From positions 1-39,450 of IMG/VR virus record IMGVR_UViG_3300035145_001365: a DNA stretch of 39,450 bases; one strand, written 5' to 3'. The notes below the pieces were generated by a model. That model saw only the letters and a list, made by a program, of their open reading frames with translations, did no database searches and was not told where the DNA came from. The position numbers were made by a program, and so were the translations under genes. The DNA is from a virus. Of the stretch, positions 1 through 39,450 are shown piece after piece; positions within the stretch are counted from its first letter, which is position 1; every line of letters starts with the position of its first letter.

Positions 1-324
1 TACCTGAGGAACCTGATGAACCTGAAGTACCTGAAGAACCTGAAGAACCACTAGTACCTGAGGAACCTGATGAACCTGAAGTACCTGAAGAACCTGAAGA
101 ACCACTAGTACCTGAGGAACCTGATGAACCTGAAGTACCTGAAGAACCTGAAGAACCACTAGTACCTGAGGAACCTGATGAACCTGAAGTACCTGAAGAA
201 CCTGAAGAACCACTAGTACCTGAGGAACCTGATGAACCTGAAGTACCTGAAGAACCTGAAGAACCACTAGTACCTGAGGAACCTGATGAGCCTGAAGTAC
301 CTGAAGAACCTGAAGAACCATTAG
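1..324 (-). repeat. 54-nt tandem repeat inside fibre gene
   Basis: Six consecutive 54-nt units start at 1, 55, 109, 163, 217 and 271. The first five are identical. The sixth differs at two positions (289 and 321), the second of which turns a Thr-Ser into Thr-Asn. Each unit encodes 18 residues, two copies of the nine-residue GSSGSSGTS motif. The identity indicates recent tandem expansion, or an assembly edge inside a repeat. Confidence 0.93.
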
Positions 325-1528
325 TACCTGATGAGCCACTAGAGCCTGAAGTACCTGAAGAACCTGAAGAACCATTAGTACCTGATGAGCCTGAACTGCC
401 TGAGGTACCTGAAGAACCTGAAGAACCAGAAGTACCTGATGATCCTGATGAACCACTATACCCATTAGGGTTAAGACAAATTACAGAGCTAACATTATCG
501 AGATCAGCAATTACATCTGAAGTAAAGTATGTGTTTGGGGTGAGGGCAAACCAATTAGTATTATCAGTAATATTAGTAGTGGTAAAAGAAACATTTGCAC
601 TAGCTTGGGTAACCGTAATAATACCAAAACCATTAGTATCAATCTCCCCAAGGATACTTGCTATATTTGTACCACCTTGTGTTATGTGTACATTAAGCTT
701 ACCACTACTTACAGAAATTTGATTTGCACCAGGGGTAGCGCTACTAGTTTTAGTTGTAGCAAAACATCCTGCTCCTGATACTCCTGATGAACCTGAGGTA
801 CCTGATGAACCTGAACTGCCTGAAGTACCTGATGAGCCTGAAGAGCCTGAAGTACCCGAACTACCAGATGAACCTGAGGTACCTGAGGAACCTGAACTTC
901 CTGAAGTACCTGATGAGCCTGACGATCCACTAGTACCTGATGATCCTGAAGAGCCTGAAGTACCCGAACTACCAGATGAACCTGAGGTACCTGAGGAACC
1001 GCTTGAACCTGAGGTACCTGAGGAACCTGAACTTCCTGAAGTACCTGATGAGCCTGACGATCCACTAGTACCTGATGATCCTGAAGAGCCTGAAGTACCC
1101 GAACTACCAGATGAACCTGAGGTACCTGAGGAACCGCTTGAACCTGAGGTACCTGAAGAACCTGAACTTCCTGAAGTACCTGAAGAACCTGATGATCCAC
1201 TAGTACCTGATGATCCTGAAGAGCCTGAAGTACCCGAACTACCAGATGAACCTGAGGTACCTGAGGAACCTGAACTTCCTGAAGTACCTGAGGAACCTGA
1301 AGAACCACTAGTACCTGATGATCCTGAAGTACCTGAGGAACCACTTGAGCCTGAAGTACCCGAACTACCTGAGCTACCTGATGCTGCGGTTTTTGATTTT
1401 ACAGTACCATCTGTTTCAATTACAAGTACTTCATCCGTACTACCATCAGATGGTAGGTCTTGTATTTTTAGGGTTGTGCTGCTACCTGATATTATCAGGC
1501 CTTTTCTTGCTACAAATTCGTTTGCCAT
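1..1528 (-). CDS. Collagen-like tail fibre protein, C-terminus beyond left edge (partial)
   Basis: The gene starts at the ATG at 1526-1528 and stays open to position 1, so the C-terminus is missing. The first 48 or so residues (beginning MANEFVARKGLIISGSS) resemble the short N-termini of marine phage fibre proteins, probably the virion-attachment end. A Gly-X-Y run of Ser and Thr follows (about 1386-773), then a non-repetitive island of about 105 residues (about 770-460, beginning GAGCFATTKTSS and ending LNPNGYSG), then a second Gly-X-Y run to the window edge. The coding DNA has two repeat regimes: a 135-nt period around 930-1205 and almost perfect 54-nt units over 1-324. It lies 31 nt downstream of the methyltransferase gene. 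The fibre role is inferred from the repeat and its place in the tail cluster; the receptor is unknown. Confidence 0.8.
   Translation of the reverse strand, partial: MANEFVARKGLIISGSSTTLKIQDLPSDGSTDEVLVIETDGTVKSKTAASGSSGSSGTSGSSGSSGTSGSSGTSGSSGSSGTSGSSGSSGTSGSSGSSGTSGSSGSSGTSGSSGSSGTSGSSGSSGTSGSSGSSGTSGSSGSSGTSGSSGSSGTSGSSGSSGTSGSSGSSGTSGSSGSSGTSGSSGSSGTSGSSGSSGTSGSSGSSGTSGSSGSSGTSGSSGSSGTSGSSGSSGTSGSSGSSGTSGSSGVSGAGCFATTKTSSATPGANQISVSSGKLNVHITQGGTNIASILGEIDTNGFGIITVTQASANVSFTTTNITDNTNWFALTPNTYFTSDVIADLDNVSSVICLNPNGYSGSSGSSGTSGSSGSSGTSGSSGSSGTNGSSGSSGTSGSSGSSGTNGSSGSSGTSGSSGSSGTSGSSGSSGTSGSSGSSGTSGSSGSSGTSGSSGSSGTSGSSGSSGTSGSSGSSGTSGSSGSSGTSGSSGSSGTSGSSGSSGTSGSSGSSG
928..1320 (-). repeat. 135-nt higher-order repeat inside fibre gene
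   Basis: The string CACTAGTACCTGATGATCCT recurs with its TAG at 931, 1066 and 1201, exactly 135 nt apart (five 27-nt protein repeats). Copies differ at only a few bases, such as one dropped 27-nt subunit between the first and later copies. This is tandem duplication in multiples of the 27-nt unit. Confidence 0.85.
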
Positions 1529-1559
1529 ATAATTCCTTTTTCACTGTCCAAAGGTTCAG

Positions 1560-2147
1560 TTATACATATTGGAATTTTGGAACATAATAATGATCTCCTA
1601 TAAAATATCCATTATTTGGTGGGGGTGAGCAATCTACACGTTGATAAGTAGTATTTGGAATATTATAGGGATTAGTTTGACTCCTTACAGAATTAAACCA
1701 ACTAGCTTTACCCCCAGGATTTAGCAAAGATGATAAACTAGCACTAAGATTATTTACACTTACATCTAACCAAGTATCGTGAAATAAACCATCATAAGTG
1801 TTTAAATCTCCAGCTGTAAAAGCATCATACCAACTTTGACTAACAATTGTTACATTTGGTTTATCTGAGGCCCATGCTACTGCCTTAGGAATAACATCAG
1901 GGTGATTTTCACAAATTGTATGAGAAGTAATAGAATGAGATTGTATGTATCCTGCTGATATCCCCATCCCAAATCCTAGCTCTAGGATATCTCCTCCATT
2001 TTCACAAACATAAGCTGCTGAGGCAGACATTATATCATGTTCCCAATCCATCATAACTGAGAATTTTTGGCCTGTTACAGAACTTGTATAGTATATTTCA
2101 GTATCTGTAAAAGTTAAGGGTGTGTTTAAGTAATCGGGATCATTCAT
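1560..2147 (-). CDS. SAM-dependent methyltransferase, guanidinoacetate/arginine methyltransferase-like
   Basis: A 195-residue class I (Rossmann-type) methyltransferase. Motif I is ILELGFGMGISAGYI at about residues 55-69. Before it lies VMMDWEHDIMSASAAYV, which matches the 'MMxxWExxxM' segment typical of guanidinoacetate N-methyltransferase and the related arginine methyltransferase RMT2. Then come an acidic ENHPDV segment (motif II position), YDGLFHDTW (motif IV-like) and LLNPGGKASWFN (the usual post-motif before strand 6). The length is slightly below the GAMT norm of about 235. It sits 4 nt after one fibre gene and 31 nt before another, so it should be co-transcribed with late structural genes. 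Possible substrates are a virion protein, a host cell metabolite or a nucleic acid; none is shown by the sequence. Membership of the methyltransferase fold is fairly certain, the substrate is not. Confidence 0.8.
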   Translation of the reverse strand: MNDPDYLNTPLTFTDTEIYYTSSVTGQKFSVMMDWEHDIMSASAAYVCENGGDILELGFGMGISAGYIQSHSITSHTICENHPDVIPKAVAWASDKPNVTIVSQSWYDAFTAGDLNTYDGLFHDTWLDVSVNNLSASLSSLLNPGGKASWFNSVRSQTNPYNIPNTTYQRVDCSPPPNNGYFIGDHYYVPKFQYV

Positions 2148-2151
2148 TTTA

Positions 2152-5100
2152 TTAAATTTCTGTTATAGTCCACTGTAATTCTTCTACTGTAAAGCTATCA
2201 CCACCTGTAGCTTCTATAAAAATTGCGAGTTGGTCAGCATTAGCTAAATCTGTAATAATAGCTTTAGATACATTAATAACACCTCCTGAAGTTGTAATTG
2301 TAGTGGTACTTCCAGCAATAAAATTACTAGGGTAACCTGATCCTGTGTCCTTTTTTAGGCCAAAAGTATAAGTGTTAGAACCACCACCACTTTTTTCTCC
2401 TGATAAAGCTATGTTGATTAAGATCTTGATGTCTTTGTTTCCATCATATGTTGCTTCTTGGTTACTAGAGTTCCAACTTATTCTTTGGGCATTTCTTTCC
2501 GTTCCCCCTCCTAATTGTGCTTGGCTAGTTCCACCACTTCTTCCAAAAGTTGTAGCATTTGTATTGCCTGTAGTTGTAACAAAAAGTTCTGCTGTTGAAT
2601 TTGAAATGCCTTGGTTAATACCAACATCATAATTAAGCATTGAGCCACTATCATAATTACTACCTCCTAAATTAGCACCTGTTGAAATACCCATATCAAT
2701 AAAGGTATTGGCTGCTATAGTACCAAAATCTGTAGTTGAAGTAGTATCAACATACAACCCAAATTGGGTTTGTTCTGGGTGGATTATATTAGTACCTACA
2801 TTTACTACCCCAAATCCTACATTTCCTGAGCCTGTTGTTGGTAAAAATTCTATCATTCTAGCAGTAGAATAATTTGCAGGGGCTGCACCAGGGTTTTCTT
2901 CGTACCAATTATATATTTCACAAGAAGATAATTCTAAGTGTCTAACTGCTTGGAATTGTAATCCTTTATTACCACTTGAGTACCAAAATAAAGTATTAGA
3001 GAGGTCTACTAATTCAAATCCTTCTACCCTCATAAAATTATAACAGTTACGGAACTCACATTGTTCTATATTTAGAACTTTAAGTCTCCCATAATTGTTA
3101 ACTGCTAACCCTGGGTTAAGGTCATTAGCATGTAATATCTTACCTGTGGAACCACTTGCTCTAAGTTTTAGATTGCTTAGAGTAAAGTTTTGATTAGTTA
3201 CTGTAAATAAGGTACCAGAGCCTGTATATGTAATACAATCTTTATTTCTATCTAAGCCTATAACAGCGTTATTTGTAGAAGTTGTAATTTCAGAACCATT
3301 AGGTATAGTTATATCTCCTCTAATTATGTAAGTTGTTTCAGCTGCAAGTGATGTAGGTAAATCTGATGCTTGGGTAACTTCTACTATTCGAACATTATTA
3401 ACGTCATGTAAAACACTACTTCTAAAAGTAATTCCGTCTGGGTTTTCAATTACAAGTGGGGATTTACCTGTTAAATATGAAAAGGAGCCTGTTCGAGCTG
3501 TTACTGCTACAGAAGCACTAATAGTATTAGTTACGTCTAAAACTGTACCATCAAATGTTAAATTAGCTTCTGCTATAATACCTGTTGAAGTACCGTCTGA
3601 GGTAAGTACACGATCATCGCCAGGATTTGTAATAGAGCTTCCACCTCCTGAAGTACCTGAACTACCTGAACTACCTGAAGCGCCATCTATGCCTGAAGAG
3701 CCTGAAGAACCTGAAGTACCTGAGCTGCCTGAACTACCTGAAGTACCACTAGAACCTGATGAACCTGAAGTACCTGATGATCCTGAAGATCCTGAAGTAC
3801 CTGAAGAGCCTGACGACCCACTAGTACCTGATGATCCTGATGATCCTGAAGTACCTGAAGAACCTGATGAGCCTGAAGTACCTGAGGATCCACTAGAGCC
3901 TGAAGTACCAGAGCTACCAGATGAACCTGAAGTACCTGAAGATCCTGACGACCCACTAGTACCTGATGATCCTGATGATCCTGAAGTACCTGAAGAACCT
4001 GATGAGCCTGAAGTACCTGAGGATCCACTAGAGCCTGAAGTACCAGAGCTACCAGATGAACCTGAAGTACCTGAAGATCCTGAAGTACCTGAGGAACCTG
4101 AAGATCCTGAGGTACCTGATGAGCCGGATGAACCTGAAGTGCCTGATGATCCTGAGGATCCTGAAGTACCTGAAGAGCCGGATGAACCGCTAGTACCTGA
4201 GGAACCACTAGAACCTGATGTCCCTGAGGAACCTGATGAACCTGAAGTGCCTGAGGATCCTGAGGATCCTGAAGTACCTGAAGAGCCGGATGAACCGCTA
4301 GTACCTGAGGAACCACTAGAACCTGATGTACCTGAGGAACCTGATGAACCTGAAGTACCTGAGGATCCTGAGGATCCTGAAGTACCTGAAGAGCCGGATG
4401 AACCGCTAGTACCTGAGGAACCACTAGAACCTGATGTACCTGAGGAACCTGATGAACCTGAAGTACCTGAAGAACCTGAGCTACCTGAAGTACCTGATGA
4501 ACCACTTGAACCTGCTGCCCCTGCTGTATTAGTTTTTAAATTACCACTACCATCAATTGTTAAAAATGTAGATTCACTACCTGCAGGCACATCTACAAAT
4601 TGAGCACTTGAAGCTGTTATACTGCCACTAAGCCATAATGAGGCTGTACCTGCAGTATTATTTACATTTTTTACTACAAATGTAGGATTATCATCATTGT
4701 CTAATAAACTATATCCTGATTCTATACTAGAGTTAAAATCTCTAATTTGTACCGAACCAGTAAATAGTAAACCCATGTTAACACTGCTAGGGAGTTCTCC
4801 CCCTCCTGTTAAGTTTTGGTATCCTATAGAAAATACATTTTCAGGGGCAGCATTAGTATCTTTTCCTACAGCAAGGACTAATTTTCCTCCTATTCCTTGT
4901 TGGTCTACAGTAGTTACTATTGATTTAATTTCTGCTATAGATCCTGAGGTGAATTTATTGTTAAAGGAAGAACTGTTTGCTAGAAATGTTATTTTACCTA
5001 ATTCATCTCCTGTGGCTAAAGGGGTAGTGTCTCTGGAACCTTCTAGTACTATTTCAGTTCCTGTAGCATCATCTTTTTTAGTTTTTATTTCTAAAGATTT

Positions 5101-5433
5101 TTCAATTTCAGTATCATCTTCAAATCCTATACCTACCCTAGGTTCATCTTTACTTCCAGAATGAAATAGGGTCATAATAGATGATCCTGAATCTGAAAGG
5201 TTGCTGCTATTTGAAACTTTAAATACAAGTTTTCCTATTGATCCAGAATCAGATCTTTCTGTGATAATAGTATCTATGGATGCTATAGATCCTGTAGTTA
5301 AGGAACTAGTAAAGTTTCCGTCTGAATATATAAAATTTATACCAGGTATAATACTTCCTGTAGATATAGATCCTGTTGCTAATGAACCTGAATCTCCTAT
5401 TTGTATTCCTATATTACTTCCAAAAACCCTCAT
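2152..5433 (-). CDS. Tail fibre/spike with collagen-like stalk and beta-helix-like C-terminal region
   Basis: A 1093-residue protein in three parts. Residues 1 to about 305 are a Ser/Gly-rich N-terminal region with many short 'TGSI' or 'SGSI' turns (for example ATGSISTGSIIPG), probably beta-structured. Residues about 306-595 are a Gly-X-Y collagen-like run, ending in a GIDGASG variant and GGGSS. The remaining 500 residues contain TTYIIRGDITIPNGSEI, then repeated short Asn- and hydrophobic-rich strands (FTLSNLKLRASGS, LKVLNIEQCEFRNC, LELSSCEIYNW), the look of a right-handed parallel beta-helix as in phage tailspikes. No S74 autochaperone or catalytic site was recognised. The architecture fits an attachment head, stalk and receptor-binding end. 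The start at 5433 lies 15 nt after the previous stop and the stop lies 4 nt before the methyltransferase start. Confidence 0.75.
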   Translation of the reverse strand: MRVFGSNIGIQIGDSGSLATGSISTGSIIPGINFIYSDGNFTSSLTTGSIASIDTIITERSDSGSIGKLVFKVSNSSNLSDSGSSIMTLFHSGSKDEPRVGIGFEDDTEIEKSLEIKTKKDDATGTEIVLEGSRDTTPLATGDELGKITFLANSSSFNNKFTSGSIAEIKSIVTTVDQQGIGGKLVLAVGKDTNAAPENVFSIGYQNLTGGGELPSSVNMGLLFTGSVQIRDFNSSIESGYSLLDNDDNPTFVVKNVNNTAGTASLWLSGSITASSAQFVDVPAGSESTFLTIDGSGNLKTNTAGAAGSSGSSGTSGSSGSSGTSGSSGSSGTSGSSGSSGTSGSSGSSGTSGSSGSSGTSGSSGSSGTSGSSGSSGTSGSSGSSGTSGSSGSSGTSGSSGSSGTSGSSGSSGTSGSSGSSGTSGSSGSSGTSGSSGSSGTSGSSGSSGTSGSSGTSGSSGSSGTSGSSGSSGTSGSSGSSGTSGSSGSSGTSGSSGSSGTSGSSGSSGTSGSSGSSGTSGSSGSSGTSGSSGSSGTSGSSGSSGTSGSSGSSGTSGSSGSSGTSGSSGSSGTSGSSGSSGIDGASGSSGSSGTSGGGSSITNPGDDRVLTSDGTSTGIIAEANLTFDGTVLDVTNTISASVAVTARTGSFSYLTGKSPLVIENPDGITFRSSVLHDVNNVRIVEVTQASDLPTSLAAETTYIIRGDITIPNGSEITTSTNNAVIGLDRNKDCITYTGSGTLFTVTNQNFTLSNLKLRASGSTGKILHANDLNPGLAVNNYGRLKVLNIEQCEFRNCYNFMRVEGFELVDLSNTLFWYSSGNKGLQFQAVRHLELSSCEIYNWYEENPGAAPANYSTARMIEFLPTTGSGNVGFGVVNVGTNIIHPEQTQFGLYVDTTSTTDFGTIAANTFIDMGISTGANLGGSNYDSGSMLNYDVGINQGISNSTAELFVTTTGNTNATTFGRSGGTSQAQLGGGTERNAQRISWNSSNQEATYDGNKDIKILINIALSGEKSGGGSNTYTFGLKKDTGSGYPSNFIAGSTTTITTSGGVINVSKAIITDLANADQLAIFIEATGGDSFTVEELQWTITEI
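3645..4515 (-). repeat. Collagen-like GSSGSSGTS repeat array with 108- and 135-nt higher-order periods
   Basis: About 290 residues of Gly-X-Y with X and Y almost only Ser or Thr. The DNA is built of nearly exact blocks: CTAGTACCTGATGATCC recurs at 3821 and 3956 (135 nt) and CCGCTAGTACCTGAGG recurs with TAG at 4191, 4299 and 4407 (108 nt each). All periods are multiples of 27 nt, so duplication keeps the protein phase. Confidence 0.9.
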
Positions 5434-5448
5434 GTTTATTAATAAATA

Positions 5449-5937
5449 TTAATCATAATTTGATTCATATATTCTATAAAATCCTTGGATACTTACTCTT
5501 GATTGAGCTAAACGTAATCCTATAGTTATAGTACTATTGCTTGCCCCCAATAACCCTTGTCCTGAAAAATTCCACAGTAATTGACCCATGTCTATAAATT
5601 CAGCATTTGAAGTTATTTCACTATCTCTTCGAACTCCATGTATATAACAGGTTCGGGCATATTTTTGTTCTGATCCTTGACCATTCCATACAACGTTTAT
5701 TTGAGCATATAAAGCTGAAATGTTATAATTAGAACCATCTATATTTAATGTATGAACTGGGGTGAGAGTATTTTCGTTAATACTTGATAAGTATTCATTA
5801 AATCCTTCATACCTATAAGTAAAAACATTAGTTCCAGTGGAATCTAATCCAGGTCCTAATACATTATCTTGGTTACTAGTAAAAGATAATTCAGGATATT
5901 TAGGAGTATTTTTAAAAGTAATTTTAGTTACAGCCAT
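5449..5937 (-). CDS. Hypothetical tail-fibre-cluster protein (162 aa)
   Basis: Function not recognised. The 162-residue protein begins MAVTKITFKNTPKYPELSF and has alternating polar and hydrophobic segments suggesting a beta-sandwich, ending in GFYRIYESNYD. There is no signal peptide, membrane segment or catalytic motif. It follows the 172-aa gene by 2 nt and precedes the beta-helix fibre by 15 nt. Its size and composition match the other small proteins between 5449 and 9645, so it may be a fibre tip, adhesin or virion decoration protein; this rests on context only. Confidence 0.6.
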   Translation of the reverse strand: MAVTKITFKNTPKYPELSFTSNQDNVLGPGLDSTGTNVFTYRYEGFNEYLSSINENTLTPVHTLNIDGSNYNISALYAQINVVWNGQGSEQKYARTCYIHGVRRDSEITSNAEFIDMGQLLWNFSGQGLLGASNSTITIGLRLAQSRVSIQGFYRIYESNYD

Positions 5938-5939
5938 AA

Positions 5940-6458
5940 TTAAAAAAAGTAATATATTCCTTTAAAAATTTGATAAACTCCCCCTTGACCAGGTTTTACA
6001 AATTTTAATCTAAAAACTTTATTGTTAACATCCCAAAATAAACTATTACTCCAATCAATATCAACGGCTGCTGCATAGGTACTAGCTTCATCAAATACAG
6101 AAGATTCATCAAATGATAAATAAGCTGAATCAGTTTGGTAAAAAGAGGCACTCAAAGTTATATCTGAAACTTTTGTGTATTGAAAAGGAGTATTAGTTCC
6201 ATCCGTATCTGTAGATGATTGTACTATTCTTAAGAATATAGTACTAGGATTAAAATCGGTAGCTAAATTATCTGTTTGTTGGTACCAATCAAAAATCCAA
6301 TCAGTATCCGCATTAATAGCATCTTGTTTAGTACTTATGTAAAATGCCCCTTTATAAGCACAGTATACATTCCGACCTGCAGTATCAGGTAATCCATATT
6401 TAGCTGATATATTAACGCTTGCAGCGTTTCGAGTTTGTTTACTTAAACTTATAGCCAT
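5940..6458 (-). CDS. Hypothetical tail-fibre-cluster protein (172 aa)
   Basis: Function not recognised. It begins MAISLSKQTRNAASVNISAKYG and is rich in Asp, Ser and aromatic residues (WIFDWYQQ, FYQTDSAYLSFDES), ending in IFKGIYYFF. Predicted mostly beta by eye. Its start overlaps the stop of the upstream 195-aa gene by one base (TAATG), indicating translational coupling. Probably a structural protein of the fibre or adhesin set, by context. Confidence 0.6.
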   Translation of the reverse strand: MAISLSKQTRNAASVNISAKYGLPDTAGRNVYCAYKGAFYISTKQDAINADTDWIFDWYQQTDNLATDFNPSTIFLRIVQSSTDTDGTNTPFQYTKVSDITLSASFYQTDSAYLSFDESSVFDEASTYAAAVDIDWSNSLFWDVNNKVFRLKFVKPGQGGVYQIFKGIYYFF

Positions 6459-7045
6459 TAAAGAAAAGTATATCTAATGTTATAACTTAACCCTTGTGTT
6501 CCACTCGTAATTCCAAACCTAAAATTATACGCCTTATTATTCCCACTTCCAACATAAGTCATTTGGGTATTAGTTGATGAAGTTAAAAGTTCAAAGGGAG
6601 CGGCAATACCAGTTTCTGTATCTACTTCCCCAAGAATTTCAACAAGTTTAGGGCTAAAACTATATGTTGATGCAGGGTCAGGAATTTCAACAGTATAAGA
6701 CATTCTAAAAAAATCATGAATTGGTTCTCCTAAGAAATTTTCTGAGGCTATTATACCCTCAAATTCAAAATAAGTGTAAGGTGAAGCAAAATTACTTATT
6801 TCTGAGTCAGGGCTTTCATAATTAAATTGAGCAGAAAGGAAGTAAGCAGAAACACTTGCGCCTTCGATTCCTGATATGAGGCCTTCGATAGGTATGTAAG
6901 GGTTTTGTCCCTTTTCATTAGCTATAGGAGTATCATTGTTAACATTAGGCATTCCTATAAAAACAGAAGTTTCCTCCCCGTCAAATCTATCTATAGTAGC
7001 CGATGTAGGTACATAACCAAAACCTAAGTGAGAATTTTTACCCAT
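6458..7045 (-). CDS. Hypothetical tail-fibre-cluster protein (195 aa)
   Basis: Function not recognised. It begins MGKNSHLGFGYVPTSATIDRFDG. Regular beta-type alternation runs through the protein, with a C-terminus AYNFRFGITSGTQGLSYNIRYTFL that ends, like its neighbours, in aromatic and hydrophobic residues. The gene directly follows the 162-aa gene at 7046 with no gap and overlaps the next start by one base. A minor virion protein is the most likely role. Confidence 0.6.
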   Translation of the reverse strand: MGKNSHLGFGYVPTSATIDRFDGEETSVFIGMPNVNNDTPIANEKGQNPYIPIEGLISGIEGASVSAYFLSAQFNYESPDSEISNFASPYTYFEFEGIIASENFLGEPIHDFFRMSYTVEIPDPASTYSFSPKLVEILGEVDTETGIAAPFELLTSSTNTQMTYVGSGNNKAYNFRFGITSGTQGLSYNIRYTFL

Positions 7046-7534
7046 TTAAAATACTATATAATTTAAACAATAATCTACTTTTTGTGATACAGTAGTTCCT
7101 GTTGTATATTGGTTAAAAGTTATAACAAAAAGATCAGTACCACTCCACGTTACTGCAAAGCTATTTATATTATAAATAACTCTACTGTCAGGATATCTTA
7201 CATCTTCTACAAGAGTTATATTAGTATCAGCACTAGTATTATCTTTCCATCCTATTACTACTCTAGCTAATTGGTATCTACTTCCATCTTGGACTTTCCC
7301 CCATATTTCTCCTTTTAAACAAGAATTATTACTAGAACTTATTCCACTAATATTCATGCTTCTACTTCCTTGAGTTTGTGATTGATCCACTATACACACT
7401 GTAGTAGGAGCAGATTCTTCTGAAAGAGCAAAGTGACCTGATGAACCTGACCAAATTACTAATTTGTTTGAATCTGGGGGTGAGGTAGGGTCTAAACCTA
7501 CTTTAACATGATATTTTACATCGGAACTAGCCAT
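7046..7534 (-). CDS. Hypothetical tail-fibre-cluster protein (162 aa)
   Basis: Function not recognised. It begins MASSDVKYHVKVGLDPTSP; the second half (CLKGEIWGKVQDGSRYQLARVVIGW and FAVTWSGTDLFVITFNQY) is strongly beta-like. It contains three cysteines that could pair or bind metal, but no clear motif. The element ATATTTATA (coding strand) lies only 3 nt before the ATG. No frame overlap with the upstream paralogue pair. Confidence 0.6.
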   Translation of the reverse strand: MASSDVKYHVKVGLDPTSPPDSNKLVIWSGSSGHFALSEESAPTTVCIVDQSQTQGSRSMNISGISSSNNSCLKGEIWGKVQDGSRYQLARVVIGWKDNTSADTNITLVEDVRYPDSRVIYNINSFAVTWSGTDLFVITFNQYTTGTTVSQKVDYCLNYIVF

Positions 7535-7549
7535 GATTATAAATATTTG

Positions 7550-8269
7550 TTATCCTTGAGATACACAAATAACATCAAATCCAGGTTTGTTTAATGCCTC
7601 AGCACTGCTTGTTACAAACCACTGTCCTGCTACTCCAGGATCTTCCGTAGGTAAACTACTGAAGAATTCAGAACCTGAAATTTCTCCATTTACTTCAAAA
7701 TCTTTAGTTGCATTTGTTGCATTAATTTTTACAGCTACTCTGTCCCCAGTATTAGTTCCTCCTCCTATAAGATAACCTCCTGTTCCATTAATTATAAAGT
7801 ATCTGTTGTTATAGCCATTACCATTAATTGATACTTCATAATCATTTCCAAACTCTTGCCCCATAGTAAGATGTGATGTGAATTGAAAGGAACTAAAATA
7901 TCTAACATTAAAGTAGTAATATTCACTACCCCCTTGATTATAAATAAGAATGTTACTTTTACTAGGTTGGAAAGATAGATTACTAATATAAGTACTATTG
8001 TAAGTAGTTGGGTGATAAAGAATAGTTGGGGTATTTATATGTTCTGTTACATCTACACTTCCAGTAACTCCTAATGTAGCATTTTCACCATTAGGACCCC
8101 CTACTATCTCGGTAGGGAAATTAGCAGAACTTGTATGGGGAAATAAAATAATAGGAAATAGATCATACAATTCATTAAAATTGTCTTCAGTTTTTACCAT
8201 AGCGTTTCTTAAGGTGTCACTAGTTTGAGTATTAACTGCACTTCCTGTATTTATAAATTGTTGGGCCAT
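7550..8269 (-). CDS. Tail structural protein, 'INTGS...LRNA...TEDNFNELY' family, copy 2
   Basis: A 239-residue paralogue of the next gene upstream. Both begin MAQQ-INTGS, continue with TLRNAMVKTEDNFNELY, then TEIVGGPNGENATLG, and end DFEVNGEI...DPGVAGQWF...VCVSQG. The N-terminal 'IN.G..xNDxTGDxLRxAFxKxxxNF' type of motif is known from phage tail fibre and baseplate proteins, where it sits at the virion-attached end. The middle part differs between the two copies, fitting a conserved base and end with a variable centre. The leader AAGGATAAAAAT before the ATG is one of the better Shine-Dalgarno-like sequences in the window. Confidence 0.7.
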   Translation of the reverse strand: MAQQFINTGSAVNTQTSDTLRNAMVKTEDNFNELYDLFPIILFPHTSSANFPTEIVGGPNGENATLGVTGSVDVTEHINTPTILYHPTTYNSTYISNLSFQPSKSNILIYNQGGSEYYYFNVRYFSSFQFTSHLTMGQEFGNDYEVSINGNGYNNRYFIINGTGGYLIGGGTNTGDRVAVKINATNATKDFEVNGEISGSEFFSSLPTEDPGVAGQWFVTSSAEALNKPGFDVICVSQG

Positions 8270-8273
8270 ATTT

Positions 8274-8933
8274 TTATCCTTGTGATACGCAAACTATATA
8301 ATAGTTAGGGTCAGCAGTACTAATAATATCGGTAGCTTGGATTTGAAAATGTTGTCCAGCAACGTTAGGGTCTCCTGTTGTTATATCTCCAAAATATTCA
8401 TTAGCTTTAATATCTCCATTTACTTCAAAATCTTTAGTAGGGGATTCTGTTTTAATACCTATCTTCATATTACCAGCATCTACAAAAATTGCAGGTGTGC
8501 TTCCATTCGTACCGTGAATAAGAGTATCTATGTCATTGTTATCTGGGTTGATTTGTACTCCTTGAGCGAAAAGGCTAGCAGCATCACATAAAATATGTCT
8601 TTGATTATCAACGTAGATGTTAATTTTTTTATCTAAAAATTCTATCTTAGTGTTAGGATTTTGACTACTTATTATATTATCTGTAGCTATAAATGAAGCA
8701 CTAATAGCTAACGAAGCAGATAAACTTCCTGTAATTCCTAATGTAGCAGCCTCACCATTAGGACCACCTACTATTTCTGTAGGAGAAGTAGCTGAGGCGG
8801 TAACAGGAAATGATGCTGCCCCAAATCCATATAATTCAATAAAATTATCTTCAGTTTTTTTAAAAGCTGTTCTTAAAGGATCCCCTGTAAAATCGTTAGG
8901 ATCGGAACCTGTATTTATGTGTTGTTGTGCCAT
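8274..8933 (-). CDS. Tail structural protein, 'INTGS...LRTA...TEDNFIELY' family, copy 1
   Basis: 219 residues, with the same plan as the following gene: MAQQHINTGSDPNDFTGD, LRTAFKKTEDNFIELYG, TEIVGGPNGEAATLGITG, and a C-terminus DFEVNGDIKANEYFGD ... DPNVAGQHF ... IVCVSQG. The N-terminus is closer to the canonical family motif than copy 2, so this may be the older copy. The central segment resembles the beta-strand regions of other phage fibre proteins. The start overlaps the previous stop by one base and the stop is 4 nt before copy 2, which fits a tandem duplication. Confidence 0.7.
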   Translation of the reverse strand: MAQQHINTGSDPNDFTGDPLRTAFKKTEDNFIELYGFGAASFPVTASATSPTEIVGGPNGEAATLGITGSLSASLAISASFIATDNIISSQNPNTKIEFLDKKINIYVDNQRHILCDAASLFAQGVQINPDNNDIDTLIHGTNGSTPAIFVDAGNMKIGIKTESPTKDFEVNGDIKANEYFGDITTGDPNVAGQHFQIQATDIISTADPNYYIVCVSQG

Positions 8934-9268
8934 TATGAAGGGTTATTAGTATCTATAAATAGGTTATTATTGTCTATGGGAATATTAGTATTGTCTACTG
9001 TTATTTCTGTGGGGTTAGCTGATGTTATGTTTCTACCACATACTTCAAAGCTGGATGAGTATTCTGCTCCTAATAAAACTTGTCTATCTCGATAAATGGT
9101 ACTTCCAGCATTATCACTATTTATTTTAGCATTTAAATGAACATTTTTTTCTACAAAAAAAAGAATATCTGGGGTACCTTTTAAAGATGCCGAGTACTCA
9201 CTTTGTAAAAAAATGCTATCAAATGCATTAGCAGTAGCATTTATTGTATATGATAATCTACATCCCAA
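8933..9268 (-). CDS. Hypothetical protein (111 aa) in fibre cluster
   Basis: Function not recognised. It begins MGCRLSYTINATANAFDSIFLQSEYS and ends with a low-complexity Asn/Asp/Ile tail (TVDNTNIPIDNNNLFIDTNNPS). The body looks beta-structured. The gene sits between the BppU-like 124-aa gene (2 nt gap) and the paralogue pair (one-base overlap), so it is co-translated with virion proteins. The Asn-rich tail could be a linker or a polymerisation segment. Confidence 0.55.
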   Translation of the reverse strand: MGCRLSYTINATANAFDSIFLQSEYSASLKGTPDILFFVEKNVHLNAKINSDNAGSTIYRDRQVLLGAEYSSSFEVCGRNITSANPTEITVDNTNIPIDNNNLFIDTNNPS

Positions 9269-9270
9269 TT

Positions 9271-9645
9271 TTATCTATGGTTAAATGCTGCTTCTTTAAT
9301 TTCCCATTCCCCACTAGCTACTACTACACTATCATCACCATTTTGGAGGGAGCCAATAGTTAATTCATGGTAGTAAGTACCTACTGGTAAACTACCATAG
9401 TCATTTTGATCAATAGCAACCGTAATAGTTACACCCGAAATGGTTATATCTCCAATATTTGCAGTTGCCCCACTAAAAGCCCCGTCAGTGTTTTTTTCGA
9501 GTAAGGGAGTTGTTAGATCAGTTGTTGATGTTACATACCAACTAGCATAATATTCACCTAAATCTTCATTAACATCAGTAACACTGAATACTAAAGAAAA
9601 GGTATCATCATCGTGCTTAAAAAAATTTTGATTTTCTGTTGCCAT
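9271..9645 (-). CDS. Small beta-rich virion protein, possibly baseplate-upper-protein (BppU) N-domain-like
   Basis: 124 residues beginning MATENQNFFKHDDDTFSLVF. The order of segments (FSLVFSVTD, ASWYVTSTTD, GVTITVAIDQNDYGSLPVGTYYHELTI, DSVVVASGEWEI) resembles the small beta-sandwich domains at the N-terminus of baseplate upper proteins, where 'LPxGxYxYxL' and a terminal 'GxWxI' are common. This is pattern recognition only. It directly follows the 1621-aa fibre gene (9 nt), so it could form part of the fibre attachment or tip. Confidence 0.5.
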   Translation of the reverse strand: MATENQNFFKHDDDTFSLVFSVTDVNEDLGEYYASWYVTSTTDLTTPLLEKNTDGAFSGATANIGDITISGVTITVAIDQNDYGSLPVGTYYHELTIGSLQNGDDSVVVASGEWEIKEAAFNHR

Positions 9646-9654
9646 ATTAATTTA

Positions 9655-12600
9655 TTATAAAGGTAAATCTTGCCATCTAATTGCGTTGTATACATATTTG
9701 TATTTAACATCACCTAAAGCAGTTCCTGAACCATCATCCCAAAAATTACCAATTTTAAAGCTAAGATCAGTGCCTGTGCCAGTGGTGTCTGTAAAATAAA
9801 TTGGGAATTCTTTTATAAGTACTTCAAATACTGTACCTGTAGTACCATTTATTCTAACTTTAGTACCTGTGAATGACACTACATCCATTTCATAGGCATA
9901 ATCATATGAATTTCCACTAAGTTGTGTAAGGTATGGTGTAATTCTAACATTAGCAAAAACATTTACAAACCAATAATTACCACCCCCTGCATTATATCCT
10001 GCTTGGTTAGATTGGACTATAAATATTTTAGTATCAAAATACCAATGTCCTATTTGTTGTCCCGATAAAACATTAGTTAATGTTGATGTAGCTAAATTTA
10101 CAATAGTAGTTCCACCTATAGGTAACCAATTTTCATTTATTGAAGTGCCAGAAGAGCCTGAACTACCTGAGGTACCTGAAGAACCCGAGCTACCACTTGT
10201 TCCACTTGAACCTGAAGAGCCACTGGTTCCTGATGAACCACTAGATCCTGAAGTACCAGATGAACCGCTTGAACCGCTAGTACCACTAGAGCCTGATGAG
10301 CCTGAAGTACCTGATGATCCTGAGCTGCCACTTGTGCCAGAACTACCTGATGAGCCTGAAGTACCACTACTTCCAGAGCTTCCACTGGTACCACTTGAGC
10401 CTGATGACCCACTAGTTCCTGATGAGCCGCTAGTTCCGCTTGAACCTGATGTTCCTGAAGATCCAGAAGATCCAGAGGTTCCAGAGGAACCACTGCTACC
10501 CGATGTTCCACTACTTCCTGAAGAACCTGATGTTCCACTTGACCCACTAGAACCTGAAGTACCTGATGATCCACTTGATCCTGAAGTACCGCTGCTCCCA
10601 GAACTTCCACTAGTTCCACTTGAGCCTGATGAGCCTGAAGTGCCACTACTTCCTGAAGTACCTGATGAACCACTTGAACCACTAGTGCCCGATGAACCTG
10701 ATGAACCAGAAGTACCTGAACTTCCAGAGGAACCGCTAGTACCACTACTTCCGGATGAACCCGAGGTACCTGAACTTCCAGATGATCCTGATGTTCCAGA
10801 TGAGCCTGAGCTTCCACTTGTTCCACTACTTCCGGATGAACCTGAAGTACCGCTGCTTCCTGAGCTTCCACTTGTTCCAGAGGAACCACTAGAGCCTGAA
10901 GTACCAGATGATCCTGATGAACCAGAAGTACCAGATGAACCAGAAGTACCACTTGATCCCGAAGAGCCACTTGTGCCTGAAGAGCCACTGCTTCCTGAAG
11001 TTCCACTAGAACCTGAACTACCTGATGTACCTGAACTTCCGGATGAACCTGAAGTACCGCTGCTCCCACTAGAGCCAGAAGTTCCTGATGAACCGCTACT
11101 TCCACTTGTTCCACTAGAACCCGAGCTGCCCGAGGTACCTGAACTTCCGGATGATCCTGATGTTCCAGATGAACCTGATGAACCTGATGTTCCGCTGCTT
11201 CCAGAGCTTCCTGAGGTACCGGATGAACCACTACTTCCGCTAGTTCCTGAACTTCCTGAAGAGCCACTTGTTCCTGAGCTTCCAGAACTACCTGAAGTAC
11301 CGCTAGAGCCAGAACTTCCACTGGTTCCTGATGAACCACTACTTCCAGAAGTTCCACTACTACCTGAAGAGCCACTTGTACCTGAGCTACCTGATGAGCC
11401 TGAAGTTCCAGATGATCCACTTGAGCCTGAAGTTCCACTGCTTCCTGAACTTCCACTAGTCCCACTACTTCCACTTGAACCTGAAGTACCTGATGAACCT
11501 GAGGTGCCTGAAGAACCACTACTTCCGCTAGTTCCTGAGCTACCACTTGAACCTGATGTTCCCGATGAACCACTACTACCCGATGTTCCACTGCTTCCAG
11601 AGCTCCCTGAAGTACCAGAACTACCACTACTTCCACTTGTGCCACTTGAACCTGATGAGCCTGAAGTTCCTGAGCTTCCAGATGATCCACTTGTTCCTGA
11701 ACTACCTGAAGAACCTGAAGTGCCAGAGCTACCTGATGAACCTGAAGTACCTGATGAACCACTAGAGCCTGAAGTACCACTAGAACCTGATGAGCCTGAG
11801 GTGCCTGACGATCCAGAAGAACCTGATGTACCTGAAGAACCAGAACTTCCACTAGTACCACTAGAACCTGATGAACCTGAAGTACCAGATGATCCACTAC
11901 TTCCAGAAGTACCAGAACTTCCTGATGACCCAGATGTACCACTTGAGCCTGATGAACCACTAGTTCCGGACGAGCCACTGGATCCTGAAGTACCTGAGCT
12001 ACCTGATGAACCTGAGGTACCTGATGATCCACTAGATCCTGAAGTACCTGAGCTACCTGAACTACCTGAAGTACCTGATGATCCACTAGATCCTGAAGTA
12101 CCTGAAGAACCTGAACTACCTGAGGTACCTGAGGAACCTGAGCTACCTGAAGTACCTGATGATCCACTAGTACCAGAACTTCCACTGGAGCCTGAGGTAC
12201 CACTTGAGCCTGAAGAGCCACTTGTGCCCGAAGAACCGCTGCTTCCACTAGTTCCACTACTACCAGATGAACCCGAAGTGCCACTACTTCCTGAACTACC
12301 ACTTGTTCCACTAGAGCCACTAGATCCTGAAGTACCAGAACTTCCTGATGAACCTGAGGTACCACTAGAACCTGATGACCCTGAAGTGCCTGAGGAGCCT
12401 GACGAGCCACTAGTACCAGAAGAGCCTGAACTACCTGATGTTCCACTACTTCCTGAAGAACCTGAAGTACCAGATGATCCACTACTTCCACTTGTACCAC
12501 TTGAGCCTGAAGAACCTGAAGTTCCACTAGAGCCACTAGATCCTGAAGTGCCCGAAGATCCTGAAGAACCACTTGTACCCGAAGAACCAGAACTTCCGCT

Positions 12601-14520
12601 TGTACCTGAAGAACCCGATGAACCCGAAGTGCCACTACTTCCACTTGACCCACTAGTTCCACTAGAACCTGAGGAACCACTTGTTCCTGAACTTCCACTT
12701 GAACCAGAGGTACCTGAAGAACCACTACTTCCTGATGTTCCTGATGAACCCGAAGAACCGCTAGTCCCTGATGATCCTGAACTTCCTGAAGTTCCGCTTG
12801 AACCACTAGAACCAGAAGTTCCTGATGATCCTGAGGATCCACTAGTACCTGAACTACCTGAACTACCCGATGTGCCTGAAGATCCACTGCTTCCTGAAGT
12901 ACCAGATGATCCTGAACTTCCACTTGTTCCACTACTTCCAGATGAACCTGAGGTACCACTAGAGCCAGAGCTCCCTGAAGTACCTGAGGAACCACTAGAA
13001 CCTGAAGTACCTGAACTACCTGATGAACCTGAAGTACCAGATGATCCTGAACTTCCACTAGTACCTGATGAACCACTGCTTCCACTTGTACCACTGGATC
13101 CTGAAGAGCCAGATGTACCAGAACTTCCTGATGAACCTGAGGTACCTGAGGAACCAGATGAACCTGAAGTACCACTTGAACCTGAGCTTCCCGATGTTCC
13201 TGAAGAACCTGATGAACCACTTGTACCTGAAGAACCAGAACTACCAGAAGTACCAGACGAACCACTTGAGCCTGAAGTGCCTGAGCTTCCGCTTGAACCT
13301 GAAGTACCACTACTTCCACTACTACCACTTGTTCCACTACTTCCAGAACTGCCTGAAGTACCACTACTTCCACTAGAGCCTGATGTTCCTGAAGAGCCAC
13401 TGCTTCCACTTGTTCCACTAGAGCCTGATGAACCACTTGTTCCTGAGCTTCCGCTACTTCCACTAGTACCTGAAGAACCCGATGAACCTGAAGTGCCTGA
13501 AGAACCTGAAGAACCACTTGTTCCACTAGAGCCTGATGAACCCGAAGTACCTGATGATCCTGAGGAACCTGAAGTACCACTAGAGCCTGATGAGCCTGAG
13601 GTACCTGATGATCCTGAGCTACCTGAGGTACCTGAAGAACCTGATGAACCCGAAGTACCTGATGATCCTGAGGAACCTGAAGTACCTGATGATCCTGAGG
13701 AACCTGAAGTACCACTAGAGCCTGATGAGCCTGAGGTACCTGATGAACCTGATGAACCTGAAGTACCACTAGAACCTGATGAACCATTAGTACCTGAGGA
13801 GCCTGACGAACCATCTGTACCTGATGATCCTGAGGAACCTGAAGTACCACTAGAGCCTGATGAGCCTGAGGTACCTGATGAACCTGAAGAACCTGAGGTG
13901 CCTGAAGAACCTGATGAACCTGAAGTACCTGAAGAACCACTAGACCCTGAGGTACCTGAGCTACCTGATGAACCCGAAGTACCTGATGAGCCCGAACTAC
14001 CAGAAGTACCTGAGGAACCTGATGAGCCTGAAGTACCAGATGATCCTGAAGAGCCTCCAGTTCCACCCCCACCACCCCCTTCTCCATCATTATAATCTAA
14101 AGAGAAACAAACTTTATCTCCTATTGAAAAGGGTTGCTCACTGCTAAATGTAAATGAACCAGAAATACTACCAGAAACAACAGATATATCAACATAACTA
14201 TCTGTTTCATTTTTAGTAATGTTATAATAATTAAATATAACGTAAGTATCTGGGTCTAGTTTGTTATATATTTTAACATTTCCAGCATTACTACTGGTAA
14301 GATATGATGCTATATTATGTTCTAGGTCTGTTTCGTATGAAACATATATGCTTTCAACATTAGTAACATTAAAATCGTTACTTGCAGGATTTATAAAGCT
14401 AATTTTACCTGATTCTGGGGTGGATCCTACAGAGGTAAAGACATAAGGTATACAAAAGCTACGGTCTCCACTCGTGGCTGTTTGTGCATCTACCCTATCT
14501 ATTATAAATCTTTGTGCCAT
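9655..14520 (-). CDS. Giant collagen-like tail fibre protein (1621 aa)
   Basis: Residues 1-145 are a folded N-terminal domain beginning MAQRFIIDRVDAQTATSGDRSF. Then a glycine hinge (DGEGGGGGGTGG) leads into about 1300 residues of strict Gly-X-Y repeat, almost all GSSGSSGTS units. A 160-residue C-terminal domain follows (INENWLPIGGTTIVNL ... YNAIRWQDLPL), rich in aromatic residues. The plan is attachment domain, very long stalk, distal head. Unit variants are rare: one GTD and one GTN close together near the N-terminal end, and a few single-triplet deletions that keep Gly at every third position. Codons are heavily shuffled although the protein barely changes. The start is the ATG at 14518-14520 with a GGAAAC stretch 10 nt upstream. 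The collagen-like fold is inferred from Gly periodicity; lack of proline is atypical for vertebrate collagen but seen in bacterial and phage collagen-like stalks. Confidence 0.85.
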   Translation of the reverse strand: MAQRFIIDRVDAQTATSGDRSFCIPYVFTSVGSTPESGKISFINPASNDFNVTNVESIYVSYETDLEHNIASYLTSSNAGNVKIYNKLDPDTYVIFNYYNITKNETDSYVDISVVSGSISGSFTFSSEQPFSIGDKVCFSLDYNDGEGGGGGGTGGSSGSSGTSGSSGSSGTSGSSGSSGTSGSSGSSGTSGSSGSSGTSGSSGSSGTSGSSGSSGTSGSSGSSGTSGSSGSSGTDGSSGSSGTNGSSGSSGTSGSSGSSGTSGSSGSSGTSGSSGSSGTSGSSGSSGTSGSSGSSGTSGSSGSSGTSGSSGSSGTSGSSGSSGTSGSSGSSGTSGSSGSSGTSGSSGSSGTSGSSGSSGTSGSSGSSGTSGSSGSSGTSGSSGSSGTSGSSGSSGTSGSSGSSGTSGSSGSSGTSGSSGSSGTSGSSGSSGTSGSSGSSGTSGSSGSSGTSGSSGSSGTSGSSGSSGTSGSSGSSGTSGSSGSSGTSGSSGSSGTSGSSGSSGTSGSSGSSGTSGSSGSSGTSGSSGSSGTSGSSGSSGTSGSSGSSGTSGSSGSSGTSGSSGSSGTSGSSGSSGTSGSSGSSGTSGSSGSSGTSGSSGSSGTSGSSGSSGTSGSSGSSGTSGSSGSSGTSGSSGSSGTSGSSGSSGTSGSSGSSGTSGSSGSSGTSGSSGSSGTSGSSGSSGTSGSSGSSGTSGSSGSSGTSGSSGSSGTSGSSGSSGTSGSSGSSGTSGSSGSSGTSGSSGSSGTSGSSGSSGTSGSSGSSGTSGSSGSSGTSGSSGSSGTSGSSGTSGSSGSSGTSGSSGSSGTSGSSGSSGTSGSSGSSGTSGSSGSSGTSGSSGSSGTSGSSGSSGTSGSSGSSGTSGSSGSSGTSGSSGSSGTSGSSGSSGTSGSSGSSGTSGSSGSSGTSGSSGSSGTSGSSGSSGTSGSSGSSGTSGSSGSSGTSGSSGSSGTSGSSGSSGTSGSSGSSGTSGSSGSSGTSGSSGSSGTSGSSGSSGTSGSSGSSGTSGSSGTSGSSGSSGTSGSSGSSGTSGSSGSSGTSGSSGSSGTSGSSGSSGTSGSSGSSGTSGSSGSSGTSGSSGSSGTSGSSGSSGTSGSSGSSGTSGSSGSSGTSGSSGSSGTSGSSGSSGTSGSSGSSGTSGSSGSSGTSGSSGSSGTSGSSGSSGTSGSSGSSGTSGSSGSSGTSGSSGSSGTSGSSGTSGSSGSSGTSGSSGSSGTSGSSGSSGTSGSSGSSGTSGSSGSSGTSGSSGSSGTSGSSGSSGTSGSSGSSGTSGSSGSSGTSGSSGSSGTSGSSGTSGSSGSSGTSGSSGSSGTSGSSGSSGTSGSSGSSGTSGSSGSSGTSGSSGSSGTSGSSGSSGTSGSSGTSGSSGTSGSSGSSGTSGSSGSSGTSGSSGSSGTSGSSGSSGTSGSSGSSGTSGSSGSSGTSGSSGSSGTSGSSGSSGTSGSSGSSGTSGSSGSSGTSINENWLPIGGTTIVNLATSTLTNVLSGQQIGHWYFDTKIFIVQSNQAGYNAGGGNYWFVNVFANVRITPYLTQLSGNSYDYAYEMDVVSFTGTKVRINGTTGTVFEVLIKEFPIYFTDTTGTGTDLSFKIGNFWDDGSGTALGDVKYKYVYNAIRWQDLPL
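10143..14055 (-). repeat. Collagen-like GSSGSSGTS array, about 1300 residues, synonymous codons shuffled
   Basis: The array encodes nine-residue units with Gly at every third position. The DNA toward the N-terminal end (about 13550-14050) is rich in repeated CCTGATGATCCT and CCTGAGGAACCT blocks, whereas the centre (about 10200-13450) uses mixed Ser, Gly and Thr codons with no obvious long exact repeat. Two other reading frames are stop-free as a simple consequence of the codon set. Confidence 0.93.
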
Positions 14521-14550
14521 TGATCAGGTTTCCTATAAATATTAATTTTT

Positions 14551-15138
14551 TTACTTATAAAATTCTAAATAATTATTTTTTAGATAGATCCCTAATCCAT
14601 TTATTTTAAGATTTTGTTCGGTAATTAAGATAATATTTTGATTAGCTTTTAAAACCTTTGATTCTTCCCCAGTCAATTTCCAAGATAAAGTAAATACTAA
14701 GTATGATTTCCAATCGTAAGCTCCATTTTTTTTCTTTAAATTACTATATATGTCTTCAGAAGTTTCTATATATAAATTTTCATTATTTCTTTTAGCAAAA
14801 TATCTTGTAAAGTTACCAATTTCGTAATCCTGTTTAGTAGGAGAAGGCTTAACGTATGAAGGAATTAGTAATGCTTCTGTCACATCAACTTCTTTTAAAA
14901 CGTTATAAACTACATTACCTTTACTGTAGACTACAGTATTAAGATTAGATTCCGGGAAAAATGGGATTGGTTCTAAATCAAGTGTAACCCCATCATAGGG
15001 ATTTTTACCTGAAAAGTACTCTCCTTTAGAAGTTTTCCAGTAATGCCCTATATAACCCTCTTTAGTGGCTACTACTCTAAGTTCTCCTCCCTTAGTGTAT
15101 TGATCTGTTTGTATTTGGCTTTTAGGGTAGTAAGGCAT
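14551..15138 (-). CDS. Baseplate-region protein of unknown function (195 aa)
   Basis: Begins MPYYPKSQIQTDQYTKGGELRV. I associate the N-terminal pattern 'YxxxxxGGEL...Y.G.Y....G.YF.GK.P' (here GYIGHYWKTSKGEYFSGKNP) with conserved proteins of unknown function in tail modules of marine phages; that association is from memory. The C-terminal half has TRYFAKRNNENLYIE and KVLKANQNIILITEQNLKINGLG. No membrane segment or signal peptide. It follows the hub-like gene by 2 nt and precedes the giant fibre by 30 nt, so it may connect the baseplate with the fibre. Confidence 0.6.
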   Translation of the reverse strand: MPYYPKSQIQTDQYTKGGELRVVATKEGYIGHYWKTSKGEYFSGKNPYDGVTLDLEPIPFFPESNLNTVVYSKGNVVYNVLKEVDVTEALLIPSYVKPSPTKQDYEIGNFTRYFAKRNNENLYIETSEDIYSNLKKKNGAYDWKSYLVFTLSWKLTGEESKVLKANQNIILITEQNLKINGLGIYLKNNYLEFYK

Positions 15139-15140
15139 TT

Positions 15141-17816
15141 TTAATTATTAAGCTCATTTGCAGCTTCTGCGGGCATCCATCCACTTTGTGGATTAGTTTG
15201 AGCAGAATTTTTCTTTTTAGGTTTAGGTTCTGATTGTCCTGTTTCAGGGTTAGGAGGATTTAATAGACTAAATTCAGTATCATCTTTACTGCTAGCATTT
15301 TTAGCAAGATTTGTTTTCTTAGGAGTTGATAAGGTGCTTACTGTTGTGGTCCATTCATTTCCATCAATAGTATGATCTAATCCCATTACTATAAAATCAA
15401 CCTTATTAACATATGAAGAAGGAAGAATTTCTTCTGTAGTTTGAATCTTTTGATATAGCAAAATACCCGATAATCCATCCATTTCTAAAGTAAGGTCTAT
15501 AGGTATAAATCCTTTACCTCCAATATTTCCATTTACAGTTTTTACAGCTAAATCATAATCTAATAAATTTTTTAGAGTAGTTTGAGCTGATGAATAACTA
15601 GGGTTACCTAAGTATTTAAAGTTTTGATAAGAATCTTGTAAGAATTTTAACTGAGTTTCATACTGTTTATTTACTTCTTCTAATAATGTGTTGGGCTCAG
15701 CATCTGTTGTTTCCTTAACATTAGGTTCAGCTGCTTGAATTCTATCTACCATACCAGAGTTCCATCTTGCTAATAAAGAAGTACTTTCGTTTATAGAATT
15801 CCCACTAGCTGTAGAACCAATAGCAATTTGGGTTGCCATTTTTCCTGTAATTTTAGATTGAGCACTCACATTACGTAAAAAACTTCCCTCAATTCCTGGG
15901 CGAGTTCCATACAATCTAAGTTTTGTAGGTGGGGGATCAGGTTCAGTATCATTAACTCCTGGGATGATAGTATCGTCTTTTATGTTTATACCGTTTCTAT
16001 CGTCATAAGTTATAGTAAAACGGTTTATACCTCCTAAAGCATCTTGGATACCAAACATTAATTTTTCAAGGAAAATATATAAATTTATTCCTCCTCTATC
16101 ATTTTTGGCTTCCTGTAAAGTTTTTGTAATATATTCAATATTAACATGGACAGCCATTAAATATCCTTTGTAAGGACTAGTAGGAGTTTCGTCTCCTTCA
16201 ACTTGTCTAAAAGTTGTAGATAATATTTTGTTAAAATTAGAAGTATTTACATCTAATCCTTCAACTTTAAGGTTATTTTCTGTGTCAAAAGGAATTAAAC
16301 AAACTTTAGGATCCGTTGAATGTTGAAACCAGTGAGTAAACATATAATTATCTTTATACCCATCACTTATGGGAACAGTAATATTATTATTAGATGTTAA
16401 TACTTTTTCTTTTATTATTGATAAAAGTGCCCCTAAAGTTATATAATTATACTCTGCTGCGTTATCTGCCTTACTAGCATTATCAAATTTTATAGTTAAG
16501 GCCTCCCCTAAATCTTGTATACCTTCACTCTTTAACAACTCATCACGAAGTTTATATTTTTTATACCTAGATTTTTTATTTATTTTTATCCAACTTTTCT
16601 TTTTTAACTCTCGAGTTATATCAAATAATTCTTTGTTAACAATTGATTTATTTTGATCTAGAATTGTTATAACACTATCATCATCTGTAGAATCAAAAGT
16701 ATCTGAAGGGTCTAATGTGTCGGGGCTGGTTATAGCGTTAGGATCTTTAATTTGGACAGCACCTGCTTCTTGAAGTGTATTAAATAATCCTTTATGTAGA
16801 TAGCTTCCTATAGTCTCTTTATAAGTTTTAGCTAAATCTTTATTATTAGCTGACATAGTAGTACCTAATTTTTTTAAGATACTAGATTTTTTATCATTAT
16901 CAGGATCGATTATAGAGTAATCTGTAAAAGTTGGAGTGTTTTCTGTGTTTTGGAATTCTCTAGGGGACCCTATTATTAAGCTATCAATTAATCCCCCTTT
17001 TGATACCCCTGTAAGAGTGATATCGTAACTTCCATCATTATTTACACTCCAACTATAATTATCTACTTTAAAAAGGGCTCCATCATAATTGCCCCCTGAT
17101 TCTATTCTACCGTCTTGTATAGCATTTTCTACATCTATATCTAATGCCCCTCCTGCAAAAAGTGTTTGTAAAGCTTTAGTATAAAATTTAGGTTTAGCTA
17201 CATATGCTTTTTTTCTATCAATATAGTTAGTATGACCCCATTCTAGTAACATATAATACCCTAATCTAAGGTATAAAGCTTCAATTATTGCTAACTGATC
17301 CTTGTTTTGAGCTTGGATTTTAATTTGGAATTTTCGAATAGCACCCCTATTCATATGTTGGATTGAAACTGATCCTAAGCCTGGGATTGGAGTAAGCCCG
17401 TAGTTTAAATTTCCTAACCCATATGAGTAATTAACAGCATCACTAAATGATAAGTTAGCAGACTGGTTAGGTATAACTCCCCCTTGAGTAAATGGGCTTG
17501 CACTAAAAATTTTTTGTTGATCTTCTATAGTTTTTTTAGTGAAACCACCAATTTCGGTTTTTGTTATCCCTCCTACTAACATAAATTGTGCCGCCAGATC
17601 AGAATTTTGAGGAATAGTATATTGAATATCTGGTATAGCGTTATCTGTAGTTATATCTACAGAAGAAGCTAATCTAACCCAAGCATTTTTATTGTGGTTG
17701 TTAAGTACTCTATGGTCAAGAGTTTGAATTTCAGGATTATTCCCTAAAACTTTTTGTCTAATATTAATTTGTTCCTGTACATAGAAATCTAAAGGAGAAC
17801 CAGTTAAATTTGCCAT
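15141..17816 (-). CDS. Probable baseplate hub protein (gp27-like position), 891 aa
   Basis: A large protein beginning MANLTGSPLDFYVQEQINIRQKV. The segment GLGSVSIQHMNRGAIRKFQI followed by a hydrophobic LAIIEALYLRLGYYMLLEWG is typical of large hub or spike-base proteins of marine myoviruses, in my reading. Near the C-terminus VDFIVMGLDHTIDGNEWTTTVSTLS resembles the conserved 'xVxxIxHxIxxNxWxTxL' ending of phage hub proteins (T4 gp27, Mu gp44 type). The last 50 residues are Lys/Pro/Asn-rich and probably disordered. It is translationally coupled to the gp53/LysM-like gene (TAATG overlap). The order tape measure, tube initiator, LysM wedge, hub supports the call; homology would need a profile search. 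Confidence 0.6.
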   Translation of the reverse strand: MANLTGSPLDFYVQEQINIRQKVLGNNPEIQTLDHRVLNNHNKNAWVRLASSVDITTDNAIPDIQYTIPQNSDLAAQFMLVGGITKTEIGGFTKKTIEDQQKIFSASPFTQGGVIPNQSANLSFSDAVNYSYGLGNLNYGLTPIPGLGSVSIQHMNRGAIRKFQIKIQAQNKDQLAIIEALYLRLGYYMLLEWGHTNYIDRKKAYVAKPKFYTKALQTLFAGGALDIDVENAIQDGRIESGGNYDGALFKVDNYSWSVNNDGSYDITLTGVSKGGLIDSLIIGSPREFQNTENTPTFTDYSIIDPDNDKKSSILKKLGTTMSANNKDLAKTYKETIGSYLHKGLFNTLQEAGAVQIKDPNAITSPDTLDPSDTFDSTDDDSVITILDQNKSIVNKELFDITRELKKKSWIKINKKSRYKKYKLRDELLKSEGIQDLGEALTIKFDNASKADNAAEYNYITLGALLSIIKEKVLTSNNNITVPISDGYKDNYMFTHWFQHSTDPKVCLIPFDTENNLKVEGLDVNTSNFNKILSTTFRQVEGDETPTSPYKGYLMAVHVNIEYITKTLQEAKNDRGGINLYIFLEKLMFGIQDALGGINRFTITYDDRNGINIKDDTIIPGVNDTEPDPPPTKLRLYGTRPGIEGSFLRNVSAQSKITGKMATQIAIGSTASGNSINESTSLLARWNSGMVDRIQAAEPNVKETTDAEPNTLLEEVNKQYETQLKFLQDSYQNFKYLGNPSYSSAQTTLKNLLDYDLAVKTVNGNIGGKGFIPIDLTLEMDGLSGILLYQKIQTTEEILPSSYVNKVDFIVMGLDHTIDGNEWTTTVSTLSTPKKTNLAKNASSKDDTEFSLLNPPNPETGQSEPKPKKKNSAQTNPQSGWMPAEAANELNN

Positions 17817-18124
17817 TATCCATTTAATTTATTATAACTGTTTAATATACTGGATATATTGGTGGGAATTCTAAGTTGAACGCCCATGGGTGGATATATG
17901 GTATTTTGCGTTATAGAAGGATTAGCAATGGAAATTATCCACCATAATGATTTATCCCCATAATATTGATTAGCAAGTATATCGTACCTATCTGATTTTT
18001 GGGTAGTAACATATATATCACTTACAGATAAAGGGATTTCGGGGTATTTTACTGTAGAGTAAAATCTTTTTTTTTCCCTTATAGGAGAATCTTTTAATAA
18101 TGATATTTCTTTATACCTATTCAT
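17816..18124 (-). CDS. Baseplate wedge protein with LysM-like segment (gp53-like)
   Basis: 102 residues. The core DRYDILANQYYGDKSLWWI followed by ISIANPSI and a final PPMGVQLRIPTNI is the LysM-type pattern ('D.LA..YYGD..LWW.I...N......PG..L.IP') found in small baseplate proteins and in T4 gp53, which joins the wedge to the hub. The start overlaps the preceding stop by four bases (ATGA) and its stop overlaps the hub start by one base. Only 102 residues, compared with 196 in T4 gp53, so it corresponds to the LysM-like part. Confidence 0.72.
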   Translation of the reverse strand: MNRYKEISLLKDSPIREKKRFYSTVKYPEIPLSVSDIYVTTQKSDRYDILANQYYGDKSLWWIISIANPSITQNTIYPPMGVQLRIPTNISSILNSYNKLNG

Positions 18125-19755
18125 TCTATTCCTCTTTTGTTTGCTCCGTAGCCTTGACCATTTAAAGCTCCCCCTAAAGATATGAACCTAGATTCTGGAT
18201 TGTCAAGGTCTCTAATAGTGCGAGGTAAGAAATTATGTATTGGTTTAAAACTAAAACTATCTACATTAATCAATAAAGGAAGTTCTGCGGAATGTTCATA
18301 ATCTTTTCTACCATTATCTTTTCTACCTAACTCAAAAGTAGCATCTTCAGGGATATTATAACTAAAATTGGTTATAACTCCATAAACATCATTTAGATAA
18401 TCTCCTACTGTTAACTGTACTATGTTTCCTCTCATAAACCCAGGATCTGAGTAGTCAGGTGCCATAATGGAGGCTAAATAATTTAATTTATTATATACTG
18501 GGAATAATTCAGCTCGGGATCCTACATGAACTTTAAAACTAAATCCTATATCTCTAGTAAATCCTCCGTACTTAAAAAATTCTTCACCTCTACCAGGATA
18601 ATTAATAGAATTCCAATTAGCCTGATAATTGTCTTGAAGGCCTTCAACATAAGCTCTAAAATGGATATAGGTTTTTATTAAAGGATTATTATTATCTACT
18701 ACTGCAATATAAAATTTTATTAAATCAGGGGAGCTGTGAAACAAGGTGTTATCTCCATCTGCACTAGTATATATTTTTTTAACATTAATTTTATCTACGC
18801 CTGGGAGTTTAGCATTAGGAGCACCCTCATAGTAGGTAGATCTATCTAAATCTCCAACTTGACCTGTAGTTCCTAAGCCGTCAACTCCTTTATCATTTCC
18901 CGGGTCACCAGTTCCATATATTTTTGCTCTGTTAAATTGGGTATAGTTTGTACGTCTGCCTATTACTCTTTTAGAATCAATATTGTCAGATACGATTTCA
19001 AGGTCCTGTATAAAATTGCTAATACTACCAGAACCAAATCCCGTTGATGTGCTTCTAGTTCGTGCAGCTATCTGTTCATTAGTAAGAGTAAATACACTAT
19101 TATACCCAAAACTTTTAGGTATGTTAGCATTCTGCCCTAATCCTGGAGTATATTCTGTAGTATCATATGTTCTTAGTCCTGTAGTTTGGCCTATACCTCC
19201 TACAGAATCTGGTCCCCCTTGGTATGTAAATAATGTGGTTTGATCATTGTTCCCTGTAATGAAGAATTTATTTTTATTAGGGGGTTTTATGAACTTTTTA
19301 GCTATTTTAGAGGCGTGAAGTAAACCTAGCCTATTAGTTTCGTAAGTAGCAAACTTATCTATGGTCATGCGACCATATTTTTTATCATCTTCAACAATTA
19401 AACGATTTGCTCTATCCCAATGGATTCCAGTTCCAGATACACCTGCTTGAGATAATACAGTTGAAAATAAAAAACTCCTTTTAGGACCATAAGGAACATT
19501 AGGGCGAGTTTTTTCTAATGCTATTTGTTTAGCATTAAAAAGCAGGCCTTTACCACCTTCAAGATATTTAGCTAATCTTGAAACATCTGTAAGGCCTCTT
19601 TGAATTTGACCCGAGCGGCCAAACATATCGAGTCCTATGTATGGGTTGCCCGGGTCTTCATCATATGCAGGGACAGGTTGAGTTATGTAAGGTTCTCCTC
19701 TACCTGACCCATAACTTAAGGACCTTAAATTAGTTTTTAGGTCAATAAGGCCCAT
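18121..19755 (-). CDS. Probable baseplate tail-tube initiator/tube-like protein (544 aa)
   Basis: Begins MGLIDLKTNLRSLSYGSGRGEPY. The C-terminal 230 residues contain FYIAVVDNNNPLIKTYIHFR, GFTRDIGFSFKVHVGSRAELF and LTVGDYLNDVYGVITNFSYN, then LPLLINVDSFSFKPIHNFLPR. The order resembles tube-like domains ('LTVGDYL..v.GvI.nfsy.i....WEl...e.P..v.Vs.sF.pI') of baseplate proteins that nucleate the tail tube (T4 gp48/gp54 role). The N-terminal half looks like an extended arm. It lies just after the tape measure and the 57-aa gene and before the gp53-like gene, as expected for this role. Assignment is by pattern and order. Confidence 0.55.
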   Translation of the reverse strand: MGLIDLKTNLRSLSYGSGRGEPYITQPVPAYDEDPGNPYIGLDMFGRSGQIQRGLTDVSRLAKYLEGGKGLLFNAKQIALEKTRPNVPYGPKRSFLFSTVLSQAGVSGTGIHWDRANRLIVEDDKKYGRMTIDKFATYETNRLGLLHASKIAKKFIKPPNKNKFFITGNNDQTTLFTYQGGPDSVGGIGQTTGLRTYDTTEYTPGLGQNANIPKSFGYNSVFTLTNEQIAARTRSTSTGFGSGSISNFIQDLEIVSDNIDSKRVIGRRTNYTQFNRAKIYGTGDPGNDKGVDGLGTTGQVGDLDRSTYYEGAPNAKLPGVDKINVKKIYTSADGDNTLFHSSPDLIKFYIAVVDNNNPLIKTYIHFRAYVEGLQDNYQANWNSINYPGRGEEFFKYGGFTRDIGFSFKVHVGSRAELFPVYNKLNYLASIMAPDYSDPGFMRGNIVQLTVGDYLNDVYGVITNFSYNIPEDATFELGRKDNGRKDYEHSAELPLLINVDSFSFKPIHNFLPRTIRDLDNPESRFISLGGALNGQGYGANKRGIE

Positions 19756-19761
19756 ATGTTA

Positions 19762-19935
19762 TTACTGAGGCGGGTTATCTAAGTACTTAGGGGGAGTAGC
19801 TCCGTTATTTCTGTCTAAAATAGAAGCATCAAGAGTTTTTTTACCACCTGCCCCAAGAGGATTTGGGTTAGTAACAGGAGGGGTTTGACCCTTAAATCCT
19901 AAAAGAGATACTTGTAATGATTTTAATAATGACAT
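19762..19935 (-). CDS. Small conserved-looking tail protein (57 aa)
   Basis: An ORF of 57 residues: ATG at 19933-19935, TAA at 19762-19764, beginning MSLLKSLQVSLLGFKGQTPP and ending with ATPPKYLDNPPQ. It fills the otherwise empty gap between the tape measure and the 544-aa gene, in the same orientation, with 6 nt to the next start. The amphipathic N-terminus followed by a Pro/Asn/Gly-rich body suggests a peptide that binds another tail component. Its function is unknown, and its small size makes it easy to miss. Confidence 0.7.
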   Translation of the reverse strand: MSLLKSLQVSLLGFKGQTPPVTNPNPLGAGGKKTLDASILDRNNGATPPKYLDNPPQ

Positions 19936-19994
19936 GTCGTTATTTTTTTAATTGTTATCTAATTAGTACACAATGTGTGATTATAAATATGGGG

Positions 19995-22900
19995 TTATTG
20001 TATTCTGTATGAATCTTGTCCTAAAGCTTGTCCAACTTTATTACCATTCATTTCTACTACAATTGGCCTATTTACTACTTGGTTCATTTGTTGAACAAAT
20101 GAAGCCATAATTTGTTTCATTTCTTGAAGTTCTACTTTAAGATCTTCAGTACTTTGAGTTTCTACTTCTTTTTTCTCTTCTTCTTCTCCAAATAATGAAT
20201 CTTTAAATTCTCCTAATTTTTCAAATATAGGAGATATCTTTTCTTCAGGTGATAAACTAGAAGTAATTTTACCGAAAGCACTCATAGCAGCTTCTATAGG
20301 ATTCCCTACTCCCATACTATCCATTAATTTAGTACCTCCCATAATTAAATCATCTTTATTAAATTTAAGAGGGGGTTCACCTGGGCGGAGAATAAAGTCA
20401 TCAAGTTGTTGGGCTTGGGCTATTAAAGTTTCATACCCTACTGTATTTCCTGCTGCTTTAGCAGCATTAGCTTTATCTATAAGATCAGATTTTTGGTTAG
20501 CTTTTAACATACCAAGTACTTGATCAAACTTAGCTTTATCTTCAAGACCTGCTTCGGATAACTCTCTTGTTAAATTATCCATAGCAGCGGTATATTCTTC
20601 TGTAGTAATACCATCTGCTAAAACTTCTGTAAGATCCATTCCTAGATCTTTTAAGCCTTCTTGGAGCTTTTTATCTTCTGTTAATTGTTCTTTAGTTACT
20701 CCTGCTATTGCATCTACTAATCCTGATTCACTTTGCAATCTAGTTGCATCTAAAGTAGTTTGGGCCCCTTTTGCTGTTGCTGCTGTTACATCATCTGTGA
20801 TTCCATATTCAATTTGTTGAGTTACTACTTCTAGTAACTTATTCATTCCCTCTGATGTAGAAATATCTACATCTTCCATAGCAGGACCTGCAAATATTTC
20901 TGAAGCTTGGGACATTGCTGTTGCAATTTCTTCAGCTGTTGCTCCAGTAGCTTTTAGTTTTTCTTGTAATTCAGCTCTGAAGGCGGCAGAATCTGAATCA
21001 GTTCCTGCTAATGCTTCAGATGCAGTTGTATTAATGTAAGAAGAAAGATCATCTGAGTATTTTGTTAATAATTCCGCTGATATTCTTCCACTTTGGTCTG
21101 TGAATGTTTTAAGAACATTAAGTTGTGCATTAACTACGTCTTCATCAACCCCTGCATCTGCAAGTGCTTTTGCTTTAGCTTCATCTCCTAAAGCTTTAGC
21201 GGCTGATAGTGCTGATTCTGTAAGGTTTTTAAGTTTATTTCCTGCTCCTACAGCAGCAGCATTCATAAATTCTAAAGGACTTATAGTTCCTTTTAAAGCA
21301 CCAATAAATTGTTCTTCAGTAACATTACCAGCATTTAGAGCATCAATAGCTAACTCTTTAAATGCTTCACTTGTATTATCTATATCTAGATTTTGTATAC
21401 TTTCAAAAGTAGTTCCAACTCCACCTAATTTTTCAGCAAATTTCTTTTTTTCTTCAATTTCAAGAGCTGCAGCTTTTTTAGTAGCTTCTAATCTCATTTT
21501 AGCAGCAGCAAGAGCAAATTTATCTTGAGCTACTTGAGTTTTTTTCATATTTCTAAGCCTTTCTTTTTGGGCTCTAAACGCGGTAGAATTTATCCACTTT
21601 TGATTTTTTTCATAATCAAAACCGGCTTTAACAACACCTGCTGTAAATCCTACTACCGCTCCAACTGCGGTACCCACAACTGGGATCATGCTACCAATAC
21701 CTGCTCCTATAGCAGTATATGAAGCTACAGTACCTGCGGCTGCTAATGATTCAGCTTTAAGCAACTTATCTTTTTGGGCTTGTATAGCATCCTCTTTAGC
21801 TTGGCCTTCTTCCATTACCATAATTTGGTCATCCATAGCAGATGCTGCTTTTCTAGACTTTTTAGCAAAGTGACTAAATGCGGCTTCAGCTGCCATACCT
21901 GCTGCTGCGAATACTACACCTCCTTTGGCTAATTGGCCTAATGTTTTTCCTATATTAGCTATCTTTCCTACGCCTCCTGCTAATCTACCTGCAGCTTGGG
22001 CAGAACCAGGTCCTGTACCTCCTACAAATGAGGCACCTTGTCCTGTAAGTAATCCTTTACCTGCTCTTAATAATCTAGCTCTACCTACCTTACCGGCACG
22101 ACCTCCTTTAAGGGACATTTTAGCGTAATCAAATAAACCTTTCCATCCTTTTTTAAATCCACCTCCAATTCCAGCTTGTCTTCCTCCACTCCTCATTAGA
22201 TTATTCATTAGGTCACTTCCTCCGCTCCCTCCAACATTCTCGACATATAAAGGATTCTTTTTACTTTCACCTTTTTTACCTTTAAATAAATCCCTTAATC
22301 CTGTAAGACCATCTTTTACATCTTTACCAATTTTAAAGCCTTTAATGGCAACTGGTGCTATGGCAAGTGATATAGCTGCCCCGTCACCTGATAGTAGCTT
22401 TCCTAATTGTGAGTTTTTAAAGAAATCAATAGCTTTTTTAATACCTTCTTTAATAGAATTAAACCCATCTTTAATATCTTGGTATACTTTTTTAATTTTT
22501 TCGGTTAAAGCGTCTATATCGACATTTTCTAATTTGTCTACCATAGAGCTAAGGAAGTTAGCTATGCTTTCAAACACACTTCCAGCATCCGTACCTGTTT
22601 TTTCAACTCCTAAAAGTCGTTCTATTACCCCACCTACTACTTTATAAATGCTACCAAATAATTTTAATACTCCTTGGAATATATTTTTAAGTGCGGGTCC
22701 ACTATTTTTTACAATGTCTACTAAACGTAAACCTACACCATTCATAAATTTACCAAGACGTTCAGCATAAGGTAAAACTTCTTTTTCAAATGCTTTTCCA
22801 CCTTCTCCTACTAGTCCACCAAAGGCATCAAAGAAGGGTTTCATTTGTTCTACAATAACTGCTTTAATGTTTTTAATAATTCCTTCTACTCTATAAAAAG

Positions 22901-25541
22901 CATCAAATACTTTATTAACAGCCGTAGCCATAGCTAATTGAGCATCTGCTATATCTCTTTCTTGTTGAGCTCTTTTTTCTTGTAAAGAAATTTCCCTCAT
23001 TTGATCCTGGAGTGCGTCTGAAGCACCCATTTCTTTCATTTTAGCAAGGGCAGCTTCTTCGGATCCAGTTTCTTTTAGTAATTCTTTAAACTTAGCTTGA
23101 GCATCATTCATGTCATCAAACCCAGTACCTGCTAAAAGTTCTTGGGTTTTAAGCATATTTGCTAATTCATCTCGGCTTACACCTACTGATTTAGCTAATG
23201 CTTCTTGTTGGATAACATTCATTTTACCAAATTCAGCAGCTGATCCAATTTGTCCTGCTACTTCTTTAGCAACTGTGGCTAGATCACCTTGTAAAGCTGC
23301 TGATCTAGCTCTTTCTAGGTTTAAGTCTTTGCCAAGTAATAATTCAGCTTCCATTTCATTAGCAATAGAGCTTTCAAAATCAAGTAAATTACTACCAATA
23401 GCTTCGGTTTGGGCTAAAGATAACCCCATTTTTTTAGCATGGAAAGCGGCTTCTGCTAAACTTTTACCAGATGCTCTAAGTGTTAATTGTTGAGCAGCAC
23501 TTGATTTAGCAATTTCAGCCATTACTTCTTTTTCAGAAATTGCAATGTTATTACGTTCTTTAAGTGCCTGTATTTGTGTTTTATACGTTAATGTAGTGTC
23601 TGATGCTTCCTGACCTGATAATTGTGACAATTTGACAAATTCAGAGGCTTCCTCGTTAGTTAAACCGTATAATTTAGTTAATTGACCAAATGTTTTTACA
23701 GTGTCATCTGAGAATTTTTGAGTAGTGCCAAATGCTTTATTTAATTCTCCTATTCCTGCTGCTAATTCTTCAGGCAACATACCTAAAGAACGACCTATTT
23801 TACTGGCTTGGGTAGTTAATTCTTTAGCATTTTTAGTAGAAACACCTAAACCCGTAGCAAGATCAGCTACAGCTTGAGAAAGTTGTTGGCGTAATTGATC
23901 ACCAACTTTAGCATCGTCTATATAGCTTTGTAAAGAAAAGAATTGGTCTTTAAGATAAGATATTCCCTCTTTAAATTTACCTACAAGATCACTAACAAAT
24001 TTAGTAATAATATTACCTCCAAATGCGCTAAATATAGCTTTAGCTAATTTTTTAGTTAATGCTATTGCTATTCCTATACCTCCTAATGCTTTAAGTTCAG
24101 AAGCCATACCTTTAAAGGTAGCACTAATTCCTTTACCTAATACCCTAAATGAATCTCCTACTTTAGTAACTAATGAATTAGCTTTCCGAGATGCATCTTC
24201 AGCATCAATAGCATCCATTTTAGCTTGTTCTGCTAAATTTTTTCTTTCGTCATACTCTTTTTGTGCTGCCTGGATTTGAGTAGCGCTGCCATTTAGTTTA
24301 GCATCTGTTAATTGTTGTTCAGCATTTTCTAAAGCTTTAGCAGCATCTTCACTAGCTTGTTGGGCAAGTGCTGCTTCACCTCTGGCTTTTTGTCTTCCTG
24401 CTACCAACTCAGCGGCATATTCTTTAGCTGCTTTTGTACCTTCATCTAAACCTAAAACAATAACTTGGTTATCCAATCCAATTTTCTTTAGGATTCCTCC
24501 AGCAGCTCCTAAAGATAAATTCCATAAAGTTTGAGCTCCAACTATTTGGCGAACTCTCTTATTTTCTTCTTTAAGATAATCAACTCCAGTTTCAGATTGT
24601 TTTAAAGCTTTTTCACCTTCAACATATAATTTTTGGTCTGTATCTAATTCCTTTTGTTTTTCTTCTAGAATATCTCTTTGAACATCTGCATTTTCTTGAT
24701 GTAAAGCATATCTTTTAGCTGCCTCTGATCCTGCTTTAAATTCGTCTTTATATTGTTCTTGGGCTTGTTGTTTAGCTCGTTGTCTTGCTAATGCTGTTTT
24801 TTCTACAGTAGTAAGTCCATCTTCATATAAAGTAACTCTTGCCTTAGATCGCTTATATTCTTCTTGAGCAGTTTTTATTTGTTTTTCTGTTCCTGTTTTA
24901 AGGGCTGCTTCATATCTTCTACGTTTTACTTCTTGGTCTTCTTCAAGCTTTTTTATTGCCCCCATTTTGGCATAAAGAGACTGAACATTAATTCCGCTAG
25001 TTTCTACAAACTTATTATACTGGCGTTCGGCTTCTATTTTATTACGTTGAGCCTCAACTATTTTATCCGCGGACTTTTGGTCCTGAGTAGTCATAGTCCT
25101 CCTTTCAGCAGCTAATGTTCTTTCAATGCTGCCTAATTCTTTTTCCGCCTCTAAATATTCTTTAGCTTGTTTTAATCTGTCTTCTCCAAGCTTATTAGCT
25201 ATTACTCCTACGTCTTTTACTAAACGTTCGTGAAGTTCTGTGGCTTTATTTGTGTCTCTTATAGCTTTACCTGCATCTGTGTAAGGGGTAGCGAAATCTT
25301 TAGTTAGATTATTTATTTTAGTAATACTACTAATTAAATCTTTATCAGCTTGTGTAGATTTTTTCTTTTCACCTACTGTATCTTTTATAGAATCTACTAA
25401 TTGAGAAGTACGAGTGGTTAAAATAGATACAAATTCAGTGGATTCCCTTATGCCAGCTTGGTAATCCGCTAGTAACTCGTTACTGTCTCTTTGTAAGTCG
25501 TTAAACCGTGACTGATTATTAATATCTTCTTCAGAAGCCAT
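19995..25541 (-). CDS. Tail tape measure protein (1848 aa)
   Basis: The longest non-repeat gene. Residues 1 to about 450 are charged, heptad-rich coiled coil (for example QKEYDERKNLAEQAKMDAID). Three hydrophobic stretches follow: about 485-510 (GIGIAIALTKKLAKAIFSAF), about 1205-1225 (GGVVFAAAGMAAEAAF) and about 1269-1305 (AIGAGIGSMIPVVGTAVGAV), typical of tape measures that insert into the host inner membrane. A C-terminal coiled coil (LQEMKQIMASFVQQMNQVV) ends with RPIVVEMNGNKVGQAL, a common ending in this family. It follows the gp26-like chaperone or hub genes, as usual. At about 0.15 nm per helical residue it predicts a tail near 280 nm. The start is the ATG at 25539-25541, 27 nt after a strong hairpin. 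Confidence 0.93.
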   Translation of the reverse strand: MASEEDINNQSRFNDLQRDSNELLADYQAGIRESTEFVSILTTRTSQLVDSIKDTVGEKKKSTQADKDLISSITKINNLTKDFATPYTDAGKAIRDTNKATELHERLVKDVGVIANKLGEDRLKQAKEYLEAEKELGSIERTLAAERRTMTTQDQKSADKIVEAQRNKIEAERQYNKFVETSGINVQSLYAKMGAIKKLEEDQEVKRRRYEAALKTGTEKQIKTAQEEYKRSKARVTLYEDGLTTVEKTALARQRAKQQAQEQYKDEFKAGSEAAKRYALHQENADVQRDILEEKQKELDTDQKLYVEGEKALKQSETGVDYLKEENKRVRQIVGAQTLWNLSLGAAGGILKKIGLDNQVIVLGLDEGTKAAKEYAAELVAGRQKARGEAALAQQASEDAAKALENAEQQLTDAKLNGSATQIQAAQKEYDERKNLAEQAKMDAIDAEDASRKANSLVTKVGDSFRVLGKGISATFKGMASELKALGGIGIAIALTKKLAKAIFSAFGGNIITKFVSDLVGKFKEGISYLKDQFFSLQSYIDDAKVGDQLRQQLSQAVADLATGLGVSTKNAKELTTQASKIGRSLGMLPEELAAGIGELNKAFGTTQKFSDDTVKTFGQLTKLYGLTNEEASEFVKLSQLSGQEASDTTLTYKTQIQALKERNNIAISEKEVMAEIAKSSAAQQLTLRASGKSLAEAAFHAKKMGLSLAQTEAIGSNLLDFESSIANEMEAELLLGKDLNLERARSAALQGDLATVAKEVAGQIGSAAEFGKMNVIQQEALAKSVGVSRDELANMLKTQELLAGTGFDDMNDAQAKFKELLKETGSEEAALAKMKEMGASDALQDQMREISLQEKRAQQERDIADAQLAMATAVNKVFDAFYRVEGIIKNIKAVIVEQMKPFFDAFGGLVGEGGKAFEKEVLPYAERLGKFMNGVGLRLVDIVKNSGPALKNIFQGVLKLFGSIYKVVGGVIERLLGVEKTGTDAGSVFESIANFLSSMVDKLENVDIDALTEKIKKVYQDIKDGFNSIKEGIKKAIDFFKNSQLGKLLSGDGAAISLAIAPVAIKGFKIGKDVKDGLTGLRDLFKGKKGESKKNPLYVENVGGSGGSDLMNNLMRSGGRQAGIGGGFKKGWKGLFDYAKMSLKGGRAGKVGRARLLRAGKGLLTGQGASFVGGTGPGSAQAAGRLAGGVGKIANIGKTLGQLAKGGVVFAAAGMAAEAAFSHFAKKSRKAASAMDDQIMVMEEGQAKEDAIQAQKDKLLKAESLAAAGTVASYTAIGAGIGSMIPVVGTAVGAVVGFTAGVVKAGFDYEKNQKWINSTAFRAQKERLRNMKKTQVAQDKFALAAAKMRLEATKKAAALEIEEKKKFAEKLGGVGTTFESIQNLDIDNTSEAFKELAIDALNAGNVTEEQFIGALKGTISPLEFMNAAAVGAGNKLKNLTESALSAAKALGDEAKAKALADAGVDEDVVNAQLNVLKTFTDQSGRISAELLTKYSDDLSSYINTTASEALAGTDSDSAAFRAELQEKLKATGATAEEIATAMSQASEIFAGPAMEDVDISTSEGMNKLLEVVTQQIEYGITDDVTAATAKGAQTTLDATRLQSESGLVDAIAGVTKEQLTEDKKLQEGLKDLGMDLTEVLADGITTEEYTAAMDNLTRELSEAGLEDKAKFDQVLGMLKANQKSDLIDKANAAKAAGNTVGYETLIAQAQQLDDFILRPGEPPLKFNKDDLIMGGTKLMDSMGVGNPIEAAMSAFGKITSSLSPEEKISPIFEKLGEFKDSLFGEEEEKKEVETQSTEDLKVELQEMKQIMASFVQQMNQVVNRPIVVEMNGNKVGQALGQDSYRIQ

Positions 25542-25568
25542 GCAGTGTTGTTTTCATATAAATATGAA

Positions 25569-25592
25569 GAGGCACCGCTTTTGCGGTGCCTC
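25569..25592 (-). terminator. Strong hairpin between the chaperone ORF and the tape measure gene
   Basis: A perfect 10-bp inverted repeat (GAGGCACCGC / GCGGTGCCTC) around a 4-nt loop (TTTT on the plus strand, AAAA on the coding strand). It begins 3 nt beyond the stop codon of the ORF at 25595. On the coding strand it is followed by TTCATATTTATATG, a weak U-tract, so termination may be partial. The tape measure ATG lies 27 nt downstream. Confidence 0.75.
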
Positions 25593-25594
25593 CT

Positions 25595-25828
25595 TTATAC
25601 GCGCTGCCCAGGTTTTATGTCAGGGGGTGGTTTAGTGAAGTCAATTTGTCGAGTTGTGCCTCCTGCAGTTTGTTGGGCAGCACTTTGTTGAGCTTCGTTT
25701 TGATCCTTGACATGTTGCGCTATTCTATTGTAAGTAAAGCGCCTTAGCCAAATGGGCATGTTATATATTGTCTCCCAATCGAAACCGCCATTACCATGAT
25801 ATACTATATCATGAATCATGGCGAACAT
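25595..25828 (-). CDS. Small tail-assembly/hub chaperone-like ORF, possibly the frameshift extension of the gp26-like gene
   Basis: The recognisable part is MFAMIHDIVYHGNGG, then DWETIYNMPIWLRRFTYNRI and a Gln/Ala-rich disordered tail ending PPPDIKPGQRV. I recognise this 'IHxIVxxGxGGxxWxxVYxMPIWLRxF' signature from short proteins next to gp26-like genes in marine T4-like phages (gp51-like hub-assembly position). If initiated independently, the ATG at 25826-25828 gives 77 aa, 13 nt after the upstream stop. The reading frame remains open upstream to 25927, but residues before SRFFGLTPEYR are an out-of-frame reading of the gp26-like gene. Because TPEYRISMFAMIHD also reads as natural protein, a +1 or -2 frameshift product is plausible (see the shift-site entry). 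Confidence 0.6.
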   Translation of the reverse strand: MFAMIHDIVYHGNGGFDWETIYNMPIWLRRFTYNRIAQHVKDQNEAQQSAAQQTAGGTTRQIDFTKPPPDIKPGQRV

Positions 25829-25841
25829 GCTTATTCTATAT

Positions 25842-26597
25842 TCAGGCGTCAGGCCAAAAAAACGTGACCCCGATAGGAATCTTAACATCTTCTTGAGAAT
25901 CACCCCCATCTTCAGGGTAAAAATCAAATGTTAAGTCCATATCGGGCTGTATCTCCTTAATATGTTCTCTTAATGCTCTAGAATCACGAGCTAAGAGATA
26001 ATTATCTACAAATTCTCTAATGCTTTTACGGCTATCATCTCCATTTACTGATAGAATCATCTGCTTTAATCTCATAGATAATTCTGGAGATGCTAGTTTG
26101 TTGATTTTCTTTGCTCCTTTAATTTCCGCTTCAATAGCTTTTTCATCCTTATTGTTTAGAATTTTAAAAGTAATAGGAGTTTCAGTATGAGGTAAAGTAT
26201 AGCTAAACTCATTAGTGTTAGGTTCTACTAAATCTTCTTCTTTAATCCACTTAGGATCAATTTCAGATAAATCAACTGTAACTTCTTGTCCTTCATATTC
26301 AAAGGTATAATCTTTACCATAGCCAAGAATACGAGAGGCGACCATTATAGCGTTTTTATCGCCTACTACAAGGTCATCATAATTACACTTCGACACAATC
26401 AGGGATTGCATCAACTTATCAAGAACAACGCCTTGTCTAATGTAATTTTGGTTGGTTAAAATATCTTCTTCTTTAGCAGTCATGTACTTCATTTCAACTT
26501 TGCCAGAAGATAGGGGGTTGTCTTTAGGGTAAAGTAAACCTTTCGAAGGCAACTCTACAATTTCCGTAGGAAATTTAAACTTTTTTTCTTCACTCAT
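25842..26597 (-). CDS. T4 gp26-like baseplate hub / tail assembly protein (251 aa)
   Basis: Begins MSEEKKFKFPTEIVELPSKG and continues LLYPKDNPLSSGKVEMKYMT and AKEEDILTNQNYIRQGVVLDKLMQSLI. This block (LPSxGxLYPxxxPLxSGxVExKYMTAKEEDIL) is the hallmark of the T4 gp26-type baseplate protein family. The C-terminus is KIPIGVTFFWPDA. In T4 gp26 acts in assembly of the baseplate hub; here the position directly upstream of the tape measure also fits a tail assembly chaperone role. The start is the ATG at 26595-26597, with a TATTTATA element directly before it. A terminator separates it from the tube gene upstream, so it needs its own promoter or read-through. Confidence 0.85.
   Translation of the reverse strand: MSEEKKFKFPTEIVELPSKGLLYPKDNPLSSGKVEMKYMTAKEEDILTNQNYIRQGVVLDKLMQSLIVSKCNYDDLVVGDKNAIMVASRILGYGKDYTFEYEGQEVTVDLSEIDPKWIKEEDLVEPNTNEFSYTLPHTETPITFKILNNKDEKAIEAEIKGAKKINKLASPELSMRLKQMILSVNGDDSRKSIREFVDNYLLARDSRALREHIKEIQPDMDLTFDFYPEDGGDSQEDVKIPIGVTFFWPDA
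25856..25862 (-). promoter_or_regulatory. T7 run: candidate +1/-2 ribosomal frameshift site
   Basis: Near the end of the gp26-like gene the coding strand reads ACG TTT TTT TGG CCT GAC GCC TGA. Skipping one T (or slipping back two) after TTT TTT enters the frame GGC CTG ACG CCT GAA of the downstream ORF, giving a fusion of about 333 residues with the junction GVTFF-GLTPEYR. A -1 slip instead meets TGA after two codons. Placement just before the tape measure matches phage tail assembly chaperones, where frameshifting is common (lambda G/GT -1, Mu -2, PSA +1). Confidence 0.45.
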
Positions 26598-26628
26598 TAT
26601 AAATAACTTTTATGTTTGATATAAATAT
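26598..26628 (-). promoter_or_regulatory. Leader of gp26-like gene with two TATAAATA/TATTTATA elements
   Basis: The coding-strand leader carries TATTTATA directly against the ATG (26598-26605) and ATATTTATA at 26620-26628, just after the tube-gene terminator. After a terminator a new promoter is expected, and this AT element, which recurs in most gaps, is the best candidate. Its direction is uncertain because the T4 late consensus TATAAATA is read on the opposite strand. Confidence 0.4.
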
Positions 26629-26633
26629 ATCGA

Positions 26634-26663
26634 GAAATAAAAAGAGCGCACTTTCGTGCGCTC
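26634..26663 (-). terminator. Intrinsic terminator after tail tube gene
   Basis: On the coding strand an 8-bp stem GAGCGCAC / GTGCGCTC closes a GAAA tetraloop and is followed by TTTTTATTTC, a textbook rho-independent terminator. The stem spans 26644-26663 and lies 23 nt beyond the tube stop codon. Confidence 0.9.
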
Positions 26664-26686
26664 CTTTTTGGATTTTGCCAGATTGA

Positions 26687-27175
26687 TTAGTAATTTAATA
26701 CGCAGTAATCTGGTGCAAGGGTCATTGTGATATTTTGAGCAGCGTTTTCGTTGTCCCAGTTGTAGTCACCAAAGTTAGCATCTACAATAAAGCATCCTTT
26801 CAACACCCACTCAGAAACGATATCACCAACAGGGCCTAAGATATTTAATGTTACGTCCTTCTTGTAGAAGTCAGAGTAACCATCTCTACCTGTTACTGAT
26901 TCGTGATGTAGTCTTACCCATTCCATAATGGTTTGTGTTCCAGAAGGTGAGATAGGATCGTGAAGGGTTAACTGTACGTTACCCCAAGTGGTCTTACCTT
27001 TTACTTTTCTGTATACGTTAATATGATTGAGGACTACTTCTCCTTGTGTCAATGAAATTGCTCCCACACCCTTAATGAAGTACGAAGGTACACCATCAAC
27101 AAGCATGAGGAATCTATTCTGCTGTTTGGGTTCAAACGCTGTAAAAAATATTTCGTTTGGATCTAATACTGCCAT
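26687..27175 (-). CDS. Tail tube protein (gp19-like)
   Basis: 162 residues, close to the 163 of T4 gp19. It begins MAVLDPNEIFFTAFEPKQQN and continues NRFLMLVDGVPSYFIKGVGA, the N-terminal 'F.P....RF.v.vdgi.sy.ik.v..p' pattern of myovirus tube proteins. The middle has GNVQLTLHDPISPSGTQTIMEW and the C-terminus NITMTLAPDYCVLNY. Tube proteins form stacked hexamers inside the sheath. It follows the sheath gene but has its own terminator on each side, suggesting independently tuned, high expression. The start is the ATG at 27173-27175 after a leader of about 110 nt. Confidence 0.88.
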   Translation of the reverse strand: MAVLDPNEIFFTAFEPKQQNRFLMLVDGVPSYFIKGVGAISLTQGEVVLNHINVYRKVKGKTTWGNVQLTLHDPISPSGTQTIMEWVRLHHESVTGRDGYSDFYKKDVTLNILGPVGDIVSEWVLKGCFIVDANFGDYNWDNENAAQNITMTLAPDYCVLNY

Positions 27176-27203
27176 AATTGTTATTTTTAAGTTTGTTAAA
27201 ATA

Positions 27204-27231
27204 TAACCCTATTTGGGTTAATTATAAATAT
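27204..27231 (-). promoter_or_regulatory. Tail tube leader: AT element plus small hairpin
   Basis: On the coding strand ATATTTATA (27223-27231) is followed by a 6-bp hairpin TAACCC / GGGTTA with a 5-nt loop (27204-27220), then 28 nt to the ATG. The element follows the sheath terminator and may be the tube promoter; the hairpin would lie near the 5' end of the mRNA and could stabilise it. Confidence 0.4.
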
Positions 27232-27266
27232 TTAAAGAAAAAAAGAGGTCGGATAAATCCGACCCC
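27232..27266 (-). terminator. Intrinsic terminator after tail sheath gene
   Basis: The coding strand has GGTCGGA / TCCGACC (7 bp, extended by one G-T and one G-C pair) around a TTTA loop, followed by TCTTTTTTTCTTT. The stem spans 27245-27266, 24 nt beyond the sheath stop codon. A classic rho-independent terminator. Confidence 0.9.
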
Positions 27267-27290
27267 TTTCTTCTTATAGTTAAGAATTTA

Positions 27291-29048
27291 TTACGCTGGG
27301 AATTCAGCTCCTGTTGGTAGGAGGTTGAAGTCAAGTACGATAAATTCTGCTGTCTTAACTGGTTGTAGGTAAATAGTGCCTCTTAACTCTTGTCTGTCGA
27401 TTACGTCAGGACCGTTGTTTGAGTCATCCATTATTACCTTAAACGCATACAAACCTTGGTTCTGTTGAACACTTTCTAAGTATGGGTTAACAACACTTAA
27501 GAAGCTATTTCTAGTTTGTAATGTGTTAGGTTCAAAGACGAGGTTCTGAGAAACGTTACCAATAAATGCTTTAAGAGCAATCATTAATCTTCTAACATTA
27601 ACTCTATCAAGTGATGTTGATAGGGATTGTAATGTTTTCTGACCGTATACTACAACACCTGTACCTGGGAAGGTAGCGATTGGGTTGATTTTAGCGGTGT
27701 AAAGATTATCTCTTAATCCACGTGGTAATGTTTTTTCAGGGGCTACTACATTTGGCATAGTACCTCTAGTGAAACCAGCAGGTGCAAACCAGGCTTCAGA
27801 AGTATTATCATTAAAGACATATACTGAAGGGATTACTGTTGAAGCTGGGCACCATACGTTAGCTGCTGTGTTTTCATCGCTTACTAACAACCAAGGCCAG
27901 TATGCAGCTGCATAGTTGGTATTTAAGTTATTAGCTTGTGTAATAGCAGCTGCTGTAGTAGAACCATAAGTTACAATATCAATTGGTAAAATACTATCAC
28001 CTCTAGTAGTTGTATTAGTAATAATATCATCTAATACTGATTTGTGGGATACACCTTCGGTTGCAGTAGTAAATGCATATATAAGACCGGGAACACTAAT
28101 TACATTAAAGTTATATTGATCTTTATTCTTTAATAAATTAACTGATGCTGTGTAGTCTAATGCTGTTACACCTTGTGAGTTAGTAGCTGTGATATCCTTA
28201 TAGTATTTAGTTCCTTCGGAGCCATGGAAAATACTACCAACACCATCACCAAATGAACCACTTTGTGCTTTAGGTAATGAAGAAGTAAATTCTGCTTTAA
28301 AGTTACCAGCACCATCTAAATAATCAGGAGTAGGCTTAAGAACCGTGCTTACAATTACATACTTAGATTTGTTTGGATATTCACCTGTTACTTGAACAAA
28401 TGAATCGTTACCATCTACTCCCACAGTAAATACCTGGTTACCAATTACTTTAGCGATGTAATCATCTCTTTTAGGATCAAGTGATACACCTCTCCAAGAC
28501 TCAAGAATTGTTTTATCAGCTTGTCTATCATTACCTTGTCTAATATTAAGGGTAAAGACACCTGAACCTGAGTCTACGTTAGTGATTTCCCATCTTAAGT
28601 TATCCGCTGAACCTGAAACTAAAGCGTTTCCTGTGGTTTCAGTAGAATCACTGTTTTGGTTTTCACCTTCAGAGATGGTTTGAAGTTTGAATACATTGTT
28701 TACACCTGTACCAGAATTACTACCTGTTACTATAGCTGAAGAAGTAGCTGGTGTAAAATCATTAGATCCACTAGCAACTCTGATCACTGTAAGGCTAGTA
28801 CCTCCTTGCTTAAAGTAGTTTTGAGCTGATATACCAGTAAAGTATGAGTATTCAATACCACCACTAACAACACCTGCACCAAATTTAGTTACGTAATCAG
28901 TGTAAGTAGTTGTTAAGGTAGGAATACCTATAGGTCCTTTTACTGCAGGACCTATTATAGCGGCACCTATGGGTGCTGCCGCTGCCTCAAGGGCTACAGG
29001 AACATTCTCATTCTGGAATACTCCTGGTGAAATTATTTGTTCTGCCAT
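27291..29048 (-). CDS. Contractile tail sheath protein (gp18-like)
   Basis: 585 residues. The N-terminus MAEQIISPGVFQNENVPVA is the 'SPGVxxxExD/N' signature of tail sheath proteins, followed by AAAAPIGAAIIGPAVKGPIG and LTTTYTDYVTKFGAG. The C-terminal domain contains RVNVRRLMIALKAFIGNVSQ and LVFEPNTLQTRNSFLSVVNP, then VIDRQELRGTIYLQPVKTAE, the conserved region that contacts the tube and neighbouring sheath subunits. T4 gp18 has 659 residues, so this is a somewhat shorter version. It is followed by a terminator and preceded by an 18-nt palindrome next to the start codon. Confidence 0.95.
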   Translation of the reverse strand: MAEQIISPGVFQNENVPVALEAAAAPIGAAIIGPAVKGPIGIPTLTTTYTDYVTKFGAGVVSGGIEYSYFTGISAQNYFKQGGTSLTVIRVASGSNDFTPATSSAIVTGSNSGTGVNNVFKLQTISEGENQNSDSTETTGNALVSGSADNLRWEITNVDSGSGVFTLNIRQGNDRQADKTILESWRGVSLDPKRDDYIAKVIGNQVFTVGVDGNDSFVQVTGEYPNKSKYVIVSTVLKPTPDYLDGAGNFKAEFTSSLPKAQSGSFGDGVGSIFHGSEGTKYYKDITATNSQGVTALDYTASVNLLKNKDQYNFNVISVPGLIYAFTTATEGVSHKSVLDDIITNTTTRGDSILPIDIVTYGSTTAAAITQANNLNTNYAAAYWPWLLVSDENTAANVWCPASTVIPSVYVFNDNTSEAWFAPAGFTRGTMPNVVAPEKTLPRGLRDNLYTAKINPIATFPGTGVVVYGQKTLQSLSTSLDRVNVRRLMIALKAFIGNVSQNLVFEPNTLQTRNSFLSVVNPYLESVQQNQGLYAFKVIMDDSNNGPDVIDRQELRGTIYLQPVKTAEFIVLDFNLLPTGAEFPA

Positions 29049-29049
29049 G

Positions 29050-29067
29050 TTAAAATTCGAATTTTAA
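29050..29067. promoter_or_regulatory. 18-nt perfect palindrome next to the sheath start codon
   Basis: The sequence TTAAAATTCGAATTTTAA is its own reverse complement and ends one nucleotide before the sheath ATG. It could be an operator for a dimeric regulator or, as RNA, a 7-bp hairpin with a TCGA loop that controls ribosome access. Confidence 0.45.
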
Positions 29068-29132
29068 AGTTAAAAATATTGTTAAACAATTGTCTTGTTG
29101 ATAAATATATAAAAATTTTTCAAAATAATTTT

Positions 29133-29378
29133 TTATGATCTAAATACTTCTTGTTCTAAATCTATAGTACCATTACCATATTTTTTTGATAAACTATTAG
29201 CTAAATTTAATTCTTTGCTTTTATAAGCTTCTAATTGTTCAACTAATTTTTCTTTTTGTAACTCTAAAGTTTGAATTTGAATTTCTAATTCTCCAAAACT
29301 AGTTACTAATTGTCCTTGTGATTCCTGAATTTCTTTTATTTGGGTTATTTCTTCAGGAGTGAGTTTTTGTTCTGCCAT
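29133..29378 (-). CDS. Small coiled-coil protein (81 aa)
   Basis: Begins MAEQKLTPEEITQIKEIQES and has heptad-like LEIQIQTLELQKEKLVEQLEAY, so a single coiled coil of about 50 residues, with a charged C-terminus. Similar small coiled-coil proteins sit before the sheath gene in other marine myoviruses, as far as I recall. Function unknown; it could be a scaffold or chaperone for the neck or sheath. It starts 1 nt after the previous stop; a gap of 84 nt follows before the sheath. Confidence 0.65.
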   Translation of the reverse strand: MAEQKLTPEEITQIKEIQESQGQLVTSFGELEIQIQTLELQKEKLVEQLEAYKSKELNLANSLSKKYGNGTIDLEQEVFRS

Positions 29379-29379
29379 T

Positions 29380-30327
29380 TTAATCTAAATTAGTATTAAT
29401 ATTTTCTATAAATTGATTGCCTCTATCTCTTGTTAAATTTTCAGTAGTTTCTTGCTCAATAATAACTTTAGAATCACTTGAAAATTTCTTAAGAGCATTA
29501 AGATCTTTTTGTATAACATTTGGTATGATATAACCATTTAATTTAATATCAAAGGTACCTTTTACTGTGCGTTGTTGACCCACGTTTAATTCTGTGATTG
29601 TTTGGTATCCATTAATCATAGCTCTAAACTTAAAACGTTCGGGTTGACCCCAATAAGTATCTGCTGCGTAGTTAATAGCTTCAATTATTTGGTTTAATTG
29701 TTCCATATAATATGTGTATATAACACAACTATATGTAAAAGTAACAAAGTCAGGAATTACTATAGCTTGATATGTTTTAATTGGTTTTGCACCATTTAAA
29801 ACACTTAAATTATTATAAAAATTCTTTTGGGAGTATCCTTGTTGAAATACAGCATAATTTTGAGGAAAATTAGCATCTACTTTATTAGTAATCCCCCTAT
29901 TTCTATCAATGTTAGTTCGCTTATACATAATAAGCGGTGCCATAATTTTACCTTTTTTATCTCTATAATATCCGTCACGTTGTACTGACTTCCATCTTTC
30001 AGGTGAACCATATATAGTAGGAACGGCTATTCTATTATCATTCTGAACTACAGAAGGGTTAATAACATTATCAAAATAATATTTAATAGCCTCATCTAAA
30101 TCTTTTATACCAATAGTAAAAGGTTTCCATGTATCTCCTTTTTGGGATATTCTAGAAGCTCTTCCTGGATCTACTACTTGGTTATTAGCCCTAGCATCTG
30201 CTAAAGAAGTAGCATATTTAGTAACATTATTAGGATCACCAGCCTGGTTTTCGTAAGAGGGTTCATGTAACCCAGTTGAAATTTCTCTTTGGGATTTAGG
30301 GATTGGGGTTTTGCCTTGTTCTGCCAT
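29380..30327 (-). CDS. Probable tail terminator / sheath-stabiliser protein (gp15/gp3 position), 315 aa
   Basis: Begins MAEQGKTPIPKSQREISTGL. Recognisable segments are GIKDLDEAIKYYFDNVINPS, PTIYGSPERWKSVQRDGYYR and KIMAPLIMYKRTNID, then IPDFVTFTYSCVIYTYYMEQ and FKFRAMINGYQTITELNVGQ. The second half resembles the fold type of tail-completion proteins ('viPdfvt..Y.v.iwt.y.qqmN.iiE.i.y....yWG...rFkf'). It lies between the gp14-like neck gene (TAATG overlap) and the sheath, as T4 gp15 does. The call rests on gene order and pattern memory. Confidence 0.5.
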   Translation of the reverse strand: MAEQGKTPIPKSQREISTGLHEPSYENQAGDPNNVTKYATSLADARANNQVVDPGRASRISQKGDTWKPFTIGIKDLDEAIKYYFDNVINPSVVQNDNRIAVPTIYGSPERWKSVQRDGYYRDKKGKIMAPLIMYKRTNIDRNRGITNKVDANFPQNYAVFQQGYSQKNFYNNLSVLNGAKPIKTYQAIVIPDFVTFTYSCVIYTYYMEQLNQIIEAINYAADTYWGQPERFKFRAMINGYQTITELNVGQQRTVKGTFDIKLNGYIIPNVIQKDLNALKKFSSDSKVIIEQETTENLTRDRGNQFIENINTNLD

Positions 30328-30836
30328 TAAAATCTTTCTTTAGTTATGCCAAATTTATCGGCAGGTTCATAATGTGTTTTAACCACGTATGAAAAATTAC
30401 TACCAAAATTAGCTAATCCAGGATTTAATGGGTTAGGTTCATTAGGATAATCTGGGTTTTTGCCTACAATGTATTGGTTAGAAATTACATCATCTATTTG
30501 GTAGTAACCATCATTATATAAAATAACGTCTCCTACTTCGGGTTGCATGCCTGCGTTTAGTATATCTTCTCTAAGAAATTTAAATATTGTATTCCAGTTA
30601 AAGTCTACACCTAAATCACTTTCAGGGTATTCTTGATCACTCCTGTCTACTAAACAATTAAATATAATAGGACCATCATAAAATTTTCCACCTGCAGCTT
30701 CCCCATATAAATTAAATGTAGTTTCTTCTAATCTTATTTTATAAAAAGAACATTGTTGAGTAATAACATCCCCTAACAATTCACGATTAATTGTTGTAAA
30801 TAAGTTTACATCACGAGTTCTTCCAAATAATGCCAT
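30327..30836 (-). CDS. Neck protein (gp14-like), 169 aa
   Basis: Begins MALFGRTRDVNLFTTINREL and continues CSFYKIRLEETTFNLYGEAA and KFYDGPIIFNCLVDRSDQEY, then FLREDILNAGMQPEVGDVIL and YYQIDDVISNQYIVGKNPDY. The pattern 'iN.El......q...fYKl.ld.t..NiYGEs..k.Y..pv...cli.r' and 'pevGDiil.n..yyEvd.v.enq...GknpdY' is that of gp14-type neck proteins in T4-like phages. Neck proteins link the filled head to the tail. Coupled at both ends by TAATG overlaps. Shorter than T4 gp14 (256 aa). Confidence 0.65.
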   Translation of the reverse strand: MALFGRTRDVNLFTTINRELLGDVITQQCSFYKIRLEETTFNLYGEAAGGKFYDGPIIFNCLVDRSDQEYPESDLGVDFNWNTIFKFLREDILNAGMQPEVGDVILYNDGYYQIDDVISNQYIVGKNPDYPNEPNPLNPGLANFGSNFSYVVKTHYEPADKFGITKERF

Positions 30837-31990
30837 TAGCCAATATAGATAGTATAAGGTACTTTATTTAAATCTTTTTGTAAAAACTCAGCTTCATTTG
30901 CCTTTTTTTCTAACAATTTGCTTCTTGAAGTTTCATCTAAGTAACCTCTTAATCTTTCTAACAATGCTGTTTTTTCAGCAGTTGCTGCTGAAATTAAATC
31001 ACCATGGTTAAGGGTAACTTCTGCTCCTGGAATGGGGACAGTTGTGTATTTGCCTCTAATGTATCCTAGCATTTCTTTAGCTAATGCTAATGTGTATTCA
31101 AATATCCACTGACGACCTATGGAATTTATATACTTGTAAGTAGGATTAACATAAGGTACAGTAGAAATATCTGTTACTACTCCAGTTTCTAAACTTCCTG
31201 TAACTGTTGCTCTATTTCTATCGGATTTAAGTATGTATTTAAAGTATAACTTTAAACCATTTTGATTAGGAATGGGAAATATTCTTAGCTGGTTGTTTAT
31301 TAATTCAAAGCTATAATTTGATTTTCTAATAGTATCATTAAATTCAATAGCTTGAATTTTAGACAAGTCAAAATTAATAGGCATTAATAAAAAATTAATA
31401 CCAGGAGTGTAATTACCAAATCCAAAAGCATCCAATAATCCTTGTACGTCAGTACCTGTACCTGCATATGGGTCAAAATATCTTACAATAGAAGGTGGAG
31501 CTTCATAATATACTTTTTTAACTTCTAAATCACCACTTTCTATCCCTGAAGATGATGCCCAAGCATTAAGGTCATAAGTTTGAACACTAGAAGTTAAGTT
31601 TATGCTGCCTTCTTTCCAATCAACATTACCTCCAACTCCTGCTTCTACACCATATGATTCAGCAATCCTAATTTCTGCACCTAAGTTAGGTTGGGTAAGT
31701 TTATAATTTAAATTAGATCCTGTAGTTGATCCTTCTAATGAAAGGTAATTTTCACTTGCTTTATAAGCAAATACTTCATTACCATAAGTTGTTACTGCTT
31801 CTTCGAAGGCAGCATAAAAATTAATATCTTGTAATTCTACGTCAGCTAAAGGATATCCTAAACGACGAGCACAAAATACAGATACTTTATCTGCATCGCG
31901 CTGAAAATCTATATCATTATCATAGAATCCAAAAGGAGTATCCCCTGGGAAAAATGAACTAGATCCGGGCCAGATTGGAGTGTTAGGCAT
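30836..31990 (-). CDS. Neck / head-completion protein (gp13-like position), 384 aa
   Basis: Begins MPNTPIWPGSSSFFPGDTPF and continues TPFGFYDNDIDFQRDADKVS, then FCARRLGYPLADVELQDINF and YAAFEEAVTTYGNEVFAYKA. The block 'TPFGFYD.D..FQ.DAd....w.a.rLGYPi.dvELqdi.fY.aFEEAvteY' is conserved in neck proteins of marine myoviruses in my memory. A later segment YINSIGRQWIFEYTLALAKE and LGYIRGKYTTVPIPGAEVTL is helical and ends the domain. The ATG at 31988-31990 has an ATATTTATA element 10 nt upstream. It starts the head-to-tail joining block. Confidence 0.65.
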   Translation of the reverse strand: MPNTPIWPGSSSFFPGDTPFGFYDNDIDFQRDADKVSVFCARRLGYPLADVELQDINFYAAFEEAVTTYGNEVFAYKASENYLSLEGSTTGSNLNYKLTQPNLGAEIRIAESYGVEAGVGGNVDWKEGSINLTSSVQTYDLNAWASSSGIESGDLEVKKVYYEAPPSIVRYFDPYAGTGTDVQGLLDAFGFGNYTPGINFLLMPINFDLSKIQAIEFNDTIRKSNYSFELINNQLRIFPIPNQNGLKLYFKYILKSDRNRATVTGSLETGVVTDISTVPYVNPTYKYINSIGRQWIFEYTLALAKEMLGYIRGKYTTVPIPGAEVTLNHGDLISAATAEKTALLERLRGYLDETSRSKLLEKKANEAEFLQKDLNKVPYTIYIG

Positions 31991-32000
31991 GTTGTTTATT

Positions 32001-32009
32001 TATAAATAT
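32001..32009 (-). promoter_or_regulatory. ATATTTATA element before the neck operon
   Basis: TATAAATAT on the plus strand (ATATTTATA on the coding strand), partly overlapping the stop codon of the upstream gene and 10 nt before the neck gene ATG. It is one of about nine gap copies of this element; others are at 7538, 14534, 19982, 25557, 26598, 26620, 27223 and, with one mismatch, 29100. Confidence 0.35.
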
Positions 32010-32572
32010 TATAAAAGTCGAGTAGAAATTTTAACTGTTGGAGTTTTTGCCCCATCAGCATTAACGGCTTTAATTTCTATACCAGTAGTAGTTAAAGCAA
32101 CTTGAATATCTATATGGTTTGCTTGATCACCAGTTCCAGCGTTACTAAAATCAGTGTAGTCTAAACTACTACCATTAAAACTAGCTAATATAGAACCTGC
32201 TCTTGTACCATTACCGTCATAAATTTGATAATCTGAGTGGGCACTGTGATAATTTATTTCTGTGCCATTTGTTTGACTTCCTGTTGTGATAGTATATAAT
32301 GTAGTAGTAGCACTTACTGCTGCTACACTTGAAGTGACATATGTTAATGGTAATTGTCTCCAACCAATATTAGTTTGTCTATTAGTTTTATCAACAAGTA
32401 CAAAATATTCATGGGAAGAGGTAGCATAAGTAGTAAGGCCATTAAGAGTATTAGCGTTTGTAAAATCTACATTGTCTATACCAAATCTGTATAAGGAAGA
32501 AGTTACCACAAACCTAGCATCTACTGGTTCATCTATTGTTATTTTCCAACCTCCTACTAAATCAAATGCCAT
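32009..32572 (-). CDS. Fibre-associated protein sharing the N-terminal domain of the giant fibre (187 aa)
   Basis: The N-terminus GGWKITIDEPVDARFVVTSS, then LYRFGIDNVDF and EYFVLVDKTNRQTNIGWRQL, aligns with the start of the giant fibre encoded upstream (NNTDPIDARTVVANQTARFG, LYYLTDKTNIGNSAGWTQIE). This domain (DP.DaR.vv....R...........G..vy......ly.LtD.tn....gW.q) is frequent at the N-terminus of phage fibre proteins and probably attaches to the virion. Instead of a collagen-like stalk, this protein carries a 100-residue beta-rich domain ending TPTVKISTRLL. It starts 6 nt after the giant fibre gene stops. Confidence 0.7.
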   Translation of the reverse strand: MAFDLVGGWKITIDEPVDARFVVTSSLYRFGIDNVDFTNANTLNGLTTYATSSHEYFVLVDKTNRQTNIGWRQLPLTYVTSSVAAVSATTTLYTITTGSQTNGTEINYHSAHSDYQIYDGNGTRAGSILASFNGSSLDYTDFSNAGTGDQANHIDIQVALTTTGIEIKAVNADGAKTPTVKISTRLL

Positions 32573-32578
32573 GGTATA

Positions 32579-35500
32579 TTAGTTAAATAGATAGAATGTA
32601 TTATTAGTTACTGGGGAGCTTTGGCTATTTAGCTTATAAACTTTATAAGTTAAACCTCCTGTTGTGCTAACTGTAGATTTAGTAAATGAACTTAATACGT
32701 TAGAACCTTCAGGAGAACCTTGTCTAATAGCTGTTAAATCTCCAACACTATCGTTATAAATAATATAATAGAAAGCATCTACCGTATTAGTTATTACAAC
32801 ATTTGTAGTACCATTATTGATAGTAGTAGTATTAAATTGGATGTTTCCATCTTCTACTTCAGATCCACCTTCCCAAGTATCTACATCTAATAATTCTGCT
32901 GCTGAAAATGAACTACTATTAGCAGAAGCACCTGATCTTAAAGATATTATTCTGCTAAAGGCTTTACTGTTAGTTGTTGAGTCTGTAGAAGGGGTACCAT
33001 TTCCATTTGAATTCCAGTTAGCTGTCAAATTAATAGTATTAGGTGTTCCTGTTTGGTTAATTGTTGTAGTAGCACCATTAGGGGAATCATTTGTTTTTGA
33101 CCATCCATTACTTGTGGTGGGGGCTGTTGCACTATAAGTAATAGATCCTGCAACTCCTTGTTCTATTACTGAGGTACTAGTGCTAGTTGTCCCAGTATTT
33201 GTGGCAAGAGAAGAATCTCCTATTGTAAATGTCCAAGCTGCTGATATTCCTGGGTTATCTGCGTCTTGTTTATTTAGAGTAGTATTACCACTAGTAAGTG
33301 ATGTTAATTCTTTACTAAGTAAAGATCCATCTTCTAATTCTACACATAAGCTAGCTGTAAATAAGTGCGAACCTGAATGTAGATAATCAATATTACTATT
33401 ATTAGTATCTACTGCAAGAGTAGTACTACTAGCTCCTGATACTGATTTAGTGATTTCTGTTATAACTCCATCTATTCTTGTTAATAATGATGAAGATACT
33501 AAAGTGTTAGTAGGATCTAACGTATATTCAAATGTAAATTCATATTCATTATCAATTACATAACTTTGATCTCCGGCAGCATACGGTCCTGTAAATCTGT
33601 TTCTTCTAAAGTATCCAGCACTTGTACCATTACCAATTGTAAATGCTGTTAATGTAGGTTCTGCTGGGGCACCAAATTGTAGTATCAATGTTCCGTTACT
33701 TGAAGTTACAAACACGTTATTGTCAAAATCTATAATTTTTAAAAAGCTTAAATCTAATATGTCAGCAGAACCAGTTTGATATTGTACTGTTGATGAAGTA
33801 CCTGAGCTACCACTGCTACCTGAAGTACCTGATGATCCTGAAGATCCATTAGTTCCACTTGAACCTGATGATCCTGAGGTACCTGATGACCCTGAACTAC
33901 CTGACGTACCTGATGACCCTGAAGAGCCACTTGTTCCTGAAGATCCACTTGATCCATTAGTTCCTGACGATCCTGAAGAACCAGAAGTGCCGCTTGAACC
34001 TGATGAACCTGAAGTACCTGAAGAACCTGATGAGCCACTAGTTCCTGATGAGCCACTTGAACCAGAAGTTCCAGAAGAACCGCTGCTACCTGAAGTACCT
34101 GATGAGCCTGAGCTTCCACTTGTGCCACTTGAACCAGATGAACCACTTGTACCTGATGATCCTGAAGAGCCTGAGGTTCCCGATGAACCTGATGAACCAC
34201 TAGTTCCGGATGAACCGCTTGAACCAGAGGTTCCTGATGAGCCAGATGATCCACTTGTTCCACTACTTCCAGAAGAACCACTTGTACCAGAAGAACCTGA
34301 TGATCCTGAAGTACCTGATGAACCGCTTGAACCTGAAGTACCCGAACTACCTGACGAGCCTGAGGTACCTGATGATCCTGAAGAACCTGAAGTGCCTGAT
34401 GAACCGCTTGAACCTGAGGTACCTGAAGAACCTGATGATCCTGAAGTACCTGATGAACCGCTTGAACCTGAGGTACCTGATGATCCACTAGATCCTGAAG
34501 TGCCACTGCTGCCAGATGAACCACTGGTTCCACTACTTCCTGATGAACCAGATGTTCCTGATGAACCACTGCTTCCGCTAGTTCCACTTGAACCAGAGGA
34601 TCCTGAAGTACCAGATGAGCCACTAGAACCTGAGGTACCAGAACTACCTGATGAACCTGAAGTACCACTACTCCCACTAGTGCCTGAACTTCCACTTGAT
34701 CCACTTGTTCCGCTTGAACCAGAACTTCCGCTTGTTCCTGATGAACCGCTTGAGCCTGAGGTACCACTGCTTCCTGAGCTTCCACTTGTTCCACTTGAGC
34801 CTGAACTACCTGATGTACCTGAGCTACCGCTGCTTCCACTTGTTCCTGATGAACCACTGCTACCACTAGTTCCACTAGAACCTGAAGAACCAGAAGTGCC
34901 AGAACTTCCTGAAGAGCCACTTGTTCCACTACTTCCTGAGGTACCACTTGAACCTGAAGAACCTGAGGTTCCTGATGAACCACTACTGCCTGATGTTCCT
35001 GAACTTCCCGAAGAACCGCTAGTGCCAGAACTTCCGCTAGAGCCTGAGGTACCACTAGAGCCAGATGAACCTGAAGTACCAGATGAACCACTACTTCCAC
35101 TAGTTCCACTTGAACCAGAAGAACCACTTGTGCCTGAAGAGCCGCTTGAACCTGAAGTGCCTGATGAACCACTACTACCAGATGTGCCACTGCTTCCAGA
35201 ACTTCCTGAGGTGCCTGAACTACCAGATGAACCGGATGTACCTGAAGAACCTGAGCTACCTGAGGTACCTGAGCTTCCTGAAGTACCTGAAGATCCACTT
35301 GAACCAGATGTTCCTGAGCTTCCAGATGATCCTGAAGTACCTGATGATCCTGAAGAACCTGAAGTACCTGATGAACCACTAGAGCCTGAGGTACCTGATG
35401 AGCCTGAGCTTCCACTTGTACCGCTTGAACCAGATGAACCACTTGTACCTGATGATCCTGAAGAGCCTGAAGTTCCACTGGAACCTGAGCTTCCTGAAGT

Positions 35501-38227
35501 ACCGCTACTTCCTGATGAACCTGAAGTGCCACTGCTTCCACTAGAACCAGAAGTTCCTGAAGAGCCACTGCTTCCACTAGTTCCACTAGAGCCCGAGCTA
35601 CCAGACGTTCCTGATGAGCCGGATGAGCCACTAGTTCCTGATGAACCTGATGTTCCACTACTTCCAGATGAGCCACTTGTACCGCTTGACCCACTAGATC
35701 CAGAAGTACCGGATGATCCTGAACTGCCTGAAGTTCCACTTGAGCCAGAGGAACCTGAAGTGCCTGATGATCCTGATGAGCCACTTGTACCGCTTGAACC
35801 AGACGAACCCGAAGTACCTGATGAGCCGCTAGATCCTGAAGTACCTGAGGAACCTGATGTGCCACTACTTCCACTACTACCAGATGTTCCACTACTTCCA
35901 CTAGTCCCTGATGAACCACTTGAACCTGAGGTACCACTAGAACCTGAGCTTCCACTAGTACCAGATGATCCACTACTACCTGAAGTTCCACTACTACCTG
36001 AGCTACCGCTGGTTCCACTACTTCCACTTGAACCCGAAGTACCTGATGAACCTGAACTACCACTTGTTCCAGAACTACCTGATGAGCCGCTAGTTCCGGA
36101 TGAGCCTGAACTGCCTGATGTACCACTTGAACCCGAGCTGCCACTTGTTCCAGAACTTCCTGAAGAACCTGATGTACCTGATGATCCACTTGAACCACTA
36201 GTACCACTAGATCCAGATGAACCTGAAGTACCTGATGAACCACTAGTTCCTGAGCTTCCAGATGACCCAGAAGTTCCTGATGAACCCGATGATCCTGAAG
36301 TACCAGACGATCCTGATGAACCTGATGTTCCACTGCTTCCACTTGAACCTGAGGTGCCTGAACTACCAGATGAACCACTTGTTCCACTACTACCTGAAGT
36401 ACCACTTGAACCTGAGCTTCCTGAAGTACCTGAAGAACCTGAGGAGCCACTAGTGCCAGAGGAACCACTAGAGCCTGAAGTGCCACTTGATCCTGAAGAG
36501 CCACTAGTTCCACTACTTCCTGAAGAACCTGATGTACCACTGCTTCCAGATGACCCTGAAGTGCCAGATGAGCCACTGCTCCCACTAGTACCTGATGATC
36601 CAGAGGAGCCTGATGTTCCTGAGCTACCTGAACTACCTGAAGTACCTGATGAACCACTTGAACCTGAAGTTCCGCTGCTACCTGATGATCCTGAAGTGCC
36701 AGATGAACCACTAGAGCCACTGGTACCAGATGAACCACTTGTTCCAGATGAGCCTGATGATCCACTAGTACCCGAACTACCAGATGAGCCTGATGTACCC
36801 GAAGAACCACTTGAGCCTGAAGTGCCACTTGATCCTGAAGATCCAGAGGTGCCCGAGCTACCAGATGAACCAGATGTTCCTGATGAACCACTACTTCCAC
36901 TAGTTCCGCTTGAGCCTGAACTACCTGATGTTCCTGATGATCCGCTTGAACCTGAAGTACCTGATGATCCTGAGGTACCTGATGATCCGCTTGAGCCAGA
37001 TGTTCCTGAACTTCCTGAAGAACCTGAAGTACCACTTGAGCCCGATGACCCCGAGGTGCCTGAGCTACCTGAGCTACCTGAAGTACCTGAAGAACCACTG
37101 CTTCCACTAGTGCCTGAACTTCCAGAACTTCCTGATGTTCCTGAACTTCCACTTGAACCACTTGTTCCTGAAGAGCCAGATGAGCCCGAAGTACCAGATG
37201 ATCCACTGGAACCACTAGTACCACTACTTCCTGATGAACCACTAGTACCTGATGATCCACTAGAACCTGAGGTACCTGATGAACCGCTCGAGCCAGATGT
37301 ACCTGAACTTCCTGAAGAACCTGATGTACCTGATGAACCACTAGACCCTGAAGTACCAGAGCTTCCTGAAGAACCAGATGTTCCTGATGAACCTGAACTT
37401 CCACTAGTACCGGATGAACCGCTTGATCCAGATGTTCCAGAACTACCAGATGAGCCACTGGTTCCACTAGATCCACTACTTCCACTAGTTCCTGAACTGC
37501 CAGAGCTACCTGAAGTACCCGAACTACCTGAAGTACCTGATGAGCCACTTGAACCTGAGGTACCTGAGCTTCCTGATGAACCTGAGGTACCTGAGCTACC
37601 TGAGCTACCTGAAGTACCTGATGAACCGCTTGAACCTGAAGTACCCGAACTACCTGAAGTACCTGATGAGCCACTTGAACCTGAGGTACCTGAGCTTCCT
37701 GATGAACCTGAGGTACCTGAAGAACCTGATGAACCCGAGGTACCTGATGATCCTGAGCTACCTGAGGTACCTGAAGAACCTGATGAACCCGAAGTACCTG
37801 ATGATCCTGAGGAACCTGAAGTACCTGATGATCCTGAGGAACCTGAAGTACCACTAGAGCCTGATGAGCCTGAGGTACCTGATGAACCTGAAGAACCTGA
37901 AGTACCTGAAGAACCTGACGAACCATCTGTACCTGAAGACCCTGAAGAACCCGAAGTACCACTAGAACCCGATGAACCCGAAGTACCACTAGAACCTGAT
38001 GAACCTGAGGCTCCTGCCTCTATTTGAGTCCATCCTGCTGAATTTCCTATGTTAGTTTTGTCTGTAAGATAGTATAATTCTTCTACATCTTCTTGATAAA
38101 CAATTAATCCTTCGTAAGCAACAGCAACATCAATTCCAAATCTGGCAGTTTGATTAGCAACCACAGTCCTAGCATCAATAGGATCTGTATTGTTAATATT
38201 AAAGCCTTCTGGGAATGTTACTGCCAT
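32579..38227 (-). CDS. Giant collagen-like tail fibre protein (1882 aa)
   Basis: Residues 1-70 form the attachment domain (FPEGFNINNTDPIDARTVVA to GWTQIEAGASG). About 1408 residues of Gly-X-Y repeat follow (38018-33793), nearly all GSSGSSGTS, with single-triplet deletions in several places; Asp or Asn replaces Ser only near the two ends. The C-terminal 400 residues start with GTSSTVQYQTGSADILDLSF and contain FDNNVFVTSSNGTLILQFGA, several Ser/Thr-rich beta domains, and end FYYIIYNDSVGDL ... LTYKVYKLNSQ. The C-terminal region is clearly related to that of the partial gene upstream. Role by architecture: virion base, long stalk and distal receptor-binding head. A fully extended collagen-like stalk would be about 400 nm. 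No autocleaving chaperone was recognised. Confidence 0.87.
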   Translation of the reverse strand: MAVTFPEGFNINNTDPIDARTVVANQTARFGIDVAVAYEGLIVYQEDVEELYYLTDKTNIGNSAGWTQIEAGASGSSGSSGTSGSSGSSGTSGSSGSSGTDGSSGSSGTSGSSGSSGTSGSSGSSGTSGSSGSSGTSGSSGSSGTSGSSGSSGTSGSSGSSGTSGSSGSSGTSGSSGSSGTSGSSGSSGTSGSSGTSGSSGSSGTSGSSGSSGTSGSSGSSGTSGSSGSSGTSGSSGTSGSSGSSGTSGSSGSSGTSGSSGSSGTSGSSGSSGTSGSSGSSGTSGSSGSSGTSGSSGSSGTSGSSGSSGTSGSSGSSGTSGSSGSSGTSGSSGSSGTSGSSGSSGTSGSSGSSGTSGSSGSSGTSGSSGSSGTSGSSGSSGTSGSSGSSGTSGSSGSSGTSGSSGSSGTSGSSGSSGTSGSSGTSGSSGSSGTSGSSGSSGTSGSSGSSGTSGSSGSSGTSGSSGSSGTSGSSGSSGTSGSSGSSGTSGSSGSSGTSGSSGTSGSSGSSGTSGSSGSSGTSGSSGSSGTSGSSGSSGTSGSSGSSGTSGSSGSSGTSGSSGSSGTSGSSGSSGTSGSSGSSGTSGSSGSSGTSGSSGSSGTSGSSGSSGTSGSSGTSGSSGSSGTSGSSGSSGTSGSSGSSGTSGSSGSSGTSGSSGSSGTSGSSGTSGSSGSSGTSGSSGSSGTSGSSGSSGTSGSSGSSGTSGSSGSSGTSGSSGSSGTSGSSGSSGTSGSSGSSGTSGSSGSSGTSGSSGSSGTSGSSGSSGTSGSSGSSGTSGSSGTSGSSGSSGTSGSSGTSGSSGSSGTSGSSGSSGTSGSSGSSGTSGSSGSSGTSGSSGSSGTSGSSGSSGTSGSSGSSGTSGSSGTSGSSGSSGTSGSSGSSGTSGSSGSSGTSGSSGSSGTSGSSGSSGTSGSSGSSGTSGSSGSSGTSGSSGSSGTSGSSGSSGTSGSSGSSGTSGSSGSSGTSGSSGSSGTSGSSGSSGTSGSSGTSGSSGSSGTSGSSGSSGTSGSSGSSGTSGSSGSSGTSGSSGSSGTSGSSGSSGTSGSSGSSGTSGSSGSSGTSGSSGSSGTSGSSGSSGTSGSSGSSGTSGSSGSSGTSGSSGTSGSSGSSGTSGSSGSSGTSGSSGSSGTSGSSGSSGTSGSSGSSGTSGSSGSSGTSGSSGSSGTSGSSGSSGTSGSSGSSGTSGSSGTSGSSGSSGTSGSSGSSGTSGSSGSSGTSGSSGSSGTSGSSGSSGTSGSSGSSGTSGSSGSSGTSGSSGSSGTSGSSGSSGTSGSSGSSGTSGSSGSSGTSGSSGSSGTSGSSGSSGTSGSSGSSGTSGSSGSSGTSGSSGSSGTSGSSGSSGTSGSSGSSGTSGSSGSSGTSGSSGSSGTSGSSGSSGTSGSSGSSGTSGSSGSSGTSGSSGSSGTSGSSGSSGTSGSSGSSGTNGSSGSSGTSGSSGSSGTSGSSGSSGTSGSSGSSGTNGSSGSSGTSGSSGSSGTSSTVQYQTGSADILDLSFLKIIDFDNNVFVTSSNGTLILQFGAPAEPTLTAFTIGNGTSAGYFRRNRFTGPYAAGDQSYVIDNEYEFTFEYTLDPTNTLVSSSLLTRIDGVITEITKSVSGASSTTLAVDTNNSNIDYLHSGSHLFTASLCVELEDGSLLSKELTSLTSGNTTLNKQDADNPGISAAWTFTIGDSSLATNTGTTSTSTSVIEQGVAGSITYSATAPTTSNGWSKTNDSPNGATTTINQTGTPNTINLTANWNSNGNGTPSTDSTTNSKAFSRIISLRSGASANSSSFSAAELLDVDTWEGGSEVEDGNIQFNTTTINNGTTNVVITNTVDAFYYIIYNDSVGDLTAIRQGSPEGSNVLSSFTKSTVSTTGGLTYKVYKLNSQSSPVTNNTFYLFN
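33793..38018 (-). repeat. Collagen-like GSSGSSGTS array, about 1408 residues
   Basis: The largest array in the window. Near the N-terminal end, long exact blocks repeat: a block starting at 37509 recurs at 37635 (126 nt, 14 Gly-X-Y triplets). The centre (about 34500-37400) is codon-shuffled with little exact repetition. The stretch 37737-37891 is identical to 13598-13752 in the other giant fibre gene. Confidence 0.93.
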
Positions 38228-38228
38228 G

Positions 38229-39450
38229 TTATAGTGATGTTATTTTATATGTTACAGCTGAAGTACCTTGTTGTCCGGTTCTAAATACTTTAAATCCTTC
38301 GCTTCCTACGATATTAGAATAAGTAGCTACTAAAGGCATTGTAATTGGTGAATTATTTACAGTAATTGTAGGAGTATCACTTATAATATTACTTTTTACT
38401 ATAATGTAATGATAATCTAAACTATTTCCTTGAATTGTTAAATTTTCATTTAATGGGTTTTCATCATTAACACTAGATGTTTGAAATCCTTCATTATCTA
38501 AGAATACTATATCCAATAAATTGGCTTGTGTTAAGCTTGCTGCTGAAGCTGCCCCCCATTTAAATGTAAATACTCTATCCACAGTATAGGTTCTATTAGT
38601 TGTAGTATTAATTTGAGGATCATTATCACCAGCAGGGGATTGCCAGTAGTTTGATAAAGCTACGGCAGGAGTATTAACCCCTCCCGCTAAACTAATTCCT
38701 GGGGGTGAAGGATCATCATTAGATATATAAACTGATTCCCAGCTATTTGCAGAATTAGATTGTGAAGTATAAGTTATACTACCTGTTGCTCCTACATTTA
38801 CTCTTAAGTTACTGCTATTTGTAGAGCCCCCTCCTTGAACTCCACTATAATCAGCTGTTAAACTAGGATTACCTGGGGAGGTTTTATCTAGAGTTAATGT
38901 AATTTCGTCTTGTGTAGTAAATCTACTACTATCTGCTAATATAACAGATAAACTAGCAGTAACTACATGACTACCAGAAGCTAATGAGGGATATGCTGTT
39001 GAATTTACAGTAATACTTTGAGGTGAACCTCCTGTAAAAGTAGCTATTTCTACAGAATTTGTAATAAATGATCCTGAATCTAAAGTAGTTGTGTTTAAAT
39101 CAAATGAAAAATCTAGATCATAGGTATCGTTTACTTTATTAAATCTATTAGTTTCAAATACATCATCAGTTAAACTTAAACTTTGGGGAATAGAAGGAAC
39201 ACCAAATTGTAAAATTAATTGATCCCCACTAGAAGTTACAAATACATTTCCATCAAAATCTTTAATAGTTAACCCTGCTAAATCTTTAAATCCAGCAGAT
39301 CCTGTTTGATATTGTACTGTTGATGAAGTACCTGATGATCCTGAACTGCCCGAGGTACCTGATGAACCACTAGAACCTGAAGTACCTGATGATCCTGAAC
39401 TGCCCGAGGTACCTGATGAACCACTAGAACCTGAAGTACCTGATGATCCT
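38229..39450 (-). CDS. Collagen-like tail fibre protein, N-terminus beyond right edge (partial)
   Basis: The frame is open from the right edge through to TAA at 38229-38231. A GTG at 38580-38582 could be mistaken for a start, but the frame continues upstream through THR-rich and beta-rich sequence to the repeat GSSGTSSTVQYQTGSAGFKD. I checked the codons between 38583 and 39302 and found no stop. The C-terminal 360 residues parallel the next gene: STVQYQTGSA, FDGNVFVTSSGDQLILQFGV, ASGSHVVTASLSVILADSS, a FTFKWGAA segment and a final YHYIIVKSNI ... EGFKVFRTGQQGTSAVTYKI. This is therefore a tandem paralogue with its stalk cut by the window edge. It ends one nucleotide before the next gene starts. 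Confidence 0.85.
   Translation of the reverse strand, partial: GSSGTSGSSGSSGTSGSSGSSGTSGSSGSSGTSGSSGSSGTSSTVQYQTGSAGFKDLAGLTIKDFDGNVFVTSSGDQLILQFGVPSIPQSLSLTDDVFETNRFNKVNDTYDLDFSFDLNTTTLDSGSFITNSVEIATFTGGSPQSITVNSTAYPSLASGSHVVTASLSVILADSSRFTTQDEITLTLDKTSPGNPSLTADYSGVQGGGSTNSSNLRVNVGATGSITYTSQSNSANSWESVYISNDDPSPPGISLAGGVNTPAVALSNYWQSPAGDNDPQINTTTNRTYTVDRVFTFKWGAASAASLTQANLLDIVFLDNEGFQTSSVNDENPLNENLTIQGNSLDYHYIIVKSNIISDTPTITVNNSPITMPLVATYSNIVGSEGFKVFRTGQQGTSAVTYKITSL
39331..39450 (-). repeat. 54-nt tandem repeat at right edge (start of collagen-like array)
   Basis: The unit starting CCTGATGATCCTGAACTGCC recurs at 39331, 39385 and 39439, exactly 54 nt apart with no mismatch. It encodes two GSSGSSGTS motifs per unit, and the window ends inside the third copy. 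Confidence 0.92.

Follow-up and report, generated by a model that had tools for sequence, protein, structure and literature searches.

Does the gp26-like gene that precedes the putative tape measure gene of the virus record IMGVR_UViG_3300035145_001365 (IMG/VR) encode one protein, or two that share an N-terminus? The question comes from the end of this gene, ORF A (251 aa, 25842..26597, minus strand) in the window, the whole 39,450-base stretch that was analysed. The last codons of A read GTC ACG TTT TTT TGG CCT GAC GCC TGA, with a run of seven T (T7) at 25862-25856 and the stop codon at 25844-25842. From the T7 run, the +1 (or -2) frame is open for 86 codons up to a stop at 25597-25595, and this frame, B (25595..25855, minus strand), is the proposed C-terminal domain of a long form. 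Reading on after one T is skipped gives a conceptual A-B fusion of 333 aa (25595..26597, minus strand), ...GVTFF-GLTPEYRISMFAMIHD..., and the proposed +1 slip site is TTT_TTT_TGG_CCT (25851..25862, minus strand). The -1 frame meets a TGA two codons on, as it does in 115 of 115 unique junctions. The first-pass annotation, which had noted the overlap of the last codons with a T7 run, the +1 or -2 entry into the next ORF, a product of about 333 aa and an immediate stop in the -1 frame, is exact on all of these points. The sequence TTTTTTTGG occurs once in the window, both strands counted, and among 24 minus-strand ORFs compared, A shares a +1 continuation longer than 28 codons with only one other, the ORF at 8274-8933.

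The surroundings of A and B are those of a tail module on the minus strand. A tail sheath gene (27291-29048, minus strand; phrog_23) is found there, a tail tube gene (26687..27175, minus strand; phrog_4542, E 2e-24) lies just upstream of A, and next after B comes a gene for an 1848-aa protein (19995..25541, minus strand). Family searches give this last protein no convincing family match of its own; its position is that of the annotated tape measure genes in relatives, so that the order in the window is tube, A, B, and the 1848-aa gene in the tape measure position. Relatives are annotated as tube, hub subunit, (B), tape measure, with the tube position once named a tail completion protein. Strong terminator-like hairpins flank the A-B unit, one of 12 bp directly 3' of B and ahead of the tape measure gene (25567-25594, minus strand; a consensus match only), the other between the tube gene and A (26644-26663); they could separate the transcript level of A-B from those of tube and tape measure. 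Promoter-like sites number 10 in the window against 7.0 expected, which is uninformative. Elsewhere in the window two genes are very long, one at 9655-14520 that PHROGs mark as fibre-like and one at 32579-38227; the opposite-strand open frames nearly as long as these (10145-14095 and 33987-38027) are probably codon-bias shadows.

Relatives of A and B were gathered from viral contigs, known phages and genome contigs, and a further 120 stretches were fetched by the DNA 14-mer TTTTTTTGGCCTGA alone. The searches for relatives each take in the best 80 or so loci while more exist, so that junction counts are samples rather than a census. The 386 loci examined yield 307 unique junctions with both A and B, duplicates counted once, after exclusion of six loci without A, three with A off the contig, and four unique loci without B (contig end within 22 bases); LR756511 (L158), with a distant A and no B match, is also left out of this count. 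Among the matches listed, B stands in the +1 frame in 305 of the 307 unique junctions, and the remaining two (L473 and L479) have B in another frame, without a shift. Matches to the 14-mer behave alike: 113 of the 120 stretches are A-B junctions in the same frames, one is an A at a contig end, and six lie elsewhere (L366, L375, L405, L412, L447, L463). The A-B arrangement is therefore more than chance. It had been proposed that an alignment of homologues might show T7 and both frames to be conserved, and this is so (TTT TTT TGG CCT in 276 of 305 junctions, the +1 frame in 305 of 307, among the matches listed). A single in-frame fused ORF, which was to be looked for in some phages, occurs in none of the 307 unique junctions listed for the window group. 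A sequencing error in the T run, which had been named as a possible refutation, can be dismissed, since the junction recurs in hundreds of independent contigs and in two groups of cultured phages.

The shift codons themselves vary little. TTT TTT TGG CCT is found in 276 of the 305 shifted junctions, TTT CTT TGG CCT and TTC TTT TGG CCT in 12 each, and five sites occur singly, each followed by CCT (TTT CTT TAC, TTT CTA TTC, TTT TTT TAT, TTT TTT TAC and CTT TTT TGG). The A-site codon is thus TGG, with TAT, TAC or TTC in singles. In the conservation profile few stretches of the junction are as conserved as the slip site, and the third position of both Phe codons is an invariant T (2.0 bits), against 0.1-1.3 bits at the third position of the ten codons upstream. 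The second shift codon is TTT in 291, CTT in 13, CTA in one and TTC in none of the 305 junctions listed, and a T follows in all of them. TTC makes up 569 of the 2787 Phe codons in A (20%), and about 6% (23 of 378) at three other conserved Phe columns; because of this lower figure, the lack of TTC at the second codon is support rather than proof, and weaker support than the 20% baseline implies. CTT at the second codon, seen 13 times, changes the amino acid and keeps the YUU_U slip. It requires 6-7 changes on a 173-row tree, at least five of them forced as separate events by the starred branches.

By profile and predicted structure A belongs with the gp26/gp51 family, and by profile so does B. 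A matches phrog_150 (baseplate hub) at E 2.7e-5, and the A of another locus (L464) does so at 3.2e-22. The two T4 proteins, gp26 and gp51, are members of PHROG_150; gp51 spans the profile to its end, and gp26 stops near position 235. In the cyanophages Syn9, P-SSM2 and S-PM2, the pelagiphage HTVC008M and the Sinorhizobium phage phiM12 the profile likewise leaves gp26 near position 234, and the remainder lies in a short gp51 ORF (found by a PHROG_150 search in four of these five, and in Syn9 by PHROG_634). When the fused +1 set (274 sequences) is compared by hhalign with a fused cyanophage set (65 sequences), the match spans 290 columns with probability 97.8 and E 6.6e-13, and the FF pairs of the +1 set and of the cyanophage -1 set line up in the alignment. 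B alone matches the cyanophage gp51 extension (probability 89.2, E 2.2e-6), against 0.1-0.2 for reversed and shuffled gp51 controls, and the cyanophage B matches T4 gp51 (61, E 8e-5) at gp51 211-246. Direct profile comparison of the +1 set with T4 gp51 is not significant (probability 4.0), so the link to T4 gp51 runs through the cyanophage proteins. Direct hhalign with single sequences of T4 gp51 or gp26 had no success, closer sets scored weaker than the broad set in profile comparison, and a Pfam search gave nothing useful for A or B.

The model of A (pLDDT 90.9) matches 51 predicted viral proteins at E <= 0.001, and many of these come from T4-like phages and carry the name baseplate hub subunit or hub assembly chaperone. 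Foldseek finds nothing significant for it in the PDB (E 2.4). With VIA-align, YqbN (3klu, Z 6.2), itself a tail chaperone of the PBSX/skin type, and the tail assembly chaperone of HK97 (2ob9, Z 5.3) rank first and second among 362 PDB chains. Both matches cover only residues 1-95 of the A model with middling Z scores, such as a common arrangement can give; that both best matches are tail chaperones is suggestive. B alone gives a weak, mainly helical model (pLDDT 65).

B might instead be a separate gene, started in or just after A by translational coupling, with the T7 run incidental. Two loci (L473 and L479) do have a separate B with an ATG just after the stop of A, the B of the window has an ATG at codon 10, and public annotations begin B internally or omit it. 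The conservation of B speaks otherwise, as it begins with the first codon past the shift, ahead of any usual start: in 121 full B sequences G1 is conserved at 0.99, L2 at 1.00, T3 at 0.93 and R7 at 1.00. An ATG in the open B frame ahead of the conserved block is found in only 34 of 126 loci (three more had no recognisable conserved block), any of ATG, GTG or TTG in 72, and none of the three in 54. Over the first 45 B codons, 2492 pairs show 18,279, 10,204 and 43,622 differences at codon positions 1, 2 and 3, with a dN/dS-like ratio of 0.08, so that B is under strong purifying selection. The slip site is highly conserved at the junction, and it is lost only where B has gained its own start. Homologues with separate starts and no slippery run, which had been named as evidence against a shift, are confined to that one lineage of two loci. 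We regard an independent start for B as highly improbable.

If B is reached by a shift, its direction and its agent may be judged from the variant sites. Ribosomes might shift by -2 on the T7 run, as in phage Mu, and add one extra Phe; -2 shifting in Mu is described in the excerpts of PMC5009743 consulted, and on T7 sites the P-site tRNA-Phe re-pairs as perfectly after -2 as after +1. Other sites tell the two apart. On TTC TTT TGG (the 12 unique junctions with TTC as first shift codon) tRNA-Phe re-pairs perfectly after +1 and would land on UCU after -2. The sites TTC TTT CGT of Streptococcus phage GXN1 (L496; B profile E 4.8e-7) and CTG TTT CGC of Streptomyces phage BRock (L498; B profile E 0.12, a weak match) also fit +1 and not -2, which would place tRNA-Phe on UCU or UGU, and TTT CTA TTC (L157) offers just UUU_C to a +1 slip. 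The B or B-like frame is the same +1 frame at all of these sites. The first-pass annotation had left +1 and -2 side by side; the variant sites favour the +1 half, and the -2 half, though not quite as improbable as an independent start, is very unlikely. RNA polymerase could also slip on T7, a homopolymer, and an mRNA one U short would be translated normally to exactly the A-B product. The 13 junctions with TTTCTTT and the 12 with TTCTTTT have T runs of at most 3 or 4 and leave the B frame unchanged, and this absence of a long homopolymer speaks against polymerase slippage, the least probable of the three alternatives. Since the variant sites fit +1, and several of them are at odds with -2 or with polymerase slippage, we prefer a +1 slip by the ribosome while UGG, a sense codon, occupies the A site.

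It would appear, then, and we hold it very probable, that A is the short form and A-B the long form of a tail assembly chaperone of the G/GT type, in the T4 gp26/gp51 family, made by +1 frameshifting. That the gp26-like protein is the chaperone short form and the fusion the long form had been suggested from the window by itself, and this assignment (TAC-N for A, TAC-NC for A-B) is now supported by synteny, by the profile homology to cyanophage proteins, by the structural matches of A, and by the conserved site and B frame. In the presumed ratio of short to long product, most ribosomes would read A through to its stop and yield the short form. A smaller share would have tRNA-Phe (tRNA-Leu at CUU) paired in the P site with the second codon of UUU-YUU while UGG, presumably slow to fill, stands in the A site; these would move ahead by one base to the overlapping UUU, take GGC as the next codon and continue in frame B. 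The shift would add a domain of about 83-111 residues, its first half predicted to be helical. By analogy with lambda, the short form may coat the tape measure protein, which the long form may tie to the tail tube subunit. The 60 nt past the slip show no folding advantage over shuffled sequence (mean z -0.19, 74 nonredundant sequences), the junction conservation profile reveals no other stimulator, and inspection of that profile shows no Shine-Dalgarno-like, invariant purine block at -9 to 0. The window has a small hairpin immediately ahead of its T run, where relatives have different flanking sequence.

The same junction is found with the opposite shift in other branches of the family. All 68 unique P-SSM2-like loci have TTT TTC just before the last codon, and in 66 of them the -1 frame stays open for 54-61 codons beyond it (7 and 12 in the other two). 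In four records (NC_006883, NC_008296, NC_020484 and KF381361; L182-L185) gp51, the "baseplate hub assembly catalyst," is annotated as short and separate with an internal start; upstream of that start its frame has no stop as far as a -1 slippery site within gp26. By the B profile, B is in the +1 frame in Listeria phage LIS04 (L497), Bacillus phage SP-15 (L495) and GXN1, and in the -1 frame in Agrobacterium phage Atu_ph07 (L499) and Xanthomonas phage XacN1 (L500). The sites of the last two are T TTT TTC and T TTT TTT, near the end of the gp26-like gene. The +1 B-like frame that follows the Phe codon is unannotated, truncated or separate in the records of SP-15, LIS04, GXN1 and, with its weak match, BRock.

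A 50-row tree puts the +1 rows and the pair with a separate B on one side of a branch whose support is only 84/8, with long branches present; a single switch of shift direction is possible on these sequences. The pair itself is nested in the CTT_T lineage (immuto, L487, L486) with supports of 97, 96, 89 and 99. Its slip sites are lost, reading TTC TTG TAT CCT and TTC CTT TGG CCA (L473 2001-3040, L479 2001-3010), and B is there a separate ORF with an ATG 2-5 bases after the stop of A and a new N-terminal extension. We think it probable that the direction of the shift has flipped between -1 and +1 within one chaperone family, with the slip kept on the same Phe-Phe pair; that the +1 branch (the window group, Flavobacterium phage immuto, Microcystis phage Mel-JY01, Bacillus SP-15, Listeria LIS04 and Streptococcus GXN1) mostly works with UGG, a sense codon, in the A site and lacks a recognisable RNA stimulator; and that one lineage passed from T7 through CTT_T to a lost site and a free-standing B.

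Much of the frame for these results is already in print. The excerpts consulted of PMC5009743, PMC3037559, PMC10885494, PMC12846349 and PMC3004832 between them hold the assignment to the tail assembly chaperone (TAC) family, the -1 sites and the two genes of T4. T4 gp26 and gp51 are listed as hub assembly chaperones (excerpts of PMC3004832). Cyanophage gp51 is described as reduced to its C-terminal part in excerpts of PMC3037559, the text of which does not contain the word frameshift. Short and long TAC genes of T4-like phages, gp26/gp51 of T4 and of cyanophages among them, and polyT -1 sites are credited to Vladimirov, Gautam and Davidson (2022) in excerpts of PMC10885494 and PMC12846349. No report of +1 shifting in the gp26/gp51 family was found in the literature searched, with the reservation that Vladimirov et al., known here through these citations, may mention +1 sites; what appears to be new is that the conserved direction is +1. 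To control tail length a phage needs one chaperone in two forms, and within one homologous family these come by a -1 shift, by a +1 shift, from two paralogous genes (T4) or from a separate second gene. Four routes in one family amount to a natural experiment on how a frameshift flips direction or is lost. The large natural set of +1 sites, with its variants, is also a tool for asking why UUU_UGG slips without a stop codon or RNA structure. On the practical side, public annotations miss the second ORF, cut it short or label it hypothetical.

Compared with TAC genes of the G/GT kind, the window group has the placement between tube and tape measure, an overlapping second ORF that mostly lacks its own start, and a conserved slippery site. 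The shift in lambda G/GT and many TAC genes is the canonical -1, the commonest direction, whereas B in the window group is +1, and no sequence similarity to lambda G/GT is claimed. A mechanical parallel lies outside phage tails. The release factor 2 gene, prfB, shifts +1 at CUU_UGA, with a stop codon in the A site and a Shine-Dalgarno-like stimulator upstream. The P-site slip by one base forward on YUU_U is the same, and 13 junctions carry exactly CUU_U; the A-site codon in the window group, in contrast, is UGG (or UAU/UAC), not a stop. With the gp26/gp51 proteins of T4 and the cyanophages (PHROG_150 and PHROG_634), the window group has a common family by profile and predicted structure. T4 has two separate genes where the window group has one gene with a +1 shift. 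The cyanophages have the junction at a Phe-Phe pair, as in the window group, but shift -1 at T TTT TTC, and HTVC008M and phiM12 shift -1 at a longer T run. According to the excerpts of PMC5009743 consulted, most tailed phages conserve the G-T shift, "except T4," and shifts of all three kinds (-1, -2, +1) occur among them; with +1 and -2 thus accepted within the TAC class, the +1 direction marks a variant of the class rather than an exclusion from it. The same excerpts describe a +1 shift as very likely in the TAC gene of the haloarchaeal myovirus HSTV-2, a contractile-tailed virus of an archaeal host that we liken to the window group by description only. With HSTV-2, +1 shifting of a TAC gene as such is not unprecedented.

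Follow-up and report, generated by a model that had tools for sequence, protein, structure and literature searches.

Introduction

Collagen helices are usually held together by proline or by ion pairs. Phage fibres with collagen-like stalks have already been described, as have proline-free GTS/GSS repeats in Burkholderia. Among the former, the fibre protein EPclA is trimeric and its collagen domain melts at 42 °C (PMC3368898). For most of the Bucl collagen regions of Burkholderia, including that of the GTS/GSS protein Bucl3, a host-guest algorithm yields 20-35 °C (PMC4565658), and the GTS repeats of the Bcc proteins are predicted to be disordered (PMC10224339). Here we analyse a viral sequence of 39,450 nucleotides (positions 1 to 39,450 of IMG/VR record IMGVR_UViG_3300035145_001365, hereafter the window), whose fibre genes carry proline-free arrays of the GSS/GTS kind.

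Results

Proline-free Gly-X-Y arrays in five fibre genes

A six-frame scan of the window revealed six Gly-X-Y arrays, all on the minus strand and spread over five fibre genes:

33794-38014, minus strand: array A5, (GSS GSS GTS)n, the fibre 4 stalk; 469 triplets, 1,407 aa, proline-free
10141-14064, minus strand: array A3, the fibre 3 stalk; 1,308 aa, proline-free
3649-4521, minus strand: array A2, in fibre 2; 291 aa
767-1378, minus strand: array of fibre 1; 204 aa
5-463, minus strand: array of fibre 1, cut by the window end; 153 aa
39324-39449, minus strand: end of the fibre 5 array, cut by the window end; at least 42 aa

Together they occupy 10,215 bp, corresponding to 26% of the window, and contain no proline. 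An earlier note on this DNA had reported glycine at every third position over about 1408 residues at 33793-38018, about 1304 at 10143-14055 and about 290 at 3645-4515, with partial runs at both window ends and a total of about 10 kb or a quarter of the window, all of which was recovered within a few residues, as listed above. Its description of stalks of 1300-1400 residues in five fibre genes was right as to the number of genes, but such lengths were reached in only two of them. Likewise, its statement that X and Y are almost only Ser or Thr held in a stricter form than claimed, as Y is Ser in 99.2% of the window triplets and Thr is confined to X. The stalks are thus very long and proline-free as the note had proposed, and ordinary imino-acid stabilisation is absent.

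The arrays match the Pfam Collagen family (PF01391) at 4e-191, with a score of 619 against a cut-off of 27, a composition-driven match that reflects the glycine periodicity. Over long stretches every third residue is glycine, as is characteristic of this family; as the shafts lack proline and are nearly without charged residues, neither Pro/Hyp nor ion pairs are available to them, and we make no claim that they belong among the classically stabilised collagens.

The repeat unit is the nonapeptide GSSGSSGTS, i.e. (GSS GSS GTS)n. Successive GTS triplets are separated by two GSS in 147 of 161 segments of A5 and in 141 of 149 segments of A3, and the distance between threonines in the long arrays never exceeds nine residues. 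Runs of three or more triplets with Ser at X were never observed, whereas 109 would be expected from composition when the window arrays are shuffled, so that the regularity lies well outside what chance would give. Only four triplets of A5 are neither GSS nor GTS, each of them close to the array ends. Residues 31-1350 of A5 form 440 consecutive triplets with glycine at every third position and without a single non-consensus triplet, and the same is true of residues 94-1308 of A3 (405 consecutive triplets).

Fibre genes and their surroundings

The fibre genes and those of their end domains that could be delimited are as follows:

1-1528, minus strand: fibre 1 gene, open at the window end; two arrays around a 101-aa island; Pfam Collagen 9.6e-52
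2152-5433, minus strand: fibre 2 gene, 1,093 aa, containing A2; Pfam Collagen 1e-39
9655-14520, minus strand: fibre 3 gene, containing A3
14065-14520, minus strand: fibre 3 N-terminal domain, 152 aa; 38-88% identity in relatives L129, L130, L133 and L123
9655-10140, minus strand: fibre 3 C-terminal domain, 161 aa; no relatives found
32579-38227, minus strand: fibre 4 gene, containing A5
38015-38227, minus strand: fibre 4 N-terminal domain, 71 aa; related to the N-terminus of ORF 32009-32572 (tblastn)
32579-33793, minus strand: fibre 4 C-terminal domain, 404 aa; predicted beta-rich with low confidence
38229-39449, minus strand: fibre 5 gene, open, N-terminus missing; C-terminal domain paralogous to that of fibre 4

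Fibres 4 and 5 are tandem paralogues whose C-terminal domains are 31% identical. Using tblastn, eight homologues of the fibre 4 C-terminal domain (39-54% identity) were detected at the same locus in relatives; searches for relatives that started from the heads of fibres 2 and 4 were empty or brought up just a second contig of the same virus. AlphaFold yielded a weak model of the fibre 4 head (pLDDT 58.5), for which Foldseek returned only insignificant Ig-like matches and no PDB match at E 0.001. A beta-helix tailspike was considered for the fibre 2 head and dropped (AlphaFold pLDDT 37.2). Pfam scans of the window's own fibres found neither Peptidase_S74 nor another known trimerisation domain, and neither PF15984 (Collagen mid-region) nor a Talin-1-like flanking domain.

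The fibre 4 N-terminal domain is probably the virion anchor. The adjoining 187-aa protein at 32009-32572 (minus strand) also has an N-terminal domain of the fibre 4 type, and this likeness suggests a common attachment module. Long open frames, rich in proline and of the form (PEEPDEPEV)n, lie on the plus strand antisense to the arrays (10145-14095 and 33987-38027). They were rejected as genes, their flanks being unconserved and the constraint lying in the minus frame; they are shadows of the Gly/Ser codons and a trap for gene callers.

Sheath, tube, wedge, hub and tape measure genes sit between the fibre genes and make up the structural module of a contractile tail:

27291-29048, minus strand: tail sheath (phrog_23, 9e-60)
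26687-27175, minus strand: tail tube (phrog_4542, 2e-24)
19995-25541, minus strand: probable tail tape measure, 1,848 aa (35% over 232 aa to the tape measure of Flavobacterium phage immuto)
17816-18124, minus strand: baseplate wedge subunit (phrog_7145, 2e-12)

For the tape measure, distant matches were obtained with Microcystis phage Mel-JY01 and with Flavobacterium phages of the immuto group. At 7550-8933 (minus strand), two neighbouring proteins have a common N-terminus matching the baseplate wedge-tail fibre connector family phrog_677.

A second contig repeats the long arrays

Contig IMGVR_UViG_3300042731_002917 (28,606 bases) is 99.996% identical to the window over positions 10788-35541, without gaps and with a single differing base, at 30190. 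Its other end covers the remainder of A5 with nine differences, all in one 34-bp patch. The two are probably, though not provably, independent assemblies. As the long arrays are repeated wherever the second contig covers them, an assembly artefact, which the earlier note had named as a possible refutation, is unlikely.

Synonymous codons are saturated while the protein is fixed

The interiors of the long arrays comprise residues 31-1350 of A5 and 94-1308 of A3, together 2,535 codons. All their triplets are GSS or GTS, neither GTS-GTS nor GSS-GSS-GSS occurs, and the sole irregularity is the loss of a single GSS. Between codons nine residues apart, synonymous differences were found in 703 and 744 of 1,041 pairs, whereas amino-acid differences were confined to the spots where a GSS is missing. 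Same-codon frequency between units equalled that of codon shuffles at nearly all lags, the AGY share of serine codons was 0.31-0.39 in the arrays versus 0.33 in the other genes of the window, and the interiors of A3 and A5 showed no codon homology to each other at any of 401 offsets tested (best z 3.3). Synonymous sites of the interiors, including the choice between TCN and AGY serine, are saturated and stand at the equilibrium of the genome.

From the zero changes we estimate a dN/dS below roughly 0.001. This bound counts some two non-synonymous sites in each codon, takes every synonymous site to have changed at least once, and assumes that the units have evolved separately since saturation. 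Even Ser and Thr at X, only one base apart, have kept their places. Since gene conversion homogenising the protein would homogenise the DNA as well, this points to selection on the protein text; nor can slippage or recent duplication explain synonymous codons at equilibrium together with fixed amino acids. The exact repeat is under strong selection at the protein level. This coupling of codon saturation with strict protein conservation had been overlooked in the earlier note.

Turnover of the arrays

In A3 and A5 codon similarity is raised over the first ~200 residues, and near the 5' ends the two arrays have an exact match of 155 bp, as against a longest match of 47 in 50 codon shuffles. The short arrays bear tandem footprints, seen as an excess of identical codons between positions 18, 36 and 45 residues apart. 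In the patch that distinguishes the second contig from the window (37853-37886, minus strand, 34 bp) all differences are synonymous, one of them being an AGT to TCA serine switch, and the alternative version of the patch occurs one to two units away at 37832 and in fibre 3 at 13693. The patch looks like an exchange between units or genes, albeit a single event in a stretch of low divergence where an assembly error is possible, and such exchange is one way for serine to swap codon sets without a non-serine step.

We infer that the shafts may grow through tandem duplication, near the 5' ends and in the short arrays, that unit loss and synonymous patch exchange would follow, and that selection would purge changes to the Gly register or to the Ser/Thr pattern. 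Duplication at the ends combined with purging selection would leave an interior that is old as DNA but letter-perfect as protein, and the scrambled DNA would make a long repeat less liable to collapse by recombination. A negative correlation between array length and tandem DNA identity was discarded: choosing the best of many lags gives a noisier statistic when arrays are short, and long arrays of identical units are lost in short-read assembly.

Related arrays and their dialects

A search with the sheath protein brought up related contigs by the hundreds, and 80 of these were retained; Gly-X-Y arrays were present in 15 of the 83 loci of sheath and tape-measure relatives. At the fibre 4 locus of relatives, where the C-terminal domain is homologous (39-54% identity), the triplet dialect varies: it is GTD GTD GTS in L133, GSS GTS with a few GIS/GVS in L131, GTD/GTS/GTN in L273, and GSS GSS GTS in L280, with GAD in the adjoining gene. 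These arrays contain one proline in total. In the sheath relatives, which were not selected for the repeat, X is Thr in 49% and Ser in 44% of triplets, and Y is Ser in 79%, Asp in 17% and Thr in 2%.

A DNA pattern of four units matched at least 119 stretches in IMG/VR, and 125 viral loci were analysed (119 from the pattern and six from the tape measure). Arrays were found in 113 of them, the longest of 1,836 aa, with 124 prolines per 73,368 residues. The 26,955 triplets outside the window, a biased set since most were picked with a GTS-containing pattern, have Thr (53%) or Ser (38%) at X and Ser (82%) at Y, with GTS outnumbering GST 43 to 1. Fibre genes of one contig had a median triplet-usage distance of 0.09 versus 0.22 overall, a difference reached in none of 2,000 permutations, the window and the megaphage being excluded. 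The fibres of one contig thus have a common proline-free dialect, and related phages use others. The 735-kb phage record LR756501, which surfaced through a DNA query with a scrambled array, has an ORF of 3,488 aa with three proline-free GTS/GSS arrays (735, 921 and 669 aa). The notion of arrays exceptional to one phage is not supported; array-bearing fibres are a widespread and apparently undescribed class.

Peptidase_S74 (the endosialidase chaperone) is present on 17 of 62 complete C-termini of array-bearing ORFs elsewhere, and proline triplets (GPQ, GPP, GPT) stand in register with GSS/GTS in 17 of 125 array-bearing ORFs. In the fibre-3 homologue L123:9647-12529 (961 aa), three in-register copies of the classical collagen motif GPPGKPGNNGAS interrupt the GSS/GTS shaft.

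Searching phage records with a whole fibre by tblastn gave no match, in all likelihood through masking of the repeat by the low-complexity filter, and the tblastn-confirmed scan of bacterial genomes was empty, probably from the same masking. Scanning bacterial genomes with the DNA pattern did yield arrays, for the most part (GTS)n and (GTT)n runs that were not as long, with Burkholderia as a notable source. Such proline-free arrays occur in many bacterial phyla (L138-L255; Burkholderia, Streptomyces, Rufibacter, Paraburkholderia), reaching 315 aa in Paraburkholderia (L206) and, in a GTT-rich form, 969 aa in a betaproteobacterial bin (L147). Many contigs of relatives stop inside an array (L129-L133, L262, L264, L267, L280). 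Short-read assemblies seem to lose such fibre genes systematically, which would explain why these shafts are under-recorded.

Discussion

We consider it reasonably probable (about 60%) that the arrays serve a contractile-tailed phage as shafts of virion fibres that are trimeric and collagen-like, of the polyproline-II type. In each fibre gene the Gly-X-Y shaft would then lie between an N-terminal domain that anchors it to the virion and a C-terminal head with a probable role in host binding. With a rise of ~0.29 nm per residue, as in collagen, the two long shafts would measure ~0.40 and ~0.37 µm. A three-chain shaft is favoured by the Peptidase_S74 domains and by the in-register proline triplets found elsewhere in the class. 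Peptidase_S74 is, we assume, the family to which the chaperone of the T5 fibre pb1 belongs. This intramolecular chaperone of a trimeric fibre is itself trimeric (PMC4690869). Standing in register, proline triplets and GSS/GTS appear as if they were interchangeable parts of one fold. Against a collagen-type trimer, the shafts are proline-free and nearly uncharged, no known trimerisation domain was recognised in the window's own fibres, the head models of fibres 2 and 4 are weak, the Bcc GTS repeats are predicted to be disordered (PMC10224339), and the 20-35 °C predicted for most of the Bucl regions (PMC4565658) would make stability marginal at best.

GSS/GTS resembles engineered flexible linkers, and the arrays might instead be disordered Gly/Ser tethers of entropic kind, or a hydrated brush, that let the heads sample a large volume without an ordered fold. 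Their lack of proline and near lack of charge would suit this, as would the disorder predicted for Burkholderia GTS repeats (PMC10224339). We nevertheless hold it unlikely, since a linker needs composition and not register, whereas the Gly register has been kept over 2,535 codons, Thr has stayed at X only and no more than two GSS have come to lie between GTS despite synonymous saturation, and classical-collagen proline triplets stand in register within arrays of the same kind. The tandem footprints of the short arrays, and the closer resemblance of codons towards the 5' ends of A3 and A5, are what neutral low-complexity DNA, arising by slippage or recent duplication with no selection on the repeat, would leave behind. 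For the array interiors this is already refuted by codons at equilibrium with zero amino-acid changes, and the agreement of the second contig speaks against an assembly artefact, so that neutral origin and artefact together have hardly any probability left.

An ordered fold other than collagen, with chains side by side as polyglycine-II-type helices, had been put forward in the earlier note. Such packing is established in the gp38 tips of phage S16 and in the snow-flea antifreeze protein, and glycine at every third position without proline suits it. However, these bundles fold back by turns, and with 440 consecutive triplets lacking a turn-like break a self-folded bundle is disfavoured and only an intermolecular one fits; since chaperone domains of trimeric kind elsewhere in the class suggest that three chains are involved, we give this fold a very slight probability. 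O-glycosylation may otherwise stabilise or functionalise the shafts, the dialect being the recognition site of a phage or host modifying enzyme common to all fibres. One dialect is indeed used across the genes of a contig even though the codons of A3 and A5 are independent, and threonines recur within nine residues throughout the long arrays. In Riftia cuticle collagen threonine is found at Y. BclA-type collagens are glycosylated (PMC8968730), but Thr sits at X here and at Y in Gram-positive bacterial collagens (PMC8968730), and by this analogy glycosylated Thr is not favoured by its position. Furthermore, no glycosyltransferase was seen in the tail module of what is a fragmentary contig, and we regard this explanation as improbable. 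A further possibility, tentative and less likely than not, is that the arrays form a distinct class of ordered phage shaft and that one agent common to all fibres of a virion, be it a chaperone for assembly, an enzyme that modifies them or the packing of shafts side by side, recognises the dialect in the protein. Such recognition would explain one dialect per phage, including the distinction of Ser and Thr at X, despite codon drift, along with the different dialects of related phages.

What is new here, in comparison with the described fibres and repeats, is how long and strict the arrays are, that Thr is placed inversely to Gram-positive collagens, that uncultured phages have such arrays so broadly and in several dialects, and that saturated codons go together with a fixed protein. 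No phage paper with the motif GSSGSSGTS was found among 5.4 million open-access texts, while database annotation or subscription journals may have it. The arrays amount to an extensive collection from nature of shafts that are very long and have neither proline nor ion pairs; should these form triple helices, what is held to stabilise collagen needs to be extended and a simple proline-free biomaterial of one repeat exists. They also offer thousands of selected serine sites for studying the switching between TCN and AGY, an unsettled matter in molecular evolution, as well as a natural case of a long repeat that is scrambled as DNA and not as protein.

Comparison with known systems

The polyglycine-II sandwiches of S16 gp38 and the snow-flea antifreeze protein consist of short helices joined by turns, whereas 440 and 405 triplets run unbroken in the window. 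Closer in anatomy are the collagen-like phage tail fibres (EPclA/B of E. coli O157:H7 prophages; phrog_1806, 'collagen like minor tail'), which likewise have a Gly-X-Y shaft between non-collagenous domains; the EPcl shafts, however, comprise ~50-190 aa with Pro at X and charged residues, while those of the window reach 1,407 aa and are proline-free and nearly uncharged. The collagens of Firmicutes (BclA, Scl) also have Gly-X-Y stalks, mostly without prolyl hydroxylation, but with Pro at X and Thr at Y (48% in Gram-positives, PMC8968730), the position of Thr being inverted in the window arrays. Nearest in composition are the Burkholderia Bucl3/Bcc collagen-like proteins, proline-free GTS/GSS repeats with Thr at X and Ser at Y as here (PMC4565658, PMC10224339). 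These are bacterial adhesin-like proteins of 38-63 or up to 83 triplets with other flanking domains rather than phage fibres, and a strict nonapeptide such as that of the window has not been described for them. Among phages, LR756501 has proline-free GTS/GSS arrays like those reported here, although they are dominated by GTS and another of its ORFs mixes in GPQ/GPT.
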